Source: Clostridiaceae bacterium OM02-2AC
GTDB taxonomy: Bacteria > Bacillota_I > Bacilli_A > Erysipelotrichales > Erysipelotrichaceae
Reading direction: 5' to 3'
DNA: 64,000 nt
NCBI GenBank assembly: GCA_003481775.1
Contig: QULU01000014.1
Coordinates: 23,144-87,143 of the forward strand
The notes under the pieces were generated by a model. That model saw only the letters and a list, made by a program, of their open reading frames with translations, did no database searches and was not told the DNA's origin. Every line of letters begins with the position of its first letter. Position 1 is the stretch's first letter. The position numbers and the translations under genes are program-made. Shown one piece after another: positions 1 through 64,000 of the stretch.

Positions 1-752
1 AGATTTTTTATAAACAAAATCTTTAATAGCTCCAGCAGCCTCTGCTTGTTCTCATCCTCCTGCTCCACCGCATTCGGAATATCCTGTGCTTTTCGTACGC
101 CTTCTTTTTTCGGATACACCATGACTGCTGTGATCAAATCATAGTCCTCCTTTGCGGCATGCCATATCTTTGTTTCGCATGTTTCCTGTATCTTATAGGT
201 ATTGATGACATCGTTCTTTTGATTGCTGTGACCGATACAGATCCATATGGAACAGACCTTTTTGATTTTACCATAATCGGAATGCTGAAATCCATCTCTG
301 GGATGCTTCTGTCTTGCCATCAATCTACTGCAATAGTACAAAGCACGCTTGATCAGAGGATAGCCGGGGTTATCCTCCGCCTGGCTTTCCAGGTTGATGA
401 TCAAGCGAAGCCTATTTTCCGAGGATGTATTCTTATCCGGAGTCATCTGCTTTGATGGTATCACTGCTTCAAACTGAATATCGTATTTGATCTGGGCTCC
501 CGGTATGGCCTCATCCGTAACCTCTATCTGCTTATCATCAATATGTTCGTACTCCGCTGTATTCTTTATGGAAGACATTTCGATATAGGACGGTATATCC
601 TCCAGTGGAATGTCTGCATATTCCGGAATACAGCCTTTCATAACATAGGCGAGTATCTGCTTATTTGATAACAGCTTTTTACAGTACATGTCATATGCCT
701 TTTTATCATCATAACAACTAATCATAGCTGCTGTTTCTGTATTTGTATTCAT
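1..752 (-). CDS. Rpn-type PD-(D/E)XK nuclease/transposase-family protein, C-terminus cut by window edge
   Basis: The open frame reads leftward from an ATG at 752-750 and runs off the window at base 1, so about 250 residues are visible and the C-terminus is missing. It resembles the Rpn / PD-(D/E)XK 'putative transposase' family of gut Bacillota: an N-terminal segment with a CKKLLSNKQILAYVMKGCIPEY-like stretch, then strands carrying YDIQFEAV and RLIINLESQ. The Asp and Glu in these would be candidate metal ligands of the nuclease fold. Rpn proteins are known as recA-independent recombination-promoting DNases, often in expanded, variable families. An AGAAAGGAT Shine-Dalgarno lies 8 nt before this ATG; an in-frame ATG two codons upstream is too close to it. 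Family assignment is from recall of motifs, so only moderately sure; frame and start are clear. Confidence 0.65.
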   Translation of the reverse strand, partial: MNTNTETAAMISCYDDKKAYDMYCKKLLSNKQILAYVMKGCIPEYADIPLEDIPSYIEMSSIKNTAEYEHIDDKQIEVTDEAIPGAQIKYDIQFEAVIPSKQMTPDKNTSSENRLRLIINLESQAEDNPGYPLIKRALYYCSRLMARQKHPRDGFQHSDYGKIKKVCSIWICIGHSNQKNDVINTYKIQETCETKIWHAAKEDYDLITAVMVYPKKEGVRKAQDIPNAVEQEDENKQRLLELLKILFIKN

Positions 753-983
753 GATCATATCCTTTCTTTCTGCTATTGTTATCTGTACTACAGGGATATG
801 ATCTGGTGGAGCTCTTATGTTGCTGTTGCTTTCATCAGCATATAGAAGTACCTGCTGTTTTGTTTCATACGCTGTAATGCATGCAACAAAAACAAGGCAG
901 TCCTTACCGCCGACAAGCGGTATTTAGCTGCAGCGTGTTACACAGGGATGGGAAAAAATAACTTAATTTGTTAAAAGCATAAG

Positions 984-1004
984 AAAAAACGCTTCTAGCA
1001 AGCG
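984..1004 (-). terminator. Short hairpin with T-run at the end of the 28-residue ORF
   Basis: On the minus strand CGCTT, loop GCTAG, AAGCG (1004 down to 990) is followed by six T (989-984). The stem is only 5 bp, so termination may be weak. The stop codon of the small ORF is inside the loop, an arrangement compatible with attenuation by a ribosome on the ORF. Confidence 0.35.
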
Positions 1005-1081
1005 GTTGAGCTACGGAAAGGCCGGGGCTTTAGCGGATGAATACCATGTGAATGGATTGTATTATGTATATAGTTTCTCAT
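995..1081 (-). CDS. Candidate 28-residue peptide with strong Shine-Dalgarno
   Basis: Reading leftward, AAGGAGAGG sits 7 nt before an ATG (1081-1079) that opens 28 codons ending in TAG at 997-995. The peptide begins MRNYIHNTIH, has four His, several Arg/Lys and ends in Cys; no membrane segment or signal peptide. Upstream, TGC-TACACT fits an extended -10 box, which would give a leader of only about 25 nt. The stop codon lies in the loop of a short hairpin (990-1004) followed by a T-run, so the transcript would be about 100 nt. This could be a small protein gene or a leader peptide acting on the Rpn gene 240 nt downstream. No family is recognised; chance occurrence is possible. Confidence 0.35.
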   Translation of the reverse strand: MRNYIHNTIHSHGIHPLKPRPFRSSTAC

Positions 1082-1505
1082 AGACCAACCTCTCCTTTTT
1101 TTGTATCTACAGTGTAGCATATATCCTCTCGGAAATACAGAAAAAATCGAAAAACCAGAGTATGAAAAAATATTTCTCATTTCAGCGTTGGGATCATGTA
1201 TTTGCTCTATATATTGTATAACGAATATGATACGTCCTGTATGATGATACAGCTTCGTTTTTACTCTCCATACCGTTTGCTTTTAAGGGATTAAGAAAAT
1301 TTAGGTGTTTAAAAAAAGAATCCGTATATATGAATGCGATTGCTTCCTGATTATGCGATTGATAGGTTGATAGTATCAGGAATATGATTACGAATAAATC
1401 ATTATTAAGGAAGAATAACAAGATAAAGCGCAGGAAACGTACAATCCCTCTCTTATCTGAAAATGTCTTACTGCTCTGAACTTCTGGAAAAAGTCAAATT
1501 ATCAC

Positions 1506-1535
1506 TTTACTTTCACCATTTCCCCATGATATAAT
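1506..1535 (+). promoter_or_regulatory. Sigma-70 promoter of the rpsF-ssb-rpsR operon
   Basis: TTTACT (1506-1511) and a perfect TATAAT (1530-1535) are separated by 18 bp. The leader to rpsF is about 75 nt and contains a small GTAG/CTAC hairpin near 1545-1562. In other bacteria the S6:S18 complex binds the rpsF leader for feedback control; a specific match to that motif was not verified here. Confidence 0.75.
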
Positions 1536-1615
1536 CAGTAAACGGGTAGAAATCTCTACTCCCCGCTCTATACATAACGGATATAGGGCCTAAAGACCAC
1601 GAGGAGGTGTACAGA

Positions 1616-1909
1616 ATGAAAAAATACGAAATCATGTACATCGTGAACGCATCCCTGGATGATGCAGCACGCACTAAACTGATGGACAGTTTCCACAAGA
1701 TTATTACTGACCACGAGGGTACTATCGATAAGGTAGACGAATGGGGCGTGAAAGAGTTCGCGTATGAAATCAATCACATGAAAAAAGGCTACTATGTTGT
1801 AGTAAATGCAACTGCCAACAACGAAGGAATTCACGAATTCGAGCGTCTGGCACGTATCAACCACAGCATCGTACGTTATATGATTATCAAAACTCAGGAC
1901 GAAGAGTAA
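1616..1909 (+). CDS. rpsF: Ribosomal protein S6
   Basis: This 97-residue protein starts MKKYEIMYIV and has the S6 hallmarks: the ferredoxin-like fold pattern, a DEWGVKEFAYEINHMKKGYY segment matching the conserved G-x-R/K-x-L/F-A-Y-x-I motif, and an INHSIVRYMI-like C-terminal strand. S6 binds 16S rRNA as a heterodimer with S18 in the platform of the 30S subunit, and rpsR is two genes downstream. The ATG at 1616 is preferred to the in-frame GTG at 1607 because GAGGAGG (1601-1607) is correctly spaced only for the ATG. It is the first gene of rpsF-ssb-rpsR, a near-universal bacterial order. Confidence 0.97.
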   Translation: MKKYEIMYIVNASLDDAARTKLMDSFHKIITDHEGTIDKVDEWGVKEFAYEINHMKKGYYVVVNATANNEGIHEFERLARINHSIVRYMIIKTQDEE

Positions 1910-1928
1910 GACTTAGGAGGATGGACAT

Positions 1929-2405
1929 ATGATCAATAGAGTCGTATTAGTCGGTCGTTTAACGAAAGATCCTGTCTTGCGTAAGACTGCAAATGGTGCA
2001 TCTGTTGTTTCTTTTACTGTAGCATGTACCCGCCGTTTCAAGCAGGAGGGACAGCCGGATGCTGATTTTATCAACACGGTTGCCTGGAATAAAACTGCGG
2101 ATATCGTAGCACAGTATACACATAAAGGTTCACTGGTCGGCGTGGAAGGAAGAATCCAGACACGCAGCTATGATGATCAGAGTGGTAAACGCGTTTATGT
2201 AACAGAAGTTGTCGCAGACAGTGTACAGTTTCTGGAAAGCAAAAGCGCTGCTGCAAGCAATGCGAACAGCAATGCCTATGTACCTGACTATGAGCAGGGA
2301 AGCAATCAGGGCTACCAGAGTGACAACAGCAGCTCCCAGTCCTACTCCAATGACTTTACAAGCAGCGATACACTGGATATCGCAAGTGATGATTTACCAT
2401 TTTAA
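1929..2405 (+). CDS. ssb: Single-stranded DNA-binding protein
   Basis: The protein has 158 residues. Residues 1-105 form the OB fold, with the family start [15 protein letters not shown] and the aromatic and basic positions of a bacterial SSB. A Gln/Ser/Asn-rich linker follows, and the tail ends in DDLPF, the acidic tip that recruits replication and repair partners. It protects single-stranded DNA at forks as a homotetramer. It lies 19 nt after rpsF with a TTAGGAGGA binding site and just before rpsR, so it is co-transcribed with the ribosomal genes. Length and tail are typical of the essential Bacillota paralogue. Confidence 0.97.
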
Positions 2406-2425
2406 TGGTAGAAAGGAGATTTTCT

Positions 2426-2656
2426 ATGGCATTCAAAAAACAGCGTATGGGACGTAAAAAAGTATGTTACTTTACGAAAAATAAAATTGAAAGCATCGAC
2501 TACAAGGATATTGAATTATTAAAAAGATTCATTTCTGCAAACGGAAAAATCATTCCAAGACGTGTAACAGGTACACGTGCAAAATATCAGCGTATGCTGG
2601 CTACTGCAATCAAGCGTGCACGCCAGATGGCTTTACTGCCTTACGTAAGCGAATAA
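2426..2656 (+). CDS. rpsR: Ribosomal protein S18
   Basis: A basic protein of 76 residues, beginning [12 protein letters not shown] and containing [14 protein letters not shown] and [10 protein letters not shown], the S18 signature. It partners S6 on the 30S platform. GAAAGGAG (2411-2418) fits the ATG at 2426; the in-frame ATG at 2405, which overlaps the ssb stop, has no binding site and would add seven unusual residues. A strong terminator follows directly, closing the operon. Confidence 0.97.
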
Positions 2657-2669
2657 TATCGCAATTTCA

Positions 2670-2697
2670 CTCCATCTGTCGCAGGATGGAGTTTTTT
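2670..2697 (+). terminator. Rho-independent terminator after rpsR
   Basis: CTCCATC (2670-2676) and GATGGAG (2685-2691) form a perfect 7-bp stem with an 8-nt loop, followed by six T. Confidence 0.9.
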
Positions 2698-2766
2698 CAT
2701 AGCTGTATCCCTGCACAGGGCTGCAGGAGCATTGCTGAGGCACAGCAGAGAAAGGAAGCAGAGGGT

Positions 2767-3690
2767 ATGAACAATCAGACACGCAAGATAACAGAAGGGG
2801 CGATGATGTGCGCCATTGTCGGACTGCTTCTGTTTATCAACCGGCAGCTTGGCAATATGCTGGAATATTTTATGTATTGGGTATTGACCTTCCCCATTCT
2901 TGTCTATACGGCAAAATACGGAGTGCGCAATGCACTGGTTCCCTCTGTCAGCATGCTGCTGCTTTCCTTCATGATCAGCTCACCTACAACGATTTTCTAT
3001 CTCTTTAGCTGCATCGTTGTGGGACTTGTATATGGTGGCGGGGTGAGAAAAGGCTGGAAGAACGGTACGCTGCTTGTTTTCAGCGGTATCTTCACATTCT
3101 TTTCCTATCTGGTCACAACCGTTTTGCTTGCGGCTGTATTCGGGTATGATCCGGCAGAGGATATCGAGCTGGTGAAAACCATACTGGAGCTTATGAACAT
3201 CCATACCGGAATCGATCTCATGAAAACCGTAACGATCATCGTTGTTTTGGTGGCTGTTCTCATGAGCGTACTGCAGACGATGTGCATCCATATGATCGGC
3301 AACATCCTGCTTTCCCGGCTGCATATCAGGGTACGCCCGATGAACAATATTCTCAGTATTCGCGCTCCGAAATGGAACGGATGGCTGATTCTTGTCATTT
3401 GGGTTCTATTTTACAGTAGAAATGTGCTAAAATTAAACCAGGAAGCTTCGACTATACTGCTGGGGGCCTACCTTGTCTGCAAGGTCTATGCAATCGCCTG
3501 CGGAGCGATGTGCCTTATGGGACTGTTGGTGCTGCTGCGTAAGCGCGCACTGGTGTTTCTGTTGATGATTGCTGTGTTTGTGCCCTATGTACAGGATGTG
3601 ATTGCCGTAATCGGCATTGCGGATATCCTGTTTCTGCTGAGAGATAAAATGAAACGAGGTGTCATAAATGGATCGTTTGGAAAATTTTAA
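2767..3690 (+). CDS. yybS: YybS-family (DUF2232) membrane protein
   Basis: This 307-residue, strongly hydrophobic protein has about eight predicted membrane segments: after a short charged start (MNNQTRKITEGAMM) come segments near residues 12-30, 33-50, 55-75, 78-95 and so on to the C-terminus. DUF2232/YybS proteins are found directly upstream of gdpP in Bacillota, and their molecular role is unknown; some are related to transporter S-components. Start: the ATG at 2767 has a GGAAG/AGAGGG purine tract; a longer frame opening at 2686 would begin inside the terminator and is rejected. It overlaps gdpP by 23 nt, which implies translational coupling. Confidence 0.85.
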   Translation: MNNQTRKITEGAMMCAIVGLLLFINRQLGNMLEYFMYWVLTFPILVYTAKYGVRNALVPSVSMLLLSFMISSPTTIFYLFSCIVVGLVYGGGVRKGWKNGTLLVFSGIFTFFSYLVTTVLLAAVFGYDPAEDIELVKTILELMNIHTGIDLMKTVTIIVVLVAVLMSVLQTMCIHMIGNILLSRLHIRVRPMNNILSIRAPKWNGWLILVIWVLFYSRNVLKLNQEASTILLGAYLVCKVYAIACGAMCLMGLLVLLRKRALVFLLMIAVFVPYVQDVIAVIGIADILFLLRDKMKRGVINGSFGKF

Positions 3691-5665
3691 GGTTCAAATC
3701 GCGATTATTCTGATTGCGGAAGCTGCTGCATTATTTGTCCTGTATATGGCCGGGATTCCGGGTCTTCAGATTCTACCCATGACGATTCTGTTGATTTTGA
3801 ATATCCTTGTCATTGTATGGATCGTATTAAAGTATGAGCGTGATAAGGAACAGCGTGATATTGATATCTCCCATATTCTGGGACATGACGCCAAGGATGC
3901 CCTGTCCTTTGGTGAGGTCGGTATCATCACGTACGATGAGCAATACAATGCGACATGGATCAATGAGTTTCTGGAGGAGCGTGCTGTTAATGTTGTCGGG
4001 AAAAAGCTGACCAGCTGGATTCCGGAGATTACAGATCTTTTCAACGGTTCTGTGGACGAGCTGACGGCAAGTGATCCGAATGGGGAATATGTTTATGAGA
4101 TTGCCCGTAAGGAAAACGGACAGGTGCTGTTTGTACGGGATATCACCAAGCTGGAAACCATAACAGAGCGGTTTAAGAAGGACAGTGTCGTTGCCGGATT
4201 GCTGCAGCTGGATAATTATATGGAAATTCAGCAGTATGAGGATGAAGGAACCATGGCTACCATCAATACGCAGCTGCGTCAGCCGCTGGTGGAATGGGCA
4301 GGACGCTATGGGATGTTTATCCGGCGTCTGCGCTCCGATCGTTTTCTTGTCATTTTGAATGAGGCGATTTTTGAACAGGTTGTACAGGATAAATTTGACA
4401 TTCTGAACACAATACGTAAAAATGCTGAGGATATCGATGTATCCATAACCCTGAGTATGTCGTTTGCCCGTGGTACGGATGATTTCCGCCTGCTGGATAC
4501 GATGGTGAATGATCTGCTGGAGCTGGCACAGAGCCGGGGCGGTGATCAGGCAGCCGTCAAGAGATATGGCGAGAGCGTGAAGTATTTCGGAGGAAACAGT
4601 GAGGCCCGGGAAAAACGTAGCAAGGTACGTGTCCGTGTGATGTCACAGGCGATTAAGGAAGCCATCATGGAAGCGAACCGGGTGTTTGTGATCGGGCATC
4701 AGAATATGGATTTTGACTGTATGGGAAGTGCCCTGTGCATGTCACGGCTGGCTGCTGCCTATGGGAAGGAAGTCTATGTCGTATCGGATAGCGGCGGTAT
4801 TGAGCCGCAGCTAAAAGAAGCTATGAAGCTGTATATGGACAAGCTGGAGGGCCGGCACCGGTTTATCAGTGATCCGGATGCCAGTAAAATGATTGAAAAC
4901 GATGATCTTCTGATTGCCGTCGATCATCACAATCCGAAACAGACGGGGGCGCCGCTGACACTGGCAGAGGCAAACCGCATCGTGGTTATTGATCATCACC
5001 GCAGAAGTGAGGACTTCATCGGGAATCCACTGCTGGTGTACGTGGAATCCAGTGCAAGCTCTGTATGCGAGCTGGCAACTGAATTCCTGCCATATCAAAA
5101 CAATAAGGTAAATCTGAGTGAGGAAGAGGCAACGCTGATGTATGTCGGTATTCTAGTGGACACCAACCGCTTTAAAACAAGAACGGGAAGCCGTACGTTT
5201 GAAGCTGCTGCCTATCTGAAAAATCTGGGTGTGGATCCCATTACGGCAGAGAATCTTCTGAAAGAGGATTTTGATGATTTTGAAGCAAAAACAGAGGTTA
5301 TGAAATATGCTAAGCAATATGCGGACGGCATTCTGATCGCCGCAGTAGATAACAACCATGTGATCAATCGAACGCTGATGTCTCAGGTGGCAGACAGTCT
5401 GTTGAATATCAAGGATATGGAGGCAAGCTTTGTCATCGGCAATATCGAGGATGGCAGAGTGGCGGTTTCTGCCCGCAGTAAGGGGAAAATCAACGTACAG
5501 ATTATTATGGAGAACATGCACGGCGGCGGACATTTCACGATGGCTGCCTTGCAAAGAGAACAAACGACGGTGAAGGCCGTACAGCAAGAACTGAAACAGA
5601 TGATAGATGCCTATCTGGAAGAAAACGAGGAGGACGACGAAGATGAAAGTGATACTGCTAAGTGA
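3668..5665 (+). CDS. gdpP: Cyclic-di-AMP phosphodiesterase GdpP
   Basis: The 665 residues show the full GdpP (YybT) layout: two membrane helices (about 10-28 and 35-53), a PAS-like domain (about 75-170), a degenerate GGDEF domain (about 175-310) and a DHH-DHHA1 phosphodiesterase (about 335-645). Motif I is GHQNMDFDCMG (N346, D348, D350), the DHH triad is at 419-421, a second DHH follows (VIDHH), and DHHA1 has GGGHF at 619-623. The protein cleaves c-di-AMP to pApA and so tunes potassium and osmotic balance, cell-wall stress and beta-lactam tolerance. It sits at the membrane with its catalytic part in the cytoplasm. Gene order yybS-gdpP-rplI-dnaB is conserved, and rplI begins inside this gene's 3' end. 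Confidence 0.96.
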   Translation: MDRLENFKVQIAIILIAEAAALFVLYMAGIPGLQILPMTILLILNILVIVWIVLKYERDKEQRDIDISHILGHDAKDALSFGEVGIITYDEQYNATWINEFLEERAVNVVGKKLTSWIPEITDLFNGSVDELTASDPNGEYVYEIARKENGQVLFVRDITKLETITERFKKDSVVAGLLQLDNYMEIQQYEDEGTMATINTQLRQPLVEWAGRYGMFIRRLRSDRFLVILNEAIFEQVVQDKFDILNTIRKNAEDIDVSITLSMSFARGTDDFRLLDTMVNDLLELAQSRGGDQAAVKRYGESVKYFGGNSEAREKRSKVRVRVMSQAIKEAIMEANRVFVIGHQNMDFDCMGSALCMSRLAAAYGKEVYVVSDSGGIEPQLKEAMKLYMDKLEGRHRFISDPDASKMIENDDLLIAVDHHNPKQTGAPLTLAEANRIVVIDHHRRSEDFIGNPLLVYVESSASSVCELATEFLPYQNNKVNLSEEEATLMYVGILVDTNRFKTRTGSRTFEAAAYLKNLGVDPITAENLLKEDFDDFEAKTEVMKYAKQYADGILIAAVDNNHVINRTLMSQVADSLLNIKDMEASFVIGNIEDGRVAVSARSKGKINVQIIMENMHGGGHFTMAALQREQTTVKAVQQELKQMIDAYLEENEEDDEDESDTAK

Positions 5666-6089
5666 TGTGAAAAAGCTGGGTAAGAAAGGGGATATCGTAG
5701 AGGTCAGTGACGGCTACGGAAGAAACTTTCTACTGAATAAAAACCTGGCAGTAATGGCAACAAAGAAAAGCATGGAGATTCTGGATGAACAGAACCTGCA
5801 GCATGATCTGGAAGAAAAACAGAAGGAAGCGGATGCGGAGGACTTGAAGAAGCAGCTTGCGAAAATCACACTGGAATTCCATGTGAAAACAGGGGAAGGC
5901 GGACGTGTGTTCGGCAGTGTTTCCACAAAGCAGATCGTGGCACAGCTGCATGAAAAATACGGCATTCATGTGGACAAGAGAAAGGTCATCGACAACGATG
6001 CCATCACCTCTCTTGGCTATACGGATGTCAAGGTGGATCTTTACAGAAATAAGGTAATCGGAACCATTCGTGTTCATGTGAATGGATAG
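5643..6089 (+). CDS. rplI: Ribosomal protein L9
   Basis: The protein has 148 residues. The N-terminal domain starts MKVILLSDVKKLGKKGDIVE and carries the L9 signature around GYGRNFLLNKNLA. A charged connecting helix (about 40-75) and a C-terminal domain with GRVFGSVSTKQI follow. L9 binds 23S rRNA at the base of the L1 stalk and helps frame maintenance. The ATG at 5643 is preceded by GAGGAGG; the longer frame from 5607 would add residues foreign to the family. The start overlaps gdpP by 23 nt and dnaB follows after 8 nt. Confidence 0.96.
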   Translation: MKVILLSDVKKLGKKGDIVEVSDGYGRNFLLNKNLAVMATKKSMEILDEQNLQHDLEEKQKEADAEDLKKQLAKITLEFHVKTGEGGRVFGSVSTKQIVAQLHEKYGIHVDKRKVIDNDAITSLGYTDVKVDLYRNKVIGTIRVHVNG

Positions 6090-6097
6090 GAGGCTTT

Positions 6098-7444
6098 ATG
6101 AGTAGAGAATTGCCACATAGTACCGAGGCGGAGCAGTCCATTCTCGGTGCAATGATGATTTATCCCAGCGTAACCAGTGTTGTATATGATCAGGGTCTGG
6201 ACGCGCGTGATTTTTATCTGGATATCCATCAGCGTATATTCTCTGCCATGATGGATATCACGGACAGCGGAAAGCCGGTGGATGTCACAACCCTGATTGC
6301 CCGTTTGCAGGATATCGAGCAGCTGAATCTGGTAGGTGGAGCTGACTATATCATCAAGCTGAGTGATACGGCGATATCCAGCGCCAACAGTGTGTATTAT
6401 ATTGAAATAATCAAAAGCAGAGCGCATCTGCGACGCTTAATTGAAGCAGCCGAGCAGATTGCCGAGGACGGCTTTGATACGGCAAATGATCTGGATGAAA
6501 TCATGGACAAGGCGGAACGGGATATTCTCGGAGTAACCCGCAGCCGCCGTGCCACCGATTTCAAGAGCAGCCGGGAGGTTGTTTCCAATGTGATGCAGGA
6601 GCTGATTCGTCTGCGCTCCAGTGATAACCGTGTAACCGGAATCAAGACCGGCTATACGGATCTGGACCGCATGACAAACGGCTTTCAGCGTGGGGATTTG
6701 ATCATTCTTGCGGCTCGTCCCGCAATGGGAAAGACCGCCTTTGCGCTGAATCTGGCGTTGAATGCTTCCTTTTACAATCCCGGAGCGATTGCCATTTTCT
6801 CACTGGAGATGCCGGCGGAGGCGTTGATGAAGCGTATTCTGAGTGCCAAATCCGCAGTGGAATCCAATAAGCTGAGAAGTGGAGCCATACTGGATGATGA
6901 ATTCAGCAAGCTGAATGAAGCGGCGAATGAGCTGATGGCCAGCAAGCTGTTTGTGGATGACAGCTCCAATATCAAAATATCCGAGGTGTTCTCTAAATGC
7001 CGTAAGCTGAAAAGTGAGCATGGTCTTGATCTGGTTGTCATTGACTACCTTCAGCTGATCAGCGGAAGCGGAAAAAGCGGAGATAACCGCCAGCAGGAAA
7101 TATCGGAGATCTCCCGTTCCCTGAAGGGACTTGCCAGAGAAATGGAATGTCCGGTGATCGCACTGTCGCAGCTGTCACGTTCTGTAGAGACACGTCCCGA
7201 TAAGCATCCAATGCTATCTGACCTTCGTGAATCCGGAGCCATCGAGCAGGATGCCGATATCGTCATGTTTCTGTATCGTGATGCCTACTATGCGAAGGAT
7301 GATGAGGCGGAACAAAACAATCCGACCGATCAGACCGATCTTGACATTGCCAAGCATCGTAACGGAGCAACAGGCAAGGTGGAGCTGGCATTCCAAAAAT
7401 CCATCTCTGCCTTCTTCAATATCGCACATGACGGATTTGCCTGA
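6098..7444 (+). CDS. dnaB: Replicative DNA helicase DnaB
   Basis: A 448-residue protein with the N-terminal DnaB domain (about 5-105, ELPHSTEAEQSILGAMM at the start), a linker, and the RecA-like ATPase domain (about 175-440). Walker A is RPAMGKT (K212), Walker B is LVVIDYLQLI, and the DLRESGAIEQDAD segment near 375 is characteristic. It is the hexameric fork helicase (called DnaC in Bacillus). TAGGAGGC precedes the ATG. It ends the yybS-gdpP-rplI-dnaB operon; only a GACTC/GAGTC hairpin without a clear T-run (about 7464-7480) is seen before the next gene. Confidence 0.97.
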   Translation: MSRELPHSTEAEQSILGAMMIYPSVTSVVYDQGLDARDFYLDIHQRIFSAMMDITDSGKPVDVTTLIARLQDIEQLNLVGGADYIIKLSDTAISSANSVYYIEIIKSRAHLRRLIEAAEQIAEDGFDTANDLDEIMDKAERDILGVTRSRRATDFKSSREVVSNVMQELIRLRSSDNRVTGIKTGYTDLDRMTNGFQRGDLIILAARPAMGKTAFALNLALNASFYNPGAIAIFSLEMPAEALMKRILSAKSAVESNKLRSGAILDDEFSKLNEAANELMASKLFVDDSSNIKISEVFSKCRKLKSEHGLDLVVIDYLQLISGSGKSGDNRQQEISEISRSLKGLAREMECPVIALSQLSRSVETRPDKHPMLSDLRESGAIEQDADIVMFLYRDAYYAKDDEAEQNNPTDQTDLDIAKHRNGATGKVELAFQKSISAFFNIAHDGFA

Positions 7445-7558
7445 CATACAGACGAACAAACCATGACTCTATCGGAGTCCTTATAGAAAAGCTGTTCAAG
7501 CAGCTGTGCTTACTGCATGCTCTTGAAACAATGAAGTGTAATAGAAAAGAGGCCGCAT

Positions 7559-8305
7559 ATGAAATTTGCATTACTGGCCAGCGGTTCCAAAGGGAACTGC
7601 TGTCTGATAAAACATAGGGATACCAAGCTGGTCATCGACTGTGGAACGACACGAAAATATCTGAAAAGCTGCTTTGAACAGATTGCTTATGATCCCATGC
7701 AAAGCAATGCACTTTTGATAACGCATACGCATAGTGATCATGTCGCACAGATGAAGCTCTTTGATCCGATACCAACGTATGCGACACAGGAAATCGCAAC
7801 CAATCATCTGCATAGCATACGCCCGTATGATCGCTTTGAGCTCCAGGATTTTCGTATAACGGTTTTACCGATGAGCCACGATTGTGAAGGCACTGTAGGC
7901 TATGTCATAGAGACCGAGGATGAAAAAATGGTGTATGTGACAGATACCGGCTATATAAAGGATGAGGTCAGAGAATACATACGCAATGCGGATTACTATA
8001 TCTTTGAAAGCAACCACGATATCGAGATGCTGATGCAGACAACCAGACCGGTCTATCTGAAGCAGCGCATCATTGGAGACTGCGGACATCTATGCAATGA
8101 GGATTGTTCAAATATCCTGTGTGATGTCATGGGGGATAATACGAAGGAAATTGTTCTTGCGCATATTTCGCAGGAGGGAAACACCCGTGATATGGCACTT
8201 ACAACACTGAAGGAAACACTGAAGCGGAAGCAAAAGGATCGCGAGGATCTTCGATTGTATCCTGCTGATCAGTTTTCCATTTATACCGGAGGGAAATCAT
8301 CATGA
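7559..8305 (+). CDS. walJ: YycJ/WalJ-type metallo-beta-lactamase-fold hydrolase
   Basis: This 248-residue cytoplasmic protein begins MKFALLASGSKGNCCLI and has the metal-binding motif HTHSDH at residues 56-61, plus further ligands in DTGYIKD, ESNHD and LAHIS. The YycJ family is a metallo-beta-lactamase-fold nuclease group linked to DNA mismatch repair and to the WalRK wall-homeostasis locus in Bacillus. Here walRK itself is absent, but the yycJ-htrA-rlmH order is kept. The gene overlaps htrA by 4 nt (ATGA), so the two are coupled. The binding site AGAAAAGAGG is reasonable. Confidence 0.9.
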   Translation: MKFALLASGSKGNCCLIKHRDTKLVIDCGTTRKYLKSCFEQIAYDPMQSNALLITHTHSDHVAQMKLFDPIPTYATQEIATNHLHSIRPYDRFELQDFRITVLPMSHDCEGTVGYVIETEDEKMVYVTDTGYIKDEVREYIRNADYYIFESNHDIEMLMQTTRPVYLKQRIIGDCGHLCNEDCSNILCDVMGDNTKEIVLAHISQEGNTRDMALTTLKETLKRKQKDREDLRLYPADQFSIYTGGKSS

Positions 8306-9390
8306 AGCGACTGACAGCCTTTCTTCTAGTAGCACTGATCGGATGGAACATTGTCCTGACGATTTTATATTTACAGTCAAAAGAGAACAGCACAGCAGCT
8401 GGGGCTGCGCAGCAGACGAATCAGAAGGTGGAATCCGCCAGTGTGGATATTACGAGTGATGTGACAGAGCTGGTGGCGAAAAGTGAAAATAAGGTGGTAA
8501 CGGTTACCGCAAAAGCAAGAGGACAATCGATTGATTCCGGAAGCGGCGCAGTTTATAAGGTTGATGGAAAAACGGTTTATATTATCACCAACAATCATGT
8601 CGTTGCGGATGGGGATGAAGCCATTGTCACCTTTGCGAACGGCAAGGAACAGAAGGTGGAAATCGTCGGAAAGGATGAGCTGACGGATCTTGCACTGTTG
8701 AAAACAGAAGTGGATTTCAAAGCGGAAGCCTTCGTGATGGGAAATTCCTCGCTTGTAAAAAAGGGAGAATATGTCATCGCCATGGGAAGTCCACTGGGCA
8801 TTGAGTATCAGGGCAGTGTATCCGGTGGTCTGATATCCGGCGTGGATAGACGGATGGAAATGGATATTGACAACAACGGTGTTGCGGACTGGGATGTGAA
8901 TGTTCTGCAGACGGATGCTGCAATCAATCCGGGAAACAGCGGTGGACCGTTAATCAATATGGCAGGAGAGCTGATCGGTATCAATTCCATGAAGATTACG
9001 GATACCTCCGTAGAGGGCTTTGGCTTCGCATTGCCGATCAATGAGGTTCTTCCCATCATCACCGAGCTGGAAAACAACGGCAAGGTGGTACGTCCGATTT
9101 TGGGAATATCCGTACAGCCAATCGAGCAGCTGAGCATGCTGGACAAGGCATATCTGGGGATTGATTCCAAGGTGGAAAGCGGCCTGCTGATTGTCAAGGT
9201 TGCCTCACGGACACCGGCAGCTGCAGCAGGAATAAAAGAGGGAGACATCCTTGTGAAATTTGATGGCAAGGATATCAAGGATTATAAGCAGTTCCGTCAG
9301 TATCTTTACAGTCATAAGGTAAAGGACAAGGTAAGCATTGTCGTAAACCGCAACGGTAAGGAAATCGAAAAGACGGTAATACTGGAATAA
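8302..9390 (+). CDS. htrA: HtrA-like membrane-anchored serine protease
   Basis: The protein has 362 residues. One membrane helix near the N-terminus (about 4-25) anchors it so that the protease faces outward. The trypsin-like domain (about 50-250) carries the triad H99 (ITNNHVV), D129 (LTDLALL) and S213 (NPGNSGGPL). One PDZ domain follows (about 265-355, with PAAAAGIKEGD). HtrA/DegP proteins degrade or refold misfolded exported proteins under stress. The start overlaps yycJ by 4 nt. Length and domain set are standard for Bacillota; all catalytic residues are present. Confidence 0.95.
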   Translation: MKRLTAFLLVALIGWNIVLTILYLQSKENSTAAGAAQQTNQKVESASVDITSDVTELVAKSENKVVTVTAKARGQSIDSGSGAVYKVDGKTVYIITNNHVVADGDEAIVTFANGKEQKVEIVGKDELTDLALLKTEVDFKAEAFVMGNSSLVKKGEYVIAMGSPLGIEYQGSVSGGLISGVDRRMEMDIDNNGVADWDVNVLQTDAAINPGNSGGPLINMAGELIGINSMKITDTSVEGFGFALPINEVLPIITELENNGKVVRPILGISVQPIEQLSMLDKAYLGIDSKVESGLLIVKVASRTPAAAAGIKEGDILVKFDGKDIKDYKQFRQYLYSHKVKDKVSIVVNRNGKEIEKTVILE

Positions 9391-9395
9391 AAAGG

Positions 9396-9434
9396 AACGG
9401 CATCTGATGCATGAACCTGCATGGGTGCCGTTTT
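9396..9434 (+). terminator. Terminator after htrA
   Basis: AACGGCA (9396-9402) pairs with TGCCGTT (9426-9432), with an inner GCATG/CATGC-type extension, followed by a short T-run. Confidence 0.75.
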
Positions 9435-9457
9435 CTGAATAATAAAGAGGGGACAGC

Positions 9458-9978
9458 ATGATATACTCCACAGCGGATGTACATTTTTATCATGATAATA
9501 TCATTCATCTTGCCAACAGACCCTATCGTAATTGTAAAGCGATGAATGAGGCCCTTGTGGAAAACTGGAATCGAAGGATACGCGTGAATGATGAGGTGTA
9601 TATTCTGGGAGATGTTACTATGAAAAATCATACGTATGCTCAGGAAATGCTGATGAAGCTAAAGGGCAGAAAATATCTCATTGAAGGAAATCATGACCGC
9701 TTTGTTCATCAAAAGGAATTTGATCAGACTTTATTTATGTGGGTAAAGCAGCTGCATGAGCTGAAGTATGAGGGGCACACCTTTGTCTTCTTCATTATCC
9801 GATGGCGGAATGGAATGGCTTTTTACGCAGAGCAATTCATCTGCACGGACATCCGCACAATCATGTGGATGTGAATTACAGAAATCGCGATAATGGTTTG
9901 TTAAGATATGATGTCGGCGTGGATGCAAATGCTATGGCACCAATCAGCATACAGGAAATCATAGCTTTTTTTGAATAA
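9458..9978 (+). pseudogene. Calcineurin-like metallophosphoesterase, frameshifted
   Basis: The first frame starts MIYSTADVHFYHDNII and has the phosphoesterase motifs YILGDVT and IEGNHD. It is coherent to about base 9790, then degenerates and stops at 9874. From 9793 the +2 frame resumes with HYPMAEWNGF, LHGHPHNH and RYDVGVDAN, and ends at TAA 9976-9978, giving about 173 residues in total as expected for this small family. One base is missing in the TTTGTCTTCTTC region (9782-9793). No slippery heptamer is seen there, so this is a disrupted gene or a sequencing error rather than programmed shifting. The intact enzyme would be a cytoplasmic metal-dependent phosphodiesterase of unknown substrate. 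Confidence 0.8.
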
Positions 9979-10003
9979 CTATCAGGAATGACAGGAGCGT
10001 AGT

Positions 10004-10621
10004 ATGGAAAAATTTGAAGAGCTATCACAGGAAAAACAGCGGCGTATCATCGATGCCGGAATGGAAGTGTTTGGGCGAAATGAATACAAAAAAGCTAACA
10101 CTGAGGATATCGCAGCCAAGGCAGGCATATCCAAGGGATTATTGTTCTATTATTTTAAGGATAAGAAAAGCTTTTATATGTATCTGTTTCAATACTGTGT
10201 AGAAATTATCACAAGGATGATGGATGACGAGGATTATACCAAAATTACAGATTTCTTTGAGCTGATGGAATTCGGCGCTCAGAAAAAAATGCAGACGATG
10301 GTGGAGCATCCGTTTATTCTGGACTTTATATCTCGTGCCTTTTCTTCCAGTCGAGAGGCTGTCAGCAAGGATGTGGCAATGGAGCTGCATTCACTCATAG
10401 ACACGACCTTTGACCGATACTTTGCTCATGTGGATTTCTCAAAATTCAACAATGATGTTGATCCGAAGCAGGTCTATCAAATGCTGGCATGGATGACAGA
10501 GGGGTATATGCATGATAAGCTCAGTTATCAGGAATCGTTAAACTTAAAGGATATTATGAGGGATTTTGAAGAATGGAAGATCATGTTTAAGAAAATCTCA
10601 TACAAAAAAGAATATCAGTAA
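10004..10621 (+). CDS. TetR/AcrR-family regulator
   Basis: The protein has 205 residues. The N-terminal helix-turn-helix (about 8-55) reads KQRRIIDAGMEVFGRNEYKKANTEDIAAKAGISKGLLFYYF in pattern, typical of TetR regulators. The C-terminal ligand-binding part has no recognisable specificity. It lies 25 nt after the broken phosphoesterase and is followed by a bidirectional terminator, so it appears to have no downstream partner; its target is not evident from context. Confidence 0.88.
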   Translation: MEKFEELSQEKQRRIIDAGMEVFGRNEYKKANTEDIAAKAGISKGLLFYYFKDKKSFYMYLFQYCVEIITRMMDDEDYTKITDFFELMEFGAQKKMQTMVEHPFILDFISRAFSSSREAVSKDVAMELHSLIDTTFDRYFAHVDFSKFNNDVDPKQVYQMLAWMTEGYMHDKLSYQESLNLKDIMRDFEEWKIMFKKISYKKEYQ

Positions 10622-10683
10622 AAAAAACTGCGACAGCATCTGTGATACCTATATGTATATCATAGAGCATGGCAGTTTTTTTA
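10621..10683. terminator. Bidirectional terminator between the TetR gene and the prepilin gene
   Basis: AAAAACTGC (ending 10631) and GCAGTTTTT (from 10672) form a stem with an A-run on one side and T-run on the other, serving the converging genes. An inner TGATA/TATCA pairing closes the long loop. Confidence 0.7.
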
Positions 10684-10696
10684 TTATCTGGATTTG

Positions 10697-11530
10697 TTAC
10701 TTTGAAATGACCTCCCAGTCCTTTATGTCATCTAGCTTTAATGCAGCGTAATCGTCCTGTGAACCTCCGGAGTCCTCTCCAAGCTTAACGGAAGCATTTG
10801 CAGTTTTAACGATTGGTGTTCCGCTAAATCCGTTTTTCCCGGAATAATCATACTGAATGACTTTGACTTTATTCCCCTGCTCTATATCACTCATGTTTAC
10901 TTTCCGCTCGCTGATTGTTATCGTATAATTATTCTCACTCTGATTTGCATAAATTCTAAAGCTGTAATCATCTCCACTGGCGATTCCTGCTTCATTAAGT
11001 GCAGCGCGCAGCTTTTTCCCGGTATTGGCACCTTCCGAATTGATAAAGGCCTTTGGGGTGTTTAGACAGAATTGATTGATGATGTCCAATGGTTCCCCTT
11101 TTATCAAAGCGAGGTGGATAGCATTTGCTTTTATAAATAAATTATCATACGAAGTCAGTATTTCATACTTCTGCTTTTGATCATCATAACGCACATAGGT
11201 TTCGTCTATTAAAACGATAAAATCACCGGCCCCATTATTTGCATGGTTTTTATATATTTCCATCAGGGTGCCCTCTACCTCTGCGCGCTTCATGATATCC
11301 TCCATATTTTCACTCGTAGATAATAAATCCAGCTGATTTTTTTGGACCAGCTCGATTCCCTTCTCCTTGGAGGCAACCATCACAGCTCTGGCCTCAGAGA
11401 TCAGCTTAGTATCTGCCGCCTCCTTCACATAGCTCATAACGGCAGGAACAGCCAGTGCCAGAAGGATTCCTATAATAACGAGAACAACGATGATTTCGAC
11501 CAGTGTAAATCCTTTTTTATTCTTTTTCAT
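10697..11530 (-). CDS. Prepilin-like protein with type IV N-methylation motif
   Basis: The protein has 277 residues. The N-terminus MKKNKKGFTLVEIIVVLVII is a class III prepilin signal: a short basic leader, Gly-Phe cleavage site, Glu at mature position 5 and a hydrophobic helix (about 9-29). The rest is a soluble pseudopilin-like domain with no recognised family. Such proteins are processed by prepilin peptidase and assembled into type IV pili or competence and secretion pseudopili. No peptidase, ATPase or other pilin is in the window, so it stands alone. AAGGGTGATT precedes the ATG on the minus strand. Confidence 0.85.
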   Translation of the reverse strand: MKKNKKGFTLVEIIVVLVIIGILLALAVPAVMSYVKEAADTKLISEARAVMVASKEKGIELVQKNQLDLLSTSENMEDIMKRAEVEGTLMEIYKNHANNGAGDFIVLIDETYVRYDDQKQKYEILTSYDNLFIKANAIHLALIKGEPLDIINQFCLNTPKAFINSEGANTGKKLRAALNEAGIASGDDYSFRIYANQSENNYTITISERKVNMSDIEQGNKVKVIQYDYSGKNGFSGTPIVKTANASVKLGEDSGGSQDDYAALKLDDIKDWEVISK

Positions 11531-11724
11531 ACAATCACCCTTTGCTCTAATTGTACTATAAATTTCCCTGTTTGTAGATATTTTAGAAAAAAATAAATGG
11601 TTTTTGCATATCGCGTAAGCTTGTTCGTGCAGCCGGATGTGCGGATAGCTGAAACAGCATACATACCATTTCCAATCGAATTTTCCTTCCAGCTGTTTGT
11701 AAACGGTATGGATTCCTCATAGAG

Positions 11725-11738
11725 GGGAATCGATTCCC
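11725..11738. promoter_or_regulatory. 14-bp perfect palindrome upstream of the lipase-like gene
   Basis: GGGAATCGATTCCC lies about 40 bp before a TATAAT box (11776-11781) that fits the promoter of the gene at 11814. A neighbouring GATTCC/GGAATC copy allows a competing hairpin. It could be an operator; no regulator can be named. Confidence 0.35.
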
Positions 11739-11813
11739 TGTATCCTGTGTATTTCAGTGAATGGTAACAATATGATATAATAAAGCCTGTAAGAATGGGA
11801 AAGAGGCGTTCAC

Positions 11814-13157
11814 ATGAAATTTATAAAGAAAATTGCCGGAGTTTTCATCCTGCTGGTGTTTTCTCATCTGCCATTGCTGCTTCATCGAGGCAAGGCTGCC
11901 TGGGCTTATGGTACAGGCAGCTTTATAGTGGTGATTCTCTTACTTCTGCTTGTTATGATGCTTCTGTATATCATACGACTGGGGATAGGAGCAGGCAAAA
12001 AACAAAGGCGGTTAAGAATTCTGCTTCATGCAAAGGATATGATAAATCGAAGCTTTCTTCTGTTTTTTATACAGCTTCTGCTATATCTGTCACTATATTC
12101 TGTAGATCGAACAGACAGCTGGTATATTGCAGACCTAATCTGGATGCTGGTGTTTCAATATACATATGCACTGACTGCCGCTATGATCATATTTTGCATC
12201 AGCCGGCGGCTTCGTATCCTGCGGCGTATTCTGCTGTGGATGGTACTGTTTCTGCCAATCATCCGCATACCTTTTCTGCTGTATCTGCAAAGCAAGGCAA
12301 AAGAAGAATATGATCATGAAACGATCGCAATCGAGGTTTCCTCACAACGCGTGGAATCACAGATATGTAAAACCAGATATCCGTTGCTCATGCTGCATGG
12401 CGTTGGCTTTCGTGATTTGAAATACATCAATTACTGGGGCAGGATTCCACGTGTGCTGACCAAAAACGGGGCTACCGTTTATTATGGCAATCAGGAAGCC
12501 TTTGCAACGATTGAACAAAACAGCAAGGACATACAAAAGCGAATTGAGGAAATCTGTGCAATCGAGCAGTGTGATAAGGTAAATATCATTGCCCATTCCA
12601 AGGGTGGTCTGGATGCTCGTCATGCGATATCCAAGGGACAAATGGGAGCACATGTCGCCTCCTTGACAACCATATCCACACCGCATCGCGGCTGTCGCTT
12701 TGTAGATGTATTGATAAAGCATGCCCCGGAAAAGCTGTATCGCTGGCTGGCATCTGTTTTTGATAAGATCTTTCTTGGCATGAAGGATCTCCATCCGGAT
12801 TTCTATACAGTGACACACCAGTTCACAACAACATGGAGTGCCCAATTCAATGAAGACGTGAAGGATGATCCACAGGTATATTACCAGAGCTATATGAGTC
12901 TGATGCACCATGCTTGGTCACACCTCTTGCTCACTATTCCGTATCTGTTTATCCGCCTTGTAGATGCAAAAAACGATGGCCTGGTAACTGAGGAAAGCGC
13001 TAAATGGGGGGATTTTCAGGGAACCTTTACCAACCGCCACTACAAGGGGATATCACACGGAAATATCATTGATCTGACCAGAGAGGATTATAAGGGCTTT
13101 GATGTATTGGAAACCTATGTACAGATGGTAGCGGAGCTGAAAAAGAAGGGCTTTTGA
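11814..13157 (+). CDS. Membrane-anchored alpha/beta hydrolase, lipase-like
   Basis: The protein has 447 residues. The first 165 hold about four or five membrane helices (near 5-22, 33-55, 80-98, 105-128 and 138-155). The rest is an alpha/beta hydrolase: LLMLHGVGF (oxyanion region), the nucleophile motif AHSKGG with S262, and likely acid and base in DAKNDGLV and ISHGNI. This resembles bacterial triacylglycerol lipases; the many helices before the catalytic domain are less usual. The substrate is unknown. AAGAGGCG precedes the ATG, and the next gene follows after 54 nt. Confidence 0.75.
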   Translation: MKFIKKIAGVFILLVFSHLPLLLHRGKAAWAYGTGSFIVVILLLLLVMMLLYIIRLGIGAGKKQRRLRILLHAKDMINRSFLLFFIQLLLYLSLYSVDRTDSWYIADLIWMLVFQYTYALTAAMIIFCISRRLRILRRILLWMVLFLPIIRIPFLLYLQSKAKEEYDHETIAIEVSSQRVESQICKTRYPLLMLHGVGFRDLKYINYWGRIPRVLTKNGATVYYGNQEAFATIEQNSKDIQKRIEEICAIEQCDKVNIIAHSKGGLDARHAISKGQMGAHVASLTTISTPHRGCRFVDVLIKHAPEKLYRWLASVFDKIFLGMKDLHPDFYTVTHQFTTTWSAQFNEDVKDDPQVYYQSYMSLMHHAWSHLLLTIPYLFIRLVDAKNDGLVTEESAKWGDFQGTFTNRHYKGISHGNIIDLTREDYKGFDVLETYVQMVAELKKKGF

Positions 13158-13211
13158 TATTTGCACTCTGATGAAAAACAGGGTACAATAAATTCCATAG
13201 CGAGGTGGAAT

Positions 13212-13736
13212 ATGCAAGCAGAGGAATTACCGGTATTTTTAGATATAGCAAAGGATTTGTTGAAGGATGCCCGTGTATGGGATATGCAAAAATATATACA
13301 GCACGGGTCCATTAGCTGTTTGGAGCACAGCTTCGTTGTGTCCTATTACAGCTTCACACTCATCAGAAAGCTACGGATGTCCTGTGATGAGCGTTCTTTG
13401 ATACGGGGGGCACTGCTGCATGACTATTTTTTGTATGACTGGCATGAGGCAGAGGACTGGCACAGACTCCACGGCTTCCGGCACCCGTTTTTTGCGAATC
13501 AAAATGCACTGCGTGATTTTCAAATCAGCGAACGGGAACAGGAAATCATTCGCAAGCATATGTGGCCGTTAACCGTTATACCACCTACCTGCAAAGAAGC
13601 GTGGGTGGTGAATGCGGTGGATACAGCATCCAGTATTGTTGAAGTGCTCGCAGAATATCGAATGTTTAAAAAACTGCGCCGCAGATGGCTGACAAGCAAG
13701 CTGGAACTGCTGAAGGAAGTAAGGGAGAGCTTATGA
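13212..13736 (+). CDS. HD-domain protein, putative phosphohydrolase
   Basis: This 174-residue protein has the HD pattern: an early His (SCLEHSFVVSYYSF), the HD pair in GALLHDYFLYDWH and a late Asp in NAVDTASSI. It is a small stand-alone HD hydrolase of the type often annotated as a phosphohydrolase, with an unknown substrate. The ATG at 13212 is used because GCGAGGTGG is well placed; a longer frame from 13161 begins with TTG and no binding site. The stop overlaps the rlmH start as ATGA, so the two are coupled. Confidence 0.8.
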   Translation: MQAEELPVFLDIAKDLLKDARVWDMQKYIQHGSISCLEHSFVVSYYSFTLIRKLRMSCDERSLIRGALLHDYFLYDWHEAEDWHRLHGFRHPFFANQNALRDFQISEREQEIIRKHMWPLTVIPPTCKEAWVVNAVDTASSIVEVLAEYRMFKKLRRRWLTSKLELLKEVRESL

Positions 13737-14209
13737 TAAAAATCGTTGCTGTAGGAAAAATAAAGGAAAAGGCACTGCGTGCTCAGATTGAAGAATATGA
13801 AAAAAGGCTGCGGCCGTTCACAAAGCTGGAAATCATCGAAGTAAACGATGAGGTGGCACCGCAGAGCAACAGCGAATCACAGAACAAGCAGGTAAAAGAA
13901 AAGGAGGGGGAACGTATTCTTGCCAAAATAAAGGAACAGGAATATGTGATCCTGCTTGATTTATGGGGAGAAATGGTGGATAGTGAAGCATTTGCGCAAA
14001 AGCTGGAGCGGCTCCAGACCTATCAGACCAGCAATCTGACCTTTGTGATCGCAGGTTCTTTGGGACCTGGGGAAAATGTCTATAAACGCTGTAACTGGAA
14101 ATGGAAGCTGAGTGATTTGACCTTTACCCATCAGATGACAAGAGTTCTTGTTCTGGAACAGATTTATCGTGCCTTTATGATACAGAACAACAATCCATAT
14201 CATAAATAG
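13733..14209 (+). CDS. rlmH: 23S rRNA pseudouridine-1915 N3-methyltransferase RlmH
   Basis: The protein has 158 residues, the usual length. It begins MIKIVAVGKIKEKAL and has the SPOUT-family knot with LLDLWGEMVDSE, FVIAGSLGPG and the conserved tail LTFTHQMTRVLVLEQIYRAF and NPYHK. It methylates pseudouridine 1915 in helix 69 of 23S rRNA on assembled ribosomes using S-adenosylmethionine. The start is inside the stop of the HD gene. The last codons are part of a 49-nt tandem duplication that continues into the intergenic region. Confidence 0.97.
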   Translation: MIKIVAVGKIKEKALRAQIEEYEKRLRPFTKLEIIEVNDEVAPQSNSESQNKQVKEKEGERILAKIKEQEYVILLDLWGEMVDSEAFAQKLERLQTYQTSNLTFVIAGSLGPGENVYKRCNWKWKLSDLTFTHQMTRVLVLEQIYRAFMIQNNNPYHK

Positions 14210-14291
14210 GATACTTCCGGGATGAAGCGGTTTCTGTTGTATTCTATATCATAAATAGGATACTTCTGGGATGAAGCGATTACTGTTGTAT
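14197..14291. repeat. Two-copy tandem repeat, 49-nt period, starting inside rlmH
   Basis: Copy 1 (14197-14242) and copy 2 (14246-14291) both run from ATATCATAAATAGGATACTT to GTTGTAT with about three differences. The first copy includes the rlmH stop codon, so this is a local duplication of the gene end. Confidence 0.8.
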
Positions 14292-14551
14292 ACTGCCAGT
14301 AAAAAAATGAATTCGCTATCTGTCTGAAATAGGGTAGTCTTAGCTACTAGGATATGAAATTCGCAGAGGTTTTGAAGGCTTCTGCTTTCTTTATGAATGC
14401 GGATGGATGTTTTTGGAAATAATGGTGCTTGAAACTGACTGAAGAAGAAAGAAAATGATTCTTACGATGAATACAACGCTTTCTTATTGTATTTAAGGAT
14501 TTTTTAAGAAAGCGTGCGGTATTCTTAGCTTGTAGAAAGGGTGTGACGGCA
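14292..14551. promoter_or_regulatory. Leader region of the FtsX/ABC/two-component operon
   Basis: This non-coding stretch holds a perfect 11-bp inverted repeat, ACGCTTTCTTA (14476-14486) and TAAGAAAGCGT (14505-14515), with an 18-bp spacer, 37 bp before the permease start. In antimicrobial-peptide sensing modules the response regulator usually binds such a repeat next to the transporter promoter. No good -35/-10 pair was assigned. Confidence 0.45.
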
Positions 14552-16924
14552 ATGCTGAAACGAATGTTAAAAAAGGATTTAATGCATAGAAAGAGTGTCA
14601 ATCTGATTCTGTTTCTGTTTATTACCATTGCGACTGTATTTCTTGCGAGCAGTGTGAACAATATTCTGGTGGTAGGCTCCTCTGTGGATTACTATATGGA
14701 TTATGCGAATATACCGGATGTGAATCTGGTGGCTGTAAATCCGAGTGAAAAAGAAAAAATAATGAAATGGATGGAAACCAAGGCTCCGGGAGTAAGGGAT
14801 TACGGTTATCAGGAAATGCTCTCCGTAGATCAGGCAAATTTGCATAGGGAGAGCGGAAAGAGATTTAATGCCGAAGGACTTAGTCTGTTTCTGTCCGAGG
14901 AAAGCAGTGACTATTGCAAGGGCTTTGATCCGGATGGAAATGCTCTTCATTTACAGGATGATGAAATCGGAATGCCTGCCTTTTTGATGGATAAAAACGA
15001 TTTGAAGGTCGGCGATAAGGTGCGAATCCGAATAGGCGGCGTGGATAAAACCTTTACTCTGAAAACCGTGGTAAAGGATGCGGCGTTTGGAAATGATATG
15101 GTTGGTATGTCAAGAATCTTTATGAATTCAGACATGTATGGAGAATTTAAGAAAGCGAGCAGTGAACAGACCTATTCTTTATACTTTATCAATGTAGCGT
15201 CCATGTCCGATTTTATTGAAGCACAGAATCTGCAAAGCTTCCCCTCCGTTTTAAATACAGTTTCCCGCAGTATGTATTCCATGATCTATTCCTTTGATCT
15301 GATTCTGGCAGCGCTGCTTATTCTGATTGGCATCTGCGTAATTTTAATTGCACTGCTGGTTCTGCGCTTTACACTGCTGTTTACGATGGAAGAGGAATAC
15401 CGTGAAATCGGTATTATGAAGGCAATCGGATTGAGAGATAAAGCAATACGGCGGCTGTATCTTGTGAAATATGCGTTTCTTGTCTGCAGCGGGGCGTTCC
15501 TCGGACTGCTGATCAGTGTGCCGATCAGTCGTGTCATGGTGGCAGGAGTCAGTGTGAATATGATTATGGAGGACAGTAGTGTGAATTTCTATGTAAATAT
15601 TCTCTGTACGCTGGTTATCATTTCACTTGTCATGCTGTTTTGTCTGAATTGCACACGAAAGCTGAACCGGATAACCGCAATATCTGCGATACGCGGTGGT
15701 CACAGTGGAGAGAGCTTTGCGAAAGCATCAGCCCTGTATTTGTTCAAACAGAAGTATCTGCGTGTCCCTGCCTATCTGGGAATCAATGATATGCTGACGC
15801 ATCTGAAGCGCTATGCATTGCTGCTGGTTACCTTCTGTATCAGCTTTGTTCTGATAACCATTCCGCTGAATACCATCCAAACCATGCAAAGCAGTGAAAT
15901 GGCATCCAAATTCACTGTGAATACAGACAGTGCCGTTTATATAAAGAAAATTGAAGGAAAGACAGATTCCGCATATAAAAACGCCAAGCAGCTGAAAAAG
16001 GGAATGCTGCGTGTGGAACAGGAAATGAAAGAAAAGGGCTATGATGCTGCGCTGACGGCCTCCTCCATTTATTTCTTACCGTTTCACGCACCCGGGACAA
16101 AGGGGAATACGAAGATCATGTCCATACAACTCCAGGGGCGCAATCCGGAATATCTGGATTACCAAGAGGGCAGTGCTCCTGTGCTAGAAAATGAAATCGC
16201 CTTCTCCCGGCTTATCCTCGAGGAAAACAACTGGCATATCGGGGATCGGGTGGAGACGGAGTTTCATGGAAATCCCTATACCTTCATCATTACAGGAAGC
16301 TATTCCGATTATATGCAGCTTGGGAAAAGTGCCCGCCTGAATGCCTCGCTGGATTTAAGTGAGCTGGATCTGTTTGAATACTGGAATGTCAATGTTGATA
16401 TGAAAACAGATAAGAGTCAAAAAGAGCTGAAGAATACGCTTCAAACACAATTTCCTGATTATGAGTGGTATACAGCGCAGGAAATTGTCGATCGCAATAT
16501 CGGCGGTATTCAGGAATCTCTGAGTGAGCTTCTGCTTCCGATGACAGCCATGCTCTGTGCGGTTATCATGCTGATAACACTGCTGATGGAAAAGCTGTTC
16601 ATCGTACGCGAAAAGGGTGAAATTGCCATGATGAAGAGTGTCGGGTTCAGAAACAGCAGTATCCGAACATGGCAGGTGATTCGTATGATTCTGGTTGCGC
16701 TGGTTTCCATGATTGCGGCAATTCCGCTGTCCATGCTCAGTAACCGCTTTATGCTGGAGCCAATCTTCGCCATCATGGGTGCTGATGTGCGTATCCAGAT
16801 CGATCCGCTGCAGGTCTATCTGCTTTACCCAGGGGTACTGCTGCTGGGAATCCTGTGTGCAACGATATTTGCTACCGGTAAAATCAAGCGTATCCACATA
16901 CGTGAAATGAACAACATGGAATAA
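14552..16924 (+). CDS. FtsX-like ABC transporter permease
   Basis: The protein has 790 residues and two similar halves. Each has a membrane helix, a large outside domain and an FtsX/MacB helix bundle: helix about 14-36, outside domain about 40-240, helices about 245-275, 295-318 and 345-365; then helix about 415-435, outside domain about 440-650, helices about 655-680, 710-735 and 755-780. GRPs such as ITAISAIRGG follow the first bundle. Such permeases pair with an ATPase to remove peptides from the membrane or to signal their presence. The ATG at 14552 fits AAAGGGTG; the in-frame GTG at 14543 is too close. The ATPase, regulator and kinase follow directly. Confidence 0.88.
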   Translation: MLKRMLKKDLMHRKSVNLILFLFITIATVFLASSVNNILVVGSSVDYYMDYANIPDVNLVAVNPSEKEKIMKWMETKAPGVRDYGYQEMLSVDQANLHRESGKRFNAEGLSLFLSEESSDYCKGFDPDGNALHLQDDEIGMPAFLMDKNDLKVGDKVRIRIGGVDKTFTLKTVVKDAAFGNDMVGMSRIFMNSDMYGEFKKASSEQTYSLYFINVASMSDFIEAQNLQSFPSVLNTVSRSMYSMIYSFDLILAALLILIGICVILIALLVLRFTLLFTMEEEYREIGIMKAIGLRDKAIRRLYLVKYAFLVCSGAFLGLLISVPISRVMVAGVSVNMIMEDSSVNFYVNILCTLVIISLVMLFCLNCTRKLNRITAISAIRGGHSGESFAKASALYLFKQKYLRVPAYLGINDMLTHLKRYALLLVTFCISFVLITIPLNTIQTMQSSEMASKFTVNTDSAVYIKKIEGKTDSAYKNAKQLKKGMLRVEQEMKEKGYDAALTASSIYFLPFHAPGTKGNTKIMSIQLQGRNPEYLDYQEGSAPVLENEIAFSRLILEENNWHIGDRVETEFHGNPYTFIITGSYSDYMQLGKSARLNASLDLSELDLFEYWNVNVDMKTDKSQKELKNTLQTQFPDYEWYTAQEIVDRNIGGIQESLSELLLPMTAMLCAVIMLITLLMEKLFIVREKGEIAMMKSVGFRNSSIRTWQVIRMILVALVSMIAAIPLSMLSNRFMLEPIFAIMGADVRIQIDPLQVYLLYPGVLLLGILCATIFATGKIKRIHIREMNNME

Positions 16925-16937
16925 GGAGGAAGCTATT

Positions 16938-17708
16938 ATGAGTGGAATAACAGTAAGTAATCTGTGTAAGACATATATTGTAAATAAACGACAGAACAAC
17001 GTATTGAGAAATGTCAATCTGACACTGGAGGAAAAGGAAATGATCGCCGTCATGGGACCATCCGGCTCTGGTAAGACGACCCTGCTGTATACGATCAGCG
17101 GGATGGACAGCGCCACTGCCGGAAGTGTGAAATTCTTTGACCGGGAGCTTACGGATATGAGCTGCAATGAAATCAGTGATTTACGCCTGGAGGAAATGGG
17201 ATTTGTCTTTCAACAAATGTATATGCTGAAAAACCTGTCCGTATATGATAATATTATTTTACCGGCCTATCAGTCCGTAAAGGGAAAGACGAAGCAGGGA
17301 AGAAAAGAAATCAACGCCTACGCCGCAAAGCTCATGCAGAAGCTTGGTATCAGTGATATTGCGGACAACGATGTGAATGAGGTATCCGGAGGACAATTAC
17401 AGCGGGCCTGTATCTGCCGCAGTCTGATCAATCATCCGCGTATTCTGTTTGCGGATGAGCCAACGGGTGCTTTGAATAAGCAGAGCTCCTATGAGGTCAT
17501 GGAGGAGCTGAACCGGATTCATAAGGAAGGGACAAGCATATTGCTGGTAACCCATGATATGAAGGTAGCCTCACGCTGTGATCGGGTGTTATATATCGAA
17601 GACGGAAATATCCGGGATGAAATGCAGCTTGGCGCATGGGAAGAGGCTGCGGATGTACGCAAGCGGGAGCGCAGATTAAATGAATGGCTGATAACGTTAG
17701 GATGGTAA
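16938..17708 (+). CDS. ABC transporter ATP-binding protein of the MacB/BceA type
   Basis: The protein has 256 residues with Walker A GPSGSGKTT (K46), Q-loop in FVFQQMYML, signature SGGQLQRA, Walker B ILFADEPT and switch His in VTHDMK. It energises the FtsX permease upstream, which is 13 nt away, with AAGGAGGAA before the ATG. The length and close packing with permease, regulator and kinase suggest a single resistance or sensing module for peptides, by analogy with Bce/Vex systems. Confidence 0.93.
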   Translation: MSGITVSNLCKTYIVNKRQNNVLRNVNLTLEEKEMIAVMGPSGSGKTTLLYTISGMDSATAGSVKFFDRELTDMSCNEISDLRLEEMGFVFQQMYMLKNLSVYDNIILPAYQSVKGKTKQGRKEINAYAAKLMQKLGISDIADNDVNEVSGGQLQRACICRSLINHPRILFADEPTGALNKQSSYEVMEELNRIHKEGTSILLVTHDMKVASRCDRVLYIEDGNIRDEMQLGAWEEAADVRKRERRLNEWLITLGW

Positions 17709-17714
17709 TTGCCT

Positions 17715-18392
17715 ATGATAGATATTTTACTTGTAGAGGATCACCGGGAGCTTGCCCAGCTGATTGTAAGCTTTTTAAAGCGGGATGGCTTTCAGGTGCA
17801 CCATGTGGAGAGCGGGGAGGCTGCGCTTTCCTATCTTGCACAGGCGGAAGTACGTCTGCTGTTGCTGGATATCATGCTGCCCCATATGGATGGCTTTACG
17901 GTATGCAAAAAAGTGCGGGAGCATAAAGCGGTCCCGATACTGATTATGAGTGCTCGAAAGGATCGAAATGATCAGCTGAACGGATATGAGCTGGGAGCGG
18001 ATGATTATATCGAGAAACCGGTGGACCCGCAAATACTTGCCGCAAAGATACGTGCTGTTTTACAGCGTACCTCCGATTTGCATCGCAAGGAAACCATATC
18101 CTGCTGCGGTGTGGTCATTGCGCGTGCACAGCACAGGGCCTTTGTGGATGGAAGGCTTTTGGAGCTGAACGCTAAGGAATTCGAGCTGCTGACGCTGCTG
18201 GTATCCAATGCTGGAAAGACGTTGCGCAAGGAATATATTTTCGCAAGCATATGGGGGATGGACAGCTTCAGTGAACAGCAGACACTGACCGTTCATATCA
18301 AAATGCTGCGTGACAAAATAGAAAAGAATCCAAAACAGCCGCAGCGGATCAAAACAGTCTGGGGCGTGGGGTATCGCTTTGAAGAAGTATAA
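17715..18392 (+). CDS. OmpR-family response regulator
   Basis: The protein has 225 residues. The receiver domain (1-115) has the acidic pair in LLVEDH, phospho-acceptor D52 (LLLLDIMLPHMDG), Ser/Thr in IMSARKD and Lys in YIEKPVD. A winged-helix DNA-binding domain (about 125-225) has LLELNAKEFELLTLL and VWGVGYRF. The ATG at 17715 gives the normal start MIDILLVED; the TTG at 17709 is too far upstream. It partners the kinase whose start overlaps its end, and it probably controls the transporter operon through the inverted repeat at 14476-14515. Confidence 0.93.
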   Translation: MIDILLVEDHRELAQLIVSFLKRDGFQVHHVESGEAALSYLAQAEVRLLLLDIMLPHMDGFTVCKKVREHKAVPILIMSARKDRNDQLNGYELGADDYIEKPVDPQILAAKIRAVLQRTSDLHRKETISCCGVVIARAQHRAFVDGRLLELNAKEFELLTLLVSNAGKTLRKEYIFASIWGMDSFSEQQTLTVHIKMLRDKIEKNPKQPQRIKTVWGVGYRFEEV

Positions 18393-19653
18393 TCTCCTGA
18401 TCCTTTCCTGTTTTCTGCTGTATCTGGGCATCGCTATCTTTCTCGGGTGGAGTATATTGCAGATGGAGGAAACCAAGGACCATGCATATCGCGTGGAAAT
18501 CAATCGTATTCTGCAGCAGGTAGAAAAGGGTGTTAAAGAGAAGGATATCGCGCTGAACAGCTATCCGCATATCGAAAAGCTGCAGTGGCTGTCCGCAAAG
18601 GAAGGAAGCCGGGAAGCAGCCTCCGCCTTTTTTGAAGAAGGCAATAATCAGGATATGCATGTGGAGCCGATTTACAAGGAGCAGCAGCTGACAGGATATC
18701 TGCGCTTTGATTATCATCGCTCACTTGTGGATGCCAAAGGCTTGCTGCTGCGCACACAGCTGTCACTCGCCGCCTTGTTCGCTGTACTGCTGAGCGTGCT
18801 TCTCTATTTGAAAAAGCATCTGCTGAAGCCCTTTGATCGCGTGCGTGATCTTCCCGGTGAGCTTGCGAAGGGGCATTGGAAGGGAATCGTGAAGGAGGAA
18901 AAAAGCAGATATGCACATGATTTCCTACTGGGAATCGGACAGTTGAAGGATTCGCTGGATACCTCCAGAAAGCGACAGCTGGAGCTGGAAAAGGAAAAGA
19001 AGAAGCTGCTGCTTTCTCTATCACATGATATTAAGACACCGCTGAACACCATTCAGCTGTATGCGCGGGCTTTGGAGGAGCATCTGTATACGGATGAGGC
19101 ACAAAATGTACAGGCAGCTCATCAGATACAGGAAAAGGGGAAGGAAATCGAGCATTATGTAGAAGAAATCATGCAGCAGTCCCGTCACGATCTACTGGAT
19201 ATACAGGTTCAAAACACGGAATTCTATTTGAAGGAGCTGATTGACAAGGCTGTTCACGCCTATAACGAGCCATTGCGTCTGCGGCGCATGGAGCTGGAGG
19301 TAAAGCCCTATGAGAACCTGCTGCTGAAGGGGGATCTGGAGCGCAGCTTTGAGGTCGTGGAAAACATTATGGAAAATGCCTTGAAATACGGAGATGGAGG
19401 AAGGATAGAAATATCGTGCTATGAAGAGGACTATTGCCAGCTGATTCGTATTTTTAATACTGGCAATACAGTGAATGACACTGAATTTCATCATATCTTT
19501 GAAAGCTTCTTTCGTGCCAGCAACAGCGAAGGAAAGCAGGGCAACGGTCTTGGCCTTTATATATGCCGGGAAATCATGCGGCGCATGAATGGGGAAATCT
19601 TCGCCGAAAAGGAAGCAGATGGAATGGCCTTTCTACTCGTATTCCCATATTGA
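18379..19653 (+). CDS. Sensor histidine kinase
   Basis: The protein has 424 residues. It starts at TTG (18379), overlapping the regulator by 14 nt, with a G-rich site (GGGGCGTGGGG) upstream; no ATG gives a complete first helix. Helices at about 5-28 and 130-152 flank an outside sensor region of about 100 residues, larger than the tiny loop of true BceS kinases. The phosphorylation site is H216 in SLSHDIKTPLN, and the ATPase domain ends with NGLGLYICREIM. The outside domain may sense a ligand itself rather than relying only on the permease. Confidence 0.92.
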   Translation: MKKYNLLILSCFLLYLGIAIFLGWSILQMEETKDHAYRVEINRILQQVEKGVKEKDIALNSYPHIEKLQWLSAKEGSREAASAFFEEGNNQDMHVEPIYKEQQLTGYLRFDYHRSLVDAKGLLLRTQLSLAALFAVLLSVLLYLKKHLLKPFDRVRDLPGELAKGHWKGIVKEEKSRYAHDFLLGIGQLKDSLDTSRKRQLELEKEKKKLLLSLSHDIKTPLNTIQLYARALEEHLYTDEAQNVQAAHQIQEKGKEIEHYVEEIMQQSRHDLLDIQVQNTEFYLKELIDKAVHAYNEPLRLRRMELEVKPYENLLLKGDLERSFEVVENIMENALKYGDGGRIEISCYEEDYCQLIRIFNTGNTVNDTEFHHIFESFFRASNSEGKQGNGLGLYICREIMRRMNGEIFAEKEADGMAFLLVFPY

Positions 19654-20037
19654 AGAACAAATGGTGCAGCTGTATGCAAATGCTGCTATTGACAAGGATG
19701 CAATGCTTTGCTTAGAAAAGGAAAGTGTGCATCTTTTTTCATCCTTTATAAAGCACATACAAAATAAGCAGAGCGTTGCTTCATCGCTTATTCGACGAAC
19801 TGCCGCTGCTTCATAAAAAATACAGGAACGCTCTTAAAACTTATAGGAATACGCAGAAAAGGGCTTGTTCTGCGAGCGTCACTGCTATAGAATATCAGGG
19901 AAAGAGAATTCGAAAAAAAAACGGGAAGGGATGTAATGTGCAGGTATGCGTTTTGAGCATGACATGCAGGAAGCTAAAAAGGATTACCTGTTATGTAAAC
20001 GTGACGGCATCTAAAAGGCCGGAAAGAGGATAGAGAA
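19654..20037. other. Gap between the kinase gene and the merR-like gene
   Basis: No convincing gene is seen. Short open frames at 19589-19816 and 19776-20033 lack binding sites and family resemblance. AGAGCGTT (19770-19777) and AACGCTCT (19827-19834) are inverted repeats 49 nt apart, and might fold as a weak terminator. Confidence 0.4.
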
Positions 20038-20769
20038 ATGCTGCTGAAAGAGGTTATGGAGAAAAGCGGTCTTAGTAAGAAGGCTGTACAGTATTATGAG
20101 GATCAGGGCTTTGTAAAACCGGGGAAGCTGGAAAACGGCTACCGCGATTATGATGAAGGCTGTTTGAAAACACTGCGTGAAATTCATTCCATGCGCCAGA
20201 TGGGATTGCATATACGGGAAATCCGCGCAATTCTTATAGAGGATGAATATGCACCACAGGTATATGAGCAGCTGATTCATGAAATCGATATGCAGATGGT
20301 GCGCCTGCAAAACCAGCGTACAGTCCTTCGCAGGCGTATGCACCATGAGGAGGCAGAAATAGAATATACAAACGAAATGTGTCCGTATGTATATATCAAA
20401 AAGCCTTTTCTGCTGCTGGGGTGTATCCAATGCATGCTGAGCATTCCCGGCTTTCTTTTGTTTCCCTGGTTTAGCGGCGCATATAACCTATGGTGGATTG
20501 CGCTGCCACTTGTTTTTATCCTGCAGCTTCTGGAAAACGTGTATTACGATACGAGAATTCATGGCCTGCAATACATGGAAATCGGCTGGAAACAGCTGCT
20601 GCTGACCGGTATCCTTTCCGTTATCTGCGGTGTTTTGACGGCGATTTCCTGTAAAGAGGCATATATGCAGGAATCGGCAGCCATCTTCAGTGTCACTGCT
20701 GCAGCTGCCGCATTGCAGCTATGGAATGGATTTCATCTGTATGGGAAAGCACAAGAGAACCGCGGCTAG
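20038..20769 (+). CDS. MerR-family regulator with C-terminal membrane domain
   Basis: The protein has 243 residues. Residues 1-70 form a MerR winged helix (SGLSKKAVQYYEDQGFVKP, NGYRDYDE), followed by a helix (about 75-115) in the place of the MerR dimerisation coil. Unlike a classical MerR, residues about 120-235 are hydrophobic, with four likely membrane helices (near 123-142, 147-167, 184-203 and 212-230). This suggests a membrane-tethered regulator that senses a membrane signal or ligand. GGAAAGAGG precedes the ATG. No co-operonic target is evident. Confidence 0.8.
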   Translation: MLLKEVMEKSGLSKKAVQYYEDQGFVKPGKLENGYRDYDEGCLKTLREIHSMRQMGLHIREIRAILIEDEYAPQVYEQLIHEIDMQMVRLQNQRTVLRRRMHHEEAEIEYTNEMCPYVYIKKPFLLLGCIQCMLSIPGFLLFPWFSGAYNLWWIALPLVFILQLLENVYYDTRIHGLQYMEIGWKQLLLTGILSVICGVLTAISCKEAYMQESAAIFSVTAAAAALQLWNGFHLYGKAQENRG

Positions 20770-20796
20770 GCAATACAGACAGGATGCCGTTATCCC

Positions 20797-20948
20797 CAAT
20801 GGATCATCACCCGTGATCAGGAAGCCGCTGTGCATGCAGTCATTCTACCCAGGGACAGCACATTCATCTGATCGCATATAAGCAAAGGGCAATCTATAAG
20901 AAGCTGCTGGAGAAATCCTTGCAAATGATGAAAATATTTTCAGAATAA
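20797..20948 (+). pseudogene. Possible remnant of a decayed gene
   Basis: Two protein-like stretches lie in different frames: QWIITRDQEAAVHAV in one, then HIHLIAYKQRAIYKKLLEKS up to a TAA at 20946-20948 in another. There is no start or binding site. The composition looks like the end of a real protein broken by a frameshift, but no family is recognised. Confidence 0.3.
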
Positions 20949-20973
20949 AAAATGTAAAATTTCAGAAAAAGTG

Positions 20974-21002
20974 TTGACAAGCAAAAAGAAGAGGTGTATC
21001 CT
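20974..21002 (+). promoter_or_regulatory. Sigma-70 promoter of the trpXYZ operon
   Basis: A perfect TTGACA (20974-20979), 17-bp spacer and TATCCT (20997-21002) place the start of transcription near 21009, at the beginning of the T-box leader. Confidence 0.85.
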
Positions 21003-21009
21003 ATAGGAA

Positions 21010-21290
21010 ACCAAAGACAGAGAGATCAAGCAGAAAGATGCGCTTATAGAGAGCACGCGGATGGTGGAATCGCGGCAGAGATGCAGTTTTGTAAATGGAC
21101 TCTGGAGGGCAAGGTGAACGGCGCAGCTCAGTATCCAAGACGTAGGCCTACGTTACAGGGCTAGAAATGTGTCAGCATTTTGATGAGAGGATGGTTCCCT
21201 ATGAATGGAACGATCAAATCAGGTGGTACCGCAGATGAACCTAACAGCATCTGTCCTGAAGTCAACAGACTTTTGGACGGGTGCTTTTTT
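21010..21290 (+). promoter_or_regulatory. T-box riboswitch, tryptophan specifier
   Basis: The leader has the T-box landmarks in order: AGAGAGCACGCGG opening stem I, a specifier region reading AAATGGACTCTGGAGG where TGG (21096-21098) aligns with the codon position, the T-box sequence AGGTGGTACCGCAG (21221-21234) and a terminator (21247-21290). Uncharged tRNA pairs with the specifier codon and, through its acceptor end, with the T-box bulge, favouring the antiterminator. TGG predicts tRNA-Trp and fits the downstream importer, which belongs to the TrpXYZ class. The specifier is read by alignment to known leaders, not by folding. Confidence 0.9.
21247..21290 (+). terminator. T-box regulated terminator
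   Basis: GCATCTGTCC (21247-21256) pairs with GGACGGGTGC (21275-21284), followed by six T. The 5' arm overlaps the part that would pair with the T-box to form the antiterminator. Confidence 0.88.
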
Positions 21291-21410
21291 ATATAAGGGA
21301 GGTGGTCATTGTGTTACAAGGCACAGAGGAATGGCGATGGCATAAGGGAAAACAGACGTCATATAAACAAAGGAAACAAACCAACACAATGAAAGAGAGG
21401 ACAACAGATT

Positions 21411-22400
21411 ATGAAAAAATTATGTAAGGCAGCAGCGGCATTTCTATTATGTGCAGGCGTATTAACAGGATGTGGAAGCAAGGAGGATGCGAAGACCGAG
21501 GAAAAAATTCCGGTGGTATCTGTAGCGCAGATTGTGGAGCATAAATCATTGAATACAATTCGTGACAGCTTCAAGGCAGAAATGGAAGTGCTTGGATATA
21601 AGGATGGAGAAAATATCAAGCTGGATTTCAAGGATGCCGGCGGACAGCAGAATACCTTGAATTCTATCATGTCAACCTTTGCAGGAAACAAAAGCGATGT
21701 CATCGTGGCGATTGCAACACCAACGGCCATGGCGGCAGCGAAATACAGCAAGGATATTCCAATCGTATTCTCCGCTGTCAGCGACCCGGTAGGGGCAGGT
21801 CTGATGGATGATTTAAAGAAACCGAATAACAACATCACCGGAACAAGCGATGAAATTCAGGTTGATCAGATTCTGGACCTTGCACTGAAGGTAGACCCGG
21901 AATTAAAGACACTTGGCTTTATTTACAACAGCTCGGAGGCAAATTCCGTAAGCAATCTGGCAAAGGCGAAGGAATTCTGTAAAAAACACGATATCAAGCT
22001 GGTTGAGGGAAGCGGCGCAAATATCACGGAGATTCAGAGTGCAGTCAGTGTGCTTACCGATAAATGCGATGCGATCTTTGCACCGAATGACAACACGGTG
22101 GCAAGCTCTATGAGTGCACTTGTGGAAACAGCAAACAAGAAAAAGGTTCCGGTATATACAGGGGCGGATTCTATGGTAAGCGACGGCGGCTTTGCGACGG
22201 TAGGGATTGATTACACAGAGCTGGGCAAGGAAACAGCAAGAATGACAGATAAAATTCTGAAGGGCGAGGATGTGAAAAATCTGCCGGTTAAGGTCTTCAA
22301 GGATAATCTGAATATTTATGTCAATGAGAAAACGATGGAAGCACTTGGTATTCAGCTTCCAGAGGATGTGAAAAACAGCAAGAATCTGGTTATGATGTAA
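21411..22400 (+). CDS. trpX: TrpX-type ABC transporter substrate-binding lipoprotein
   Basis: The protein has 329 residues. The signal peptide ends in a lipobox LTGC with lipidated C21. The mature part is a two-lobed type 1 periplasmic-binding fold of the DUF/ABC_sub_bind family, with VAIATPTAMAAA, VFSAVSDPVGAG, NNITGTSD and FAPNDNTVASSM as family blocks. TrpX proteins deliver tryptophan to TrpYZ in streptococci. The T-box with a Trp codon upstream supports the same substrate here. GAGAGG lies 10 nt before the ATG. Confidence 0.88.
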   Translation: MKKLCKAAAAFLLCAGVLTGCGSKEDAKTEEKIPVVSVAQIVEHKSLNTIRDSFKAEMEVLGYKDGENIKLDFKDAGGQQNTLNSIMSTFAGNKSDVIVAIATPTAMAAAKYSKDIPIVFSAVSDPVGAGLMDDLKKPNNNITGTSDEIQVDQILDLALKVDPELKTLGFIYNSSEANSVSNLAKAKEFCKKHDIKLVEGSGANITEIQSAVSVLTDKCDAIFAPNDNTVASSMSALVETANKKKVPVYTGADSMVSDGGFATVGIDYTELGKETARMTDKILKGEDVKNLPVKVFKDNLNIYVNEKTMEALGIQLPEDVKNSKNLVMM

Positions 22401-22676
22401 GCATGCGGCATGAAAGAAACAAAAAATGTGTACTATCGTAAGGATATATATGAGAAAAGCAATCGTATGTATAGGAACTTCACATTTAAGAAAGAAGCGG
22501 CTGTTTAAAATACTATACGAACAGGTTATCGGATGATACGGTATCGGATATGTAGGAATAAGTGATAAGGCTGCAAGAAAAAGCTGAACGAGAGGCTGTA
22601 TTAGGGCTGGATAGAATACTACATGTATGAAGCAGACGATACAAGGTACAGTATTGAAGAAGAGAGGATGAAGGTT
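22401..22676. other. Gap between trpX and trpY
   Basis: This gap is long for an operon of this kind. No terminator, promoter pair or coding frame with a binding site was found in it. It may be an mRNA processing region or a scar of a lost small gene. Confidence 0.35.
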
Positions 22677-23549
22677 ATGGCATTGTCAACCATACAGGAT
22701 GCGGTAATTCTGGGCATGATATTTTCCATCATGTCGCTGGGGGTATTTATTTCCTTCCGCGTTTTGAATATTCCCGATCTGACGATCGATGGGAGCTTTA
22801 CAACCGGATGTGCGGTATCTGCCGTATTTGCAATGAACGGACATCCGTTTATCGGTACGCTGATGGCGTTTATCGCAGGAGGCCTTGCAGGGCTGGTGAC
22901 CGGTCTGCTGCAGACCAAATGCAAGGTGCAGTCCCTGCTGGCCGGCATTCTGACAATGACAGCCCTGTATTCTGTCAATTTGAAAATTCTGAGCGGAATG
23001 CCGAATGTCTCCCTGTTCGGTAAGAAGACCATTTTCACACCGCTGATAGCGTTGCTAGGTGATCATGCCTATGGCGTTGTGGTGGCCGGTCTCCTCCTTC
23101 TTCTGATCCTTTTGCTTTATCTGTTTTTGAAAACACAGTTGGGTATGAGTCTGCGGGCAACCGGTGACAATGAGGCGATGGTACGTGCCAGCAGCATCAA
23201 CTCAGACCTGATGAAAATCATGGGAATCGCACTTGCCAATGCGCTTGTGGCGCTGGGTGGTGCGGTGTTTGCACAGAATCAGGGCTTTGCGGATGTGAGC
23301 GGTGGAATCGGTATGATGGTTGTCGGTTTGGCAAGCATCATTGTCGGTGAGGCATTTATCCGCAGAAAAACACTGGGCTTTCAATTTGCGGCTGTTGTTG
23401 TAGGCGCAATCGTCTACCGGTTTATTCTGACCGTAGCACTGCAGCTGGGAATCGGGGCAAGTGATTTGAACCTGTTCTCCGCAGCGCTTGTGGCACTGGC
23501 AATATCACTGCCGCATCTGAAAAAGAGAAGGAGGGGATCGCATGCTTGA
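22677..23549 (+). CDS. trpY: TrpY-type ABC transporter permease
   Basis: The protein has 290 residues with about eight or nine membrane helices, of the branched-chain-amino-acid/ribose-type permease fold. Family blocks are SLGVFISFRVLNIPDLTIDG near the start and GLASIIVGEAFIRR near 220. It forms the tryptophan channel with TrpZ. The ATG at 22677 has GAGAGG at 9 nt; the in-frame ATG at 22668 is too close to it and longer starts have none. The end overlaps trpZ by 8 nt. Confidence 0.88.
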   Translation: MALSTIQDAVILGMIFSIMSLGVFISFRVLNIPDLTIDGSFTTGCAVSAVFAMNGHPFIGTLMAFIAGGLAGLVTGLLQTKCKVQSLLAGILTMTALYSVNLKILSGMPNVSLFGKKTIFTPLIALLGDHAYGVVVAGLLLLLILLLYLFLKTQLGMSLRATGDNEAMVRASSINSDLMKIMGIALANALVALGGAVFAQNQGFADVSGGIGMMVVGLASIIVGEAFIRRKTLGFQFAAVVVGAIVYRFILTVALQLGIGASDLNLFSAALVALAISLPHLKKRRRGSHA

Positions 23550-24297
23550 TTTAAAGGATATCAGCGTAACCTTTCACGCCAATACCGTCAATGAGCGAAA
23601 GGCTCTGGACCATCTGTCCTTCCATGTGGAGAATGGTGACTTTATCAGTGTGCTGGGGACCAACGGTGCCGGAAAGAGCACGCTTCTGAATGTAATCAGC
23701 GGTTCCATTATGAGTGATTCCGGAACGATTCTTCTGGATGGAAAGGATATTACAGCCTATCCCGAATATAAGCGTGCAAGAGAAATCGGACGCCTGTTTC
23801 AGGATCCCTTAAAAGGAACGGCGCCGCATATGACCATTGAGGAGAATCTGGGGCTGGCATACAGTCGCGGTAAGCGAACAACGCTGAGCCGGGCAATAAA
23901 AAAAGGCGATCGAAGCTTCTTTATCGAAAAGCTGAAGGAGCTGGGACTTGGACTGGAGGATCGCATTTCTACAACCGTGGGATTGCTGAGTGGAGGACAG
24001 CGGCAGGCTCTGACACTGCTGATGTCTACCATCGTCACACCGAAGCTTCTTCTGCTGGATGAACATACGGCGGCACTGGATCCGAAAACGGCAGCCTCTG
24101 TTATGGATATCACACAGAGGATTGTGAAGGAAAACCATATCACTACGCTCATGATTACGCACAACATGAAGCAGGCACTGGAATACGGCAACAAGACGAT
24201 TATTCTGAATGAAGGGAAAATCGTCAAGGTGCTGGAAGGGGAAGAAAGAAAGAACACAACGGTTGATGACCTTCTCAACATGTACGACTTTGTCTGA
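23542..24297 (+). CDS. trpZ: TrpZ-type ABC transporter ATP-binding protein
   Basis: The protein has 251 residues with Walker A GTNGAGKST (K45), Q-loop GRLFQDPLKG, signature LSGGQRQA, Walker B LLLLDEHTAALDP and switch His ITHNMK. Note Glu-His after the Walker B Asp (DEHTAALD instead of DEPTAALD), as is usual in this subfamily. GAAGGAGGGG precedes the ATG, inside the end of trpY. It powers tryptophan uptake under T-box control. Confidence 0.92.
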   Translation: MLDLKDISVTFHANTVNERKALDHLSFHVENGDFISVLGTNGAGKSTLLNVISGSIMSDSGTILLDGKDITAYPEYKRAREIGRLFQDPLKGTAPHMTIEENLGLAYSRGKRTTLSRAIKKGDRSFFIEKLKELGLGLEDRISTTVGLLSGGQRQALTLLMSTIVTPKLLLLDEHTAALDPKTAASVMDITQRIVKENHITTLMITHNMKQALEYGNKTIILNEGKIVKVLEGEERKNTTVDDLLNMYDFV

Positions 24298-24310
24298 AAA
24301 AGGAAGTATT

Positions 24311-24342
24311 TGGCAGATTGTTTTTCTTGGAATAATCTGCCA
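24311..24342 (+). terminator. Hairpin after trpZ
   Basis: TGGCAGATT (24311-24319) and AATCTGCCA (24334-24342) form a perfect 9-bp stem. The T-run is in the loop and none follows, so it may be a stabilising hairpin or an imperfect terminator. Confidence 0.5.
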
Positions 24343-24475
24343 CATACGATAATATAATGAACATGCGAGTATAAGATTGAGCATAAATTTCATGAAAACC
24401 TGTAAAAAATCAATGAAATTTTGACTTGACTTTTCCGCGTGTTTTTGCTTTTGGCGTCATTTCTGCCTGAAAAGC

Positions 24476-24489
24476 TGAAAACGCATACA
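24476..24489. promoter_or_regulatory. Possible catabolite-responsive element upstream of glgC
   Basis: TGAAAACGCATACA matches the CcpA box consensus TGWAANCGNTNNCA at all but one fixed position. It lies 91 bp before glgC. TATACT at 24540-24545 could be the -10 box, but no good -35 was found. Confidence 0.3.
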
Positions 24490-24579
24490 TAAAGTTCATT
24501 TTTCTTACAAAAAGGGTGGAAATTTATGTTAAAAATCATTATACTTAATATATAGAAAAATTCCTAAGGGGGGATTTAC

Positions 24580-25716
24580 ATGAGACAAAACAACATGCTG
24601 GCTATGATACTAGCCGGAGGCCGAGGAACACGACTGTATGCCTTGACCAAGAAGATTGCAAAACCTGCAGTGTATTACGGAGGGAAATATCGAATTATCG
24701 ACTTCCCGCTGAGCAACTGTGCCAACTCCAACATCAACGTCGTCGGTGTACTGACACAGTATGAGAGTGTATTGCTGAATTCCTATGCAGCAGCTGGACA
24801 GCGCTGGGGACTGGATGCAAAAGACAGTGGTGTATACGTACTGCCGCCTCGTGAGAAAGACGGAGCAGCGTTTGACGTATATCGCGGAACTGCAGATGCA
24901 ATCTCACAAAATATCGATTTCATCGACAGCAACAATCCGGAGTATGTTCTGATTCTGTCGGGAGATCATATTTACAAGATGGATTATTCCAAGATGCTTT
25001 CCCACCACAAGGCATGCGATGCCGATGCAACGATCGCCGTACTGCCGGTACCGATGAAGGAAGCAAGCCGCTTCGGTATTATGAATACGGATGAAACAGA
25101 CCGTATCGTGGAATTTGAGGAAAAGCCGGAGCACCCGAAGAGCAATCTTGCTTCTATGGGTATCTATATCTTTAACTGGAAGCAGCTGAGAAAAATGCTG
25201 GTCGCAGATATGGATGATCCAAACAGCAACCATGACTTTGGTAAGGATATTATTCCTGCCATGCTTGCGGAGAACAAGCGTCTGTATGCATGGAAATTCA
25301 AAGGCTATTGGAAGGATGTAGGAACTGTGGATTCCCTGTGGGAAGCAAACATGGACCTGCTGAGCAAAAACAACGAGCTAGACCTGAATGATCCAAACTG
25401 GAAGATTTATACAGAGGATGTAGCAACCGTTCCGCATTATATCGGACCAGACGGTAAGGTGGATAATGCGTATATCAACCAGGGATGTGTCATCAATGGT
25501 GAAATCAACAACTCAGTCCTGTTCACGAACGTAAAGGTTTCAAAAAATGCGAAGGTCAACGATTCGGTACTGTTACCGGATGTGGAGGTCGGCGAGGGTG
25601 CCGTCATTCACCGTGCCATCGTCATGCAGGGTGTCAAGATTGATGCCGGTGCTGTCGTAGGTGATCCAAACAGTGAAGAAATCGAACTGATTAGCAAGAG
25701 AGTGAGGGGTGAGTAA
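24580..25716 (+). CDS. glgC: Glucose-1-phosphate adenylyltransferase
   Basis: The protein has 378 residues. The nucleotidyltransferase motif [20 protein letters not shown] opens the N-terminal domain, [15 protein letters not shown] follows, and the C-terminal part (about 280-375) is a left-handed beta-helix. It makes ADP-glucose from ATP and glucose 1-phosphate, the committed step of glycogen synthesis. AAGGGGGGA precedes the ATG. It is the first gene of a glgC-glgD-glgA operon; branching enzyme and phosphorylase are not in the window. Confidence 0.96.
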
Positions 25717-25717
25717 T

Positions 25718-26833
25718 ATGTGCAATGCAATTGGTATTGTAAATTATGAAGGACCTAATGTACAGGTCAAAGGTATGCAGGATTATCGTCCGGTATCCGC
25801 CTTCTCATTCCTGGGAAGATATCGTCTGGTCGACTTTCCAATTTCTAATCTGAGTAATTCCGGTGTGAATCATATCAAGGTATTTGTAAAAACGAATCCG
25901 AGATCTCTTCTGGAGCATCTGGGAACCGGACGTCATTACAACATTAATTCCAAGCGTGGAAAGCTGCACATCCTGCCGGCAAAGAGCATGGATGAAAATG
26001 ATTTCTACAGCAATGATATTAACTCTTATATGTACAATATGCAGGCAATCGAGGATGCCAATTATCCTTACGTTGTTCTGACACCGAGCCACTTTGTCTT
26101 CCGTCAGGACTTCAGTGCCCTGCTGGATGCCCACATTGAAAGCGGTGCGGATATCACCATGCTGTATCAGAATGTGGATAATGCGAAGGAATCCTTCGTA
26201 AACTGCGATGTTGTGAATCTGAACAAGCAGAAGGGTGTTCTTTCTCTGGAAAAGAACCGCGGAAACTCCAAATCCAGAACAATTTCTCTGGAAACCTATA
26301 TCCTGAGTAAGGAGCTGTTCATGGATCTGGTAAAGAAAGCAGCGAATATCTCTTCTCTGTACTGGTTCCGTGATATCGTAAACGATGAGTGTGCGGAGCT
26401 GGACATCCGTGGTGTTGCACACCGTGGCTTTGTGGCATGTATCAATGATTTTAAGAGCTACTACAATGCCAATATGGATCTGCTGGACTATGATAAGGCG
26501 ATGGATCTGTTCCATACAGACTGGCCGGTTTATACAAGAACCAACGATTCCTGCCCTACACAGTACTATTCAGGTGTCAGTGTGAAAAACAGTATGGTTT
26601 CCAACGGATGTCTGGTAGAGGGTGATATTGAAAACAGTGTCATCGGACGTGGTGCGATTATCAAGAAGGGGGCAGTTGTGAAAAACTGTGTGATCCTTCC
26701 GGGTGCTATGATCGGTGAAGATGTGCACATTGAAAATGTAGTAGTGGATAAGAAAGCAAGAATCGTTCGTAAAAAAGAACTGCTGGGACTTGCCGACACT
26801 CCACTGTACGTGAAAAGGAATGATAAAATTTAA
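25718..26833 (+). CDS. glgD: Glucose-1-phosphate adenylyltransferase subunit GlgD
   Basis: This 371-residue paralogue of GlgC keeps the overall fold (YRLVDFPISNLSNSG and a C-terminal beta-helix), but lacks the GGRGTRL nucleotide loop and starts MCNAIGIVNYEGPN instead. GlgD is the non-catalytic or regulatory partner that raises GlgC activity in Bacillus-type enzymes. The ATG at 25718 lies 1 nt after the glgC stop with AGGGGTG as binding site; the GTG at 25709 is rejected. It overlaps glgA by 1 nt. Confidence 0.94.
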   Translation: MCNAIGIVNYEGPNVQVKGMQDYRPVSAFSFLGRYRLVDFPISNLSNSGVNHIKVFVKTNPRSLLEHLGTGRHYNINSKRGKLHILPAKSMDENDFYSNDINSYMYNMQAIEDANYPYVVLTPSHFVFRQDFSALLDAHIESGADITMLYQNVDNAKESFVNCDVVNLNKQKGVLSLEKNRGNSKSRTISLETYILSKELFMDLVKKAANISSLYWFRDIVNDECAELDIRGVAHRGFVACINDFKSYYNANMDLLDYDKAMDLFHTDWPVYTRTNDSCPTQYYSGVSVKNSMVSNGCLVEGDIENSVIGRGAIIKKGAVVKNCVILPGAMIGEDVHIENVVVDKKARIVRKKELLGLADTPLYVKRNDKI

Positions 26834-28272
26834 TGGCAAGAATATTGATGGTTGCTGCCGAGGGTCTTCCCTTTATTAAAAGCGGAGGACTGGCAGATGT
26901 AATCGGCTCATTGCCGAACGAGCTGGCAAAAAAGGGTCATGAGGTGCGTGTTATCATGCCGCTGTACCTGAAAATTGCGCAGAAGTTTCACCATGAATTT
27001 ACGCTGGAGGCTCAATTTTCCGTGAGTATTGCGTATCATGAGGTACCGGTAAATATCTGGTCAACGATGCGCAAGGATGTTAAATTCTATTTTGTAGAGC
27101 ACAAGGGATACTTTGAGCGTGAAGAAATGTATGGACATATTGATGATGGAGAACGCTTTGCTTATTTCCAGAAGGCTGTCATTGAAATGTGCAATCAGCT
27201 GAACTACTTCCCGGAAATCATGCATTGTCATGACTGGCATACCGGTATGATACCGGCTATGTGCAAGGAAGGTCACAGCTTTGATGAACGCTACCGCAAT
27301 ATCCGCTTTGTTTATACGATTCACAATCTGGCTTATCAGGGCAACTTCGGTGTGGAAATGCTGGACAGCTGTCTGGGACTGGATTATCGAATCTATGATA
27401 ACGGGAATGTGCGCTACGACGGCGGAATCAGTTTCATGAAGTCCGGTATTCTGTATGCGGACAAGGTGACAACGGTTTCCCCTACATATTCACAGGAAAT
27501 TCTGACACCGCAGTATGGTGAGCATTTGGAAATGGTGCTGAATATCCGTAAATATGACCTGTGGGGAATCACAAACGGTATTGATATCGAATACTGGGAT
27601 CCGAAGAATGATCCGGAAATTCCATATCACTACAACAAGGTGAATGTGAAGAAAGCCAAGGCGTTAAATAAGGAAGCGCTGCAGAAGGAGCTTGGTCTCA
27701 CTGTAGATCAGAATGTACTTCTGATCGGTGTGGTATCCCGTCTTACCTGGCAGAAGGGCTTCTATCTGATGATGGAAAAGCTCTCTGAAATCTGTGCTAT
27801 GCCGATTCAGCTTGCTGTGTTAGGAAGCGGAGAGGCGAGCATTGAGGAAAAGATGGCGCAGCTGGAAGCAGGAAACAAGGGGAAAATTGCATTCTACAAG
27901 GGATACAATGATTCTCTGGCACACCGCATTTATGGCGCATGTGATCTGTTCCTGATGCCATCCCTGTTTGAACCATGCGGTATCTCACAGCTGATCTCCA
28001 TGCGCTACGGTACACTGCCGCTGGTACGTGAAACCGGAGGTCTGAAGGATACGGTAACACCGTATAACGAGTTTGAAAAGACCGGTAACGGCTTCAGCTT
28101 CGCAAATTACAATTCTGATGAAATGCTTCAGGTGATGTACAATGCCATTGATGTCTATTACAATCGCAAGGAAGACTGGAAGATACTTGTCCGCAATGCG
28201 ATGAATACAGATGTCAGCTGGGCAAAGAGTGCGGAAACCTATTGTCAGCTGTACGCTCAGCTGCATCCATAA
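26833..28272 (+). CDS. glgA: Glycogen synthase (ADP-glucose type)
   Basis: The protein has 479 residues of the GT5 family, GT-B fold. The ADP-glucose binding loop KSGGLADVIGSLP begins at K16. HCHDWHTGM, VSRLTWQKGF, and LMPSLFEPCG with the catalytic Glu in the C-terminal domain are all present. It extends alpha-1,4 glucan chains from ADP-glucose made by GlgC/GlgD. The start shares a base with the glgD stop. A terminator 12 nt later ends the operon. Confidence 0.96.
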   Translation: MARILMVAAEGLPFIKSGGLADVIGSLPNELAKKGHEVRVIMPLYLKIAQKFHHEFTLEAQFSVSIAYHEVPVNIWSTMRKDVKFYFVEHKGYFEREEMYGHIDDGERFAYFQKAVIEMCNQLNYFPEIMHCHDWHTGMIPAMCKEGHSFDERYRNIRFVYTIHNLAYQGNFGVEMLDSCLGLDYRIYDNGNVRYDGGISFMKSGILYADKVTTVSPTYSQEILTPQYGEHLEMVLNIRKYDLWGITNGIDIEYWDPKNDPEIPYHYNKVNVKKAKALNKEALQKELGLTVDQNVLLIGVVSRLTWQKGFYLMMEKLSEICAMPIQLAVLGSGEASIEEKMAQLEAGNKGKIAFYKGYNDSLAHRIYGACDLFLMPSLFEPCGISQLISMRYGTLPLVRETGGLKDTVTPYNEFEKTGNGFSFANYNSDEMLQVMYNAIDVYYNRKEDWKILVRNAMNTDVSWAKSAETYCQLYAQLHP

Positions 28273-28283
28273 GAACATGAAAA

Positions 28284-28316
28284 GGCATATTGTGTAAGAC
28301 AGTATGTCTTTTTTTC
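28284..28316 (+). terminator. Terminator after glgA
   Basis: CATATTGT (28286-28293) pairs with ACAGTATG with one G-T wobble and a 5-nt loop, followed by a run of seven T after TC. Confidence 0.85.
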
Positions 28317-28656
28317 TGTGCAGGGATATGCAGATACATCGCTTAGATAAATAACGGCTGCTGCCTGAACCGGGGATTCTAATAAAAAGAATAGTAATAG
28401 AAGTGAGTAGGAATACCGGAACAGGTTATGGAAACATCATATTCTGTTATAGATATGCTTTTTATGCAAAGCCCTGTTCTGGCACAGGCACAGACTGCAG
28501 TGATTCCAGTGCATAATACCGGATGTCTTGATACGATGGTCTTTCCCGTTACTGTAAAGAATTTACAGCATTTATAGCGGCGGTTGTATTATAATTTTTT
28601 TTAGGATATCATTTATTTGAAAAATGGGTTAAAATGAAAGAAATGAGGTGGTTCAT
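28317..28656. promoter_or_regulatory. Leader region of the EIIB-LevR genes, with a 17-bp palindrome
   Basis: No gene is seen. CTGTAAA-GAA-TTTACAG (28552-28568) is a perfect inverted repeat 88 bp before the EIIB start. TTGTAT (28588-28593) and TATCAT are spaced by 17 bp and could be the promoter just after it. Variable-spacer TGTAAA/TTTACA sites are known as CcpA targets in clostridia, so carbon-source control is possible. Confidence 0.4.
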
Positions 28657-29160
28657 ATGAAAGCAAGAATTGAATTGACTAGAATTGACAACCGGCTTGT
28701 CCATGGACAGGTTGGTCTGACATGGGGAAGTACCTTGAATATCGACACGATTGTTGTCGTGGATAATCTGACAGCTGCCAGCAGCTTTGCGCAGAAGCTG
28801 ATGCAGAGTGTTGCCTCCGCCGCAAGCCGCCAAATCCGCTTTTATACGGTGAATGACTTCATCCGGGCATACAATGACAACACAAGTCATCAAAAGCTGT
28901 TCGTTGTTGTACAATCCCCCCACGAAGCACGACTGCTGGTGGAAGCGGGAATTGAACTAAAGCGCGTTAATGTCGGTAATATGCATTATGAAAAGGGAAG
29001 AGTTGCATTCAATCGAAAGGTATATCTTACACAGCTGGATATTGAGGATATAAATTATATGATTTCACAGGGGACGGAGGTATTTTATCAGGATGTTCCC
29101 GGATCAGCTGTTGAGAAGTTCAGTGAGCTTGATTATGAAACAATGAAGCGGAGAAGGTAA
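28657..29160 (+). CDS. PTS mannose/sorbose-family EIIB, stand-alone
   Basis: The protein has 167 residues, with the EIIB motif TRIDNRLVHGQVG giving phosphorylated H16, and the usual VNVGNMHY block near 110. It passes phosphate from EIIA to the sugar in the membrane complex. Here it stands just upstream of the LevR-type activator and apart from EIIC/EIID, while a second EIIB heads the structural operon. This one may therefore report flux to the activator by phosphorylating it, as LevE does to LevR; that is inference. The ATG at 28657 has ATGAGGTGG as binding site. Confidence 0.9.
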   Translation: MKARIELTRIDNRLVHGQVGLTWGSTLNIDTIVVVDNLTAASSFAQKLMQSVASAASRQIRFYTVNDFIRAYNDNTSHQKLFVVVQSPHEARLLVEAGIELKRVNVGNMHYEKGRVAFNRKVYLTQLDIEDINYMISQGTEVFYQDVPGSAVEKFSELDYETMKRRR

Positions 29161-29216
29161 ATGGTCTTCGCTTTTGTATACTTGCATGTAGAGAATGGAA
29201 AGGCAGGCGCAACGCA

Positions 29217-31949
29217 ATGAAGGAAATCGTTTTTGAAGAATTGAAAAAACGCTGTGAGGAGTATGCCATCGAGGAGCACACGCGATTTACAGCAGCCAGT
29301 ATTGCAGATGCACTGAATATCAGTCGCAATACGGTATCCCAGTATCTGAATGAGAAGGTGAAAACCAAGGATGTGATCAAAATCAATTCCCGTCCGGTAT
29401 ACTTTTTTGTTCGCGAGGTTGTGGAAAACAAACGAAGCGGTATCGTTACAAAATACAGCTTTGATTCCTTTGAACAGTTTGAGCAGGAGCTGGTAGGTGA
29501 CGCCCAGGATTTTGAACAGCTGATCGGCTGTAACAATTCTCTATCCAGTGTAGTTGAGCATTGCAAGGCGGCAGTATCCTATCCGGGTGGTCTTCCAATA
29601 CTCATCAACGGTCCGACAGGTACGGGGAAAAGTATGATTGCGGCAATGATGTATGAATATGCGGTGAATCAGAATATCATCGGAAAAAACAAGAAATTCG
29701 TAGCGGTAAACTGCTCGGAATATGCCAATAATCCGGAGCTGTTGACAACCAATCTGTTTGGAAATGTGAAGGGTGCCTATACTGGTGCGGATGAGGATAA
29801 CCCGGGGCTGATTTCTTTGGCAGATGGCGGACTTTTATTTCTGGATGAGGTGCACTGCCTCAAGGCGGAATGTCAGGAAAAGCTGTTTTTCTTTATGGAT
29901 AAGGGAATGTATCATAAGGTCGGTGACAATGAAAACTGGTATTATTCCAAATGCCGTCTTGTTTTCGCAACAACGGAGGACCCGCAGAATGTTCTGTTGA
30001 AGACTCTGCTGCGAAGAATACCGATAACAATCACCGTTCCAGCATTAAAGGATCGTCCGCTGATTGAAAAGCGGGAGCTGATTTATACGATCTTCACAAA
30101 GGAAAGCAAACGTCTCGGCAAGGAAATCCTCATCAGCAACCTCGCCTATCAGAGTCTGATGGATTTTGAGTTTATCGGCAATGTCGGGGCATTGAAAAAT
30201 GCAATCAAGGCAGCCTGTGCAAATTCCTTCCTTGTCCATCAGGGGGAGCCAAAGCTGAAAATACAGGTAGCCGATTTACCGGATTATATCTTTCCTTCCC
30301 TGACCTCCGTGCAGCTGAAATCCTCCACCCATGGCATGCAGGAGGCTATGATACCAATCGAGCGGCTAAAGGGGTCGCTGAATCAGGCATCCCCGCTGCT
30401 GCATCTGTACAGTCAGCTGGTCACGCAGTATGAGGGATATCAGACCTCGACAAATGCCTTTCCTGCCTATATGGAAAAAACAGCGATTCTCATACAAAGC
30501 TATATCGACTATGTCATGTTCCATAACCGCTATCAGAAGAATACGAGTGAGGCATACCTGCTAAAGCTGCTGGATAAAATCTATTCCATCGTCATGAATA
30601 AATACTCCATCAATATACCGAATAACGAAATCAAAATCTATTCGCGTATCCTTGTTGAATATTCCAAATGTGCAACGGATGCCAATGTGTGGATCAGTGC
30701 GCATCAGAAAACGGTAAAAGCGCTGGTAGCGGAGGTGCAGGAACGAATGCCGAGAATCTTCCACATTGCAGAGGAAATTGTGGAAAATGTACGGCTGAAT
30801 CTGGATTTGGAGCTGGATGATTTACTGCTGGTGATTATTGCTATCGCGTTTGCAGGGTATCAGAATGAAGAGGTCAGCTCCTGTGTCGGCGTGATCCTGT
30901 GCCATGGCTACTCTACCGCAAGCAGTATTGCGGATACGGCGAATCGTATGCTGGGGCAGTATGTGTTTGACGGTATTGATATGGAAATCAACATTACCAT
31001 CGATAAGGTGGCGCAGCTGGCGGATGATTATCTGAAGCGCAAGGGAACCATACACGAACTGATTTTTTTGGTGGATATGGGAAGTCTGGAAGAAATCTAT
31101 ACAAGAATTAAACCGATGTCCGATTATAATATTGCACTGATCAACAATGTATCCACCGCCATGGCACTGGAGGTTGGAAACTACATCATGCAGGGAAAGC
31201 GTGTGGAGGAAATACTACAGCTGGTGAAGGAGCATCATCAGCTTTCCACACATTATCTGAAAAGCAGAAAGAAAAAGTCTGCCATTCTGTCCATCTGTGC
31301 CACCGGCTTTGGTGCAGCAAAGAAAATCAGTGAGCTGCTGGAGGGCTCCCTGCCACGCAAAATCGATTTGGAAATCATCCCCTATAATTACCAGCAGCTG
31401 GTGGAAAACGGAAACCGTGATTCTATTTTCAACCGATATCAGGTGGAGCTGATCGTCGGTACGCTGGATCCCAAGGTAAGCGGTATTCCATTTATGGCGA
31501 TTGAAAGTGTCATGATGAACGATGAAATCGGTGTTCTGGAACAGCTGATGCAGCGATATCTGGGGGCTGCGGATCTGGAGGCGTTTAATCAGAACATTAC
31601 GAAGAATTTCACGCTGTCCAATATCGTGAATCATCTTACCATTTTGAATGGGGAGAAGATTATCGACGATGTGGAGGAAATTGTGGAAAACCTGGAGGAG
31701 GATTTGAATGAGGAGCTGGACGCGACCCGCAAGGTCGGTCTGTATGTACATATCAGCTGTCTGATCGAACGCCTGATTCTGAAACAGGGAATCGAGCATG
31801 TGGAAGGCATGGAAAAGGCTATGGAGGGAAAGAAGGAGCGTGTAGATAAGGTCAAGGATGCCTTTAGTGGCGTGGAAATGAGATATAGTGTCGAACTTCC
31901 GGCGCCCGAAGCACTCTATGTGCTGAATTACTTTAAAAATCCTAAATAA
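29217..31949 (+). CDS. LevR-type sigma-54 transcriptional activator with PRDs and PTS domains
   Basis: The protein has 910 residues. Order: winged helix (about 10-65), AAA+ domain (about 100-340) with Walker A GPTGTGKS (K138), GAYTGA loop at 186-191 and Walker B LLFLDEVH, a first PRD (about 440-555), an EIIA-Man-like domain with H563 in ILCHGYS, an EIIB-Gat-like domain with C694 in SICATGFGAA, and a second PRD with H845. This is the LevR/DagR plan. GAYTGA is the sigma-54 contact, so it should open -24/-12 promoters, and one lies 29 nt after its stop. Its phosphorylation by PTS proteins would couple activity to sugar supply. The binding site is weak. Confidence 0.93.
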   Translation: MKEIVFEELKKRCEEYAIEEHTRFTAASIADALNISRNTVSQYLNEKVKTKDVIKINSRPVYFFVREVVENKRSGIVTKYSFDSFEQFEQELVGDAQDFEQLIGCNNSLSSVVEHCKAAVSYPGGLPILINGPTGTGKSMIAAMMYEYAVNQNIIGKNKKFVAVNCSEYANNPELLTTNLFGNVKGAYTGADEDNPGLISLADGGLLFLDEVHCLKAECQEKLFFFMDKGMYHKVGDNENWYYSKCRLVFATTEDPQNVLLKTLLRRIPITITVPALKDRPLIEKRELIYTIFTKESKRLGKEILISNLAYQSLMDFEFIGNVGALKNAIKAACANSFLVHQGEPKLKIQVADLPDYIFPSLTSVQLKSSTHGMQEAMIPIERLKGSLNQASPLLHLYSQLVTQYEGYQTSTNAFPAYMEKTAILIQSYIDYVMFHNRYQKNTSEAYLLKLLDKIYSIVMNKYSINIPNNEIKIYSRILVEYSKCATDANVWISAHQKTVKALVAEVQERMPRIFHIAEEIVENVRLNLDLELDDLLLVIIAIAFAGYQNEEVSSCVGVILCHGYSTASSIADTANRMLGQYVFDGIDMEINITIDKVAQLADDYLKRKGTIHELIFLVDMGSLEEIYTRIKPMSDYNIALINNVSTAMALEVGNYIMQGKRVEEILQLVKEHHQLSTHYLKSRKKKSAILSICATGFGAAKKISELLEGSLPRKIDLEIIPYNYQQLVENGNRDSIFNRYQVELIVGTLDPKVSGIPFMAIESVMMNDEIGVLEQLMQRYLGAADLEAFNQNITKNFTLSNIVNHLTILNGEKIIDDVEEIVENLEEDLNEELDATRKVGLYVHISCLIERLILKQGIEHVEGMEKAMEGKKERVDKVKDAFSGVEMRYSVELPAPEALYVLNYFKNPK

Positions 31950-31957
31950 ATCAAGCG

Positions 31958-31988
31958 AAACGTGCTGCGACAGAAAGTTGGCACGTTT
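31958..31988 (+). terminator. Hairpin after the activator gene, overlapping the sigma-54 promoter
   Basis: AAACGTGC (31958-31965) and GCACGTTT (31981-31988) form a perfect 8-bp stem with a 15-nt loop. There is only a short T-run, so termination would be partial. The 3' arm is also the -24 part of the sigma-54 promoter. Confidence 0.5.
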
Positions 31989-31994
31989 CTTGCT
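31978..31994 (+). promoter_or_regulatory. Sigma-54 (-24/-12) promoter of the EIIB-EIIC-EIID operon
   Basis: TTGGCACGTTTCTTGCT fits the consensus YTGGCACGRNNNTTGCW at every position but the R. The start of transcription would be about 32005, 18 nt before the EIIB ATG at 32023. The sigma-54 activator is encoded just upstream. Confidence 0.9.
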
Positions 31995-32022
31995 AGATAA
32001 TAAGTGAATGGAGGTGGAATAT

Positions 32023-32490
32023 ATGCCGAATATTCTATTAACAAGAATTGACAACCGTCTGGTACATGGACAAGTTGGGGTCACATGGACAAAGACGCTG
32101 GGAGCCAATCTGATAGTGGTAGCGGATGACACTGCTGCTGAGGACAGAATCCAGCAGTCACTGATGAGTGTCACAGCAAAATCATCCGGTGTGGGAATTC
32201 GTTTCTTCAGTATTGAAAAAACGGCAGCCATCATTGGCAAGGCAGCACCGGAACAGAAAATCTTTATCGTATGCCGTACGCCGAAGGATGTCCGCCGTCT
32301 GGTGGAGGCCGGTGTTGATCTGAAGGAGGTAAATGTGGGAAACATGCATTTCTCCGAAGGGAAACGCGCTATGACAAAGAAGGTCTATGTCGATGATGAA
32401 GACATGGATGATTTAAAGTATCTGGTATCAAAGGGCATCAATGTGTATGCACAGGATGTACCGGGTGATTCGAAATCCGCTATTGAATAG
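32023..32490 (+). CDS. PTS mannose/sorbose-family EIIB
   Basis: The protein has 155 residues, H15 in TRIDNRLVHGQVG being the phosphorylation site. It is close in sequence to the stand-alone EIIB at 28657, especially in the first 20 residues and in VNVGNMHF, so the two are paralogues. The ATG at 32023 is chosen over 32008 because GGAGGTGG (32010-32017) lies between them. It is the first gene of the sigma-54 operon and transfers phosphate to the sugar carried by the EIIC/EIID encoded next. Confidence 0.93.
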   Translation: MPNILLTRIDNRLVHGQVGVTWTKTLGANLIVVADDTAAEDRIQQSLMSVTAKSSGVGIRFFSIEKTAAIIGKAAPEQKIFIVCRTPKDVRRLVEAGVDLKEVNVGNMHFSEGKRAMTKKVYVDDEDMDDLKYLVSKGINVYAQDVPGDSKSAIE

Positions 32491-32518
32491 CCAAAACTGA
32501 AAAGGAGATGAAAGTAAT

Positions 32519-33322
32519 ATGGAGATTACACTTTTACAGGGAATCCTACTGACCATTATGACGATTATCGTCGGTCTTGATTTCTTCCTCGAAGCGTTCT
32601 TTATCTTCCGTCCGTTGATCGTATCGACACTGACGGGACTAATTTTGGGTGATATTACCTTGGGGCTGAAGGTTGGAGCATTGATCGAGCTTGCATTCGC
32701 AGGATTGACACCGGCCGGTGGAACACAGCCGCCAAACCCTGTATTCGCAGGTCTGATGGGAACGGTACTTGCGTATACAACCGGCTGTGATCCAAAAGCT
32801 GCACTGGGTCTTTGCCTGCCATTCTCTTTCCTGGGACAGTATGTCATTCTGTTCTATTATTCCGCATTCTCATTCTTTATGGGAAAAGCCGACAAGTGTG
32901 CTGCTGAAGCTGATGTTAAGGGTATCCGTCGCATCAACTTCACAACCATGACGATTATTTCACTGACCTATGGGGCTCTGGCATTCCTGTGTACCTATGT
33001 TGCACAGCAGCCAATGGCAGACTTCGTAAACGCACTGCCTGCAGTTATCACACACGGTCTTGAGGTTGCCGGCGGAATTCTTCCGGCTGTCGGATTCGCT
33101 ATGCTGCTGCGTGTTATGATGAAGGTAAAATACACACCATACTTTATCGCAGGCTTCCTGATGGCATGCTTCTGCGAAATGCCGAACCTGCTGCCGGTAG
33201 CGCTGCTTGGTACCGTATTTGCACTGATTGATTTCTTTGGTGTGAAACAGAGAAAAGACGAAATTGAAGAAGCTGTGAAAAACGCAGGGATAACTGGAGG
33301 TGACACGAATGTCGGCATCTAA
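32519..33322 (+). CDS. PTS mannose/sorbose-family EIIC
   Basis: The protein has 267 residues, an integral membrane protein with about eight helices. The family block AFAGLTPAGGTQPPNPVFAG is at about 60-80. EIIC forms the sugar pore with EIID. AAAGGAGATG precedes the ATG, and the gene overlaps EIID by 14 nt. The substrate cannot be read from the sequence, but the amino-sugar deaminase downstream suggests galactosamine, N-acetylgalactosamine or a related amino sugar. Confidence 0.93.
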   Translation: MEITLLQGILLTIMTIIVGLDFFLEAFFIFRPLIVSTLTGLILGDITLGLKVGALIELAFAGLTPAGGTQPPNPVFAGLMGTVLAYTTGCDPKAALGLCLPFSFLGQYVILFYYSAFSFFMGKADKCAAEADVKGIRRINFTTMTIISLTYGALAFLCTYVAQQPMADFVNALPAVITHGLEVAGGILPAVGFAMLLRVMMKVKYTPYFIAGFLMACFCEMPNLLPVALLGTVFALIDFFGVKQRKDEIEEAVKNAGITGGDTNVGI

Positions 33323-34106
33323 GAAATTAACAAAACATGATATTACAATGCTTGGTATACGTTCTTCCTTCCTGCAGGCATCCTTCAACTATGAACGTAT
33401 GCAGGCCTGTGGATTTACATGGGCAATGCTGCCTGCTCTGGAAAAGGTATACGGAGACGATAAGGAAAAGCTGTCTGCCGCGATGACAGATAATCTGGAA
33501 TTTATTAACACACATCCAAATCTTGTCGGCTTTCTGATGGGCTTGATGATGTCCTTGGAGGAAGGTGGAGGAACCCGTGATGCAATCAAGGGTCTGAAGC
33601 TGGCTCTGTTTGGACCAATCGCCGGTATCGGTGATGCAATCTTCTGGTTCACAATTCTGCCAATCGTTGCAGGTATCTCCTGTTCCTTTGCATCTCAGGG
33701 ATCCGTTCTGGGACCGATTATTTTCTTTGCAACCTATGTGGTTATCTGGATTCTGCGTATAGTCTGGACCCGTCTTGGCTATACCCTTGGAACACGCTCT
33801 ATTGATATCATTACAGAGAACTCTGATATGATCGCCAATTCCGCAACAATTCTGGGTATCACCGTAATCGGTGCACTGATTGCTTCCTATGTTACCATCA
33901 ACCTACTGCCAGTCATTAAGGTAGACGGTGGTATCGAGGTTGCAGTACAGGCTGAGTTCTTCGATCGTATTTTCCCGAACTTTTTGCCAATGTGTGTTAC
34001 CCTGCTGCTGTTCTGGCTGCTGAAAAAGAAACAGGCGAATCCAATCGTTCTGATTGTATCCATTATTGTGCTTTCCATTCTGGGAGCATGGGTCGGACTT
34101 GTTTAA
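33309..34106 (+). CDS. PTS mannose/sorbose-family EIID
   Basis: The protein has 265 residues with the EIID opening (KKLTKHDITMLGIRSSFLQASFNYERMQ in pattern), the GPIAGIGDAIFW block near 103 and three or four membrane helices toward the C-terminus. It completes the translocator with EIIC. The ATG at 33309 has GGAGGTG at 8 nt from GGAGG; the GTG at 33300 lies inside that site. No EIIA gene is in this operon, so EIIA must come from elsewhere, for example the EIIA genes at 38181 or 62669. Confidence 0.93.
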   Translation: MSASKKLTKHDITMLGIRSSFLQASFNYERMQACGFTWAMLPALEKVYGDDKEKLSAAMTDNLEFINTHPNLVGFLMGLMMSLEEGGGTRDAIKGLKLALFGPIAGIGDAIFWFTILPIVAGISCSFASQGSVLGPIIFFATYVVIWILRIVWTRLGYTLGTRSIDIITENSDMIANSATILGITVIGALIASYVTINLLPVIKVDGGIEVAVQAEFFDRIFPNFLPMCVTLLLFWLLKKKQANPIVLIVSIIVLSILGAWVGLV

Positions 34107-34120
34107 AATATGATAAAATA

Positions 34121-34155
34121 AAGCTATCCATACAAGACTTTCGGATAGCTTTTTT
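34121..34155 (+). terminator. Terminator after EIID
   Basis: AAGCTATCC (34121-34129) and GGATAGCTT (34143-34151) form a perfect 9-bp stem with T-run. The deaminase gene begins only 19 nt later, so it is either read through or has another promoter. Confidence 0.88.
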
Positions 34156-34173
34156 CAAAAATTGGAGGTAGTT

Positions 34174-34878
34174 ATGAAACTGATACATACAAAGAATTAT
34201 GAAGCAATGTCAAAAGAGGCTGCGGATTTGCTGCTGGATACACTGCGTAAGAAACCGGATGCAGTAATTTGTCTTGCAACCGGAAGTTCTCCGGCGCGGA
34301 TGTATGAGCTGGTATGTGAGGCGGTGAACAGGGAACGAATCGACTTGTCCGAAATCACATTCGTAAAGCTGGATGAATGGTATGGAGTAGAGCCGCAGGC
34401 AGCCTGTACATGCACAACCTTTATCAAGGAGCATTTGCTGGATCAGCTGTATATGCAGCCAAAAGCGGTCGTTGAATTTGTATCCGATGCTGCCAATATC
34501 AAGCAGGAGCTGGATAGGATGGATGCATTTTTATCAGAACATCCGATCGATGTCATGATTCTCGGATTGGGAATGAACGGACATCTCGGATTGAATGAGC
34601 CTGCGGATTTCCTTACACTGAACGCACATTATGCAGAGCTGGATGAGAAAACAAAAACACACGATATGGTAAAGGGCTTTGAGCCTAAGGGAGGTTTGAC
34701 GATAGGACTGCAGGGGATTTTTACATCAAGGCAGATACTTATGCTGGTTTGCGGTGAACGAAAGGAAGCTGCTTATCAGGCATTTATGAGTCAGAGAATA
34801 ACAACCGCAACGCCGGCATCTCTGCTATGGCTGCATCCGAACTGTGTTACACTGGTTGATGATACCATACAGAAATAA
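34174..34878 (+). CDS. Galactosamine/glucosamine-6-phosphate deaminase, AgaI-like
   Basis: The protein has 234 residues of the NagB/AgaI/6-phosphogluconolactonase fold. VKLDEWYG (D67, E68) and the loop GLGMNGHLGLNEP with H137 and E142 are the catalytic elements. The LDEW form, ELDEKTKTHDM and the end TPASLLWLH are closer to E. coli AgaI (galactosamine-6-phosphate isomerase/deaminase) than to NagB, as judged from memory. It would convert an amino-sugar 6-phosphate to a keto-sugar phosphate and ammonia. TTGGAGGTAG precedes the ATG. It follows the PTS operon but after a terminator. Confidence 0.85.
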   Translation: MKLIHTKNYEAMSKEAADLLLDTLRKKPDAVICLATGSSPARMYELVCEAVNRERIDLSEITFVKLDEWYGVEPQAACTCTTFIKEHLLDQLYMQPKAVVEFVSDAANIKQELDRMDAFLSEHPIDVMILGLGMNGHLGLNEPADFLTLNAHYAELDEKTKTHDMVKGFEPKGGLTIGLQGIFTSRQILMLVCGERKEAAYQAFMSQRITTATPASLLWLHPNCVTLVDDTIQK

Positions 34879-34948
34879 CTTTTTATATTGTTATTATGAT
34901 AAAGTTATGATAAAATTATGATAACAAAATAGAGAGGAGTAGATTGAT

Positions 34949-35218
34949 ATGATACAAATTCGTCCTGTTTCTGATTTGAGAAATAAATTCTCTGAAATTG
35001 AAGAGATTGTAAATGGTGGGGAACCCGTTTACCTTACAAAGAACGGCTATGGTACAATGGTGGTTATGAGTCTGGAACGGTATGCAGGTCTTACAGATTT
35101 TGTAGAGACCAAGCTGGATGAGGCTGATCGTATTGCGGAAACAAGTGAGGAACGATATTCGCACGAACGAGTGTTTGGCGATGTCAGAAAAGCTGTTGAT
35201 GGAAATAAAGACCTATAA
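34949..35218 (+). CDS. Phd/YefM-family antitoxin without a recognisable toxin
   Basis: The protein has 89 residues. Residues 1-50 match the Phd/YefM DNA-binding fold (IRPVSDLRNKFSEIEEIVNGGEPVYLTKNGYGTMVVM in pattern), and the C-terminal helix (about 55-89) is acidic, as for toxin binding. AGAGAGGAG precedes the ATG. Toxin genes normally overlap the end; here an ATG at about 35200 opens only 15 codons (MEIKTYK...) before a stop, so the toxin seems lost. The upstream region has repeated TTATGATAAA units that could be the autoregulatory site. Confidence 0.82.
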   Translation: MIQIRPVSDLRNKFSEIEEIVNGGEPVYLTKNGYGTMVVMSLERYAGLTDFVETKLDEADRIAETSEERYSHERVFGDVRKAVDGNKDL

Positions 35219-35419
35219 GGGGATTTATTTTTATAGTCTTTCGTAAAGGCGGCAGCCTTTTGTTCATATATTTCATCACATCACATACGTCCTTAGGATA
35301 CAGCAGTAGTGAGCCGCAATTCCTACATGGTGCTTTTTCACCGCTGCTTTTAGGTTCACCTTTCGTTTGACCTTGCTTGTTTTCATGATGGAACGCTTGA
35401 TAGAATAAGCAAACACATC

Positions 35420-37843
35420 CTACATATATGGCAGGAATATCTCCATAATCATCGCCATTTCGGAAGAAGGAATCGTCACGTTGAAAATTTCAGAGATGAT
35501 CTCAAAATTCTTCTCCATTATATAATACATCTGATCATACTGATTGATGATGCCTCTGGCCTTTGGATAGGACAGGGGCTCTTTTCGTATGCAGCGCTCG
35601 ATCATAAATCCACTGTGGAATATGAACTTAATCAACAAATCATCCGTATAGGAAATATTCAAATCATGCAGAATATTGATCAATACATTAAATAAAGACT
35701 GACAGACCTTGTGCGGATTCAGAAATACCAGTGACTCAGACAGTACCTTGTTTGTGATATCATTCAGCAGCTCCTGTGCATGTGTTTCCGTTTCACTTAC
35801 ACTTGCCGCATCCGATGTATGATCCTGTCGGAAATACTGGATGGAGCTTAACGTGGAGCCGAGTGATTCCATCTTTTCCACAATCGCCATCAGCGTTTTT
35901 ACACTGATATCACCTACGATGGTAAACGCGACATCACTCAGCTTTTTCAGTATGGCTTCACTTGCTGTAACTGCACTGCTGTCTGTGGCAATCACAACAC
36001 CCTTCCCGCGATTGATCGAATGCATCGTATCGGCAATCAGCCTGCAATTCTTTTCATGGGAGGTCTGCGAATGCAGACGGAGGAAGTGGATTTCAGATTT
36101 GAAGGACAGGCTGTTCAAATAATCCGCATACTCCTTTGCTGTATCATTATCCACACTGATAATCAGCAGCTGTATATAGTTACTGTCAATCCATTGTGAG
36201 GAAAGATACAGATAGGTGGCAATATAATCTGTTTCCTCCGCAGGAAGCTTTAGCTCCTGATGTGCATGAATGTGTGCAACGATGCTTTGTGCGCAGTCAT
36301 AATCCTCCTGCTTGGCAATGCGATACTCTGCCCGTCGAAAGCCAAGCTCCTGATTTCCGCTGCGAATGCGGCTGATGGAATTGGATACATGCAGCAGTAA
36401 GCCATACAGCAGATTTTCATTTTTACAAATCGGTTTATTCTGAAGAATCGGATACAAAAGATCATAAACCTGCTTCAGCATAACGGAACGAATCGTATTC
36501 AGATGGATACCGATTGCCGCATTGATATCCTGAATACACAGATTGATCAGCTTATCATCAATACTTTCCAGATAGCTGTCCTTTTTGCTGGTGCTGTCAT
36601 TGAGGTCATACAGCAGCTCCAGCTCCTGATTCTGCTTCAGCGCAGAGAAAAATAAATATTCACCGGCAAACAGATTCAGAATGTTATCCAGCTCACTCAT
36701 GCGCTCATTCACATCATAAATATCCGTTAATACCTGTGTGGAAATATCATCATAATCAATGCTGACAAACAGTGCTTCCTGCTCCAGATAGCTGCGAAAT
36801 GCATGTGCACACGCCTGCTTGATTTCCGCGTGCAGATGAGGCAGGTTACCGGAATAATCCGACATGACAAAGCAGCTGAGTGCGCCCTTCGATATGCGTA
36901 TGGTTTTGTCAATATGTGCAGCCTCCTGCTGGAAATATTGCATAGTCAGAACCAGCATTTCCTGAATGGACTTCTCCCGCAGACTGGGAATGTGTATCTG
37001 CATAGGGAAGCAGCGGCGGATATCTGGGTTCAGTATCATGTTTTCCGTGTTGGAGATACCCACAATCAGGGAGCGAATCGGATATTCCTTGGAGGGTAGA
37101 TGCAGCGGCGTATAGGATTGATTGATCATAGCGTTGTACAGGCTGGTCAGGGCGGAAAAGGACAGGCGATCCATGTGATTCAAAATGAGCATACCGTTTC
37201 TGCTTGCCTCCAGCAGTCCCTTTTTCAGATGGCTGCCATCATAATAGCCATACAGCTTGCTGAGAATTTCCTCCGGCTCCTGATCGGCATAATTCAGACA
37301 GTCAAAGACAACGATTCGCGAGCCATGAGAAAAGATTTTCTTATGCAGACAGAATTCATACATCGTCTTCGCAAAGCTGAGCTTGCCAACGCAGGGGTCA
37401 CCGTATAAGAGGACATTCAATCCCTGCGGTGGATACAGCAAAGCGGATTTTGCCCGTTGAATCGGCTCAAACATACTGCTTGTATTGCGGTTTGCGAGAT
37501 ATTGACGGAATACATCTGCCTGTGTCTGTTCGCTTTTCTGCTCATGCTCCTCCTTCAGGTAGCTTTGAATGCTCTTTCCCTTTGGAATGACACTGGGAAT
37601 ATGTACATCCGGATGCTCGTTTTCCAGTGGTGTTCTGGCAAAAAACAGAGTCGGGCGTCCCTGCGTTTTAATCAATCTTCCCTCATGATGCAGCTGATTC
37701 AATAGTCTGGACACATTGGAGCGGTCCATTTGCAGATCTAGACTGATATTCAAAGCATCCCTTCCCAAACTGCCATGCTGCTGCAGCTGCTTTGCTGTAT
37801 GATGGATCAGATGCTGATACACCTCTTCTTTTTTCTTATCCAT
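35420..37843 (-). CDS. PRD regulator of LevR-like plan with inactivated AAA+ domain
   Basis: The protein has 807 residues. A winged helix (about 8-68, DRSNVSRLLNQL) is followed by an AAA+-like domain whose Walker A is GDPCVGKL at 148-155 (Leu for Ser/Thr), whose Walker B reads MLILNHMD instead of an acidic pair, and which has YGYYDGSHLKK where GAFTGA should be. PRD-like segments (about 400-530 and 715-805, with HSGFMIER) flank an EIIA-Man-like region in which the active His appears replaced (LLIISVDND). No EIIB-Gat domain is seen. It is transcribed away from the PTS operon at 38181 and probably controls it, with sigma-70 rather than sigma-54. AAAGGAGGTAAG precedes the ATG. Confidence 0.85.
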   Translation of the reverse strand: MDKKKEEVYQHLIHHTAKQLQQHGSLGRDALNISLDLQMDRSNVSRLLNQLHHEGRLIKTQGRPTLFFARTPLENEHPDVHIPSVIPKGKSIQSYLKEEHEQKSEQTQADVFRQYLANRNTSSMFEPIQRAKSALLYPPQGLNVLLYGDPCVGKLSFAKTMYEFCLHKKIFSHGSRIVVFDCLNYADQEPEEILSKLYGYYDGSHLKKGLLEASRNGMLILNHMDRLSFSALTSLYNAMINQSYTPLHLPSKEYPIRSLIVGISNTENMILNPDIRRCFPMQIHIPSLREKSIQEMLVLTMQYFQQEAAHIDKTIRISKGALSCFVMSDYSGNLPHLHAEIKQACAHAFRSYLEQEALFVSIDYDDISTQVLTDIYDVNERMSELDNILNLFAGEYLFFSALKQNQELELLYDLNDSTSKKDSYLESIDDKLINLCIQDINAAIGIHLNTIRSVMLKQVYDLLYPILQNKPICKNENLLYGLLLHVSNSISRIRSGNQELGFRRAEYRIAKQEDYDCAQSIVAHIHAHQELKLPAEETDYIATYLYLSSQWIDSNYIQLLIISVDNDTAKEYADYLNSLSFKSEIHFLRLHSQTSHEKNCRLIADTMHSINRGKGVVIATDSSAVTASEAILKKLSDVAFTIVGDISVKTLMAIVEKMESLGSTLSSIQYFRQDHTSDAASVSETETHAQELLNDITNKVLSESLVFLNPHKVCQSLFNVLINILHDLNISYTDDLLIKFIFHSGFMIERCIRKEPLSYPKARGIINQYDQMYYIMEKNFEIISEIFNVTIPSSEMAMIMEIFLPYM

Positions 37844-38180
37844 ATAGCCTTACCTCCTTTTTGACATTATAACAAAAATATCCGGTATTTGGTGTAAAAT
37901 GGGCAGGACGCTTACACACTGTTAATCAAAATGTATTTTTTATCTGCTGTGATTGTGCAAAAACCTACGCACATATGTATAGATAGGAAGAAAAGCGGTT
38001 ACTTTTCCTGTAAAAATAAAAAGAAACCGCTGATATATACGAGAAATATTGCTTTACACAGTTTATTTAATGTGTAAAAAAAACGGGAATTTTGTGTGGC
38101 GAAAACAGCGTGATACAATACACTCGAAGTTAAAACGACTGTCGAATAACCGGCAGCTGATGAAATGAGGAGGTAGAAAT
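37844..38180. promoter_or_regulatory. Divergent control region of PTS module 2
   Basis: On the minus strand a TATAAT (37871-37866) lies just before the regulator's binding site. Toward the PTS genes there is a hairpin AGCGGTT-A-CTTTT / AAAAG-A-AACCGCT (37994-38031), an inverted repeat TTTACACA-N10-TGTGTAAA (38053-38078) suited to a dimeric regulator, and a possible -10 box TACAAT (38114-38119) with a weak -35 (TTTGTG, 38091-38096). TTACACACT (37912-37920) resembles the repeat arm. No -24/-12 element was found. Confidence 0.5.
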
Positions 38181-38600
38181 ATGGTTGCAGTGTTATTGGT
38201 GACACATGGCGATCTGGCACAGGCACTGTTGTCAAGTGCAGCGCTGATTATGGGAGAGGCTCCGCTGATCGAAAGCCATGGTTTATATCACGGAGACAGT
38301 GTTGACAATCTGAAGGATACGATTAAGGAGGCGGTAGTCAGGTTGTCTGAGTGCTCACAGGGAGACGGCGTTTTGATCCTGACGGATTTGTTTGGAGGAA
38401 GTCCGTCCAATGCGGCAGCGAGAGCGATGCACGAGCTGCAGGATAGCGTTCGCTGTGAATGTATCACCGGGGTGAATCTTCCCATTCTTCTGGAGGTGGC
38501 AACGAGCAAGACCTTTCGGAAGCTGGAAGAGCTGAAGCAGCACGCATTAGAAGTTGGTGGGAACAGTATTCTGGATCTGAGAAATCAGTTTCAGTTATAA
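38181..38600 (+). CDS. PTS mannose-family EIIA
   Basis: The protein has 139 residues. VTHGDLAQAL contains H9, the residue phosphorylated by HPr, and LTDLFGGSPSN and ITGVNLPILLE are the other EIIA-Man blocks. It hands phosphate to the EIIB at 41176 encoded in the same operon, and might serve module 1, which has none. GAGGAGGTAG precedes the ATG. It is the first gene of the operon running to at least 42358. Confidence 0.94.
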   Translation: MVAVLLVTHGDLAQALLSSAALIMGEAPLIESHGLYHGDSVDNLKDTIKEAVVRLSECSQGDGVLILTDLFGGSPSNAAARAMHELQDSVRCECITGVNLPILLEVATSKTFRKLEELKQHALEVGGNSILDLRNQFQL

Positions 38601-38625
38601 GCAGATTGCTGAAAGGAGATAAGTT

Positions 38626-39393
38626 ATGCAGATTTCAATTATTCAGGCCATTCTGATTGGTACGCTTTACTATTTAACAAACAATGGGGTTCCCTGGCTG
38701 ACCGGGCTGGGCAGTGTGTCCATCCGCCAGCCAATCTGTGCGGGGACGATTGTCGGACTGATTCTTGGGAAGCCGGTGGAAGGCTGTATTATGGGTGCTA
38801 CGATCAATACCTTGTATCTGGGCTTCGTGAATGCGGGAGGTACGCTGCCAACCGATCCCGGAATCGGCGGGGTTGTGGGGACAGCACTTGCGCTGAGTGC
38901 CAATGCCACACCACAGGTTGCTATGTCGATTGCAGTTCCGCTTGGAGTCATGGGAACGATGGTATGGACGCTTCGTCAAACGGTGAACATCTATTTTGTA
39001 CACCAGATGGATAAGTATGCAGTTACCGGTGATATTAAAAAGATGGCCTTCTGGCAGCTGGTGCCGACACAGCTGTTCGGATATGCAGTAACCATGATTC
39101 CCTGTGCGCTGCTGGTTTACTTTGGTGCTCCGGCTACACAGGGACTGCTGGACATGCTGGCAGGAAAGCCGCTTCATATTCTGAGTGTAATCGGTGGGAT
39201 TCTTCCTGCTATCGGTATTGCCATGATTATCCGTATGCTGAATACAAGAAACGGAATCCTGATTTTCTTTACACTGGGATTCTTCCTGGAAACATACTCC
39301 GGACTGAGTATGCTGGTGGTATCTATTTTTGCGGCTATTGCTGCTTACTTCTATGGTGAATTGAAATTCGGAAAGGCAGGGAATGAGGAATGA
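38626..39393 (+). CDS. PTS mannose/sorbose-family EIIC
   Basis: The protein has 255 residues, mostly hydrophobic with about seven or eight helices. The EIIC block TLYLGFVNAGGTLPTDPGIGG is at about 63-85. AAAGGAGATAAG precedes the ATG, and the stop overlaps the EIID start as ATGA. It forms the membrane channel with the EIID that follows. Sequence divergence from the module 1 EIIC indicates a different substrate. Confidence 0.93.
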   Translation: MQISIIQAILIGTLYYLTNNGVPWLTGLGSVSIRQPICAGTIVGLILGKPVEGCIMGATINTLYLGFVNAGGTLPTDPGIGGVVGTALALSANATPQVAMSIAVPLGVMGTMVWTLRQTVNIYFVHQMDKYAVTGDIKKMAFWQLVPTQLFGYAVTMIPCALLVYFGAPATQGLLDMLAGKPLHILSVIGGILPAIGIAMIIRMLNTRNGILIFFTLGFFLETYSGLSMLVVSIFAAIAAYFYGELKFGKAGNEE

Positions 39394-40217
39394 GTGAACA
39401 GGTGACGGAAAGAAAGCTGACAATCAAGGATCTGAATACATCCTATTTCATGTTTGAGGTGTTTGCGCAGGCCTGCTGCAGCTATGAACGATTACAGGCA
39501 CCCGGATTTTTCTCCGGTATGAAGAATGTTATCGCTAAACTATATACAGACCCTGAGGAACGTGCGGAAGCATGTCAGCGTCATATGGAGTTTTATAACT
39601 CGGAATTCGCGTTGGTAGGACCGGTCATTCTTGGTCTTACGATTGCCATGGAGGAAGAAAAGGCCTGTGGTGCAGAAATCGACGGGCTTGCGATCAGTGC
39701 GGTAAAGACCTCCCTGATGGGTCCGCTTGCAGGAATCGGAGATACCCTGCGGCAGGGAACGCTGATTCCCATCATCGGCTCCATCGCAATCTCCATTGGG
39801 CAGGAAGGAAATCTTCTGGGGCCAATCTTCTATTTCTTTGTGACGCTGGCACTGAACTTCGGCATCAGCTATACGCTGTACCGTAAGGCATATGACAAGG
39901 GGCGCGATTTCGTTGGTGAATTCTTCAGCGGGGGGAAGATGGAAAAAATCATGACAATGGTAACCGCTATGGGCTCGATCACCATCGGTGCACTTGCCGC
40001 AACAACCGTAAAGCTGACCTCTACTGCGGAAATCGCTCTGGGTGACAACAAGCTGGCAGTACAAGCTGATATATTGGATAAGGTTGTAAATAATCTGCTT
40101 CCGTTTGGTATGGTCATGCTGACATTCTATCTGATGAACAAAAAAGTAAGTGTAAACAAGGTCCTGCTCATTCTGTTTGCCATCGGAATCATCGGTGGCC
40201 TGCTGGGAATCGTCTAG
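39390..40217 (+). CDS. PTS mannose/sorbose-family EIID
   Basis: The protein has 275 residues with the EIID start (LTIKDLNTSYFMFEVFAQACCSYERLQ in pattern), the GPLAGIGDTLRQGTLIP block near 111 and hydrophobic helices to the end. It is coupled to EIIC by a 4-nt overlap. The dehydrogenase gene follows after 13 nt, which links uptake and the first catabolic steps in one transcript. Confidence 0.93.
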   Translation: MSEQVTERKLTIKDLNTSYFMFEVFAQACCSYERLQAPGFFSGMKNVIAKLYTDPEERAEACQRHMEFYNSEFALVGPVILGLTIAMEEEKACGAEIDGLAISAVKTSLMGPLAGIGDTLRQGTLIPIIGSIAISIGQEGNLLGPIFYFFVTLALNFGISYTLYRKAYDKGRDFVGEFFSGGKMEKIMTMVTAMGSITIGALAATTVKLTSTAEIALGDNKLAVQADILDKVVNNLLPFGMVMLTFYLMNKKVSVNKVLLILFAIGIIGGLLGIV

Positions 40218-40230
40218 GCAGGTGCAGGAT

Positions 40231-41160
40231 ATGAAGGTTCTGATTACATCCAACAGCTTTGGGAAATTTGACGAAGCTCCGCGTAAGCGTATGCTGGATT
40301 TAGGCTGGGAGCTGCTTGATAACCGCTACCATCATATTATGAGCGAGGAAGAAATGATGAACGAGGTTCCCGGTGTGGACGCAATCATACTTGGCTCTGA
40401 TATCGTCAGTAAACGCGTGCTGGATAAGGCTGACAGGCTGAAAATCATATCCAGATACGGTGTGGGAATTGACAACATTGATACTGCGGAGGCTGAAAAA
40501 AGAGGTATTGCTGTAACGGTGACGAAAAACTGTAATACGGAGGCGGTGGCAGATTATACGATTGCCCTCATGCTGGCAACCCTGCGCCATGTATGCAATG
40601 TGCATTCCTCCTTGCAAAAGGGAACATGGAAAAAGGAAACCGGTCTGGATTTGTGCCATAAGACAGTCGGAGTATTCGGACTGGGCGCAATCGGCCGTCA
40701 GGTTGTAAAACGTTTAAAGGGATTTGAATGTAGGATACTAGGGTACGATATATTTGCGGATGAAGAATACTGTCAAAGGGAGGGGATCCGCCTTGTTTCT
40801 CCTCAGGAGATTTTCAAGCAGGCGGATATCATCACCCTGCATATGCCGGGCAATGCGGATGGAACGCATTTCATCACAGAACGGGAATTGGCGCTGTTGA
40901 AGCCGGAGGCTGTCATCATCAATACCGCGAGAGCTTCTCTCATTGATGAAACGGCTATGCTTCAGGCATTGCGACAAAAACGCATCTATGGCTATGGAAC
41001 GGATGTCTTCGATAAAGAGCCGCATATGAATCCGGATTTCATCGGATTGGACAATGTTGTCTGTAGTCCGCATACAGCTGCCGTCAGTGTGGAGGCTGTG
41101 AATACCATGTCACATGCCGCCGTGAATCATCTGATGGAGTATTTTGGAGTAACAAAATAA
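40231..41160 (+). CDS. D-2-hydroxyacid dehydrogenase, phosphoglycerate-dehydrogenase-like
   Basis: The protein has 309 residues. The NAD-binding motif GLGAIGRQVVKRL lies near 150, with the catalytic Arg in INTARASLID, Glu in DVFDKEP and His in CSPHTA. It starts MKVLITSNSFGKF; a longer frame from 40177 runs through the EIID end and is rejected. It is clearly related to the enzyme at 53193 (same MK-L-TS-SFGK start and RYGVG-D-ID block). In a PTS operon with a KDPG-type aldolase, it may reduce a 2-keto-sugar-acid phosphate or oxidise the 2-hydroxyacid; this is inference. The substrate is unknown. Confidence 0.87.
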   Translation: MKVLITSNSFGKFDEAPRKRMLDLGWELLDNRYHHIMSEEEMMNEVPGVDAIILGSDIVSKRVLDKADRLKIISRYGVGIDNIDTAEAEKRGIAVTVTKNCNTEAVADYTIALMLATLRHVCNVHSSLQKGTWKKETGLDLCHKTVGVFGLGAIGRQVVKRLKGFECRILGYDIFADEEYCQREGIRLVSPQEIFKQADIITLHMPGNADGTHFITERELALLKPEAVIINTARASLIDETAMLQALRQKRIYGYGTDVFDKEPHMNPDFIGLDNVVCSPHTAAVSVEAVNTMSHAAVNHLMEYFGVTK

Positions 41161-41175
41161 TAGGAGAAGCCTTAT

Positions 41176-41649
41176 ATGAAAAATATCGTTTGGACAAGAA
41201 TTGATGATCGTCTGATTCACGGACAGGTCATGACACAATGGATTCAGTATACCGAGGCGAATGAGGTGCTGATCATCGATGATGGAGTCGCAAAGGATTC
41301 CTTCCTGCAGATGGTTATGAAATCCAGTGTACCCGGCAAAATCAGTTTGAAGGTATTGAGCGTCAAGGATGCGATTGGATATTTGAATGAAGATGGAACG
41401 CATGAGAAAATTATCATTCTTGTAAAGACACCGGTCGTATTGGATGAGCTGAGCGATGCCGGTGTTCGTCTGAAGAGTATCAATGTCGGAGGAATCGGCG
41501 CGAAGGCCGGAAGAAAGCCGATGTTCAAAAACATTTCTGTCAGTGAAGAGGAAAAGGAAGCCTTCCGTAATCTGTTAAACAAGGGAATCAACGTGTTCCT
41601 GCGTGTCATCGTTACAGAACCGGAAGAGGATATCGCAAAATATTTATAG
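41176..41649 (+). CDS. PTS mannose/sorbose-family EIIB
   Basis: The protein has 157 residues. H15 in TRIDDRLIHGQVM is the phosphorylation site, and SINVGGIGAKAGRKPMFKN corresponds to the VNVGNMH block of module 1. It is separated from its EIIC and EIID by the dehydrogenase gene, an order also seen in other sugar-acid type systems. TAGGAGAAG precedes the ATG. It is closer to the EIIB at 60144 (VGGI block) than to those of module 1. Confidence 0.93.
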   Translation: MKNIVWTRIDDRLIHGQVMTQWIQYTEANEVLIIDDGVAKDSFLQMVMKSSVPGKISLKVLSVKDAIGYLNEDGTHEKIIILVKTPVVLDELSDAGVRLKSINVGGIGAKAGRKPMFKNISVSEEEKEAFRNLLNKGINVFLRVIVTEPEEDIAKYL

Positions 41650-41710
41650 AAAGGAAACGGTATACTGCCGCATATCAGAGGCGATCAGGTCGTATACCGG
41701 AGGGAACAGG

Positions 41711-42358
41711 ATGAATGAAATTGTAGAGTTTATCGCAAGGCACAAGGTAGTCGTTATCTGCCGCGGCTTGTATGAAGCAGAGCTGGTAAAAACAATCAAA
41801 GCATTGTATGCGGGCGGTATACGTATCGTGGAGGTAACCTTTGATCAGGCAGACCCCGATGCAATAGCGAAGACATGCTGCGCAATACGGACAATCAAAG
41901 AGCATTTTCCACAGATGAAGGTGGGAAGCGGCACAGTAACCTGTGTAGAGCATGTGCTTGCGACAAAGGAGGCAGGGGGAGAATTCTGTCTGTCACCGGA
42001 TGTGAATACGGAAGTGATTCAGGCGACAAAAAAAGCCGGACTGACATCCATTCCCGGCGCTATGACATCCACGGAGATTTTGCAGGCCCATCATGCCGGC
42101 GCGGATATTGTGAAAATATTCCCTGCAGGATGGCTGGGAGTATCCTATCTGAAGGATATCAAGGGGCCGATCAATCATGTGAAATTTCTTGCGGCAGCCG
42201 GTGTAAATGAGGATAACTTCAAAGACTATCTGAATGCCGGATACTGTGCCGCAGGGATCAGCGGACGCTTTATTGATCGTACCGTTATCGCTGAAGGAAA
42301 CTTTGCGGAGCTGACCCGCCGGGCAAGGATATTTACCGATATTGCCAAAGCCTGCTAA
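41711..42358 (+). CDS. KDPG/KHG-family aldolase
   Basis: The protein has 215 residues of the class I 2-keto-3-deoxy-6-phosphogluconate aldolase fold. The Schiff-base lysine is K135 in VKIFPAG, and the general acid-base Glu is E41 in VEVTF. GSGTV is the phosphate or keto-acid loop. Such enzymes split 2-keto-3-deoxy sugar-acid phosphates to pyruvate and an aldehyde phosphate. The ATG at 41711 has GGAGGGAACAGG; a frame from 41603 reaching into EIIB is rejected. Related copies are at 59470 and 63610. Confidence 0.88.
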   Translation: MNEIVEFIARHKVVVICRGLYEAELVKTIKALYAGGIRIVEVTFDQADPDAIAKTCCAIRTIKEHFPQMKVGSGTVTCVEHVLATKEAGGEFCLSPDVNTEVIQATKKAGLTSIPGAMTSTEILQAHHAGADIVKIFPAGWLGVSYLKDIKGPINHVKFLAAAGVNEDNFKDYLNAGYCAAGISGRFIDRTVIAEGNFAELTRRARIFTDIAKAC

Positions 42359-42363
42359 TCCAA

Positions 42364-42397
42364 CCCCGCCGCATAGCTGACAGTGGCGGGGCTTTTT
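42364..42397 (+). terminator. Strong terminator after the module 2 aldolase
   Basis: CCCCGCC (42364-42370) and GGCGGGG (42385-42391) form a perfect GC stem with a 14-nt loop, then CTTTTT. It separates the PTS operon from the two dehydrogenases. Confidence 0.92.
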
Positions 42398-42587
42398 GGG
42401 AAATAGATGCAGTTTACTTGTGCTGTAGGTGACAAGATTCGCATATGCAGTAAGCAGGTAGGCAGTGAAGCGTAATATGGAGGATAGAATGTGCTGGAGT
42501 ATCTGGCTGATAATAAAAAAGAGGATGTAAAACAATTTTCATGTAATATTTGTGCCCGTGCGCGAAGTGCGGGGAAGGGAGTTAAAA

Positions 42588-43766
42588 ATGAAGGCTATTG
42601 TATTTGGTGCGGGGAAAATCGCCCGTGGATTTATCGGGCAGCTGCTGTATCTCAGTAAGGCGGATATCACGTTTGTGGATATTGATCAACAGCTGGTGGA
42701 TCGTTTGAATAAGGATCAAAAATACCATGTGTATATTTTGGGAGATTCTTCATTGGACAGCGATGTTACAGGCTTTCAGGCTGTGCAGCTGGACGATGAA
42801 AAACGCATTGGCGCTGCTCTTATGGAGGCGGATATTGCCTTTGTTTCCGTAGGTGGGGCAAATCTGAAGTCACTGGGTGAGAAAATCGGAAGAATATATG
42901 AGGAAAACGGCATACCGAAAAAGCTGTTTAACTTTGTGACCTGTGAGAACTGGAGAAATGCAGGAGCATTTTTGTATGAGGGAATCACCACACAGCTCTC
43001 AGAAGAAAAGAAAACGGTGTTCGATCAGTATATCGGTGTGAATGAGGCAGTCATTATGCGCTCTGCAACACAGCCAAGTGATGCCCTAGCAAAGCAGGAT
43101 GCAACAGGTGTATGGGTGCAGAATTACTGGTATCTACCGATCAGTGCCGAGCATTTCAAGGGAGAGCTTCCGGCGATTCAGGATACGGAGCTGATGCAAA
43201 ACTTCGGAGATTTTCTAACCCAGAAAATGTATACCAATAATACAAGCAACGCCGTGATTGCCTATCATGGCTATCTGGCGGGCTATGAGCTGCTGGCACA
43301 GGCCGCAAACAGTCCCGAGGTTGCCGCCTTGCTGGATGAGGTATATGAGGAAATCAATCAGACGCTGGTGGCAGAGCTGCATGTCGATCCGCAACAGCAG
43401 AAGGCCTTTTCGGAAAAGGCAAGAGCAAAATATACAGACTGGACGATTGTCGATCGTGTAATCCGACATGGATGGGATCCGCTTCGCAAGCTGGGAGCGC
43501 AGGATCGGCTGATTGCACCGGCAAGAATGGCGCTGAACCATGGAATCTATCCCCGCGTGATGATTGAAACGATCGCAAAGGCACTGTTCTTTGATGAGGA
43601 AAGTGATGCATCTGCAAGGAAGCTGAAAGCTATGCGAAGAGAGCACGGGATTCCTTTTGTATTGCGGACGGTATGTGAACTGAATGAGCAGGAGCCGTTG
43701 TATCAGGAGGTGCTGAAGGCTGTAGACAGGATATGCAAGGAAGGGCTGGTCAAGGGACATGAGTAA
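42588..43766 (+). CDS. MtlD-like polyol/sugar-acid long-chain dehydrogenase
   Basis: The protein has 392 residues of the mannitol-1-phosphate dehydrogenase family. The Rossmann motif FGAGKIARGFIGQLL is at the start; an Asn-rich TNNTSNAVIAYHGYLAG segment near 217 carries the family's catalytic Lys/Asn/His region in divergent form. Members include MtlD, fructuronate reductase and tagaturonate reductase. The ATG at 42588 has GGAAGGGAG; the frame from 42552 is longer without a site. It overlaps the next, related gene by 8 nt. The substrate is not known. Confidence 0.83.
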   Translation: MKAIVFGAGKIARGFIGQLLYLSKADITFVDIDQQLVDRLNKDQKYHVYILGDSSLDSDVTGFQAVQLDDEKRIGAALMEADIAFVSVGGANLKSLGEKIGRIYEENGIPKKLFNFVTCENWRNAGAFLYEGITTQLSEEKKTVFDQYIGVNEAVIMRSATQPSDALAKQDATGVWVQNYWYLPISAEHFKGELPAIQDTELMQNFGDFLTQKMYTNNTSNAVIAYHGYLAGYELLAQAANSPEVAALLDEVYEEINQTLVAELHVDPQQQKAFSEKARAKYTDWTIVDRVIRHGWDPLRKLGAQDRLIAPARMALNHGIYPRVMIETIAKALFFDEESDASARKLKAMRREHGIPFVLRTVCELNEQEPLYQEVLKAVDRICKEGLVKGHE

Positions 43767-44808
43767 GAATGTAATCATCGGAGCCGGATTAAGCGGACGG
43801 GGATATCTCAATCGTCTGCTGTATCTGTCAAAGGAAGAAACCGTTTTTTTAGACCAGGATGAGCACCTGATCCAGCAGCTGCAACACAATCCCTCGTATA
43901 CGATTCGCTTCGGAAATGAGCGGGAACCGCTGAACGTGGATAATTACACAGCGTATACGATAACAGATGAGCGTGCGATAACAGCCATCGAACGCTCAGA
44001 TCGCATCTTTATCAGTGTCGGAGCCGATCACGTTGCAGAATTGCTGCCCTTTTTGCAGGCGGCATTAAAGCAGCGCGCCAGGCGTTCTTTGGACATCCTT
44101 GTTGCGGAAAATGGAATACAGCCATCCTCACCGCTTGCTGTATTGCGCAGTGATCCTAGGATACATCTGAGCGAAGCTGTCATATTTTGTACAACGCTGG
44201 GACAGCGTGATTCACTGGATATCTTCAGTGAAAATCTGGATCATCTTCCATATGACAGCATTGCACTGGGGCATGAGCTTTCCTTATACGGCTTTGTACA
44301 GGAAACACATTTTTCCGATTTACTGGAGCGTAAGATTTACACATATAACTGTATCAGTGCATGTATAGCCTATCTGGGCTATGAAAAGGGATACACGGAT
44401 TATGCCGAAGCTGCAAATGATGATGAAATTAGCGGGAAGATTGAGCGAATCGCAGACGTGATCAATCGTTGTATCACTGCGGTCTATAAGGTTTCCTTGC
44501 AGGAACAAAGGGAGTTTTCTAAAATGGCGATTCAAAAGTTTCAAAATCGAAATATCATAGACACCGTGGCACGCAATGTTCGTGATGTGGAAAGGAAGCT
44601 GAAGCCGGAGGAAAGAATTCGCAAGCCGTTGTCTTTGATGCAGGAACAGGGGGAATACAGCAGGGAGCTGCTGGAGGTTCTGGCAGCGGCACTTCGATAT
44701 GGCATGAAAACAAAAGAGCTTTCGCAGGATAGGGAAAAGCTGGTGGAGCTGTACACACAGGGGATGTGCGAAGCGTGGAAGCAGGTGGTGCATAGCTGCT
44801 GTAAATGA
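43759..44808 (+). CDS. Second MtlD-like long-chain dehydrogenase
   Basis: The protein has 349 residues. It starts MSKNVIIGAGLSGRGYLNRLLYLSK, the same nucleotide-binding pattern as its upstream neighbour, with YNCISACIAYLGYEKGYTDY in the place of the catalytic segment. It is about 40 residues shorter and strongly diverged. The two overlap by 8 nt, so they are made together and may form a heteromer or act in sequence on isomeric substrates; neither is proven. A terminator-like repeat follows about 110 nt later. Confidence 0.75.
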   Translation: MSKNVIIGAGLSGRGYLNRLLYLSKEETVFLDQDEHLIQQLQHNPSYTIRFGNEREPLNVDNYTAYTITDERAITAIERSDRIFISVGADHVAELLPFLQAALKQRARRSLDILVAENGIQPSSPLAVLRSDPRIHLSEAVIFCTTLGQRDSLDIFSENLDHLPYDSIALGHELSLYGFVQETHFSDLLERKIYTYNCISACIAYLGYEKGYTDYAEAANDDEISGKIERIADVINRCITAVYKVSLQEQREFSKMAIQKFQNRNIIDTVARNVRDVERKLKPEERIRKPLSLMQEQGEYSRELLEVLAAALRYGMKTKELSQDREKLVELYTQGMCEAWKQVVHSCCK

Positions 44809-45159
44809 TATAGCTATAAGGTATCCGTTGTCATTATGGAGACTGTCGGTTCACTACAGCGAAGGACTTAAATGGAATCGTGTATTCATGCCTTTACTTG
44901 CATCAGCGTACAAAAAAACTGAAAAAGAAGAAATAAAATCCTAATCACAGGAGCTTTCTTTCTTCTTTTTTCAGCTACATAAATTATCCATTTCCAAGCT
45001 AGAGCCTATTCATGACAATTCTTTTTTCATGCTGGGAATGCTTTGCAATTTCAGCAGTGCAGAAAATCAGACAGCTGTAAAAGAGAAATTGCACACCTGT
45101 AGTAAGGAACAGGTTTTTCACAGCTGCTATCTTTTTTTCGGCTGGATAAGCAGGAAGTC
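44809..45159. terminator. Gap after the MtlD-like genes, with A/T-rich inverted repeat
   Basis: CTGAAAAAGAAGAAA (44919-44933) and TTTCTTCTTTTTTCAG (44959-44974) form a long imperfect stem, flanked by an A-run and usable as a terminator for either strand. No coding frame is convincing between it and 45160. Confidence 0.6.
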
Positions 45160-45255
45160 TTACTTATTGTTTAGCTTTGCAGAAATATCCCGCAGCTCCA
45201 ATGCGATATAAACCAGCAGAAGAAATTTCATAATATCTATAATCATACCTACCAT
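45160..45255 (-). CDS. Candidate 31-residue single-helix membrane protein
   Basis: On the minus strand AGGAGG stands 10 nt before an ATG (45255-45253) that opens 31 codons. The peptide starts MVGMIIDIMKFLLLVYIALE, a hydrophobic helix of about 18 residues, and ends in a charged RDISAKLNNK-type tail. This is the shape of small membrane-associated regulators, subunits or type I toxins. A stable 12-bp hairpin (45283-45313) lies in the putative leader. No family is recognised, and there is no partner gene on the same strand. It could be a chance frame, but binding site, composition and compact length argue for a gene. Confidence 0.5.
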   Translation of the reverse strand: MVGMIIDIMKFLLLVYIALELRDISAKLNNK

Positions 45256-45282
45256 GTCCACACAACCTCCTATTCATAAACG

Positions 45283-45313
45283 GGAAACAGGTCCCCTGCA
45301 GGACACTGTTTCC
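45283..45313 (-). promoter_or_regulatory. Hairpin in the leader of the 31-residue ORF
   Basis: GGAAACAG-GTCC (45283-45294) pairs with GGAC-A-CTGTTTCC (45301-45313): 12 bp with one bulged base and a 6-nt loop. No T-run follows on the minus strand, so it is more likely a stability or control element than a terminator. Confidence 0.5.
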
Positions 45314-45454
45314 TTTGTCTCTTTCTAGCTAAACTTTACTATAAATAGCATGTGGTGTAAAGCTGAATTGTGTAAAGAATCAAACGGGTCTGATATTACA
45401 GACCTTCGGATTTCGAAGTAGGAAAGGCTTCTAAGGTGTGCAGACAGGATATCT

Positions 45455-45580
45455 CTGCTCTCATCCTACTTCCGTATCTGCCGGAAAAATCTTTCGGACT
45501 ACATCCTGTAAAGCAAACAACTGCTCTCATCCTGCTTCAGTATCTGTCGAAAAAATCTTTTGAACTACATCTTGTAAAGC
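45455..45580. repeat. Two-copy tandem repeat, 66-nt period
   Basis: Copies at 45455-45514 and 45521-45580 both run from CTGCTCTCATCCT through TCTGYCG and AAAAATCTTT to TGTAAAGC, with about ten differences. A 68-codon open frame across them has no binding site and reflects the repeat. No function is seen. Confidence 0.75.
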
Positions 45581-45619
45581 GAAGAAATACGATTTCTCAG
45601 GTTCTGCTGGAAGACGCTG

Positions 45620-46390
45620 CTACCGATTGCTTTTCTTTTTAAATGCTCTTACGGATAATATATAGAAGAATAGAAGCAAGGCCGTACACCACAAAATTGC
45701 AGAAAGCAGTGTACTGGTTTTTAATGCCTCATTCAGCAGCAGTGCACGCAGTGAATCAATGATAGGAGTGATTGGCTGGTATTCTGCGAATATCTGCAAT
45801 ACTCTTGGCATGGTATCGATCGGGACAAAGCCAGAGCTGATGCAGGGCAGAGCTATTGCCAGAATTGAGAATGAGCCTGCCCCCTCCGGACTGTTGGCAA
45901 TCATTCCGAAATATACGGATATCCAGGATAGGGTGAGAATGTACAAAGAAATAATCAGCAGTGCGGCACACCATCCGATGAAATCCGCTTCCGGTCGAAA
46001 GCCAATCAGGAATGCCACTAAGAGAATCAGCAGCGCAGTTATCATATTTCTGATAAAGGCTTCCAGAACATGCCCATTTAAAATGGAGGAGCGTTTAACG
46101 GGCATGGTGCAGAAACGCTCCATGATGCCGCTTTTTATATCCGAGCAAACGGCAATCGCTGTGGTAGCGGCACACTGTCCGAGACATTGCAGTATGATTC
46201 CGGGAACAATGTAATTCACATAGCTTGTTTCACCTGTCTGCATGGCGCCGCCAATTACGTAAGCAAACAACAGCATGGTGAGTATCGGAGCGATGATGCT
46301 CGTTAATATAGTATCGGGGTTTCGCTTGGATAAGAGCAGACATCTTCCGCTCATCGTCAGAATATCCTTTAGTGTCTGTATGGTTTTCAT
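45620..46390 (-). CDS. ABC-2 type transporter permease
   Basis: The protein has 256 residues with six likely membrane helices (near 28-48, 58-78, 108-130, 140-160, 170-190 and 228-248). It belongs to the ABC-2/DrrB family: SIIAPILTMLLFAYVIGG near 32-50 and IALPCISSGFVPIDTMP near 180. It pairs with the ATPase whose gene overlaps its start by 4 nt (ATGA). Such pairs export drugs or hydrophobic compounds; control by a TetR repressor upstream supports an efflux role. Confidence 0.9.
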   Translation of the reverse strand: MKTIQTLKDILTMSGRCLLLSKRNPDTILTSIIAPILTMLLFAYVIGGAMQTGETSYVNYIVPGIILQCLGQCAATTAIAVCSDIKSGIMERFCTMPVKRSSILNGHVLEAFIRNMITALLILLVAFLIGFRPEADFIGWCAALLIISLYILTLSWISVYFGMIANSPEGAGSFSILAIALPCISSGFVPIDTMPRVLQIFAEYQPITPIIDSLRALLLNEALKTSTLLSAILWCTALLLFFYILSVRAFKKKSNR

Positions 46391-47328
46391 CGTACATCAT
46401 CTCTTTCGTGAATTAGGTTTAGGAAAACATCTTCCAGATTTGGCAGCTTTTGATAAAATTTCTGGATTTTGATATCACTGGAAGAAAAAATCTGAAAAAG
46501 CTTAAAGAGTGCTTCGGCACTGCCGTCCGTATATATAATCAGCTTATGCTCCTCCACTACCGGCTTCGTCGTATAGTCCGCTGTATATGCCATGGCTGTC
46601 TCCAGCATATTGCTGTCGGGAAATTCAAATTCGACGATGCCCTGCGGCAGCAGCTTTTTTAATTCCGCAGGAGTACCCTCTGTAAGGATTCTTCCCTGAT
46701 CCAGAATGGCGATATGATCTGCCAGCTGCTCCGCTTCCTCCAGATACTGCGTGGTAAGGAAAATAGTGATTCCCATGGAATTCAGCTGCTTTATGATGCT
46801 CCACATACTGTGACGGCTCTGTGGATCTAAGCCTGTGGTCGGCTCATCCAGAAAAATAATCTGCGGATTCCCGACAAGGCTCATAGCGATGTCCAGCTTT
46901 CTGCGCATACCACCGGAATAGGTGCCCACCATGCGGTTGGCAGCTTCTGTAAGAGAGAAATACTCCAGCAGCTCCTTTGCCTTTTGCTTTGGTGTCTTCA
47001 GATGATTCAGCTTTCCGATCATCACGAGATTTTCATAACCACTCAGCTTTTCATCCACGCTGGCAAACTGCCCGGTGAGACTGATCAGCTTCCGAACGGC
47101 GTCTCCCTCAGCAGCGACAGAGTGAGCGCATACGGATACTTCACCGCTATCAAAGGCCGCAAGTGTTGTCAGTATCTTAATCGTCGTTGTCTTTCCGGCT
47201 CCATTGGAACCGAGCAGACAGTAAATAGAGCCCTTTTCTATTTCTATGTTCACATCCTTTAATACCTCTGTATGACCATAGCGTTTGGTTAATCTGTGTA
47301 CAGAAACAGCGAGATCTTGTGTCTTCAT
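46387..47328 (-). CDS. DrrA-like ABC exporter ATP-binding protein
   Basis: The protein has 313 residues. Walker A is GSNGAGKTT (K46), the signature SGGMRRKLDIA, Walker B IIFLDEPTTGLDP, and a DrrA-type C-terminal extension of about 90 residues follows. It powers the ABC-2 permease encoded immediately downstream. The gene lies 70 nt after the TetR gene on the same strand, with a palindromic operator in between. The binding site is GGAG at 47342-47336 region read on the minus strand. Confidence 0.92.
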   Translation of the reverse strand: MKTQDLAVSVHRLTKRYGHTEVLKDVNIEIEKGSIYCLLGSNGAGKTTTIKILTTLAAFDSGEVSVCAHSVAAEGDAVRKLISLTGQFASVDEKLSGYENLVMIGKLNHLKTPKQKAKELLEYFSLTEAANRMVGTYSGGMRRKLDIAMSLVGNPQIIFLDEPTTGLDPQSRHSMWSIIKQLNSMGITIFLTTQYLEEAEQLADHIAILDQGRILTEGTPAELKKLLPQGIVEFEFPDSNMLETAMAYTADYTTKPVVEEHKLIIYTDGSAEALFKLFQIFSSSDIKIQKFYQKLPNLEDVFLNLIHERDDVR

Positions 47329-47348
47329 GTTCTATTCTCCTTTTTTAT

Positions 47349-47365
47349 ATACATTCAGAATGTAT
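47349..47365. promoter_or_regulatory. Palindromic operator before the ABC exporter genes
   Basis: ATACATTC-A-GAATGTAT is a 17-bp palindrome with a single central base, the same layout as the site at 48088-48104. It is probably bound by the TetR protein encoded next to it. Confidence 0.6.
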
Positions 47366-47398
47366 GTATTCTGGTAAAATAAAATTGCATATGCAATC

Positions 47399-48046
47399 TT
47401 ATTTCGTAGGAATGCTTTGGACGATCGTCTGAGCGTGCTGAAGAATTTCGTCATCGATGAGGTAGATTCCCATACTGTCCAGCAGGTGCTTGGTGAGCAA
47501 CAGGCGTTCCAGCAGCTCTTCCTGCGTACAGGGAACGATGGAGGGAATGAACCACACACTGGTTATCATTACAAATAGACTGGCCAGTGCCTTGGGATAT
47601 TTGATATCCGGAATGGAGCCGTCCTGAATGCCCTCCAGAAACAGCTCTTCAAAAAACGGTGTGACGATCCGCAGATTGCTTTCCATATAATCCGCAAGAA
47701 TCTTCGGATTCTTCAGCAGCGGAACAGACATCTGATTCAAATCGAGCTGATCCTGATTTTGCGCCTGCATTTTAATGAGCTTCTTCAGCTTTTCAAGACC
47801 ACTTAACTCCTTGTCCTTACGAACTTCCTCAAATGGATTATGCTCCAGAAACATGCGGTCACTCAGCGCATCCAGCACTTCCTCCTTGGATTTGAAATGG
47901 TGGTAGAAAGCACCGCGGGTAAGTCCTCCCAGCTCTCTAACAATATCCAAAATGGTTGTTTCCTCATATCCTTTTTCCAGAAACAGCTTCATGGATACAT
48001 CCAGTATTTTCTGAACCGTCTCCTCCGGATACTTATTGCGCGGCAT
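47399..48046 (-). CDS. TetR-family repressor of the ABC exporter
   Basis: The protein has 215 residues. The N-terminal helix-turn-helix (about 8-54) reads EETVQKILDVSMKLFLEKGYEETTILDIV in pattern, followed by GAFYHHFKSKEEV. The C-terminal part is an unassigned ligand-binding domain. The ATG at 48046 is chosen because TAAGGAGTG is well placed; the frame continues upstream to 48091 without a site and across the operator. Two similar palindromes, one before its own gene and one before the exporter genes, suggest it represses both. Confidence 0.9.
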   Translation of the reverse strand: MPRNKYPEETVQKILDVSMKLFLEKGYEETTILDIVRELGGLTRGAFYHHFKSKEEVLDALSDRMFLEHNPFEEVRKDKELSGLEKLKKLIKMQAQNQDQLDLNQMSVPLLKNPKILADYMESNLRIVTPFFEELFLEGIQDGSIPDIKYPKALASLFVMITSVWFIPSIVPCTQEELLERLLLTKHLLDSMGIYLIDDEILQHAQTIVQSIPTK

Positions 48047-48087
48047 TGTATCACTCCTTAATACATACATTGTGTATCTATAATTTA

Positions 48088-48104
48088 ACATACACAGTGT
48101 ATGT
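48088..48104. promoter_or_regulatory. Palindromic operator upstream of the TetR gene
   Basis: ACATACAC-A-GTGTATGT is a perfect 17-bp palindrome 42 bp before the TetR start. A degenerate copy, ATACATACATTGTGTAT, lies at 48061-48077. Confidence 0.7.
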
Positions 48105-48185
48105 TGTCAATGCATATCCTGTCTTTTGTTTGCCTGCGTATAATTCAAAACGATAAGGAACTGTGTGCAAACGGTGCTTTACAAC

Positions 48186-48212
48186 AAAAACCGATCAGAC
48201 TGACCGGTTTTC
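48186..48212 (-). terminator. Terminator of the second PRD regulator gene
   Basis: AAAACCG and CGGTTTT form a stem, continued by TCA/TGA after one mismatch, with T-runs on both strands. It lies 25 bp after the regulator stop (48237) on the minus strand. Confidence 0.7.
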
Positions 48213-48236
48213 TGCATTGTATATAATATGAGGGAT

Positions 48237-50624
48237 CTATAACCTCTGTTCCAGCTGTCCCTGAATCTCCATCTGATAATTACGTATCACATCGCACAAA
48301 ACGGCGATTTCCTCCTGTGAAATGGAAAGGGTCATAAAATCCCGGATTTTCAACAAATTCGTTTTCATGATATGAAACAGCTCGGTATGCTCCATCATAA
48401 AGCTTTCCAAAAGATTGTAGCGAATTTTCTGCTTCTTCACACAGCAGTCTAGCATACAGGTACCATGGAACAGAAACTGTATAATAATATGATTGGAAAG
48501 CGGCAGATTGCATTCTGTGCAGATATTGAGCAGTACGCGATACAGGGCTTCATTGGATTTCGCAATATTGATGGTGGGGAAAGTTGCCTGAAAGCGCTGA
48601 AAGATGTCACTGCTCTGTCGCTCGTTTTTAAAGGTCAGGCTTTTGTCATTCAAGAATGTCTTGATTTTTTTCTTTCGATTCACCACATCGCTGAGCAGTG
48701 CCAGTAAATGCATGGTTTTCTGTGAAACTACCTCACTTGTCTCATAAAGCAGCGGCAGGGATACCGGATACAAAGAGAAGGACGGGATGTTCAAAGAGGA
48801 GATGATGGACTTGTCCAGCGTTGTCAAGGGCGGCTTATCACCGACAATCAAAACACCCTTGCCGATATCAATATATTTGATCAGCTTGTAGATTTTATCG
48901 GTAAACTCGTGAAAGTCATGTGTCTGATAATAGAGATTATAATCAAAGGAAAAGAAACAGCGGCTTCCCAGAATCTGATTCAGATGCTGGGCATAATTTT
49001 CCGCAAGACGCTCTCCGTGACAGACAATCAGTGTCATGATGGTATTCTGACTGATGGATTTCAATGCATAATAGATAAAATTGCGGATATAGCTTTTATA
49101 TACCTTCAGAAGGCTGATATTGAACTTGTTTTCCACTGTGCTGATCACATTGTCACTCAGCTCCTGAGAGTATGCGGTCTCCTTATAATCCAGATGCTCC
49201 AGCTGAAACTGATAGGCAAAGGTATTATCCAGCATGTGCTGAATCTGGATATACAGCTTGCTTAAAATCTGACGGTCATTCTTTAGCTTGGTTTTGGTGA
49301 ACAGCGGTGTGAGTGCCTGATAGACCTTGGATTGCATTTCTATGGAGGAGGAATCCAGAAGCTTTGTCCGTGTCATCAGGACATCCTCTTTTGCCTTTTC
49401 GATAATATTTTTCAGCTTTGCGGTTATGACAATGCTTGCATTGAGCTGTGTCTGTAACAGATTTTCCAGTGTTTCACATGGCTGATCCGGATAAATATCG
49501 ATGATTTCCGGAAGCAGCTGCGTCACCGTGATGCGGATATGATCCTCGAGGGAATTGTCTGCACTCTTGTTTTGAATCACATTCTTGGATATGTTTTCAT
49601 GTGTGATGACAATCGGCTCGTGGTTGGTAATGACACTGGAATATAGGTTGTTGGATAGGGAATAGACAATTTCATTGCGAAGCTGAAACAGGTTATAGGT
49701 ATAATCTGCGCTGAGAAAGGAAGCGATGGCATTTCCTGTTACCTTAATGCGGCAGTTCAGATTTACTGCCTCCTCCTGCAGAAAGGTCAGTACCAGCTCA
49801 ATCATTTCCTTGGTGGTGCGCTCCTTCAGATTCGGATATTGCGCGATGTAGGGGGTAAGCTGTGAGAAATAGGAAAAGTTTTCCACACCCTTATCTACCA
49901 GAAAAATCATGATGGGAACCGGCTTGCCTTCATTTGTGCACAAATTGTTGAGATCATTCCAGAAGCGGTAAATATCACTCTCCTGAAACTGCGTGAAAAT
50001 TTCCATGATAACCATGGAGATGCTGCGGTCAAGAAATAGCTGGCGCAGGCTTACAAGGCTTTCGGTAATCGAACGGTAATCAAAGGTGAAGCTTCTGCTT
50101 TTCTTTGGAATCCGTTTATTTTTGACAGCCAGCTCAAACAGCTTCTTGCAGAAGTATTTCTTACCGGAGCCTTTTTCCCCCTGCAGGGCAATGAGCAGCG
50201 GCTTGTTCTGGTTATAAAAGATCGCAGGGGTGATTTTACTGATTACGGGCGTCAGCGCTTCCTCATACCCGTTTCCGATGATATCCATTCCCTTTTTATA
50301 AAAGCTAGCGTCGCTTGCATCATAAACAAACAGGTTTTTCAGGCTATCCTTGCTGGGGATGACCTGCGGTATATGAGTGAAATGGTATTCACTCACGATG
50401 ACATCCTTGGATAGATAAAGCGTCGGTCTGCCCTCTACTTTGATTAGGAGAAGGTCATTGAACAGCTGATTCAGTATTCTGGAAACATTGGAACGATCCA
50501 GCTTCAGATCCAGTGCGATGTCAAACGCATTGCAGCGCTCAAAGCTGAACGATTTATCCGCCAGACTTTCACTGGTATATTCCCTGACCAGGTTCATAAT
50601 GGAATCGCGTCTTGTTTTTGCCAT
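48237..50624 (-). CDS. Second PRD regulator of LevR-like plan with inactivated AAA+ domain
   Basis: The protein has 795 residues. The winged helix (about 8-70, DRSNVSRILNQLFND) is close to that of the regulator at 35420. The AAA+-like part has Walker A GEKGSGKK at 149-156 (Lys for Ser/Thr), SMVIMEIF for Walker B and no GAFTGA loop. An EIIA-Man-like domain keeps its His in LIVCHGER, no EIIB-Gat domain is seen, and a PRD-like C-terminus ends the chain. The ATG at 50624 fits GGAGGG at 10 nt; the frame start at 50633 is too close. It faces the operon at 50962 and probably governs that and the related promoter at 58346-58402. Confidence 0.85.
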   Translation of the reverse strand: MAKTRRDSIMNLVREYTSESLADKSFSFERCNAFDIALDLKLDRSNVSRILNQLFNDLLLIKVEGRPTLYLSKDVIVSEYHFTHIPQVIPSKDSLKNLFVYDASDASFYKKGMDIIGNGYEEALTPVISKITPAIFYNQNKPLLIALQGEKGSGKKYFCKKLFELAVKNKRIPKKSRSFTFDYRSITESLVSLRQLFLDRSISMVIMEIFTQFQESDIYRFWNDLNNLCTNEGKPVPIMIFLVDKGVENFSYFSQLTPYIAQYPNLKERTTKEMIELVLTFLQEEAVNLNCRIKVTGNAIASFLSADYTYNLFQLRNEIVYSLSNNLYSSVITNHEPIVITHENISKNVIQNKSADNSLEDHIRITVTQLLPEIIDIYPDQPCETLENLLQTQLNASIVITAKLKNIIEKAKEDVLMTRTKLLDSSSIEMQSKVYQALTPLFTKTKLKNDRQILSKLYIQIQHMLDNTFAYQFQLEHLDYKETAYSQELSDNVISTVENKFNISLLKVYKSYIRNFIYYALKSISQNTIMTLIVCHGERLAENYAQHLNQILGSRCFFSFDYNLYYQTHDFHEFTDKIYKLIKYIDIGKGVLIVGDKPPLTTLDKSIISSLNIPSFSLYPVSLPLLYETSEVVSQKTMHLLALLSDVVNRKKKIKTFLNDKSLTFKNERQSSDIFQRFQATFPTINIAKSNEALYRVLLNICTECNLPLSNHIIIQFLFHGTCMLDCCVKKQKIRYNLLESFMMEHTELFHIMKTNLLKIRDFMTLSISQEEIAVLCDVIRNYQMEIQGQLEQRL

Positions 50625-50797
50625 ATATACCATTCCCTCCTATTTTTTAGTGTTATATTTATGCTGATAAATAACACACAAGGTAAAAAAATATTAACAT
50701 AATTTGGATAAAAAGTACATACTGGATAATATTTCGGACAATATGTAAATGTTTTCAACTATAAAAGGGATGTCCTGTACAAAGGATTGCTTTTTGC
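50625..50797. promoter_or_regulatory. Divergent region, regulator side
   Basis: GTGTTAT (50650-50656) and ATAACAC (50671-50677) are inverted repeats just upstream of the regulator's binding site and could serve autoregulation. The rest is AT-rich and shows no firm promoter. Confidence 0.4.
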
Positions 50798-50809
50798 TGT
50801 GACACACTA
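50798..50809 (+). promoter_or_regulatory. 12-bp upstream element shared with the 58.4-kb promoter
   Basis: TGTGACACACTA lies exactly 17 bp before the -35 box. The identical 12-mer at 58346-58357 lies at the same distance from its promoter. It is a likely activator site, most simply for the adjacent PRD regulator. Confidence 0.65.
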
Positions 50810-50826
50810 CTACTTTTCGTGTCAAT

Positions 50827-50854
50827 TTGACACTGTAATCGTTTTCAATATGAT
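50827..50854 (+). promoter_or_regulatory. Sigma-70 promoter with cre in the spacer, operon 50962-57170
   Basis: TTGACA (50827-50832), 16-bp spacer and TATGAT (50849-50854). Within the spacer TGTAATCGTTTTCA (50834-50847) fits the CcpA consensus TGWAANCGNTNNCA fully. Binding of CcpA there would block RNA polymerase when preferred sugars are present. Confidence 0.85.
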
Positions 50855-50961
50855 AGTAGGTGACAGCGGAATATGCGGATATAAAAAAAGCTGCAGGGAG
50901 GTGAAGCAGACAGCAACGCATGTTTGATACATAGTTATGAACTGAAAAAGAAAGGAGAACT

Positions 50962-52017
50962 ATGAAAAAAGCAAAAGCATGGGTAATAGAGGGAAAAGAT
51001 GAAGTAGCTGTACGCAAGCTGGATATCGTACGGCCCGGGGATTATGAGGTATTGTTTAAAACAGAGGTATGCTCTTTGTGTACCGTTGATCGAAGAACCT
51101 ACAAGGGAACCAGAAACTACGGCTATCCGTTTCTCGGGGGACATGAGTGCAGTGGGACAATCATAGAAATTGGCAGAGGAGTTGTCAATGTAAAGCCGCA
51201 AGATAAGGCGATTTTTACCTCCGGATACTGCAATCAGTGTGAGCTGGACCGTTCCGGAAGAGGTACGCAGTGCAATCGTAAAAAAGAAATGCCAAAGCGT
51301 GCACAGCTGGACGGAAACATTCTGGGGGGAGGCTTATGTGAATATCTGGTGATACCGGCGTGGCAGATTATCCGTATGAGTGATGATGTGGATATGCGTC
51401 ATGCGGCACTTACGGAGCCTCTTGCATGCTGTATTCACAGTATTCGCAAGGCGAGAATCAAATTCGGTGATACAATCGTCATTATCGGTATGGGCATCAT
51501 GGGCTATTTTCATCTGAAGCTGGCACAGATGAGCGGTGCTCGTATCATCGTCAGTGAGACAGATGAAAAAAAACGCGAAACTGCCCTGCGGGAGGGGGCT
51601 GCCTATGCCCTTGATCCTACGCAGTGTGATGTTGGTGAAGCAGTGAAGAGGCTCACGGATGGCTTGGGGGCAGATGCGGTAATCAATACGATTCCTTTCA
51701 AGGAGGTGTGGCAGCAGGCCATTGATATGCTGGCGCCTTATGGCAGACTGATTGCCTACAGCTCACAGAACAGCGCTGAGTTGATCGGTGTGGATTTTGG
51801 AAAGGTACATAGCCGTGAAATAGAATTTATCGGAACGCTGAATCCGACGATTGAAGATAATCAGATGGCGGTCAAGCTGATCAGCTATCATATGATCGAT
51901 ATGGAAAAGGTAATTGATCGGGAATTTAGCTTTGCGCAGGGAAAAGAGGCCTTTGACTATGCGTGCAAGCCCGGCGTTTATCGCGTTATGATCAATTACG
52001 GAAAGGAAGAGAACTGA
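50962..52017 (+). CDS. Zinc-dependent medium-chain dehydrogenase
   Basis: The protein has 351 residues. The catalytic zinc site is suggested by C37 and the GHE motif (H61, E62), and structural Cys occur in GYCNQCELDRSGRGTQC, fewer and differently spaced than the usual four-Cys lobe. The NAD motif GMGIMG is near 173. It belongs with sorbitol/threonine-type dehydrogenases (MDR). As first gene of a catabolic operon, it likely oxidises a hydroxyl of the incoming sugar or sugar phosphate. AAAGGAGAA precedes the ATG. The substrate is unknown. Confidence 0.87.
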   Translation: MKKAKAWVIEGKDEVAVRKLDIVRPGDYEVLFKTEVCSLCTVDRRTYKGTRNYGYPFLGGHECSGTIIEIGRGVVNVKPQDKAIFTSGYCNQCELDRSGRGTQCNRKKEMPKRAQLDGNILGGGLCEYLVIPAWQIIRMSDDVDMRHAALTEPLACCIHSIRKARIKFGDTIVIIGMGIMGYFHLKLAQMSGARIIVSETDEKKRETALREGAAYALDPTQCDVGEAVKRLTDGLGADAVINTIPFKEVWQQAIDMLAPYGRLIAYSSQNSAELIGVDFGKVHSREIEFIGTLNPTIEDNQMAVKLISYHMIDMEKVIDREFSFAQGKEAFDYACKPGVYRVMINYGKEEN

Positions 52018-52018
52018 T

Positions 52019-52846
52019 ATGCTGGTAACATTAACGGAAATCCTAACAAAGGCAAAGCAGGAAAATTATGCGGTACCTGCCTGCAACATTGATAATGAGC
52101 ATAATCTGCGCGCCGCAATCGAGGCCGCGGAAGAAATGAATTCCAGTATTATCCTGAATACGACACCGGTTGCGAATCCTGATCTGGTGAGCTTTGGACA
52201 TCTGGCAACAGATCTTGCCAGACGTTCCTGTGTAAAGGTTGCACTGAATCTGGATCACGGAAAGAGCTTTGAGGATTGTCTGCTCGGTATCCGTGCAGGC
52301 TACACCTCCATCATGATTGACCGCTCCCTTCTGCCCTTTGAGGAGAATGTCAGGGAGGTTAAGGAAATGGTACGCATCTGTCATGCGCTGGGAATCAGTG
52401 TGGAGGCAGAGCTTGGCCATGTAGGGGTCGGAGAGCAGTATCATACGGATGGTCATCAGGCGTTTACCCGTGTAGAGGAGGCTGTAGCGTTTGTAGAACA
52501 GACAGGCGTCGATGCGCTAGCTGTCGCAATCGGTACGGCACACGGTGTATACAAAGGAAAGCCAGAGCTGCATTTTGATCTTCTGCAGGAGTTGAAGGAG
52601 GCACTTAAAATACCGCTGGTTCTTCATGGCGGCAGCGGCACCGGAGATGAAAATCTGGCACGCTGTGCAAAAGAGGGAATCAATAAAATCAATCTGTCCA
52701 ATGATTTGAAACGCAGTGCGATTGAAAATCTGATCAAGGAGGATTTGAGCGGTAATGCCGTATATCAGCTCTATCCGCTGCTTGCACAGGGCTTTAAAAA
52801 TAAAATCAAGCACTATATCCGACTGTTTGGCTGTGAGGGCAGGTAG
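52019..52846 (+). CDS. Class II ketose-bisphosphate aldolase
   Basis: The protein has 275 residues of the fructose/tagatose-bisphosphate aldolase family. Family residues are present: LNLDHG (D79 catalytic, H80 metal ligand), EAELGHVGV, GTAHGVYKG and the phosphate loop LHGGSGTG. It cleaves a ketose phosphate to dihydroxyacetone phosphate and an aldehyde. It starts 1 nt after the previous stop. As a second aldolase type alongside the KDPG family in this island, it implies a different cleavage route. Confidence 0.9.
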   Translation: MLVTLTEILTKAKQENYAVPACNIDNEHNLRAAIEAAEEMNSSIILNTTPVANPDLVSFGHLATDLARRSCVKVALNLDHGKSFEDCLLGIRAGYTSIMIDRSLLPFEENVREVKEMVRICHALGISVEAELGHVGVGEQYHTDGHQAFTRVEEAVAFVEQTGVDALAVAIGTAHGVYKGKPELHFDLLQELKEALKIPLVLHGGSGTGDENLARCAKEGINKINLSNDLKRSAIENLIKEDLSGNAVYQLYPLLAQGFKNKIKHYIRLFGCEGR

Positions 52847-53192
52847 TATAGGACATGCACCAGTGAAGGAAATCACACGGTGTGAGAACAGAAGCTATAG
52901 AAGGGAAGCGTGGTGCAGTCACATAGCCTACGGTATCAATATCGCGTATATCCTGAAAGCATATAGCGTGCATTTGATGGTATGCGTAATCTGACTGCAT
53001 CAGGACGGCTATGCATAAGAAAGGCTTGAAACACGATAATAAAAAGCACGGCATGGAGACGATTTGAGCGTCTATGATGAATATGCGGATGTACACGGAC
53101 ATGAATGTTGAATTGCATATTGAAAGGCTTGTAAAGGAACGTTCAGAAATACATAGACAGATAAAGAAGTATGTGAGAGGAGGAGATTGCTT
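52847..53192. other. Gap within the 51-57 kb operon
   Basis: No gene, strong promoter or terminator is seen in these 346 bases. Short open frames on both strands lack binding sites. The gap is odd in an otherwise compact operon and may be the site of a deleted gene. Confidence 0.35.
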
Positions 53193-54116
53193 ATGAAGCT
53201 ATTGGTGACATCAAAGTCTTTTGGTAAGCTGCGTGATGAGCCGATTCGCCGATTAAAGGAAGCAGGCTTTACGGTGTTTTTAAATGAGAAGGGCAGACTG
53301 CTCAGCGAAGAGGAAATGGTGGAGGCCATTCAGGGAATGGACGCTGTTATTTTGGGGACGGAGGTTTTTAACCGCAATGTGATCGACCATGCGGATAATC
53401 TGAAAATCGTGTCGCGATACGGTGTGGGGCTGGATAAAATCGATGTGGACTATCTGGAGGAAAAGGGGATTGCATTGCGAATTGCACGCTTTGCGAATAC
53501 CAATTCCGTTGCGGATCACACAGTGGGGCTCATGCTATCACTCTGTCACAATATCACACGCAGCGATGCCAATATCCGTGCTCATGTGTGGAAAAAGCCG
53601 GTTGCGAAGGATTTGTACCAAAGTACGGTTGGTATACTGGGACTGGGAGCCATTGGCAAGGCAGTTGCACGAAGATTAAAGGGCTTTGATTGTAAAATAC
53701 TTGCGTTTGACAGTGTTTATGACGAAGAATTTGTGAAGGAATACGGCATACAAAAGGCAGCTGTGGATGAAATCTTAAGAACTGCTGATTTCCTGACGCT
53801 GCATCTTCCCGCACTTCCGGAGTTCTCTCCGCTATTGGATGCGGAAGCCTTTTTAAAGCTGAAGAAGGATGCAGTCATCATCAATACGGCCCGGGCAAAG
53901 CTGATTGATCAAAATGCTTTGTATGAGGCATTGAAAAACGGACAGCTTTATGGCTATGGAAGTGATGTACATTTCATGGAGCCCGGCTTTGACGAAGAAC
54001 TGATCGCCAGTGAGAAAACTGTACTGACACCACACATCGCCGCTAGCAGCGCTGGTGCAATTCAGCGCATGTCGGATATCGCTGTCGAGAATGTGCTGGA
54101 ATATTTCGGATCGTAG
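53193..54116 (+). CDS. D-2-hydroxyacid dehydrogenase, phosphoglycerate-dehydrogenase-like
   Basis: The protein has 307 residues, starting MKLLVTSKSFGKLRDEP. It has the NAD motif GLGAIGKAVARRL, catalytic Arg in INTARAKLID, Glu in VHFMEPG and His in LTPHIA. It is a close paralogue of the enzyme at 40231 in module 2 over the whole length. GGAGGAG precedes the ATG. It may act on a related 2-keto/2-hydroxy acid in the sugar route encoded here. Confidence 0.87.
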   Translation: MKLLVTSKSFGKLRDEPIRRLKEAGFTVFLNEKGRLLSEEEMVEAIQGMDAVILGTEVFNRNVIDHADNLKIVSRYGVGLDKIDVDYLEEKGIALRIARFANTNSVADHTVGLMLSLCHNITRSDANIRAHVWKKPVAKDLYQSTVGILGLGAIGKAVARRLKGFDCKILAFDSVYDEEFVKEYGIQKAAVDEILRTADFLTLHLPALPEFSPLLDAEAFLKLKKDAVIINTARAKLIDQNALYEALKNGQLYGYGSDVHFMEPGFDEELIASEKTVLTPHIAASSAGAIQRMSDIAVENVLEYFGS

Positions 54117-54291
54117 AAAACGAAGAGGACAGCACGCGTTCATGCATAATAAAAAGTATGTACTGCCTGGCGGATGTTACTACTGTATAAGCGAGCAGAA
54201 TGTGCTCGTCAGGGCATGAACCGCGCGTGGTGCAGCGCTCGAAAACGAAGAGCTATCTTGGGACTGCATAAGAGAAGGAGAGAAGAGGGCT

Positions 54292-54999
54292 ATGAAGATT
54301 GATGAAAAGCTGGAAAAGCTGAAGCAGTTTGATACACCGTCCATCACGAATGTGGTGGCAACCTATCCGGATAAGGAATACTGTCTGGGGCTTTATCATC
54401 CATGGCAGGGGAAATGGTATACGGATGAACGTGCAAGGGTTATGTATCCAGAGCTGGGAAGAACCGTGGGGTATGCGATTACCTGTACGTATGGTCTACC
54501 AGATTCCAATTACAACCGATTGAAATTCGGTGATGTACTAAAGGCTGTGGCTGCGGTGGGAAAACCGGTGGTACTGATTGTGAAGCAGGATATGCCGGAG
54601 GAAATCAAATGCCGCAACGGACTGCTTGGCGGAAACATGATGACGGCACTGCGCTCTGCCGGCTGTGTCGGTGTGATCAGTGACGGTCCCAGCAGGGATG
54701 TGGATGAGATACGGCCTTTGCAAATGCAGTATGTATTAAGCGGAGTAACAGCGGGACATGGAAAATGGGCGGTGCAGTCCATCAATACCGGAGTAGAGGT
54801 TTTCGGTATGCAGGTATGTCCCGGCGAAATCATTCATATGGATGAAAACGGTGCTGTGAAGTTTCCGGCAGCTGCCATCGATCAGGTGATTGAGAAGGCG
54901 ACGTACCTTCAGCAATTTGAAGAAAACAGACAACGGAGGATGAGGGAAACCGATGATGTAGAGGAACTGATTAAAATCATGTCCGGTTTCTATGATTAG
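54292..54999 (+). CDS. RraA-like family protein, putative aldolase
   Basis: The protein has 235 residues. It has the RraA/HMG-CHA aldolase pattern: GGNMMTALRSAGCVGVISDG followed by SRDVDEI, where the Asp and Arg are the expected metal and substrate residues. Family members cleave 4-hydroxy-4-methyl-2-oxoglutarate-like 2-keto acids by class II chemistry, or inhibit RNase E in enterobacteria; the latter is unlikely here. In this setting a pyruvate-aldolase or decarboxylase-like role on a keto-acid intermediate is plausible. GGAGAGAAGAGG precedes the ATG. Confidence 0.8.
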   Translation: MKIDEKLEKLKQFDTPSITNVVATYPDKEYCLGLYHPWQGKWYTDERARVMYPELGRTVGYAITCTYGLPDSNYNRLKFGDVLKAVAAVGKPVVLIVKQDMPEEIKCRNGLLGGNMMTALRSAGCVGVISDGPSRDVDEIRPLQMQYVLSGVTAGHGKWAVQSINTGVEVFGMQVCPGEIIHMDENGAVKFPAAAIDQVIEKATYLQQFEENRQRRMRETDDVEELIKIMSGFYD

Positions 55000-55002
55000 C
55001 CT

Positions 55003-56157
55003 ATGGAAAATTTTATCTATGACATACCGACAACGGTATATTTCGGAAAGGGACAGCTGCATCAGCTGGAGAGAATCATCAGGGAATATGGAAAACGGGT
55101 TCTTCTTGTATACGGAGGGGGAAGCATCAAACGAAACGGCATCTATGATGAAGTCGTTTTGCAGCTGCAAAAGGCGGGAAGAGAATATGTTGAATTAGGA
55201 GGAGTGGAGCCCAATCCATCACTGTATACCGTGGAAAAGGGCGTGGCTGTATGCCGCAGAGAACAGGTAGATGTGATTGTGGCAATTGGCGGAGGAAGTG
55301 CGATTGATTGTGCGAAGGTTGTTTCCGCAGCTGTTTGCAGTGATCAAACACCATGGGAGCTGGTGCTTCATCCCAAGGAGATCAAGCGGGCATTACCTGT
55401 CATCGCGGTGCTGACGATTGCGGCTACCGGCAGTGAAATGGACCATATCGCCGTTATTACAAATCCGGAAACGAAGGAGAAAATCGGTACGCGCAATCCG
55501 CTGCTTCGACCAAAAGCGGCAATCCTTGATCCGACCTTCACCTTCAGCGTCAGTGCGTATCAGACTGCCTGTGGTGTTGCGGATATTATGAGCCATACAA
55601 TGGAATCCTATTTCGCAAGAGAGGAAGCTGAGCTGCAGGATCGCTTTGCGGAAGGGATTTTGAAGGTATGTATCAAATATGGGCCAATCGTTTTGCAGGA
55701 GCCTACGCATTATGAGGCACGAGCGAATCTCATGTGGGCGGCAAGCTGGGCAATCAACGATATGCTGAAGCTTGGGCATATGACACAGTGGAGCGTACAT
55801 CCAATGGAACATCCGCTCAGTGCTTTTTATTCCGTTACGCATGGAGAGGGACTGGCAATTCTGACACCGCATTGGATGGAGTATGTATTGAGTGAGGATA
55901 CGGTGGATAAGTTTGCACGCTTCGCCAGGGAAATCTGGCAGGTGGAGGAAAAGGATGTGTGGGATATGGCGCGAGAGGGAATCGAGCGGCTGCGTGGCTT
56001 TTATGAACAGCTGCATCTGCGCTCATCCTTAGGGGAGCTGGGCATTGATGAAACACACCTTGATGCCATGGCTATGGATGCCGCAAGACAGACAGTGAAC
56101 GGCTATGTGTCATTGTCCGCTGAGGATGTGAAGAATATCTATCGAAACAGCTTGTAA
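55003..56157 (+). CDS. Iron-containing alcohol dehydrogenase, BdhA/YugJ type
   Basis: The protein has 384 residues of the type III ADH family. The NAD(P) loop is GGGSAIDCAK near 90-100, and metal ligands are in VADIMSHTMESYF (Asp, His), HPMEHPLSA and VTHGEGLAIL (His). Relatives are butanol dehydrogenases that reduce aldehydes to alcohols. Here it would reduce an aldehyde released by an aldolase and balance NADH. It starts 3 nt after the previous stop without a clear binding site, so translation is probably coupled. Confidence 0.9.
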   Translation: MENFIYDIPTTVYFGKGQLHQLERIIREYGKRVLLVYGGGSIKRNGIYDEVVLQLQKAGREYVELGGVEPNPSLYTVEKGVAVCRREQVDVIVAIGGGSAIDCAKVVSAAVCSDQTPWELVLHPKEIKRALPVIAVLTIAATGSEMDHIAVITNPETKEKIGTRNPLLRPKAAILDPTFTFSVSAYQTACGVADIMSHTMESYFAREEAELQDRFAEGILKVCIKYGPIVLQEPTHYEARANLMWAASWAINDMLKLGHMTQWSVHPMEHPLSAFYSVTHGEGLAILTPHWMEYVLSEDTVDKFARFAREIWQVEEKDVWDMAREGIERLRGFYEQLHLRSSLGELGIDETHLDAMAMDAARQTVNGYVSLSAEDVKNIYRNSL

Positions 56158-56222
56158 AGTGTTTTATAATAAGGGCAGGGAAAGGAGATAAGGATGCACG
56201 ATGTGTCCTTACAGGTTATCGT

Positions 56223-57170
56223 ATGAAAATTGTAGTATTGGATGGGTATACGGAAAATCCGGGAGATCTTGATTGGAACGGGTTTGCGGAACTGGGTGAG
56301 GTGACGGTGTATGATCGCAGTGAGGAAGCACAGGCAGCTGAGCGAATTCAGGATGCAGACGCTGTGATCGTAAATAAGGTGCGCATGACAAGAGAGCTTA
56401 TGGAAGCACATCCCAAACTGCGCTATATCGGCGTGCTGGCAACGGGATATGATGTAGTGGACATAGAGGCTGCAAGGGATCTCCATATTGCGGTTACCAA
56501 TGTTCCGGGATATGGTACGGATACGGTTGCACAGTATGCAATCGCACTCCTCTTGGAGGTAACGTCCAGAATCGGTCACCATGCGGCTCGTGTAAAAGAA
56601 GGGGAATGGGCGCGCAATGCGGACTGGTGCTTTTGGGAATACCCTTTGCTGGAGCTGTCCGGCAGAACGATGGGGATCATCGGTTATGGACGAATTGGCA
56701 GAAGGGTCGGAGAAATTGCCCAGGCATTGGGAATGAAGATATTGTTTCATGATGCCTTTGCCCAGGAGGACGGCAGCGGTGAAAAGGTATCGCTTGTCGA
56801 GCTGCTGCAGCGAAGTGATGTTGTAAGCCTGCATTGTCCACTTACGAAGGAGAATGATTCGCTGATAAACAAAAAGACGCTGGCGATGATGAAGTCGCAT
56901 GCAATTCTAATTAACAATGCCAGAGGTAAGCTCATCAATGAATGTGATCTTGCGCAGGCATTGCAGGATGGTACGATTTATGCGGCTGCACTGGATGTAG
57001 TGAGAGAAGAACCGATTCGCAGTGATAATCCGCTGCTGGAATGTGATAACTGCCTGATTACTCCCCACATCTCGTGGGCCAGCAAAGAGGCGAGAAGCAG
57101 AATCATGGATACTGCCGCTGAAAATCTGGCAGAGTTTCTACGTGGAAATACGCAGAATCGGATTGTGTAA
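56223..57170 (+). CDS. D-2-hydroxyacid dehydrogenase, glycerate/hydroxypyruvate-reductase-like
   Basis: The protein has 315 residues. NAD motif GYGRIGRRVGEIAQALG, catalytic Arg in INNARGKLIN, Glu in VVREEPI and His in ITPHISWASKEAR. The last block is typical of glycerate dehydrogenases (HprA). This group differs from the two SFGK-type enzymes at 40231 and 53193. It might reduce hydroxypyruvate or tartronate semialdehyde formed by an aldolase. The binding site is weak. A strong terminator follows. Confidence 0.88.
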   Translation: MKIVVLDGYTENPGDLDWNGFAELGEVTVYDRSEEAQAAERIQDADAVIVNKVRMTRELMEAHPKLRYIGVLATGYDVVDIEAARDLHIAVTNVPGYGTDTVAQYAIALLLEVTSRIGHHAARVKEGEWARNADWCFWEYPLLELSGRTMGIIGYGRIGRRVGEIAQALGMKILFHDAFAQEDGSGEKVSLVELLQRSDVVSLHCPLTKENDSLINKKTLAMMKSHAILINNARGKLINECDLAQALQDGTIYAAALDVVREEPIRSDNPLLECDNCLITPHISWASKEARSRIMDTAAENLAEFLRGNTQNRIV

Positions 57171-57190
57171 ATACGTTAGTATATTGAATA

Positions 57191-57227
57191 AATCATTGCT
57201 TATGAAAACATAGCAGTGATTTTTTTA
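57191..57227 (+). terminator. Terminator of the 51-57 kb operon
   Basis: AATCA-TTGCT-ATG and CAT-AGCAG-TGATT form a stem of about 12 bp with minor mismatches and a 4-nt loop, then seven T. Confidence 0.85.
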
Positions 57228-57307
57228 ATTAAGTCATTCGCTTGCTCAAAGCTTTACTGCTTTTCCATGCCATCTTAAGCTAATTTTTTATAAAAAGTGG
57301 TTATTCA

Positions 57308-57820
57308 TTTTTGATCATAATTATTATTAGCCATCTTATGATTGATGTTTGCAGTGTTTTTCTTAAGAGTAAATATAAAAATAGGAAATGTATGCTTTTC
57401 TGTATTGATCAGTTTATACATTTTCTTATTATATCTTGTTGCTCATTCTATATTTTATTTAAAGATATATTTAATGTACATATTTTGGTTACTCTGTTAG
57501 CTGTGTTAGTTTTAATAAAGCCTGTAAGTATTTTTATTACATTATTTTTTAAAAGTATCTTTAAAAATGAAAAAGATAGGCATGAAATTAAAAATTGGCA
57601 GATACATAGGATATTTGGAAAGGTTCATAATATTTTTACTGTGTCTTTTTGATTCTATTTCAACCATCGGTTTTATTCTAGCAGCAAAAACATTGGTAAG
57701 ATATAAGGATATCAATACTAATGAAGACAATTTCAAGAAAAATATCTCATTGGAACATTGCTAAGTACGATAGGTGCCTTATGTTGTTTTGCATTGGTAA
57801 AATATAGCGAACGATTTTAA
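57308..57820 (+). pseudogene. Decayed DUF3307 membrane protein gene
   Basis: Three consecutive frames give one protein-like path. The first has IIISHLMIDVC and FCIDQFIHFLIIS (57311 to about 57590). The second frame has KIGRYIGYLERFIIFLL and IGFILAAKTLVRYKDI (about 57590-57735). The third has EKYLIGTLLSTIGAL and stops at TAA 57818-57820. These blocks match the C-terminal half of DUF3307 membrane proteins, whose partner in many genomes is SatD. The N-terminal half is absent, and two frameshifts separate the pieces, so this is a relic. Base composition is much more AT-rich than the neighbours. Confidence 0.65.
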
Positions 57821-58345
57821 ATGGATTTTTTGCTATGTATATCATTCCAGATTGTCTTATTAGGAAATGCATCAACTGTGCTTCTCTTAACTATAAGCAA
57901 AGAAGCCCTCCATACAGACAGATCACACAATAGAGCAGGACTTCCTGTAAGCTAAAATCATGAATAAACTATTTTTACTGTTTGATATTTAAACGTGGAC
58001 ATGAAAGCAAAAATATAACAGAGAGATTCACAAAAGATATCTTACAATAGTAAAACTTAATGTATAGTAACCGGGTGAAAAACTATTTCAGATTTCACTC
58101 TTTTTTCTATTTTCATAATATCTGCAGCATGTCCAAAAAAAGCTGCTTGATTTTAGAAAATATGCTCTTTTTTCGTGTCATATTCGTGCAATGTAATACA
58201 CACTACAGATTCAATACTGTGCTATTTTATGCCGAAAATAACACAGTGACAGTATGTAACCGCTTTTATGCTGTAGTTTTCTGGCTTTCTATGTCGTTTT
58301 ATATGAAAACAAGTCGATAAAATGGAAAAACAGCTATGAAAAAAG
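57821..58345. other. AT-rich non-coding stretch between the two modules
   Basis: No supported gene is seen; an 86-codon frame at 58060-58320 has no binding site or family likeness. GTGAAA (58074-58079) and TTTCAC with a T-run (about 58094-58108) make a possible terminator. Confidence 0.4.
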
Positions 58346-58357
58346 TGTGACACACTA
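58346..58357 (+). promoter_or_regulatory. 12-bp upstream element, copy 2
   Basis: TGTGACACACTA is identical to 50798-50809 and also ends 17 bp before TTGACA. Confidence 0.65.
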
Positions 58358-58374
58358 GCCTTAAAATCGATCGT

Positions 58375-58402
58375 TTGACATCGAAAGCGTTTTCAATATG
58401 AT
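58375..58402 (+). promoter_or_regulatory. Sigma-70 promoter with cre in the spacer, operon from 58473
   Basis: TTGACA (58375-58380), 16-bp spacer and TATGAT (58397-58402). The spacer contains CGAAAGCGTTTTCA (58382-58395), a CcpA box with one mismatch at the first base. Both hexamers, the spacing and the cre position equal those of the 50827-50854 promoter. Confidence 0.85.
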
Positions 58403-58472
58403 GGGTAGTGTAAGGCAGCGGAAGCTATGCTGCAGGATGTGAAAGAAAGGGATTGAGAGTCAGGTGATAAAT

Positions 58473-59456
58473 TTGAAAAAAACCGCAGTGATCAATATTA
58501 CAAGCTTCGGCAGGGAATTTCCGGAGCATCTTCAAGAATTGGAAGAACGTGTGGGGCCGGTCGATAAAATGCTGCTGCGTGCAGATATGGATGGGAAAAC
58601 ACTGGCACAGCAGTTAAAGGGATATACCTATGTACTGCTTGGGAATTATCCAACCTTCGATGAAGAGTTTTTCTCCAGGAATACAGATGTAAAGCTGATC
58701 GCCCGTCATGGTATCGGCTTCAACAATGTAGATCTGGAAAGCTCGAGAAAGTATGGGGTGTATGTAACCCATATTCAAAACTATGTAGAGCTGGATGCTG
58801 TTGCAGAGCAGGCGGCAGCGCTTCTTATGGCCGTATCAAAAAATGTGGTGATTGCCAATCAAAAGGTACATCAGGGTGACTGGAATAAGGATCGTCAGGA
58901 AATCATGGGCTTTCAGCTGCGGGGGAAAACCTGCGGGGTGATTGGCTGCGGACATATCGGTACACGCTTTGCGACCATCATGAAATATGGATTTCAAAAC
59001 CGCATACTGGCATATGATCCGTACGCGGACAGGGAAAGCGTGATGGCAGAGGGGATTCAGCTCTGTGATTTGGACACGTTGCTGAGAGAATCGGACTTTA
59101 TCAGTCTGCATGCAAATCTGAGCGAAGACAGCAAGCACCTCATCAATGCACAAGCACTGGCAAAAATGAAGGACAACGCCATCCTCATCAATACGGGGCG
59201 CGGAGGCCTTGTGGATGAAACAGCCTTACTGTGCGCATTGCAAAGTGGAAAGCTGTTCGGCTATGGCGCAGATGTTGCAGCACAGGAGCCGATGACGGCT
59301 GATAATCCGCTGCTTACATGTGAGCGGGTAACCATCACACCGCATTCCGCCATCTATAACTACACCTGCATGAAGAACATGAACCGCAAGGTCATGGAAG
59401 ACATCTACTGCATGCAAAGAGGGGAACGACCGGTGGAAATCATCAATGGTTTATAG
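58473..59456 (+). CDS. D-2-hydroxyacid dehydrogenase
   Basis: The protein has 327 residues from the TTG at 58473, which has AGGTGA 5 nt upstream; a GTG at 58464 is the alternative and adds three residues. NAD motif GCGHIGTRFATIM, catalytic Arg in INTGRGGLVD, Glu in AAQEPM and His in ITPHSA. RHGIGFNNVD matches the substrate-loop block of the family. It differs from the SFGK-type paralogues and is the first gene of PTS module 3B. It probably acts on the 2-keto or 2-hydroxy acid form of the imported sugar, which is inference. Confidence 0.87.
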   Translation: MKKTAVINITSFGREFPEHLQELEERVGPVDKMLLRADMDGKTLAQQLKGYTYVLLGNYPTFDEEFFSRNTDVKLIARHGIGFNNVDLESSRKYGVYVTHIQNYVELDAVAEQAAALLMAVSKNVVIANQKVHQGDWNKDRQEIMGFQLRGKTCGVIGCGHIGTRFATIMKYGFQNRILAYDPYADRESVMAEGIQLCDLDTLLRESDFISLHANLSEDSKHLINAQALAKMKDNAILINTGRGGLVDETALLCALQSGKLFGYGADVAAQEPMTADNPLLTCERVTITPHSAIYNYTCMKNMNRKVMEDIYCMQRGERPVEIINGL

Positions 59457-59469
59457 AAAGGATACGTAT

Positions 59470-60123
59470 ATGAACAGACAGGACACAATACAAAAGATTA
59501 AAGAGGAAAAAATAGTCGTCATTACAAGGGGGATTTATGGTGAGGATCTGATGAAGCTGGCAGAGGCTCTGTTCCAGGGTGGCATCCGCTGCTTTGAAAT
59601 TACTTACGATCCAGCTGATCCCAATACCTGCATACGGGTGAAAGAGAATATTCAACAGCTGCATGAGCGCTTTGGTGATGCGCTGTATCTGGGCATCGGC
59701 ACTGTGCTGACCAAAGAACAGGTACACAACGCCAAGGAGGCCGGCGCCAGATTTATCGTTTCTCCCAACTTTGATGAGGAAATTGTCAAGGAAACACTGG
59801 CTCTGGACATGGTCTCCATGCCGGGCTGTATGTCACCGACGGAAATTGTTGCGGCAGATAAAGCCGGAGCTGATTTCATCAAGTTGTTTCCGGCAGGAAC
59901 ACTGGGCTTAAAATACTGCAAGGATATCTATGCGCCGCTGCACCATGTTAACTACATCGCAACCGTAGGTGTTACAGAGGAAACATTTGTACAATATCTT
60001 GATCTGGGCTTTGCCGGAGCAGGCATCAGCTCCCAGCTGGTAGATAAGAAATGCCGCGAAGAAGGCAATTATGAAGAACTGACAAGACGGGCACAGCGAT
60101 TTGTGGAAATCGCAAAGCAATAG
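59470..60123 (+). CDS. KDPG/KHG-family aldolase
   Basis: The protein has 217 residues. The Schiff-base lysine is K138 in FIKLFPAG, the acid-base Glu is E43 in FEITYD, and GIGTVL is the binding loop. It starts MNRQDTIQKIKEEKIVVITRG; the frame from 59446 overlaps the previous gene and lacks a site. It is paralogous to the enzyme at 41711 (both have an ITRG/ICRG start and a TRRA-RF-IAK-type end). It would release pyruvate from a 2-keto-3-deoxy acid phosphate. Confidence 0.9.
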   Translation: MNRQDTIQKIKEEKIVVITRGIYGEDLMKLAEALFQGGIRCFEITYDPADPNTCIRVKENIQQLHERFGDALYLGIGTVLTKEQVHNAKEAGARFIVSPNFDEEIVKETLALDMVSMPGCMSPTEIVAADKAGADFIKLFPAGTLGLKYCKDIYAPLHHVNYIATVGVTEETFVQYLDLGFAGAGISSQLVDKKCREEGNYEELTRRAQRFVEIAKQ

Positions 60124-60143
60124 TAGAAAGAAGGAAAACTATT

Positions 60144-60629
60144 ATGGAAAACTTAAAATTGACAAGAATTGACTTTCGACTGATTCATGGGCAGGTTATG
60201 ACTCGCTGGGTCGCAAAATATGAAATCGAAAGCATCGTTGTAATCGATGATCGCTCCGCAAAGAGTCCGATTCTGAAAAAGATTCTGCTGGGCGCTGCGC
60301 CAAGCGGCGTCAAGGTTATCGTTTGGAATGTCGCTGAGGCTGCGGAAAAATGGAAGGCAGGAGAATTTCCAAAAAGCAACCTGTTGATTCTGTTTAAAAA
60401 TACATCGCAGGCAAAGGCAGCGTGGGAGACAGGCATCACATTCCCTTCTTTGCAGGTTGGCGGTATCGAAGGCTCCGGTGATAAGAAGAATATTTATAAA
60501 AATGTAGTTATGTCGAAAACGGAAGCGGAGGAGCTGAACGTATTGTATCAGGGCGGCGTAGATGTGTTTATGCAGCCGATCCCGGAAGATAATCCGTATC
60601 CGTTCAAGGATGCTCTGGCGAAATTCTAG
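60144..60629 (+). CDS. PTS mannose/sorbose-family EIIB
   Basis: The protein has 161 residues with phosphorylated H15 in TRIDFRLIHGQVM, and VGGIEGSGDKKNIYKN in the later family block, as in the EIIB at 41176. AGAAGGAAAA precedes the ATG. It heads the transport part of module 3B. The 109 nt to EIIC contain a perfect but unused Shine-Dalgarno-like sequence (60658-60666). Confidence 0.93.
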   Translation: MENLKLTRIDFRLIHGQVMTRWVAKYEIESIVVIDDRSAKSPILKKILLGAAPSGVKVIVWNVAEAAEKWKAGEFPKSNLLILFKNTSQAKAAWETGITFPSLQVGGIEGSGDKKNIYKNVVMSKTEAEELNVLYQGGVDVFMQPIPEDNPYPFKDALAKF

Positions 60630-60738
60630 CCGGGTATTCAATAGTATTCGATCACATGGAGGTGATGATCATATCATAGGTGTTTTACAAGAGTAACGTA
60701 TGTAGTAGATGAATTGACAATGAAAAGGAGGAAATTTC

Positions 60739-61491
60739 ATGGTACAAGCATTGTTAATGGGGCTGCTTGCACTGCTCAACGGTATTCAGGGACCATATCA
60801 CTGGTACTTTTTCCGTGAGCCGGTAATGGCAGGATTTTGGGTAGGTCTGATTTACGGTGATCCCGTACAGGGAACGATCATCGGAGCAACGATCAACGTT
60901 TCTTACATGGGCTGGATTTCTGCAGGAGGAGCAAATGCCTCTGACTTATACTGGGCAGGTCTGCTTGGTACATTTGTAGCAATACAGGGCGGTATGTCCA
61001 TTGACACGTCCGTAGCGTTTGCGGTTCCTATTGGTTTATTAGGTAACTATGTGCATGTCGCATACATGACAATCGCATCCTTGTGGCCGGTGAAAATGGA
61101 TGCTCTCGCTGCCAAGGGAAACTGGCGCGGCATCCGCAGAATTCAATTCCTGGGTGGTCCGGCAATCGTTCTGGTATTGCGTGCACTTCCGGTATTCCTG
61201 ATTGCATTATATGGAAGTGAATATATTCAGACACTAATCAACAGTATTCCAACATGGGCAATGAACGGTCTGGGCGCAGTAGGGAAGATGCTGCCGGCAT
61301 TAGGTATGTCCATGCTGATGAAGTTTATGTACAAAAAAGCACTGCTTCCATTCTTCGTGCTGGGCTTTGGTATTGCGGCTTATTCCGGCATGACCGATTT
61401 GCTGCTGTATGCACTGGTTGGTGTATGTCTGGCAGTTATTCTGATTAAGATTGGTTTCAACAACGACACAGAACAGGAAGGGGCTGAGTAA
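60739..61491 (+). CDS. PTS mannose/sorbose-family EIIC
   Basis: The protein has 250 residues with about seven or eight membrane helices. The family block NVSYMGWISAGGANASDLYWAG is at about 55-76; the usual Gly-Gly-Thr-x-Pro turn is changed to GGANAS, which may matter for substrate. AAAGGAGGAAA precedes the ATG, and EIID follows after 2 nt. It forms the sugar-conducting part of the complex. Confidence 0.93.
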   Translation: MVQALLMGLLALLNGIQGPYHWYFFREPVMAGFWVGLIYGDPVQGTIIGATINVSYMGWISAGGANASDLYWAGLLGTFVAIQGGMSIDTSVAFAVPIGLLGNYVHVAYMTIASLWPVKMDALAAKGNWRGIRRIQFLGGPAIVLVLRALPVFLIALYGSEYIQTLINSIPTWAMNGLGAVGKMLPALGMSMLMKFMYKKALLPFFVLGFGIAAYSGMTDLLLYALVGVCLAVILIKIGFNNDTEQEGAE

Positions 61492-61493
61492 TC

Positions 61494-62318
61494 ATGGCAG
61501 AAAAACATTCACTAACAAAACGCGATGTCCAGAAAACAGCCTTCTTCTGGCACATGACAAGTCATATGACCTATAACTATCAGCGATTACAGGCAGGCTG
61601 TCTGGCATGGATCATGGGTCCGATTTTTGAAAAGCTGTATCCGAATGATCAGGAAAAGATGGTGGAAGGTCTGGAACGCCACATGCTGTATTTCAACACA
61701 GAGCCACGCTGGGGAGCTGTCCTTCCCGGTATGGTAGTCGCATTGGAGGAAGGTCTTGCCAATGATGACTCCGGTGATATGGATGCCAGCATCATCGCAG
61801 AAATTAAAACCGCCCTGATGGGACCTTTGGCAGGAATCGGAGATACGGTCTGGGCAGGTTTGATCAAGCCAATCATCCTGAGTGTTACGCTGGGATGGGC
61901 GATGCAGGGCTACGTTTGGGGTGCCTGGGCATATGGGATCGGCGTTACACTGCTGGACTTTGCTATCACCTACTTCATGTTCATGCGCGGCTATCAGCTG
62001 GGTATGGATTCCATTGACCGTTTCCTGGAAAGCGGCTTTGTTAAGAAAATTACCACCTTCCTTGGTATTGTCGGGCTGTTCTGTCTGGGTGCCATGATTG
62101 TAAAATACGTCAGCATCGGTGCAGTTCTGGAAATCGAAATGAAGACCGGAACGCTGAAGCTTGGTGAAATCATGAATAAGATATTCCCTTGCTTCCTGCC
62201 TCTTGTGACAACGCTGTTTGCATACTGGCTGCAGGTAAAGGGAAAGAAAATCACAACCGTACTGATCGTTCTGTTTATCATCGGCTTCATCGGTGGTGCA
62301 GTCGGATTGCTTGGCTAA
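61494..62318 (+). CDS. PTS mannose/sorbose-family EIID
   Basis: The protein has 274 residues with the EIID opening (LTKRDVQKTAFFWHMTSHMTYNYQRLQ in pattern), the GPLAGIGDTVWAGLIKP block near 110 and membrane helices to the end. It pairs with the EIIC just upstream. A 12-bp hairpin follows the stop before the EIIA gene. Confidence 0.93.
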   Translation: MAEKHSLTKRDVQKTAFFWHMTSHMTYNYQRLQAGCLAWIMGPIFEKLYPNDQEKMVEGLERHMLYFNTEPRWGAVLPGMVVALEEGLANDDSGDMDASIIAEIKTALMGPLAGIGDTVWAGLIKPIILSVTLGWAMQGYVWGAWAYGIGVTLLDFAITYFMFMRGYQLGMDSIDRFLESGFVKKITTFLGIVGLFCLGAMIVKYVSIGAVLEIEMKTGTLKLGEIMNKIFPCFLPLVTTLFAYWLQVKGKKITTVLIVLFIIGFIGGAVGLLG

Positions 62319-62325
62319 CAGTTTC

Positions 62326-62354
62326 ATGAAAGAAACCTTACGGGTTTCTTTCAT
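62326..62354 (+). terminator. 12-bp hairpin between EIID and EIIA
   Basis: ATGAAAGAAACC (62326-62337) and GGTTTCTTTCAT (62343-62354) are perfectly complementary with a 5-nt loop. No clean T-run follows, so it may be a processing or stability element, or a partial terminator limiting EIIA expression. Confidence 0.55.
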
Positions 62355-62668
62355 ATTCTCAGGGAACAGCTTTTCGGAATAATGCACCTTGGTAATGATT
62401 GAAAGCCTGTAAACGTGTCCTACATGACGGATTTCAGGAACCGCTGGGAACATAACATTACCAAGGCAGCATGCTTTTCTTAACCATGATTTCAAAGGAA
62501 TAATCCTGTGAAGATGATTCCTTCAGGACATAGCAATGACGTTATAGGAAAAGATTGCGCAGGAGGATACCTGTCGTATGGTATGCAGTTTGATAGGAAT
62601 TCCTGCCGATCCTTTCTGCTATGTCTGGCATAAACAGTATTTCTAACAACGAGAAAGGGTAATACAGT
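62355..62668. other. Gap between EIID and EIIA genes of module 3B
   Basis: About 310 bases without a supported gene on either strand. No promoter hexamer pair stood out. Confidence 0.35.
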
Positions 62669-63082
62669 ATGATAAAGATTTTAATTGTAACGCATGGCCC
62701 TCTGGCACAGGCACTGAAGGAAAGCTCTGCTATGTTCTTCGGCAGCATGTCGAATGATGTGGAAACCATAGGTCTGTATCCAACGGATAATCCGGAGGAT
62801 TTGAAGGAAGCCATTTGTGAAAAGGTAGAGGCAATCGATACCGGCGACGGTGTGATGGTGTTTGTGGATATCTTTGCAGGCTCTCCGTTCAATATGACGG
62901 CTGTGGCGATTGATGAATTGAAGGAAGCACACAAGCTGCAATGCTATACCGGTGTCAATATGCCGTTTTTGATGGAGGCACTTTCCAGCTGTAATTCCAT
63001 GGAGCTGGATCAGCTTACCGCCCACCTGGCAGATGTTGCCAAGGATACGATTGTAAATCTGCGCAAGGCGCTGGATATCTAG
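62669..63082 (+). CDS. PTS mannose-family EIIA
   Basis: The protein has 137 residues. H9 in VTHGPLAQAL is the HPr-phosphorylated residue; FVDIFAGSPFNM and YTGVNMPFLMEAL are the other family blocks. It completes the EIIB-EIIC-EIID set of module 3B. AGAAAGGG precedes the ATG. It is about as divergent from the EIIA at 38181 as the other components, consistent with separate systems. Confidence 0.94.
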   Translation: MIKILIVTHGPLAQALKESSAMFFGSMSNDVETIGLYPTDNPEDLKEAICEKVEAIDTGDGVMVFVDIFAGSPFNMTAVAIDELKEAHKLQCYTGVNMPFLMEALSSCNSMELDQLTAHLADVAKDTIVNLRKALDI

Positions 63083-63104
63083 CAATTCCTATTGAGGTGA
63101 TAGA

Positions 63105-63602
63105 ATGGTGACTGGATGGATGCTGTCCACAGGGACAGATACAAAAGGAAGAAGACTGCTGTATATCAAAAAGAAACATGCGTATTATCTTCTCCCGCAA
63201 CATAGGGAGTTTGCGATTACTCTGTGGAAACATGCGGAAATCAATGCCATTTCCATCAGCATTATTTTAGGGTATTTCCTGTTTCACAGTATCGCAGGCA
63301 CAGCACTGCTGGCACTTGCGCTGTATGTGCTCATGCTGCTTGTGATGAATAAAAAATTACTGCCCTCCCTGCATCGGGTGCAAGGAAAAAATATCACTTG
63401 GCGCAAAGAGAAACCAGCCAAGGCAGGCAACAGCATGCTGCTGGCGGTACTGCTTTTGATGATCGGGGCCGGACTGTTTCTCTGTCTGGCGCTGGAACAG
63501 ACGCAGAATACGATGGAAACTGTTACAGCGGCACTCGGAGGCTGCATTGCCCTGTTTACAGGAGTGCGGCAGCTGTATAAAAATAAAACGATAGGAAAGT
63601 GA
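63105..63602 (+). CDS. Small membrane protein of unknown function
   Basis: The protein has 165 residues. No family is recognised. About 45 polar residues (with an RRLLYIKKKHAYYLLP stretch) precede two close helices (about 45-62 and 64-82), then a basic loop (PSLHRVQGKNITWRKEKPAK) and two more helices (about 107-128 and 135-152). TTGAGGTGATAG precedes the ATG. It lies between EIIA and a KDPG aldolase and is probably co-transcribed; a role in this sugar system is only suggested by position. Confidence 0.7.
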   Translation: MVTGWMLSTGTDTKGRRLLYIKKKHAYYLLPQHREFAITLWKHAEINAISISIILGYFLFHSIAGTALLALALYVLMLLVMNKKLLPSLHRVQGKNITWRKEKPAKAGNSMLLAVLLLMIGAGLFLCLALEQTQNTMETVTAALGGCIALFTGVRQLYKNKTIGK

Positions 63603-63609
63603 GGCTTAC

Positions 63610-64000
63610 ATGATGTTGGCAGAAACAATTTGCAGAATTAAAAAGACAGGTTTGATGGGAATTGTACGTGTAGATACCATTGAACGCGGAATAGAAATCG
63701 CACAGGGCTGTATTGACGGCGGTGTGGATGTGCTGGAAATCAGCTATACGAACAACAATGCAGGAGAGGTGATTCGTGCCTTGAAGGAAACCTTCGCAGA
63801 TCAGCTGCTGGTCGGAGCCGGTACGGTGCTTGATCCGACGACAGCCCGTCTGGCGATTATGGACGGCGCGGAATTCATCATTGCTCCAACCTTCAACAAA
63901 GAGGTGCAGGAAATGGCAAATCTATATCAGATTCCCTATGCACCGGGCTGTACAAGCTATACGGAAATGATCGAAGCCTTAAAGGCGGGAGCGTCCTTTA
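63610..64000 (+). CDS. KDPG/KHG-family aldolase, cut by window edge
   Basis: About 130 residues are visible before the window ends. It starts MMLAETICRIKKTGLMGIVR with GAGG close upstream. LEISYTNNNAG and VGAGTVLD match the acid-base Glu and binding-loop blocks of the family, and the PGCTSYTEMIEAL segment precedes where the lysine should lie, outside the window. The R in IVR is the classic substrate Arg, unlike the ITRG/ICRG form of the copies at 41711 and 59470, so it may be closer to true Eda. Confidence 0.88.
   Translation, partial: MMLAETICRIKKTGLMGIVRVDTIERGIEIAQGCIDGGVDVLEISYTNNNAGEVIRALKETFADQLLVGAGTVLDPTTARLAIMDGAEFIIAPTFNKEVQEMANLYQIPYAPGCTSYTEMIEALKAGASF

Follow-up and report, generated by a model that had tools for sequence, protein, structure and literature searches.

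PRD-containing activators are divided, in the accessible text of PMC10864463, into an MtlR/LicR type and a LevR type, of which the latter uses sigma-54, and the same text places the LevR site at -125. The accessible text of PMC6615313 describes a search for such proteins made only in species that bear sigma-54. For MtlR of B. subtilis, the accessible part of PMC3217849 describes a site that reaches near the -35, argues for a class II mode of activation and places a cre over the -10; for class I activators it gives sites between -61 and -91.

Here we analyze a 64-kb stretch of DNA from a Firmicutes-type bacterium (the window, meaning the whole of that stretch) in which two operons carry the same promoter module. 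Common origin would account for this shared switch: both are probably parts of a single sugar-acid operon, which is found intact in relatives. An unusual regulator probably acts on the switch, one that appears to have exchanged the alternative sigma factor of its family, sigma-54, for the housekeeping one.

Two copies of a promoter module

A first-pass annotation of the window had proposed that TGTGACACACTA-N17-TTGACA-N16-TATGAT occurs at 50798-50854 and again at 58346-58402. Direct reading and extraction by script found the module in both places. In copy 1 the 12-mer TGTGACACACTA (50798-50809, plus strand) is followed after 17 bp by TTGACA (50827-50832) and after another 16 bp by TATGAT (50849-50854); in copy 2 the same spacings separate the 12-mer (58346-58357), TTGACA (58375-58380) and TATGAT (58397-58402). 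The two promoters, P1 (50827-50854) and P2 (58375-58402), both on the plus strand, are of the sigma-A type and match the consensus at 11 of 12 positions, with a perfect TTGACA and 5/6 matches to TATAAT. The annotation had also held that the bases of the gap differ between copies, and indeed the 17-bp gaps agree at 3/17 positions; the 16-bp spacers between -35 and -10 agree at 12/16. The exact 12-mer occurs twice in the 64-kb window, both strands included, as copies 1 and 2. As a test of chance, the 36 pairs formed by nine promoter-like window sites were compared for in-register identical runs within the 60 bases that precede the -35. The longest run was 12 for the copy 1/copy 2 pair and 6 for the runner-up pair, and in about 19,900 random 60-mer pairs no run exceeded 11, indicating that the identity of the modules is not due to chance. 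We treat the 12-mer as a candidate regulator site. Copy 1 matches a core, GTGTNNCACA, from 50797 with one mismatch, while the copy 2 site (58344-58357, plus strand, AGTGTGACACACTA) contains a 13-bp odd palindrome, AGTGTGACACACT, which copy 1 fits less well on its left side.

Each promoter spacer also holds a predicted CcpA (cre) site. Measured against the consensus TGWAANCGNTNWCA, as quoted in the accessible text of PMC10864463, the P1 spacer contains TGTAATCGTTTTCA (50834-50847, plus strand) with zero mismatches and the P2 spacer contains the cre-like CGAAAGCGTTTTCA (58382-58395, plus strand) with one; both spacers thus match the consensus by sequence. When the two control regions were mono-shuffled, matches with at most one mismatch arose in 0.023 of cases. 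Among nine relative regions (see below), a cre within one mismatch was found only in L001 and L006, in both outside the spacer. Placement in the spacer is thus particular to the window.

The likeness of the two control regions extends far past the module. Their local alignment scored 84, while 100 shuffles gave at most 44, and the long alignment takes in the leader stretch 3' of the -10 as well as a distal element at 50641-50681 (no strand assigned). This regulator-proximal element contains an inverted repeat, GTGTTAT...ATAACAC, and the half-site map marks it as a possible autoregulatory operator; GTGT/ACAC words also lie near the regulator start in relatives. Two stretches like it are present in the control region of operon 2 (58167-58248, no strand assigned), at 58167-58203 and about 58221-58248. 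Alignment of 58161-58215 with 50641-50690 gave a score reached by 0/2000 shuffles; in the long alignment it is the second stretch that falls opposite the distal element. In both control regions the distal elements lie about 100-180 bp upstream of the site. Since the alignment continues beyond the module, the two control regions are probably diverged duplicates of one region.

P1 precedes operon 1 (50962-57170, plus strand), which was delimited from open reading frames, Pfam and NCBIfam and is transporter-free. It encodes, in order, a Zn-dependent alcohol dehydrogenase, a class II ketose-bisphosphate aldolase, a 2-hydroxyacid dehydrogenase, an RraA-like protein, an Fe-dependent alcohol dehydrogenase and a second 2-hydroxyacid dehydrogenase. 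P2 precedes operon 2 (58464-64000 and past the window end, plus strand; start codon GTG 58464 or TTG 58473), assigned from open reading frames, Pfam and a gene order as in relatives: a 2-hydroxyacid dehydrogenase, a KDPG/KHG aldolase, the EIIB, EIIC, EIID and EIIA of a mannose-family PTS, a 165-aa protein with no Pfam match over cutoff, and a second aldolase. Operon 1 probably ends at an intrinsic terminator, a hairpin followed by a T run (57190-57226, plus strand). The RNA fold of 57180-57230 has an energy of -16.9 kcal/mol and a z of -6.1, matched by 0/200 shuffles; the hairpin is absent from the list of a separate terminator scanner. Read-through from operon 1 as the sole route to operon 2 was rejected because of this strong hairpin and its T run. 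Between the operons, 57227-58135 is about 0.9 kb of AT-rich DNA with no convincing gene, which may be the scar of a rearrangement that split the operon. An Rfam search of 48-59 kb returned 0 matches, as did a search of a phage collection with 50700-58700 in near mode.

A LevR-like regulator and the sigma-54 question

The adjoining gene (48237-50633, minus strand) was identified as that of a LevR/DagR-like PRD regulator from Pfam, NCBIfam, alignments, AlphaFold and Foldseek. Its frame opens at 50633, though homologues begin at Met 50624, the likely start and the one that the annotation had given. The protein has an N-terminal HTH, a degenerate AAA+-like domain, an EIIA-Man-like domain (His539) and a C-terminal PRD (His723). 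Pfam recognized the PRD only (PF00874, 28.6 bits, cutoff 23, one PRD), with no match to an EIIA family or to PF00158 (Sigma54_activat), and the NCBIfam equivalog DagR (NF047795) matched weakly, its 94.2 bits lying below the curated cutoff of 1400. A search of the PDB by sequence found no significant match (best E 0.03). The AlphaFold model (pLDDT 83.8, pTM 0.55) resembled mostly AAA+ proteins in Foldseek, including the activators NtrX (E 1.2e-5) and LuxO (TM 0.56 by target length), with small-domain matches to 3gx1 (TM 0.89 by target length) and 3gdw (0.80), both of which we take to be EIIA-like; 3gx1 also gave a weak profile match at residues 530-631. The EIIA-Man-like region aligns with P0028, LevR according to one source, whose record lists PF03610. 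The PRD occupies residues 700-784 of 798, leaving no room after it for the EIIB-Gat-like and EIIA-Mtl/Fru-like domains of the MtlR/LicR type, which are therefore excluded.

Alignment with P0028 shows that the GAFTGA loop is deleted and that the P-loop reads GEKGSGKK, with no Ser/Thr after the Lys. GAFTGA and standard Walker A patterns are absent from all 18 fetched homologues, a set that is no survey since it was gathered by likeness to the window regulator. All 21 aligned sequences, P0028 among them, have the PRD His723; the EIIA-like His539 is kept in only 15/21 homologues.

The stricter -24/-12 pattern, TGGYAYR-N4-TTGCW, occurs in neither operon control region; its sole match in the window is at 31979. 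The minimal box, GG-N10-GC by itself, was found in the copy 1 region at 50784 and twice in the copy 2 region, both times downstream of the -10, and a looser scan added one sigma-54-like word at 33207, inside a gene. Sigma-54 control of both operons was rejected on the grounds that neither has a box of the stricter pattern, the bare GG-N10-GC at 50784 being the one candidate, and that the AAA+ motifs are lost. Upstream of the homologues, no sigma-54-like match was found in 17/18 fetched loci, and the lone match (L008) lies inside the first gene. A search for PF04552, the sigma-54 DNA-binding domain, gave no match in 6/12 genomes with such regulators, which is soft evidence of absence inasmuch as it draws partly on draft genomes.

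Other LevR-like proteins were compared for the same features. Five further LevR-like regulators were fetched from Breznakia pachnodae (Erysipelotrichaceae; genome G001, the source of locus L001), three with GAFTGA and all three of these with -24/-12-like boxes nearby. A fourth (L057) lacks an exact GAFTGA but has Walker A, with a box behind the gene; the fifth (L061) has neither motif and its only box-like match lies inside its own gene. In the window itself, about 17 kb from the regulator, the LevR-like protein of 29217-31949 has GAYTGA, Walker A and a PF00158 match of 129.6 bits. Its gene lies within a mannose-family PTS cluster (28648-34106), where the next EIIB gene, at 32008, is immediately preceded by a sigma-54-type -24/-12 box, TTGGCACG-N4-TTGCT (31978-31994). 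A second LevR-like regulator of the window (35420-37843) still matches PF00158 (32.3 bits, cutoff 20.2) and has lost GAFTGA. It is divergent from a PTS operon (38181-44808) that includes hydroxyacid dehydrogenase, KDPG-type aldolase and mannitol-dehydrogenase-like genes, and its control region contains TTTACACA-N10-TGTGTAAA at 38053-38078 and TTGTGT-N16-TACAAT at 38092-38119. This regulator was considered as the binder of the module and rejected: its own control region has GTGT/ACAC half-sites (7 seen versus 2.0 expected) but aligns with neither promoter beyond shuffles (scores 24 and 29).

With moderate confidence, we favor the idea that an entire Firmicutes branch of PTS activators derived from LevR/DagR has switched from sigma-54 to the housekeeping sigma and shares a GTGT/ACAC operator, with stages of the loss side by side in the window. 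The same idea would arrange the three proteins as a graded series: 29217-31949 intact and with a box, 35420-37843 with GAFTGA lost, and 48237-50633 with the loop deleted and the domain unrecognized. A search of the open-access literature found no recognizable description of a sigma-54-free LevR branch, which, being limited to open access, is weak evidence of novelty.

Gene order and the site in relatives

A profile search of genome contigs with an alignment of 16 regulator homologues yielded 11 loci. The regulator is sporadic: a homologue was found in 3/272 genomes of the G001 family (single protein query, E <= 1e-60), in 7/315 genomes of its order (alignment query) and, in overlapping samples of 397 genomes each from the families of G273 and G276, in one genome apiece at E <= 1e-100, already known in each case. 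On plasmids, tblastn with the regulator matched 6 Enterococcus records at 20-35% identity. The closest homologues (83-94% identity) were covered as protein sequences only; to the nine relatives used here the window regulator is 24-40% identical, and L001 is the most similar locus (40%).

These nine closest loci are L001-L007, L034 and L035, of which L004, L005 and L034 are cut by contig ends, leaving six with enough flank. In five of the six (L001, L002, L003, L006 and L035), hadh3-eda1-EIIB-EIIC-EIID-EIIA, adhZn and fba form one run, divergent from the regulator homologue. The run also includes feADH in four of the five and a hadh2 counterpart in one (L035). The sixth, L007 of Enterococcus raffinosus, has the PTS part, and adhZn, fba and feADH are absent. 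Because the single run is present in 5/6 flanked loci, genes from both window operons belong together in one operon elsewhere, which lends support to the proposal in the annotation that both would form one regulon and one pathway. Four relatives were examined further (L001, L002, L006 and L035), and in each adhZn is preceded by a gene for a small protein and fba is followed by an extra gene of similar length; the extra gene of L001 encodes a HAD-type hydrolase (PF08282). At the corresponding place in the window, 3' of the class II aldolase, there is a gene-free gap (52847-53186), and tblastn of the relatives' extra genes against the window from 44001 on found no match.

When the relatives were aligned at the -35, GTGTNNCACA appeared at nearly the same position. 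We scored it, with at most one mismatch and 16-21 bp to TTGAC, in the 11 regulator-linked regions. It was present in 9/11, namely the two window promoters and 7/9 relatives (L002 and L003 being close kin), always 17-20 bp before TTGAC, against a shuffle rate of 0-0.004 per region. The two misses are L034, with no site match, and L001, where TACACACTA lies exactly 17 bp from TTGACA and the left half is poor, hence a downstream half-site only. On both strands of the window the scored site matches at copies 1 and 2 and nowhere else. Across 20 loci (339 kb, some overlapping) there were 10 matches: 7 at regulator promoters, 1 the same site in the overlapping locus L056, and 2 in loci that had been fetched by the pattern.

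We then searched 35 genomes, nine of them taken as carriers of such regulators, for exact GTGTNNCACA-N17..20-TTGAC. This gave 11 matches in 10 genomes. Five are intergenic, all at regulator-divergent promoters (G157, G273, G274, G275 and G276), and the other six fall within open reading frames of 100 codons or more. In four of the nine carriers (G001, G090, G132 and G277) the exact pattern is not at the promoter; among the 26 genomes outside the carrier set, G007 has a distant homologue of the regulator. The annotation had named the adjoining PRD protein as the nearest candidate for the activator, and this assignment gains support from a site that recurs beside regulator homologues at a nearly constant distance from the -35, with no other intergenic match in the genomes searched. 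It had also held that a 12-mer common throughout the genome without promoter context would speak against its proposal. Among the family genomes this is not so, as the 12-mer-N17-TTGACA was found within one mismatch in 0/272 genomes, carriers included; the exact wording is thus the window's own and the GTGTNNCACA core is what is shared. The exact module likewise had 0 matches in viral_contigs. Specificity rests on the motif together with its -35 spacing, since the bare 13-base palindrome is not enriched genome-wide: AGTGTNACACACT with two mismatches had fewer matches in 12 genomes than its reversed control.

GTGT/ACAC half-sites are enriched in all 11 regions (5-11 seen versus 1.4-2.2 expected from base composition) and in all nine control regions of distant homologues (5-10 versus 0.9-2.1). 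In the latter, GTGTNNCACA occurs within one mismatch in 7/9 and with the -35 spacing in 0/9. Four other gene-free stretches of the window, 28273-28647, 31950-32007, 34879-35419 and 57171-58135, were not enriched (1, 0, 2 and 4 seen versus 2.7, 0.4, 3.9 and 4.9 expected). In one distant homologue's control region (L038 of G132, 2638-2683), the exact 12-mer lies within a long inverted repeat, TTTTAGTGTGTCA...TGACACACTAAAA, and sits 28 bp, not 17, from a TTGACA. In L035 of G157 (2800-2823) an inverted repeat, AACACACTA-N6-TAGTGTGTT, takes in the site and lies directly 5' of the -35, an arrangement that suggests two dimers or a tetramer.

Proposed mechanism, rivals and known systems

We are fairly confident, from sequence comparison, in the following reading: sigma-54-free LevR-type PTS activators would bind near -60 and be combined with CcpA repression, and the two control regions would be paralogous parts of one sugar/sugar-acid PTS regulon that is split in two here. 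A regulator dimer on the site would recruit sigma-A RNA polymerase in the manner of a class I activator. With the transcription start assumed 7 bases after the -10, the site centers at -59.5 to -61.5 in the six promoters that have both the site and a scored -10. Regulator activity would be set by PTS phosphorylation of the PRD His723, perhaps also of the EIIA-like His539, and would drop when substrate is lacking. When a preferred sugar is present, CcpA on the spacer cre would block the polymerase, and the extra GTGT/ACAC half-sites by the regulator's own start codon would provide for autoregulation. The second control region would most likely stem from duplication of the regulator-operon intergenic region during a rearrangement of gene blocks. 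Two relatives count against this reading: L001, the most similar locus, with its half-site only, and L034, with no match. So do the lack of the 12-mer module (at most one mismatch) in the 272 family genomes, the four carriers with no exact pattern at the promoter, the nine distant control regions that have half-sites but never the -35 spacing, the relatives' want of a cre in the spacer, the GG-N10-GC at 50784, the incomplete conservation of His539 and the low identity (24-40%) to the nine relatives.

Both -35 hexamers are perfect, which is unusual for an activator-dependent promoter, so that repression or simple enhancement is possible. In one such scheme the regulator would bind as a repressor or dual regulator on strong sigma-A promoters, for example by looping the -60 site to distal GTGT/ACAC elements, and would be released by the PTS substrate. 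The promoters' TTGACA and near-consensus -10, the distal elements that both control regions carry farther upstream and a palindrome, GTGTCAATTTGACAC, over the copy 1 -35 would all suit this scheme. However, the accessible text of PMC10864463 presents PRD regulators that have a DNA-binding domain as activators, GTGTCAATTTGACAC was not found in copy 2, and in the nine of 11 regions that have the site it lies upstream of the promoter and not over it. We consider repression unlikely.

That the identity of the 12-mers is a mere trace of the duplication, with no function, might be supposed from how well the two regions align past the module, but divergence has affected the gap and spared the 12-mer, the -35 and the cre/-10 part, and distant relatives carry the core site at almost the same distance; this we regard as most improbable. 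Another transcription factor, unlinked or of a different family, might instead bind the 12-mer, the adjoining PRD regulator being incidental. Palindromic sites of the TGTG type are common among regulators, which leaves some room for this idea. Yet the site tracks the regulator across loci, the search of 35 genomes found it at no other intergenic place, and half-sites are enriched also beside distant homologues that face different operons, making such a factor very unlikely.

Three points go beyond the first-pass annotation: the cre sites, the probable duplication of the control regions past the module, and a regulator layout that would predict a sigma-54 promoter, to which there is no good match here. 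The activator reading predicts an operator, a regulon and, through the linked mannose-family PTS, an inducer route for a member of a family taken as sigma-54-dependent. It would also provide a convenient system for studying how an enhancer-type activator becomes an ordinary recruiter, with proteins of the ancestral and the derived type in the same 64 kb. If it is true, the GAFTGA loop should be looked for in LevR-like regulators before they are assigned a sigma-54 regulon.

The locus can be set beside several known systems. Catabolite repression by CcpA/cre is matched by a cre consensus within the promoter of a PTS-linked operon; there is no difference in kind, and the spacer position is common to both window promoters and absent in the nine relative regions. 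TyrR and Rhodobacter NtrC are relatives of sigma-54 activators that work with sigma-70. They are like the window regulator in their AAA+ activator fold, the loss of GAFTGA and the use of housekeeping polymerase, but they are proteobacterial and are not known to carry PRD or PTS control. With the LevR-type proteins (LevR, ManR and CelR, the class being that of the accessible text of PMC10864463, and DagR by NCBIfam), the regulator shares an N-terminal HTH, an AAA+-like center, EIIA-Man-like and PRD domains and a place beside a mannose-family PTS operon. It differs from them in having no GAFTGA loop, an altered Walker A and no Sigma54_activat match, in a sigma-A-type promoter in place of -24/-12, and in a site near -60, whereas that of LevR is given in the same text at -125. 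At PmtlA of B. subtilis, as described in the accessible part of PMC3217849, an MtlR/LicR-type PRD regulator acts at a sigma-A promoter overlapped by a cre, as is proposed for the window; the MtlR site, however, reaches near the -35 at a mannitol PTS operon. The window differs in the position of its site, near -60, in its mannose-family PTS and in a protein constructed like LevR. In short, the window regulator resembles LevR in build and linked PTS but MtlR in promoter type.
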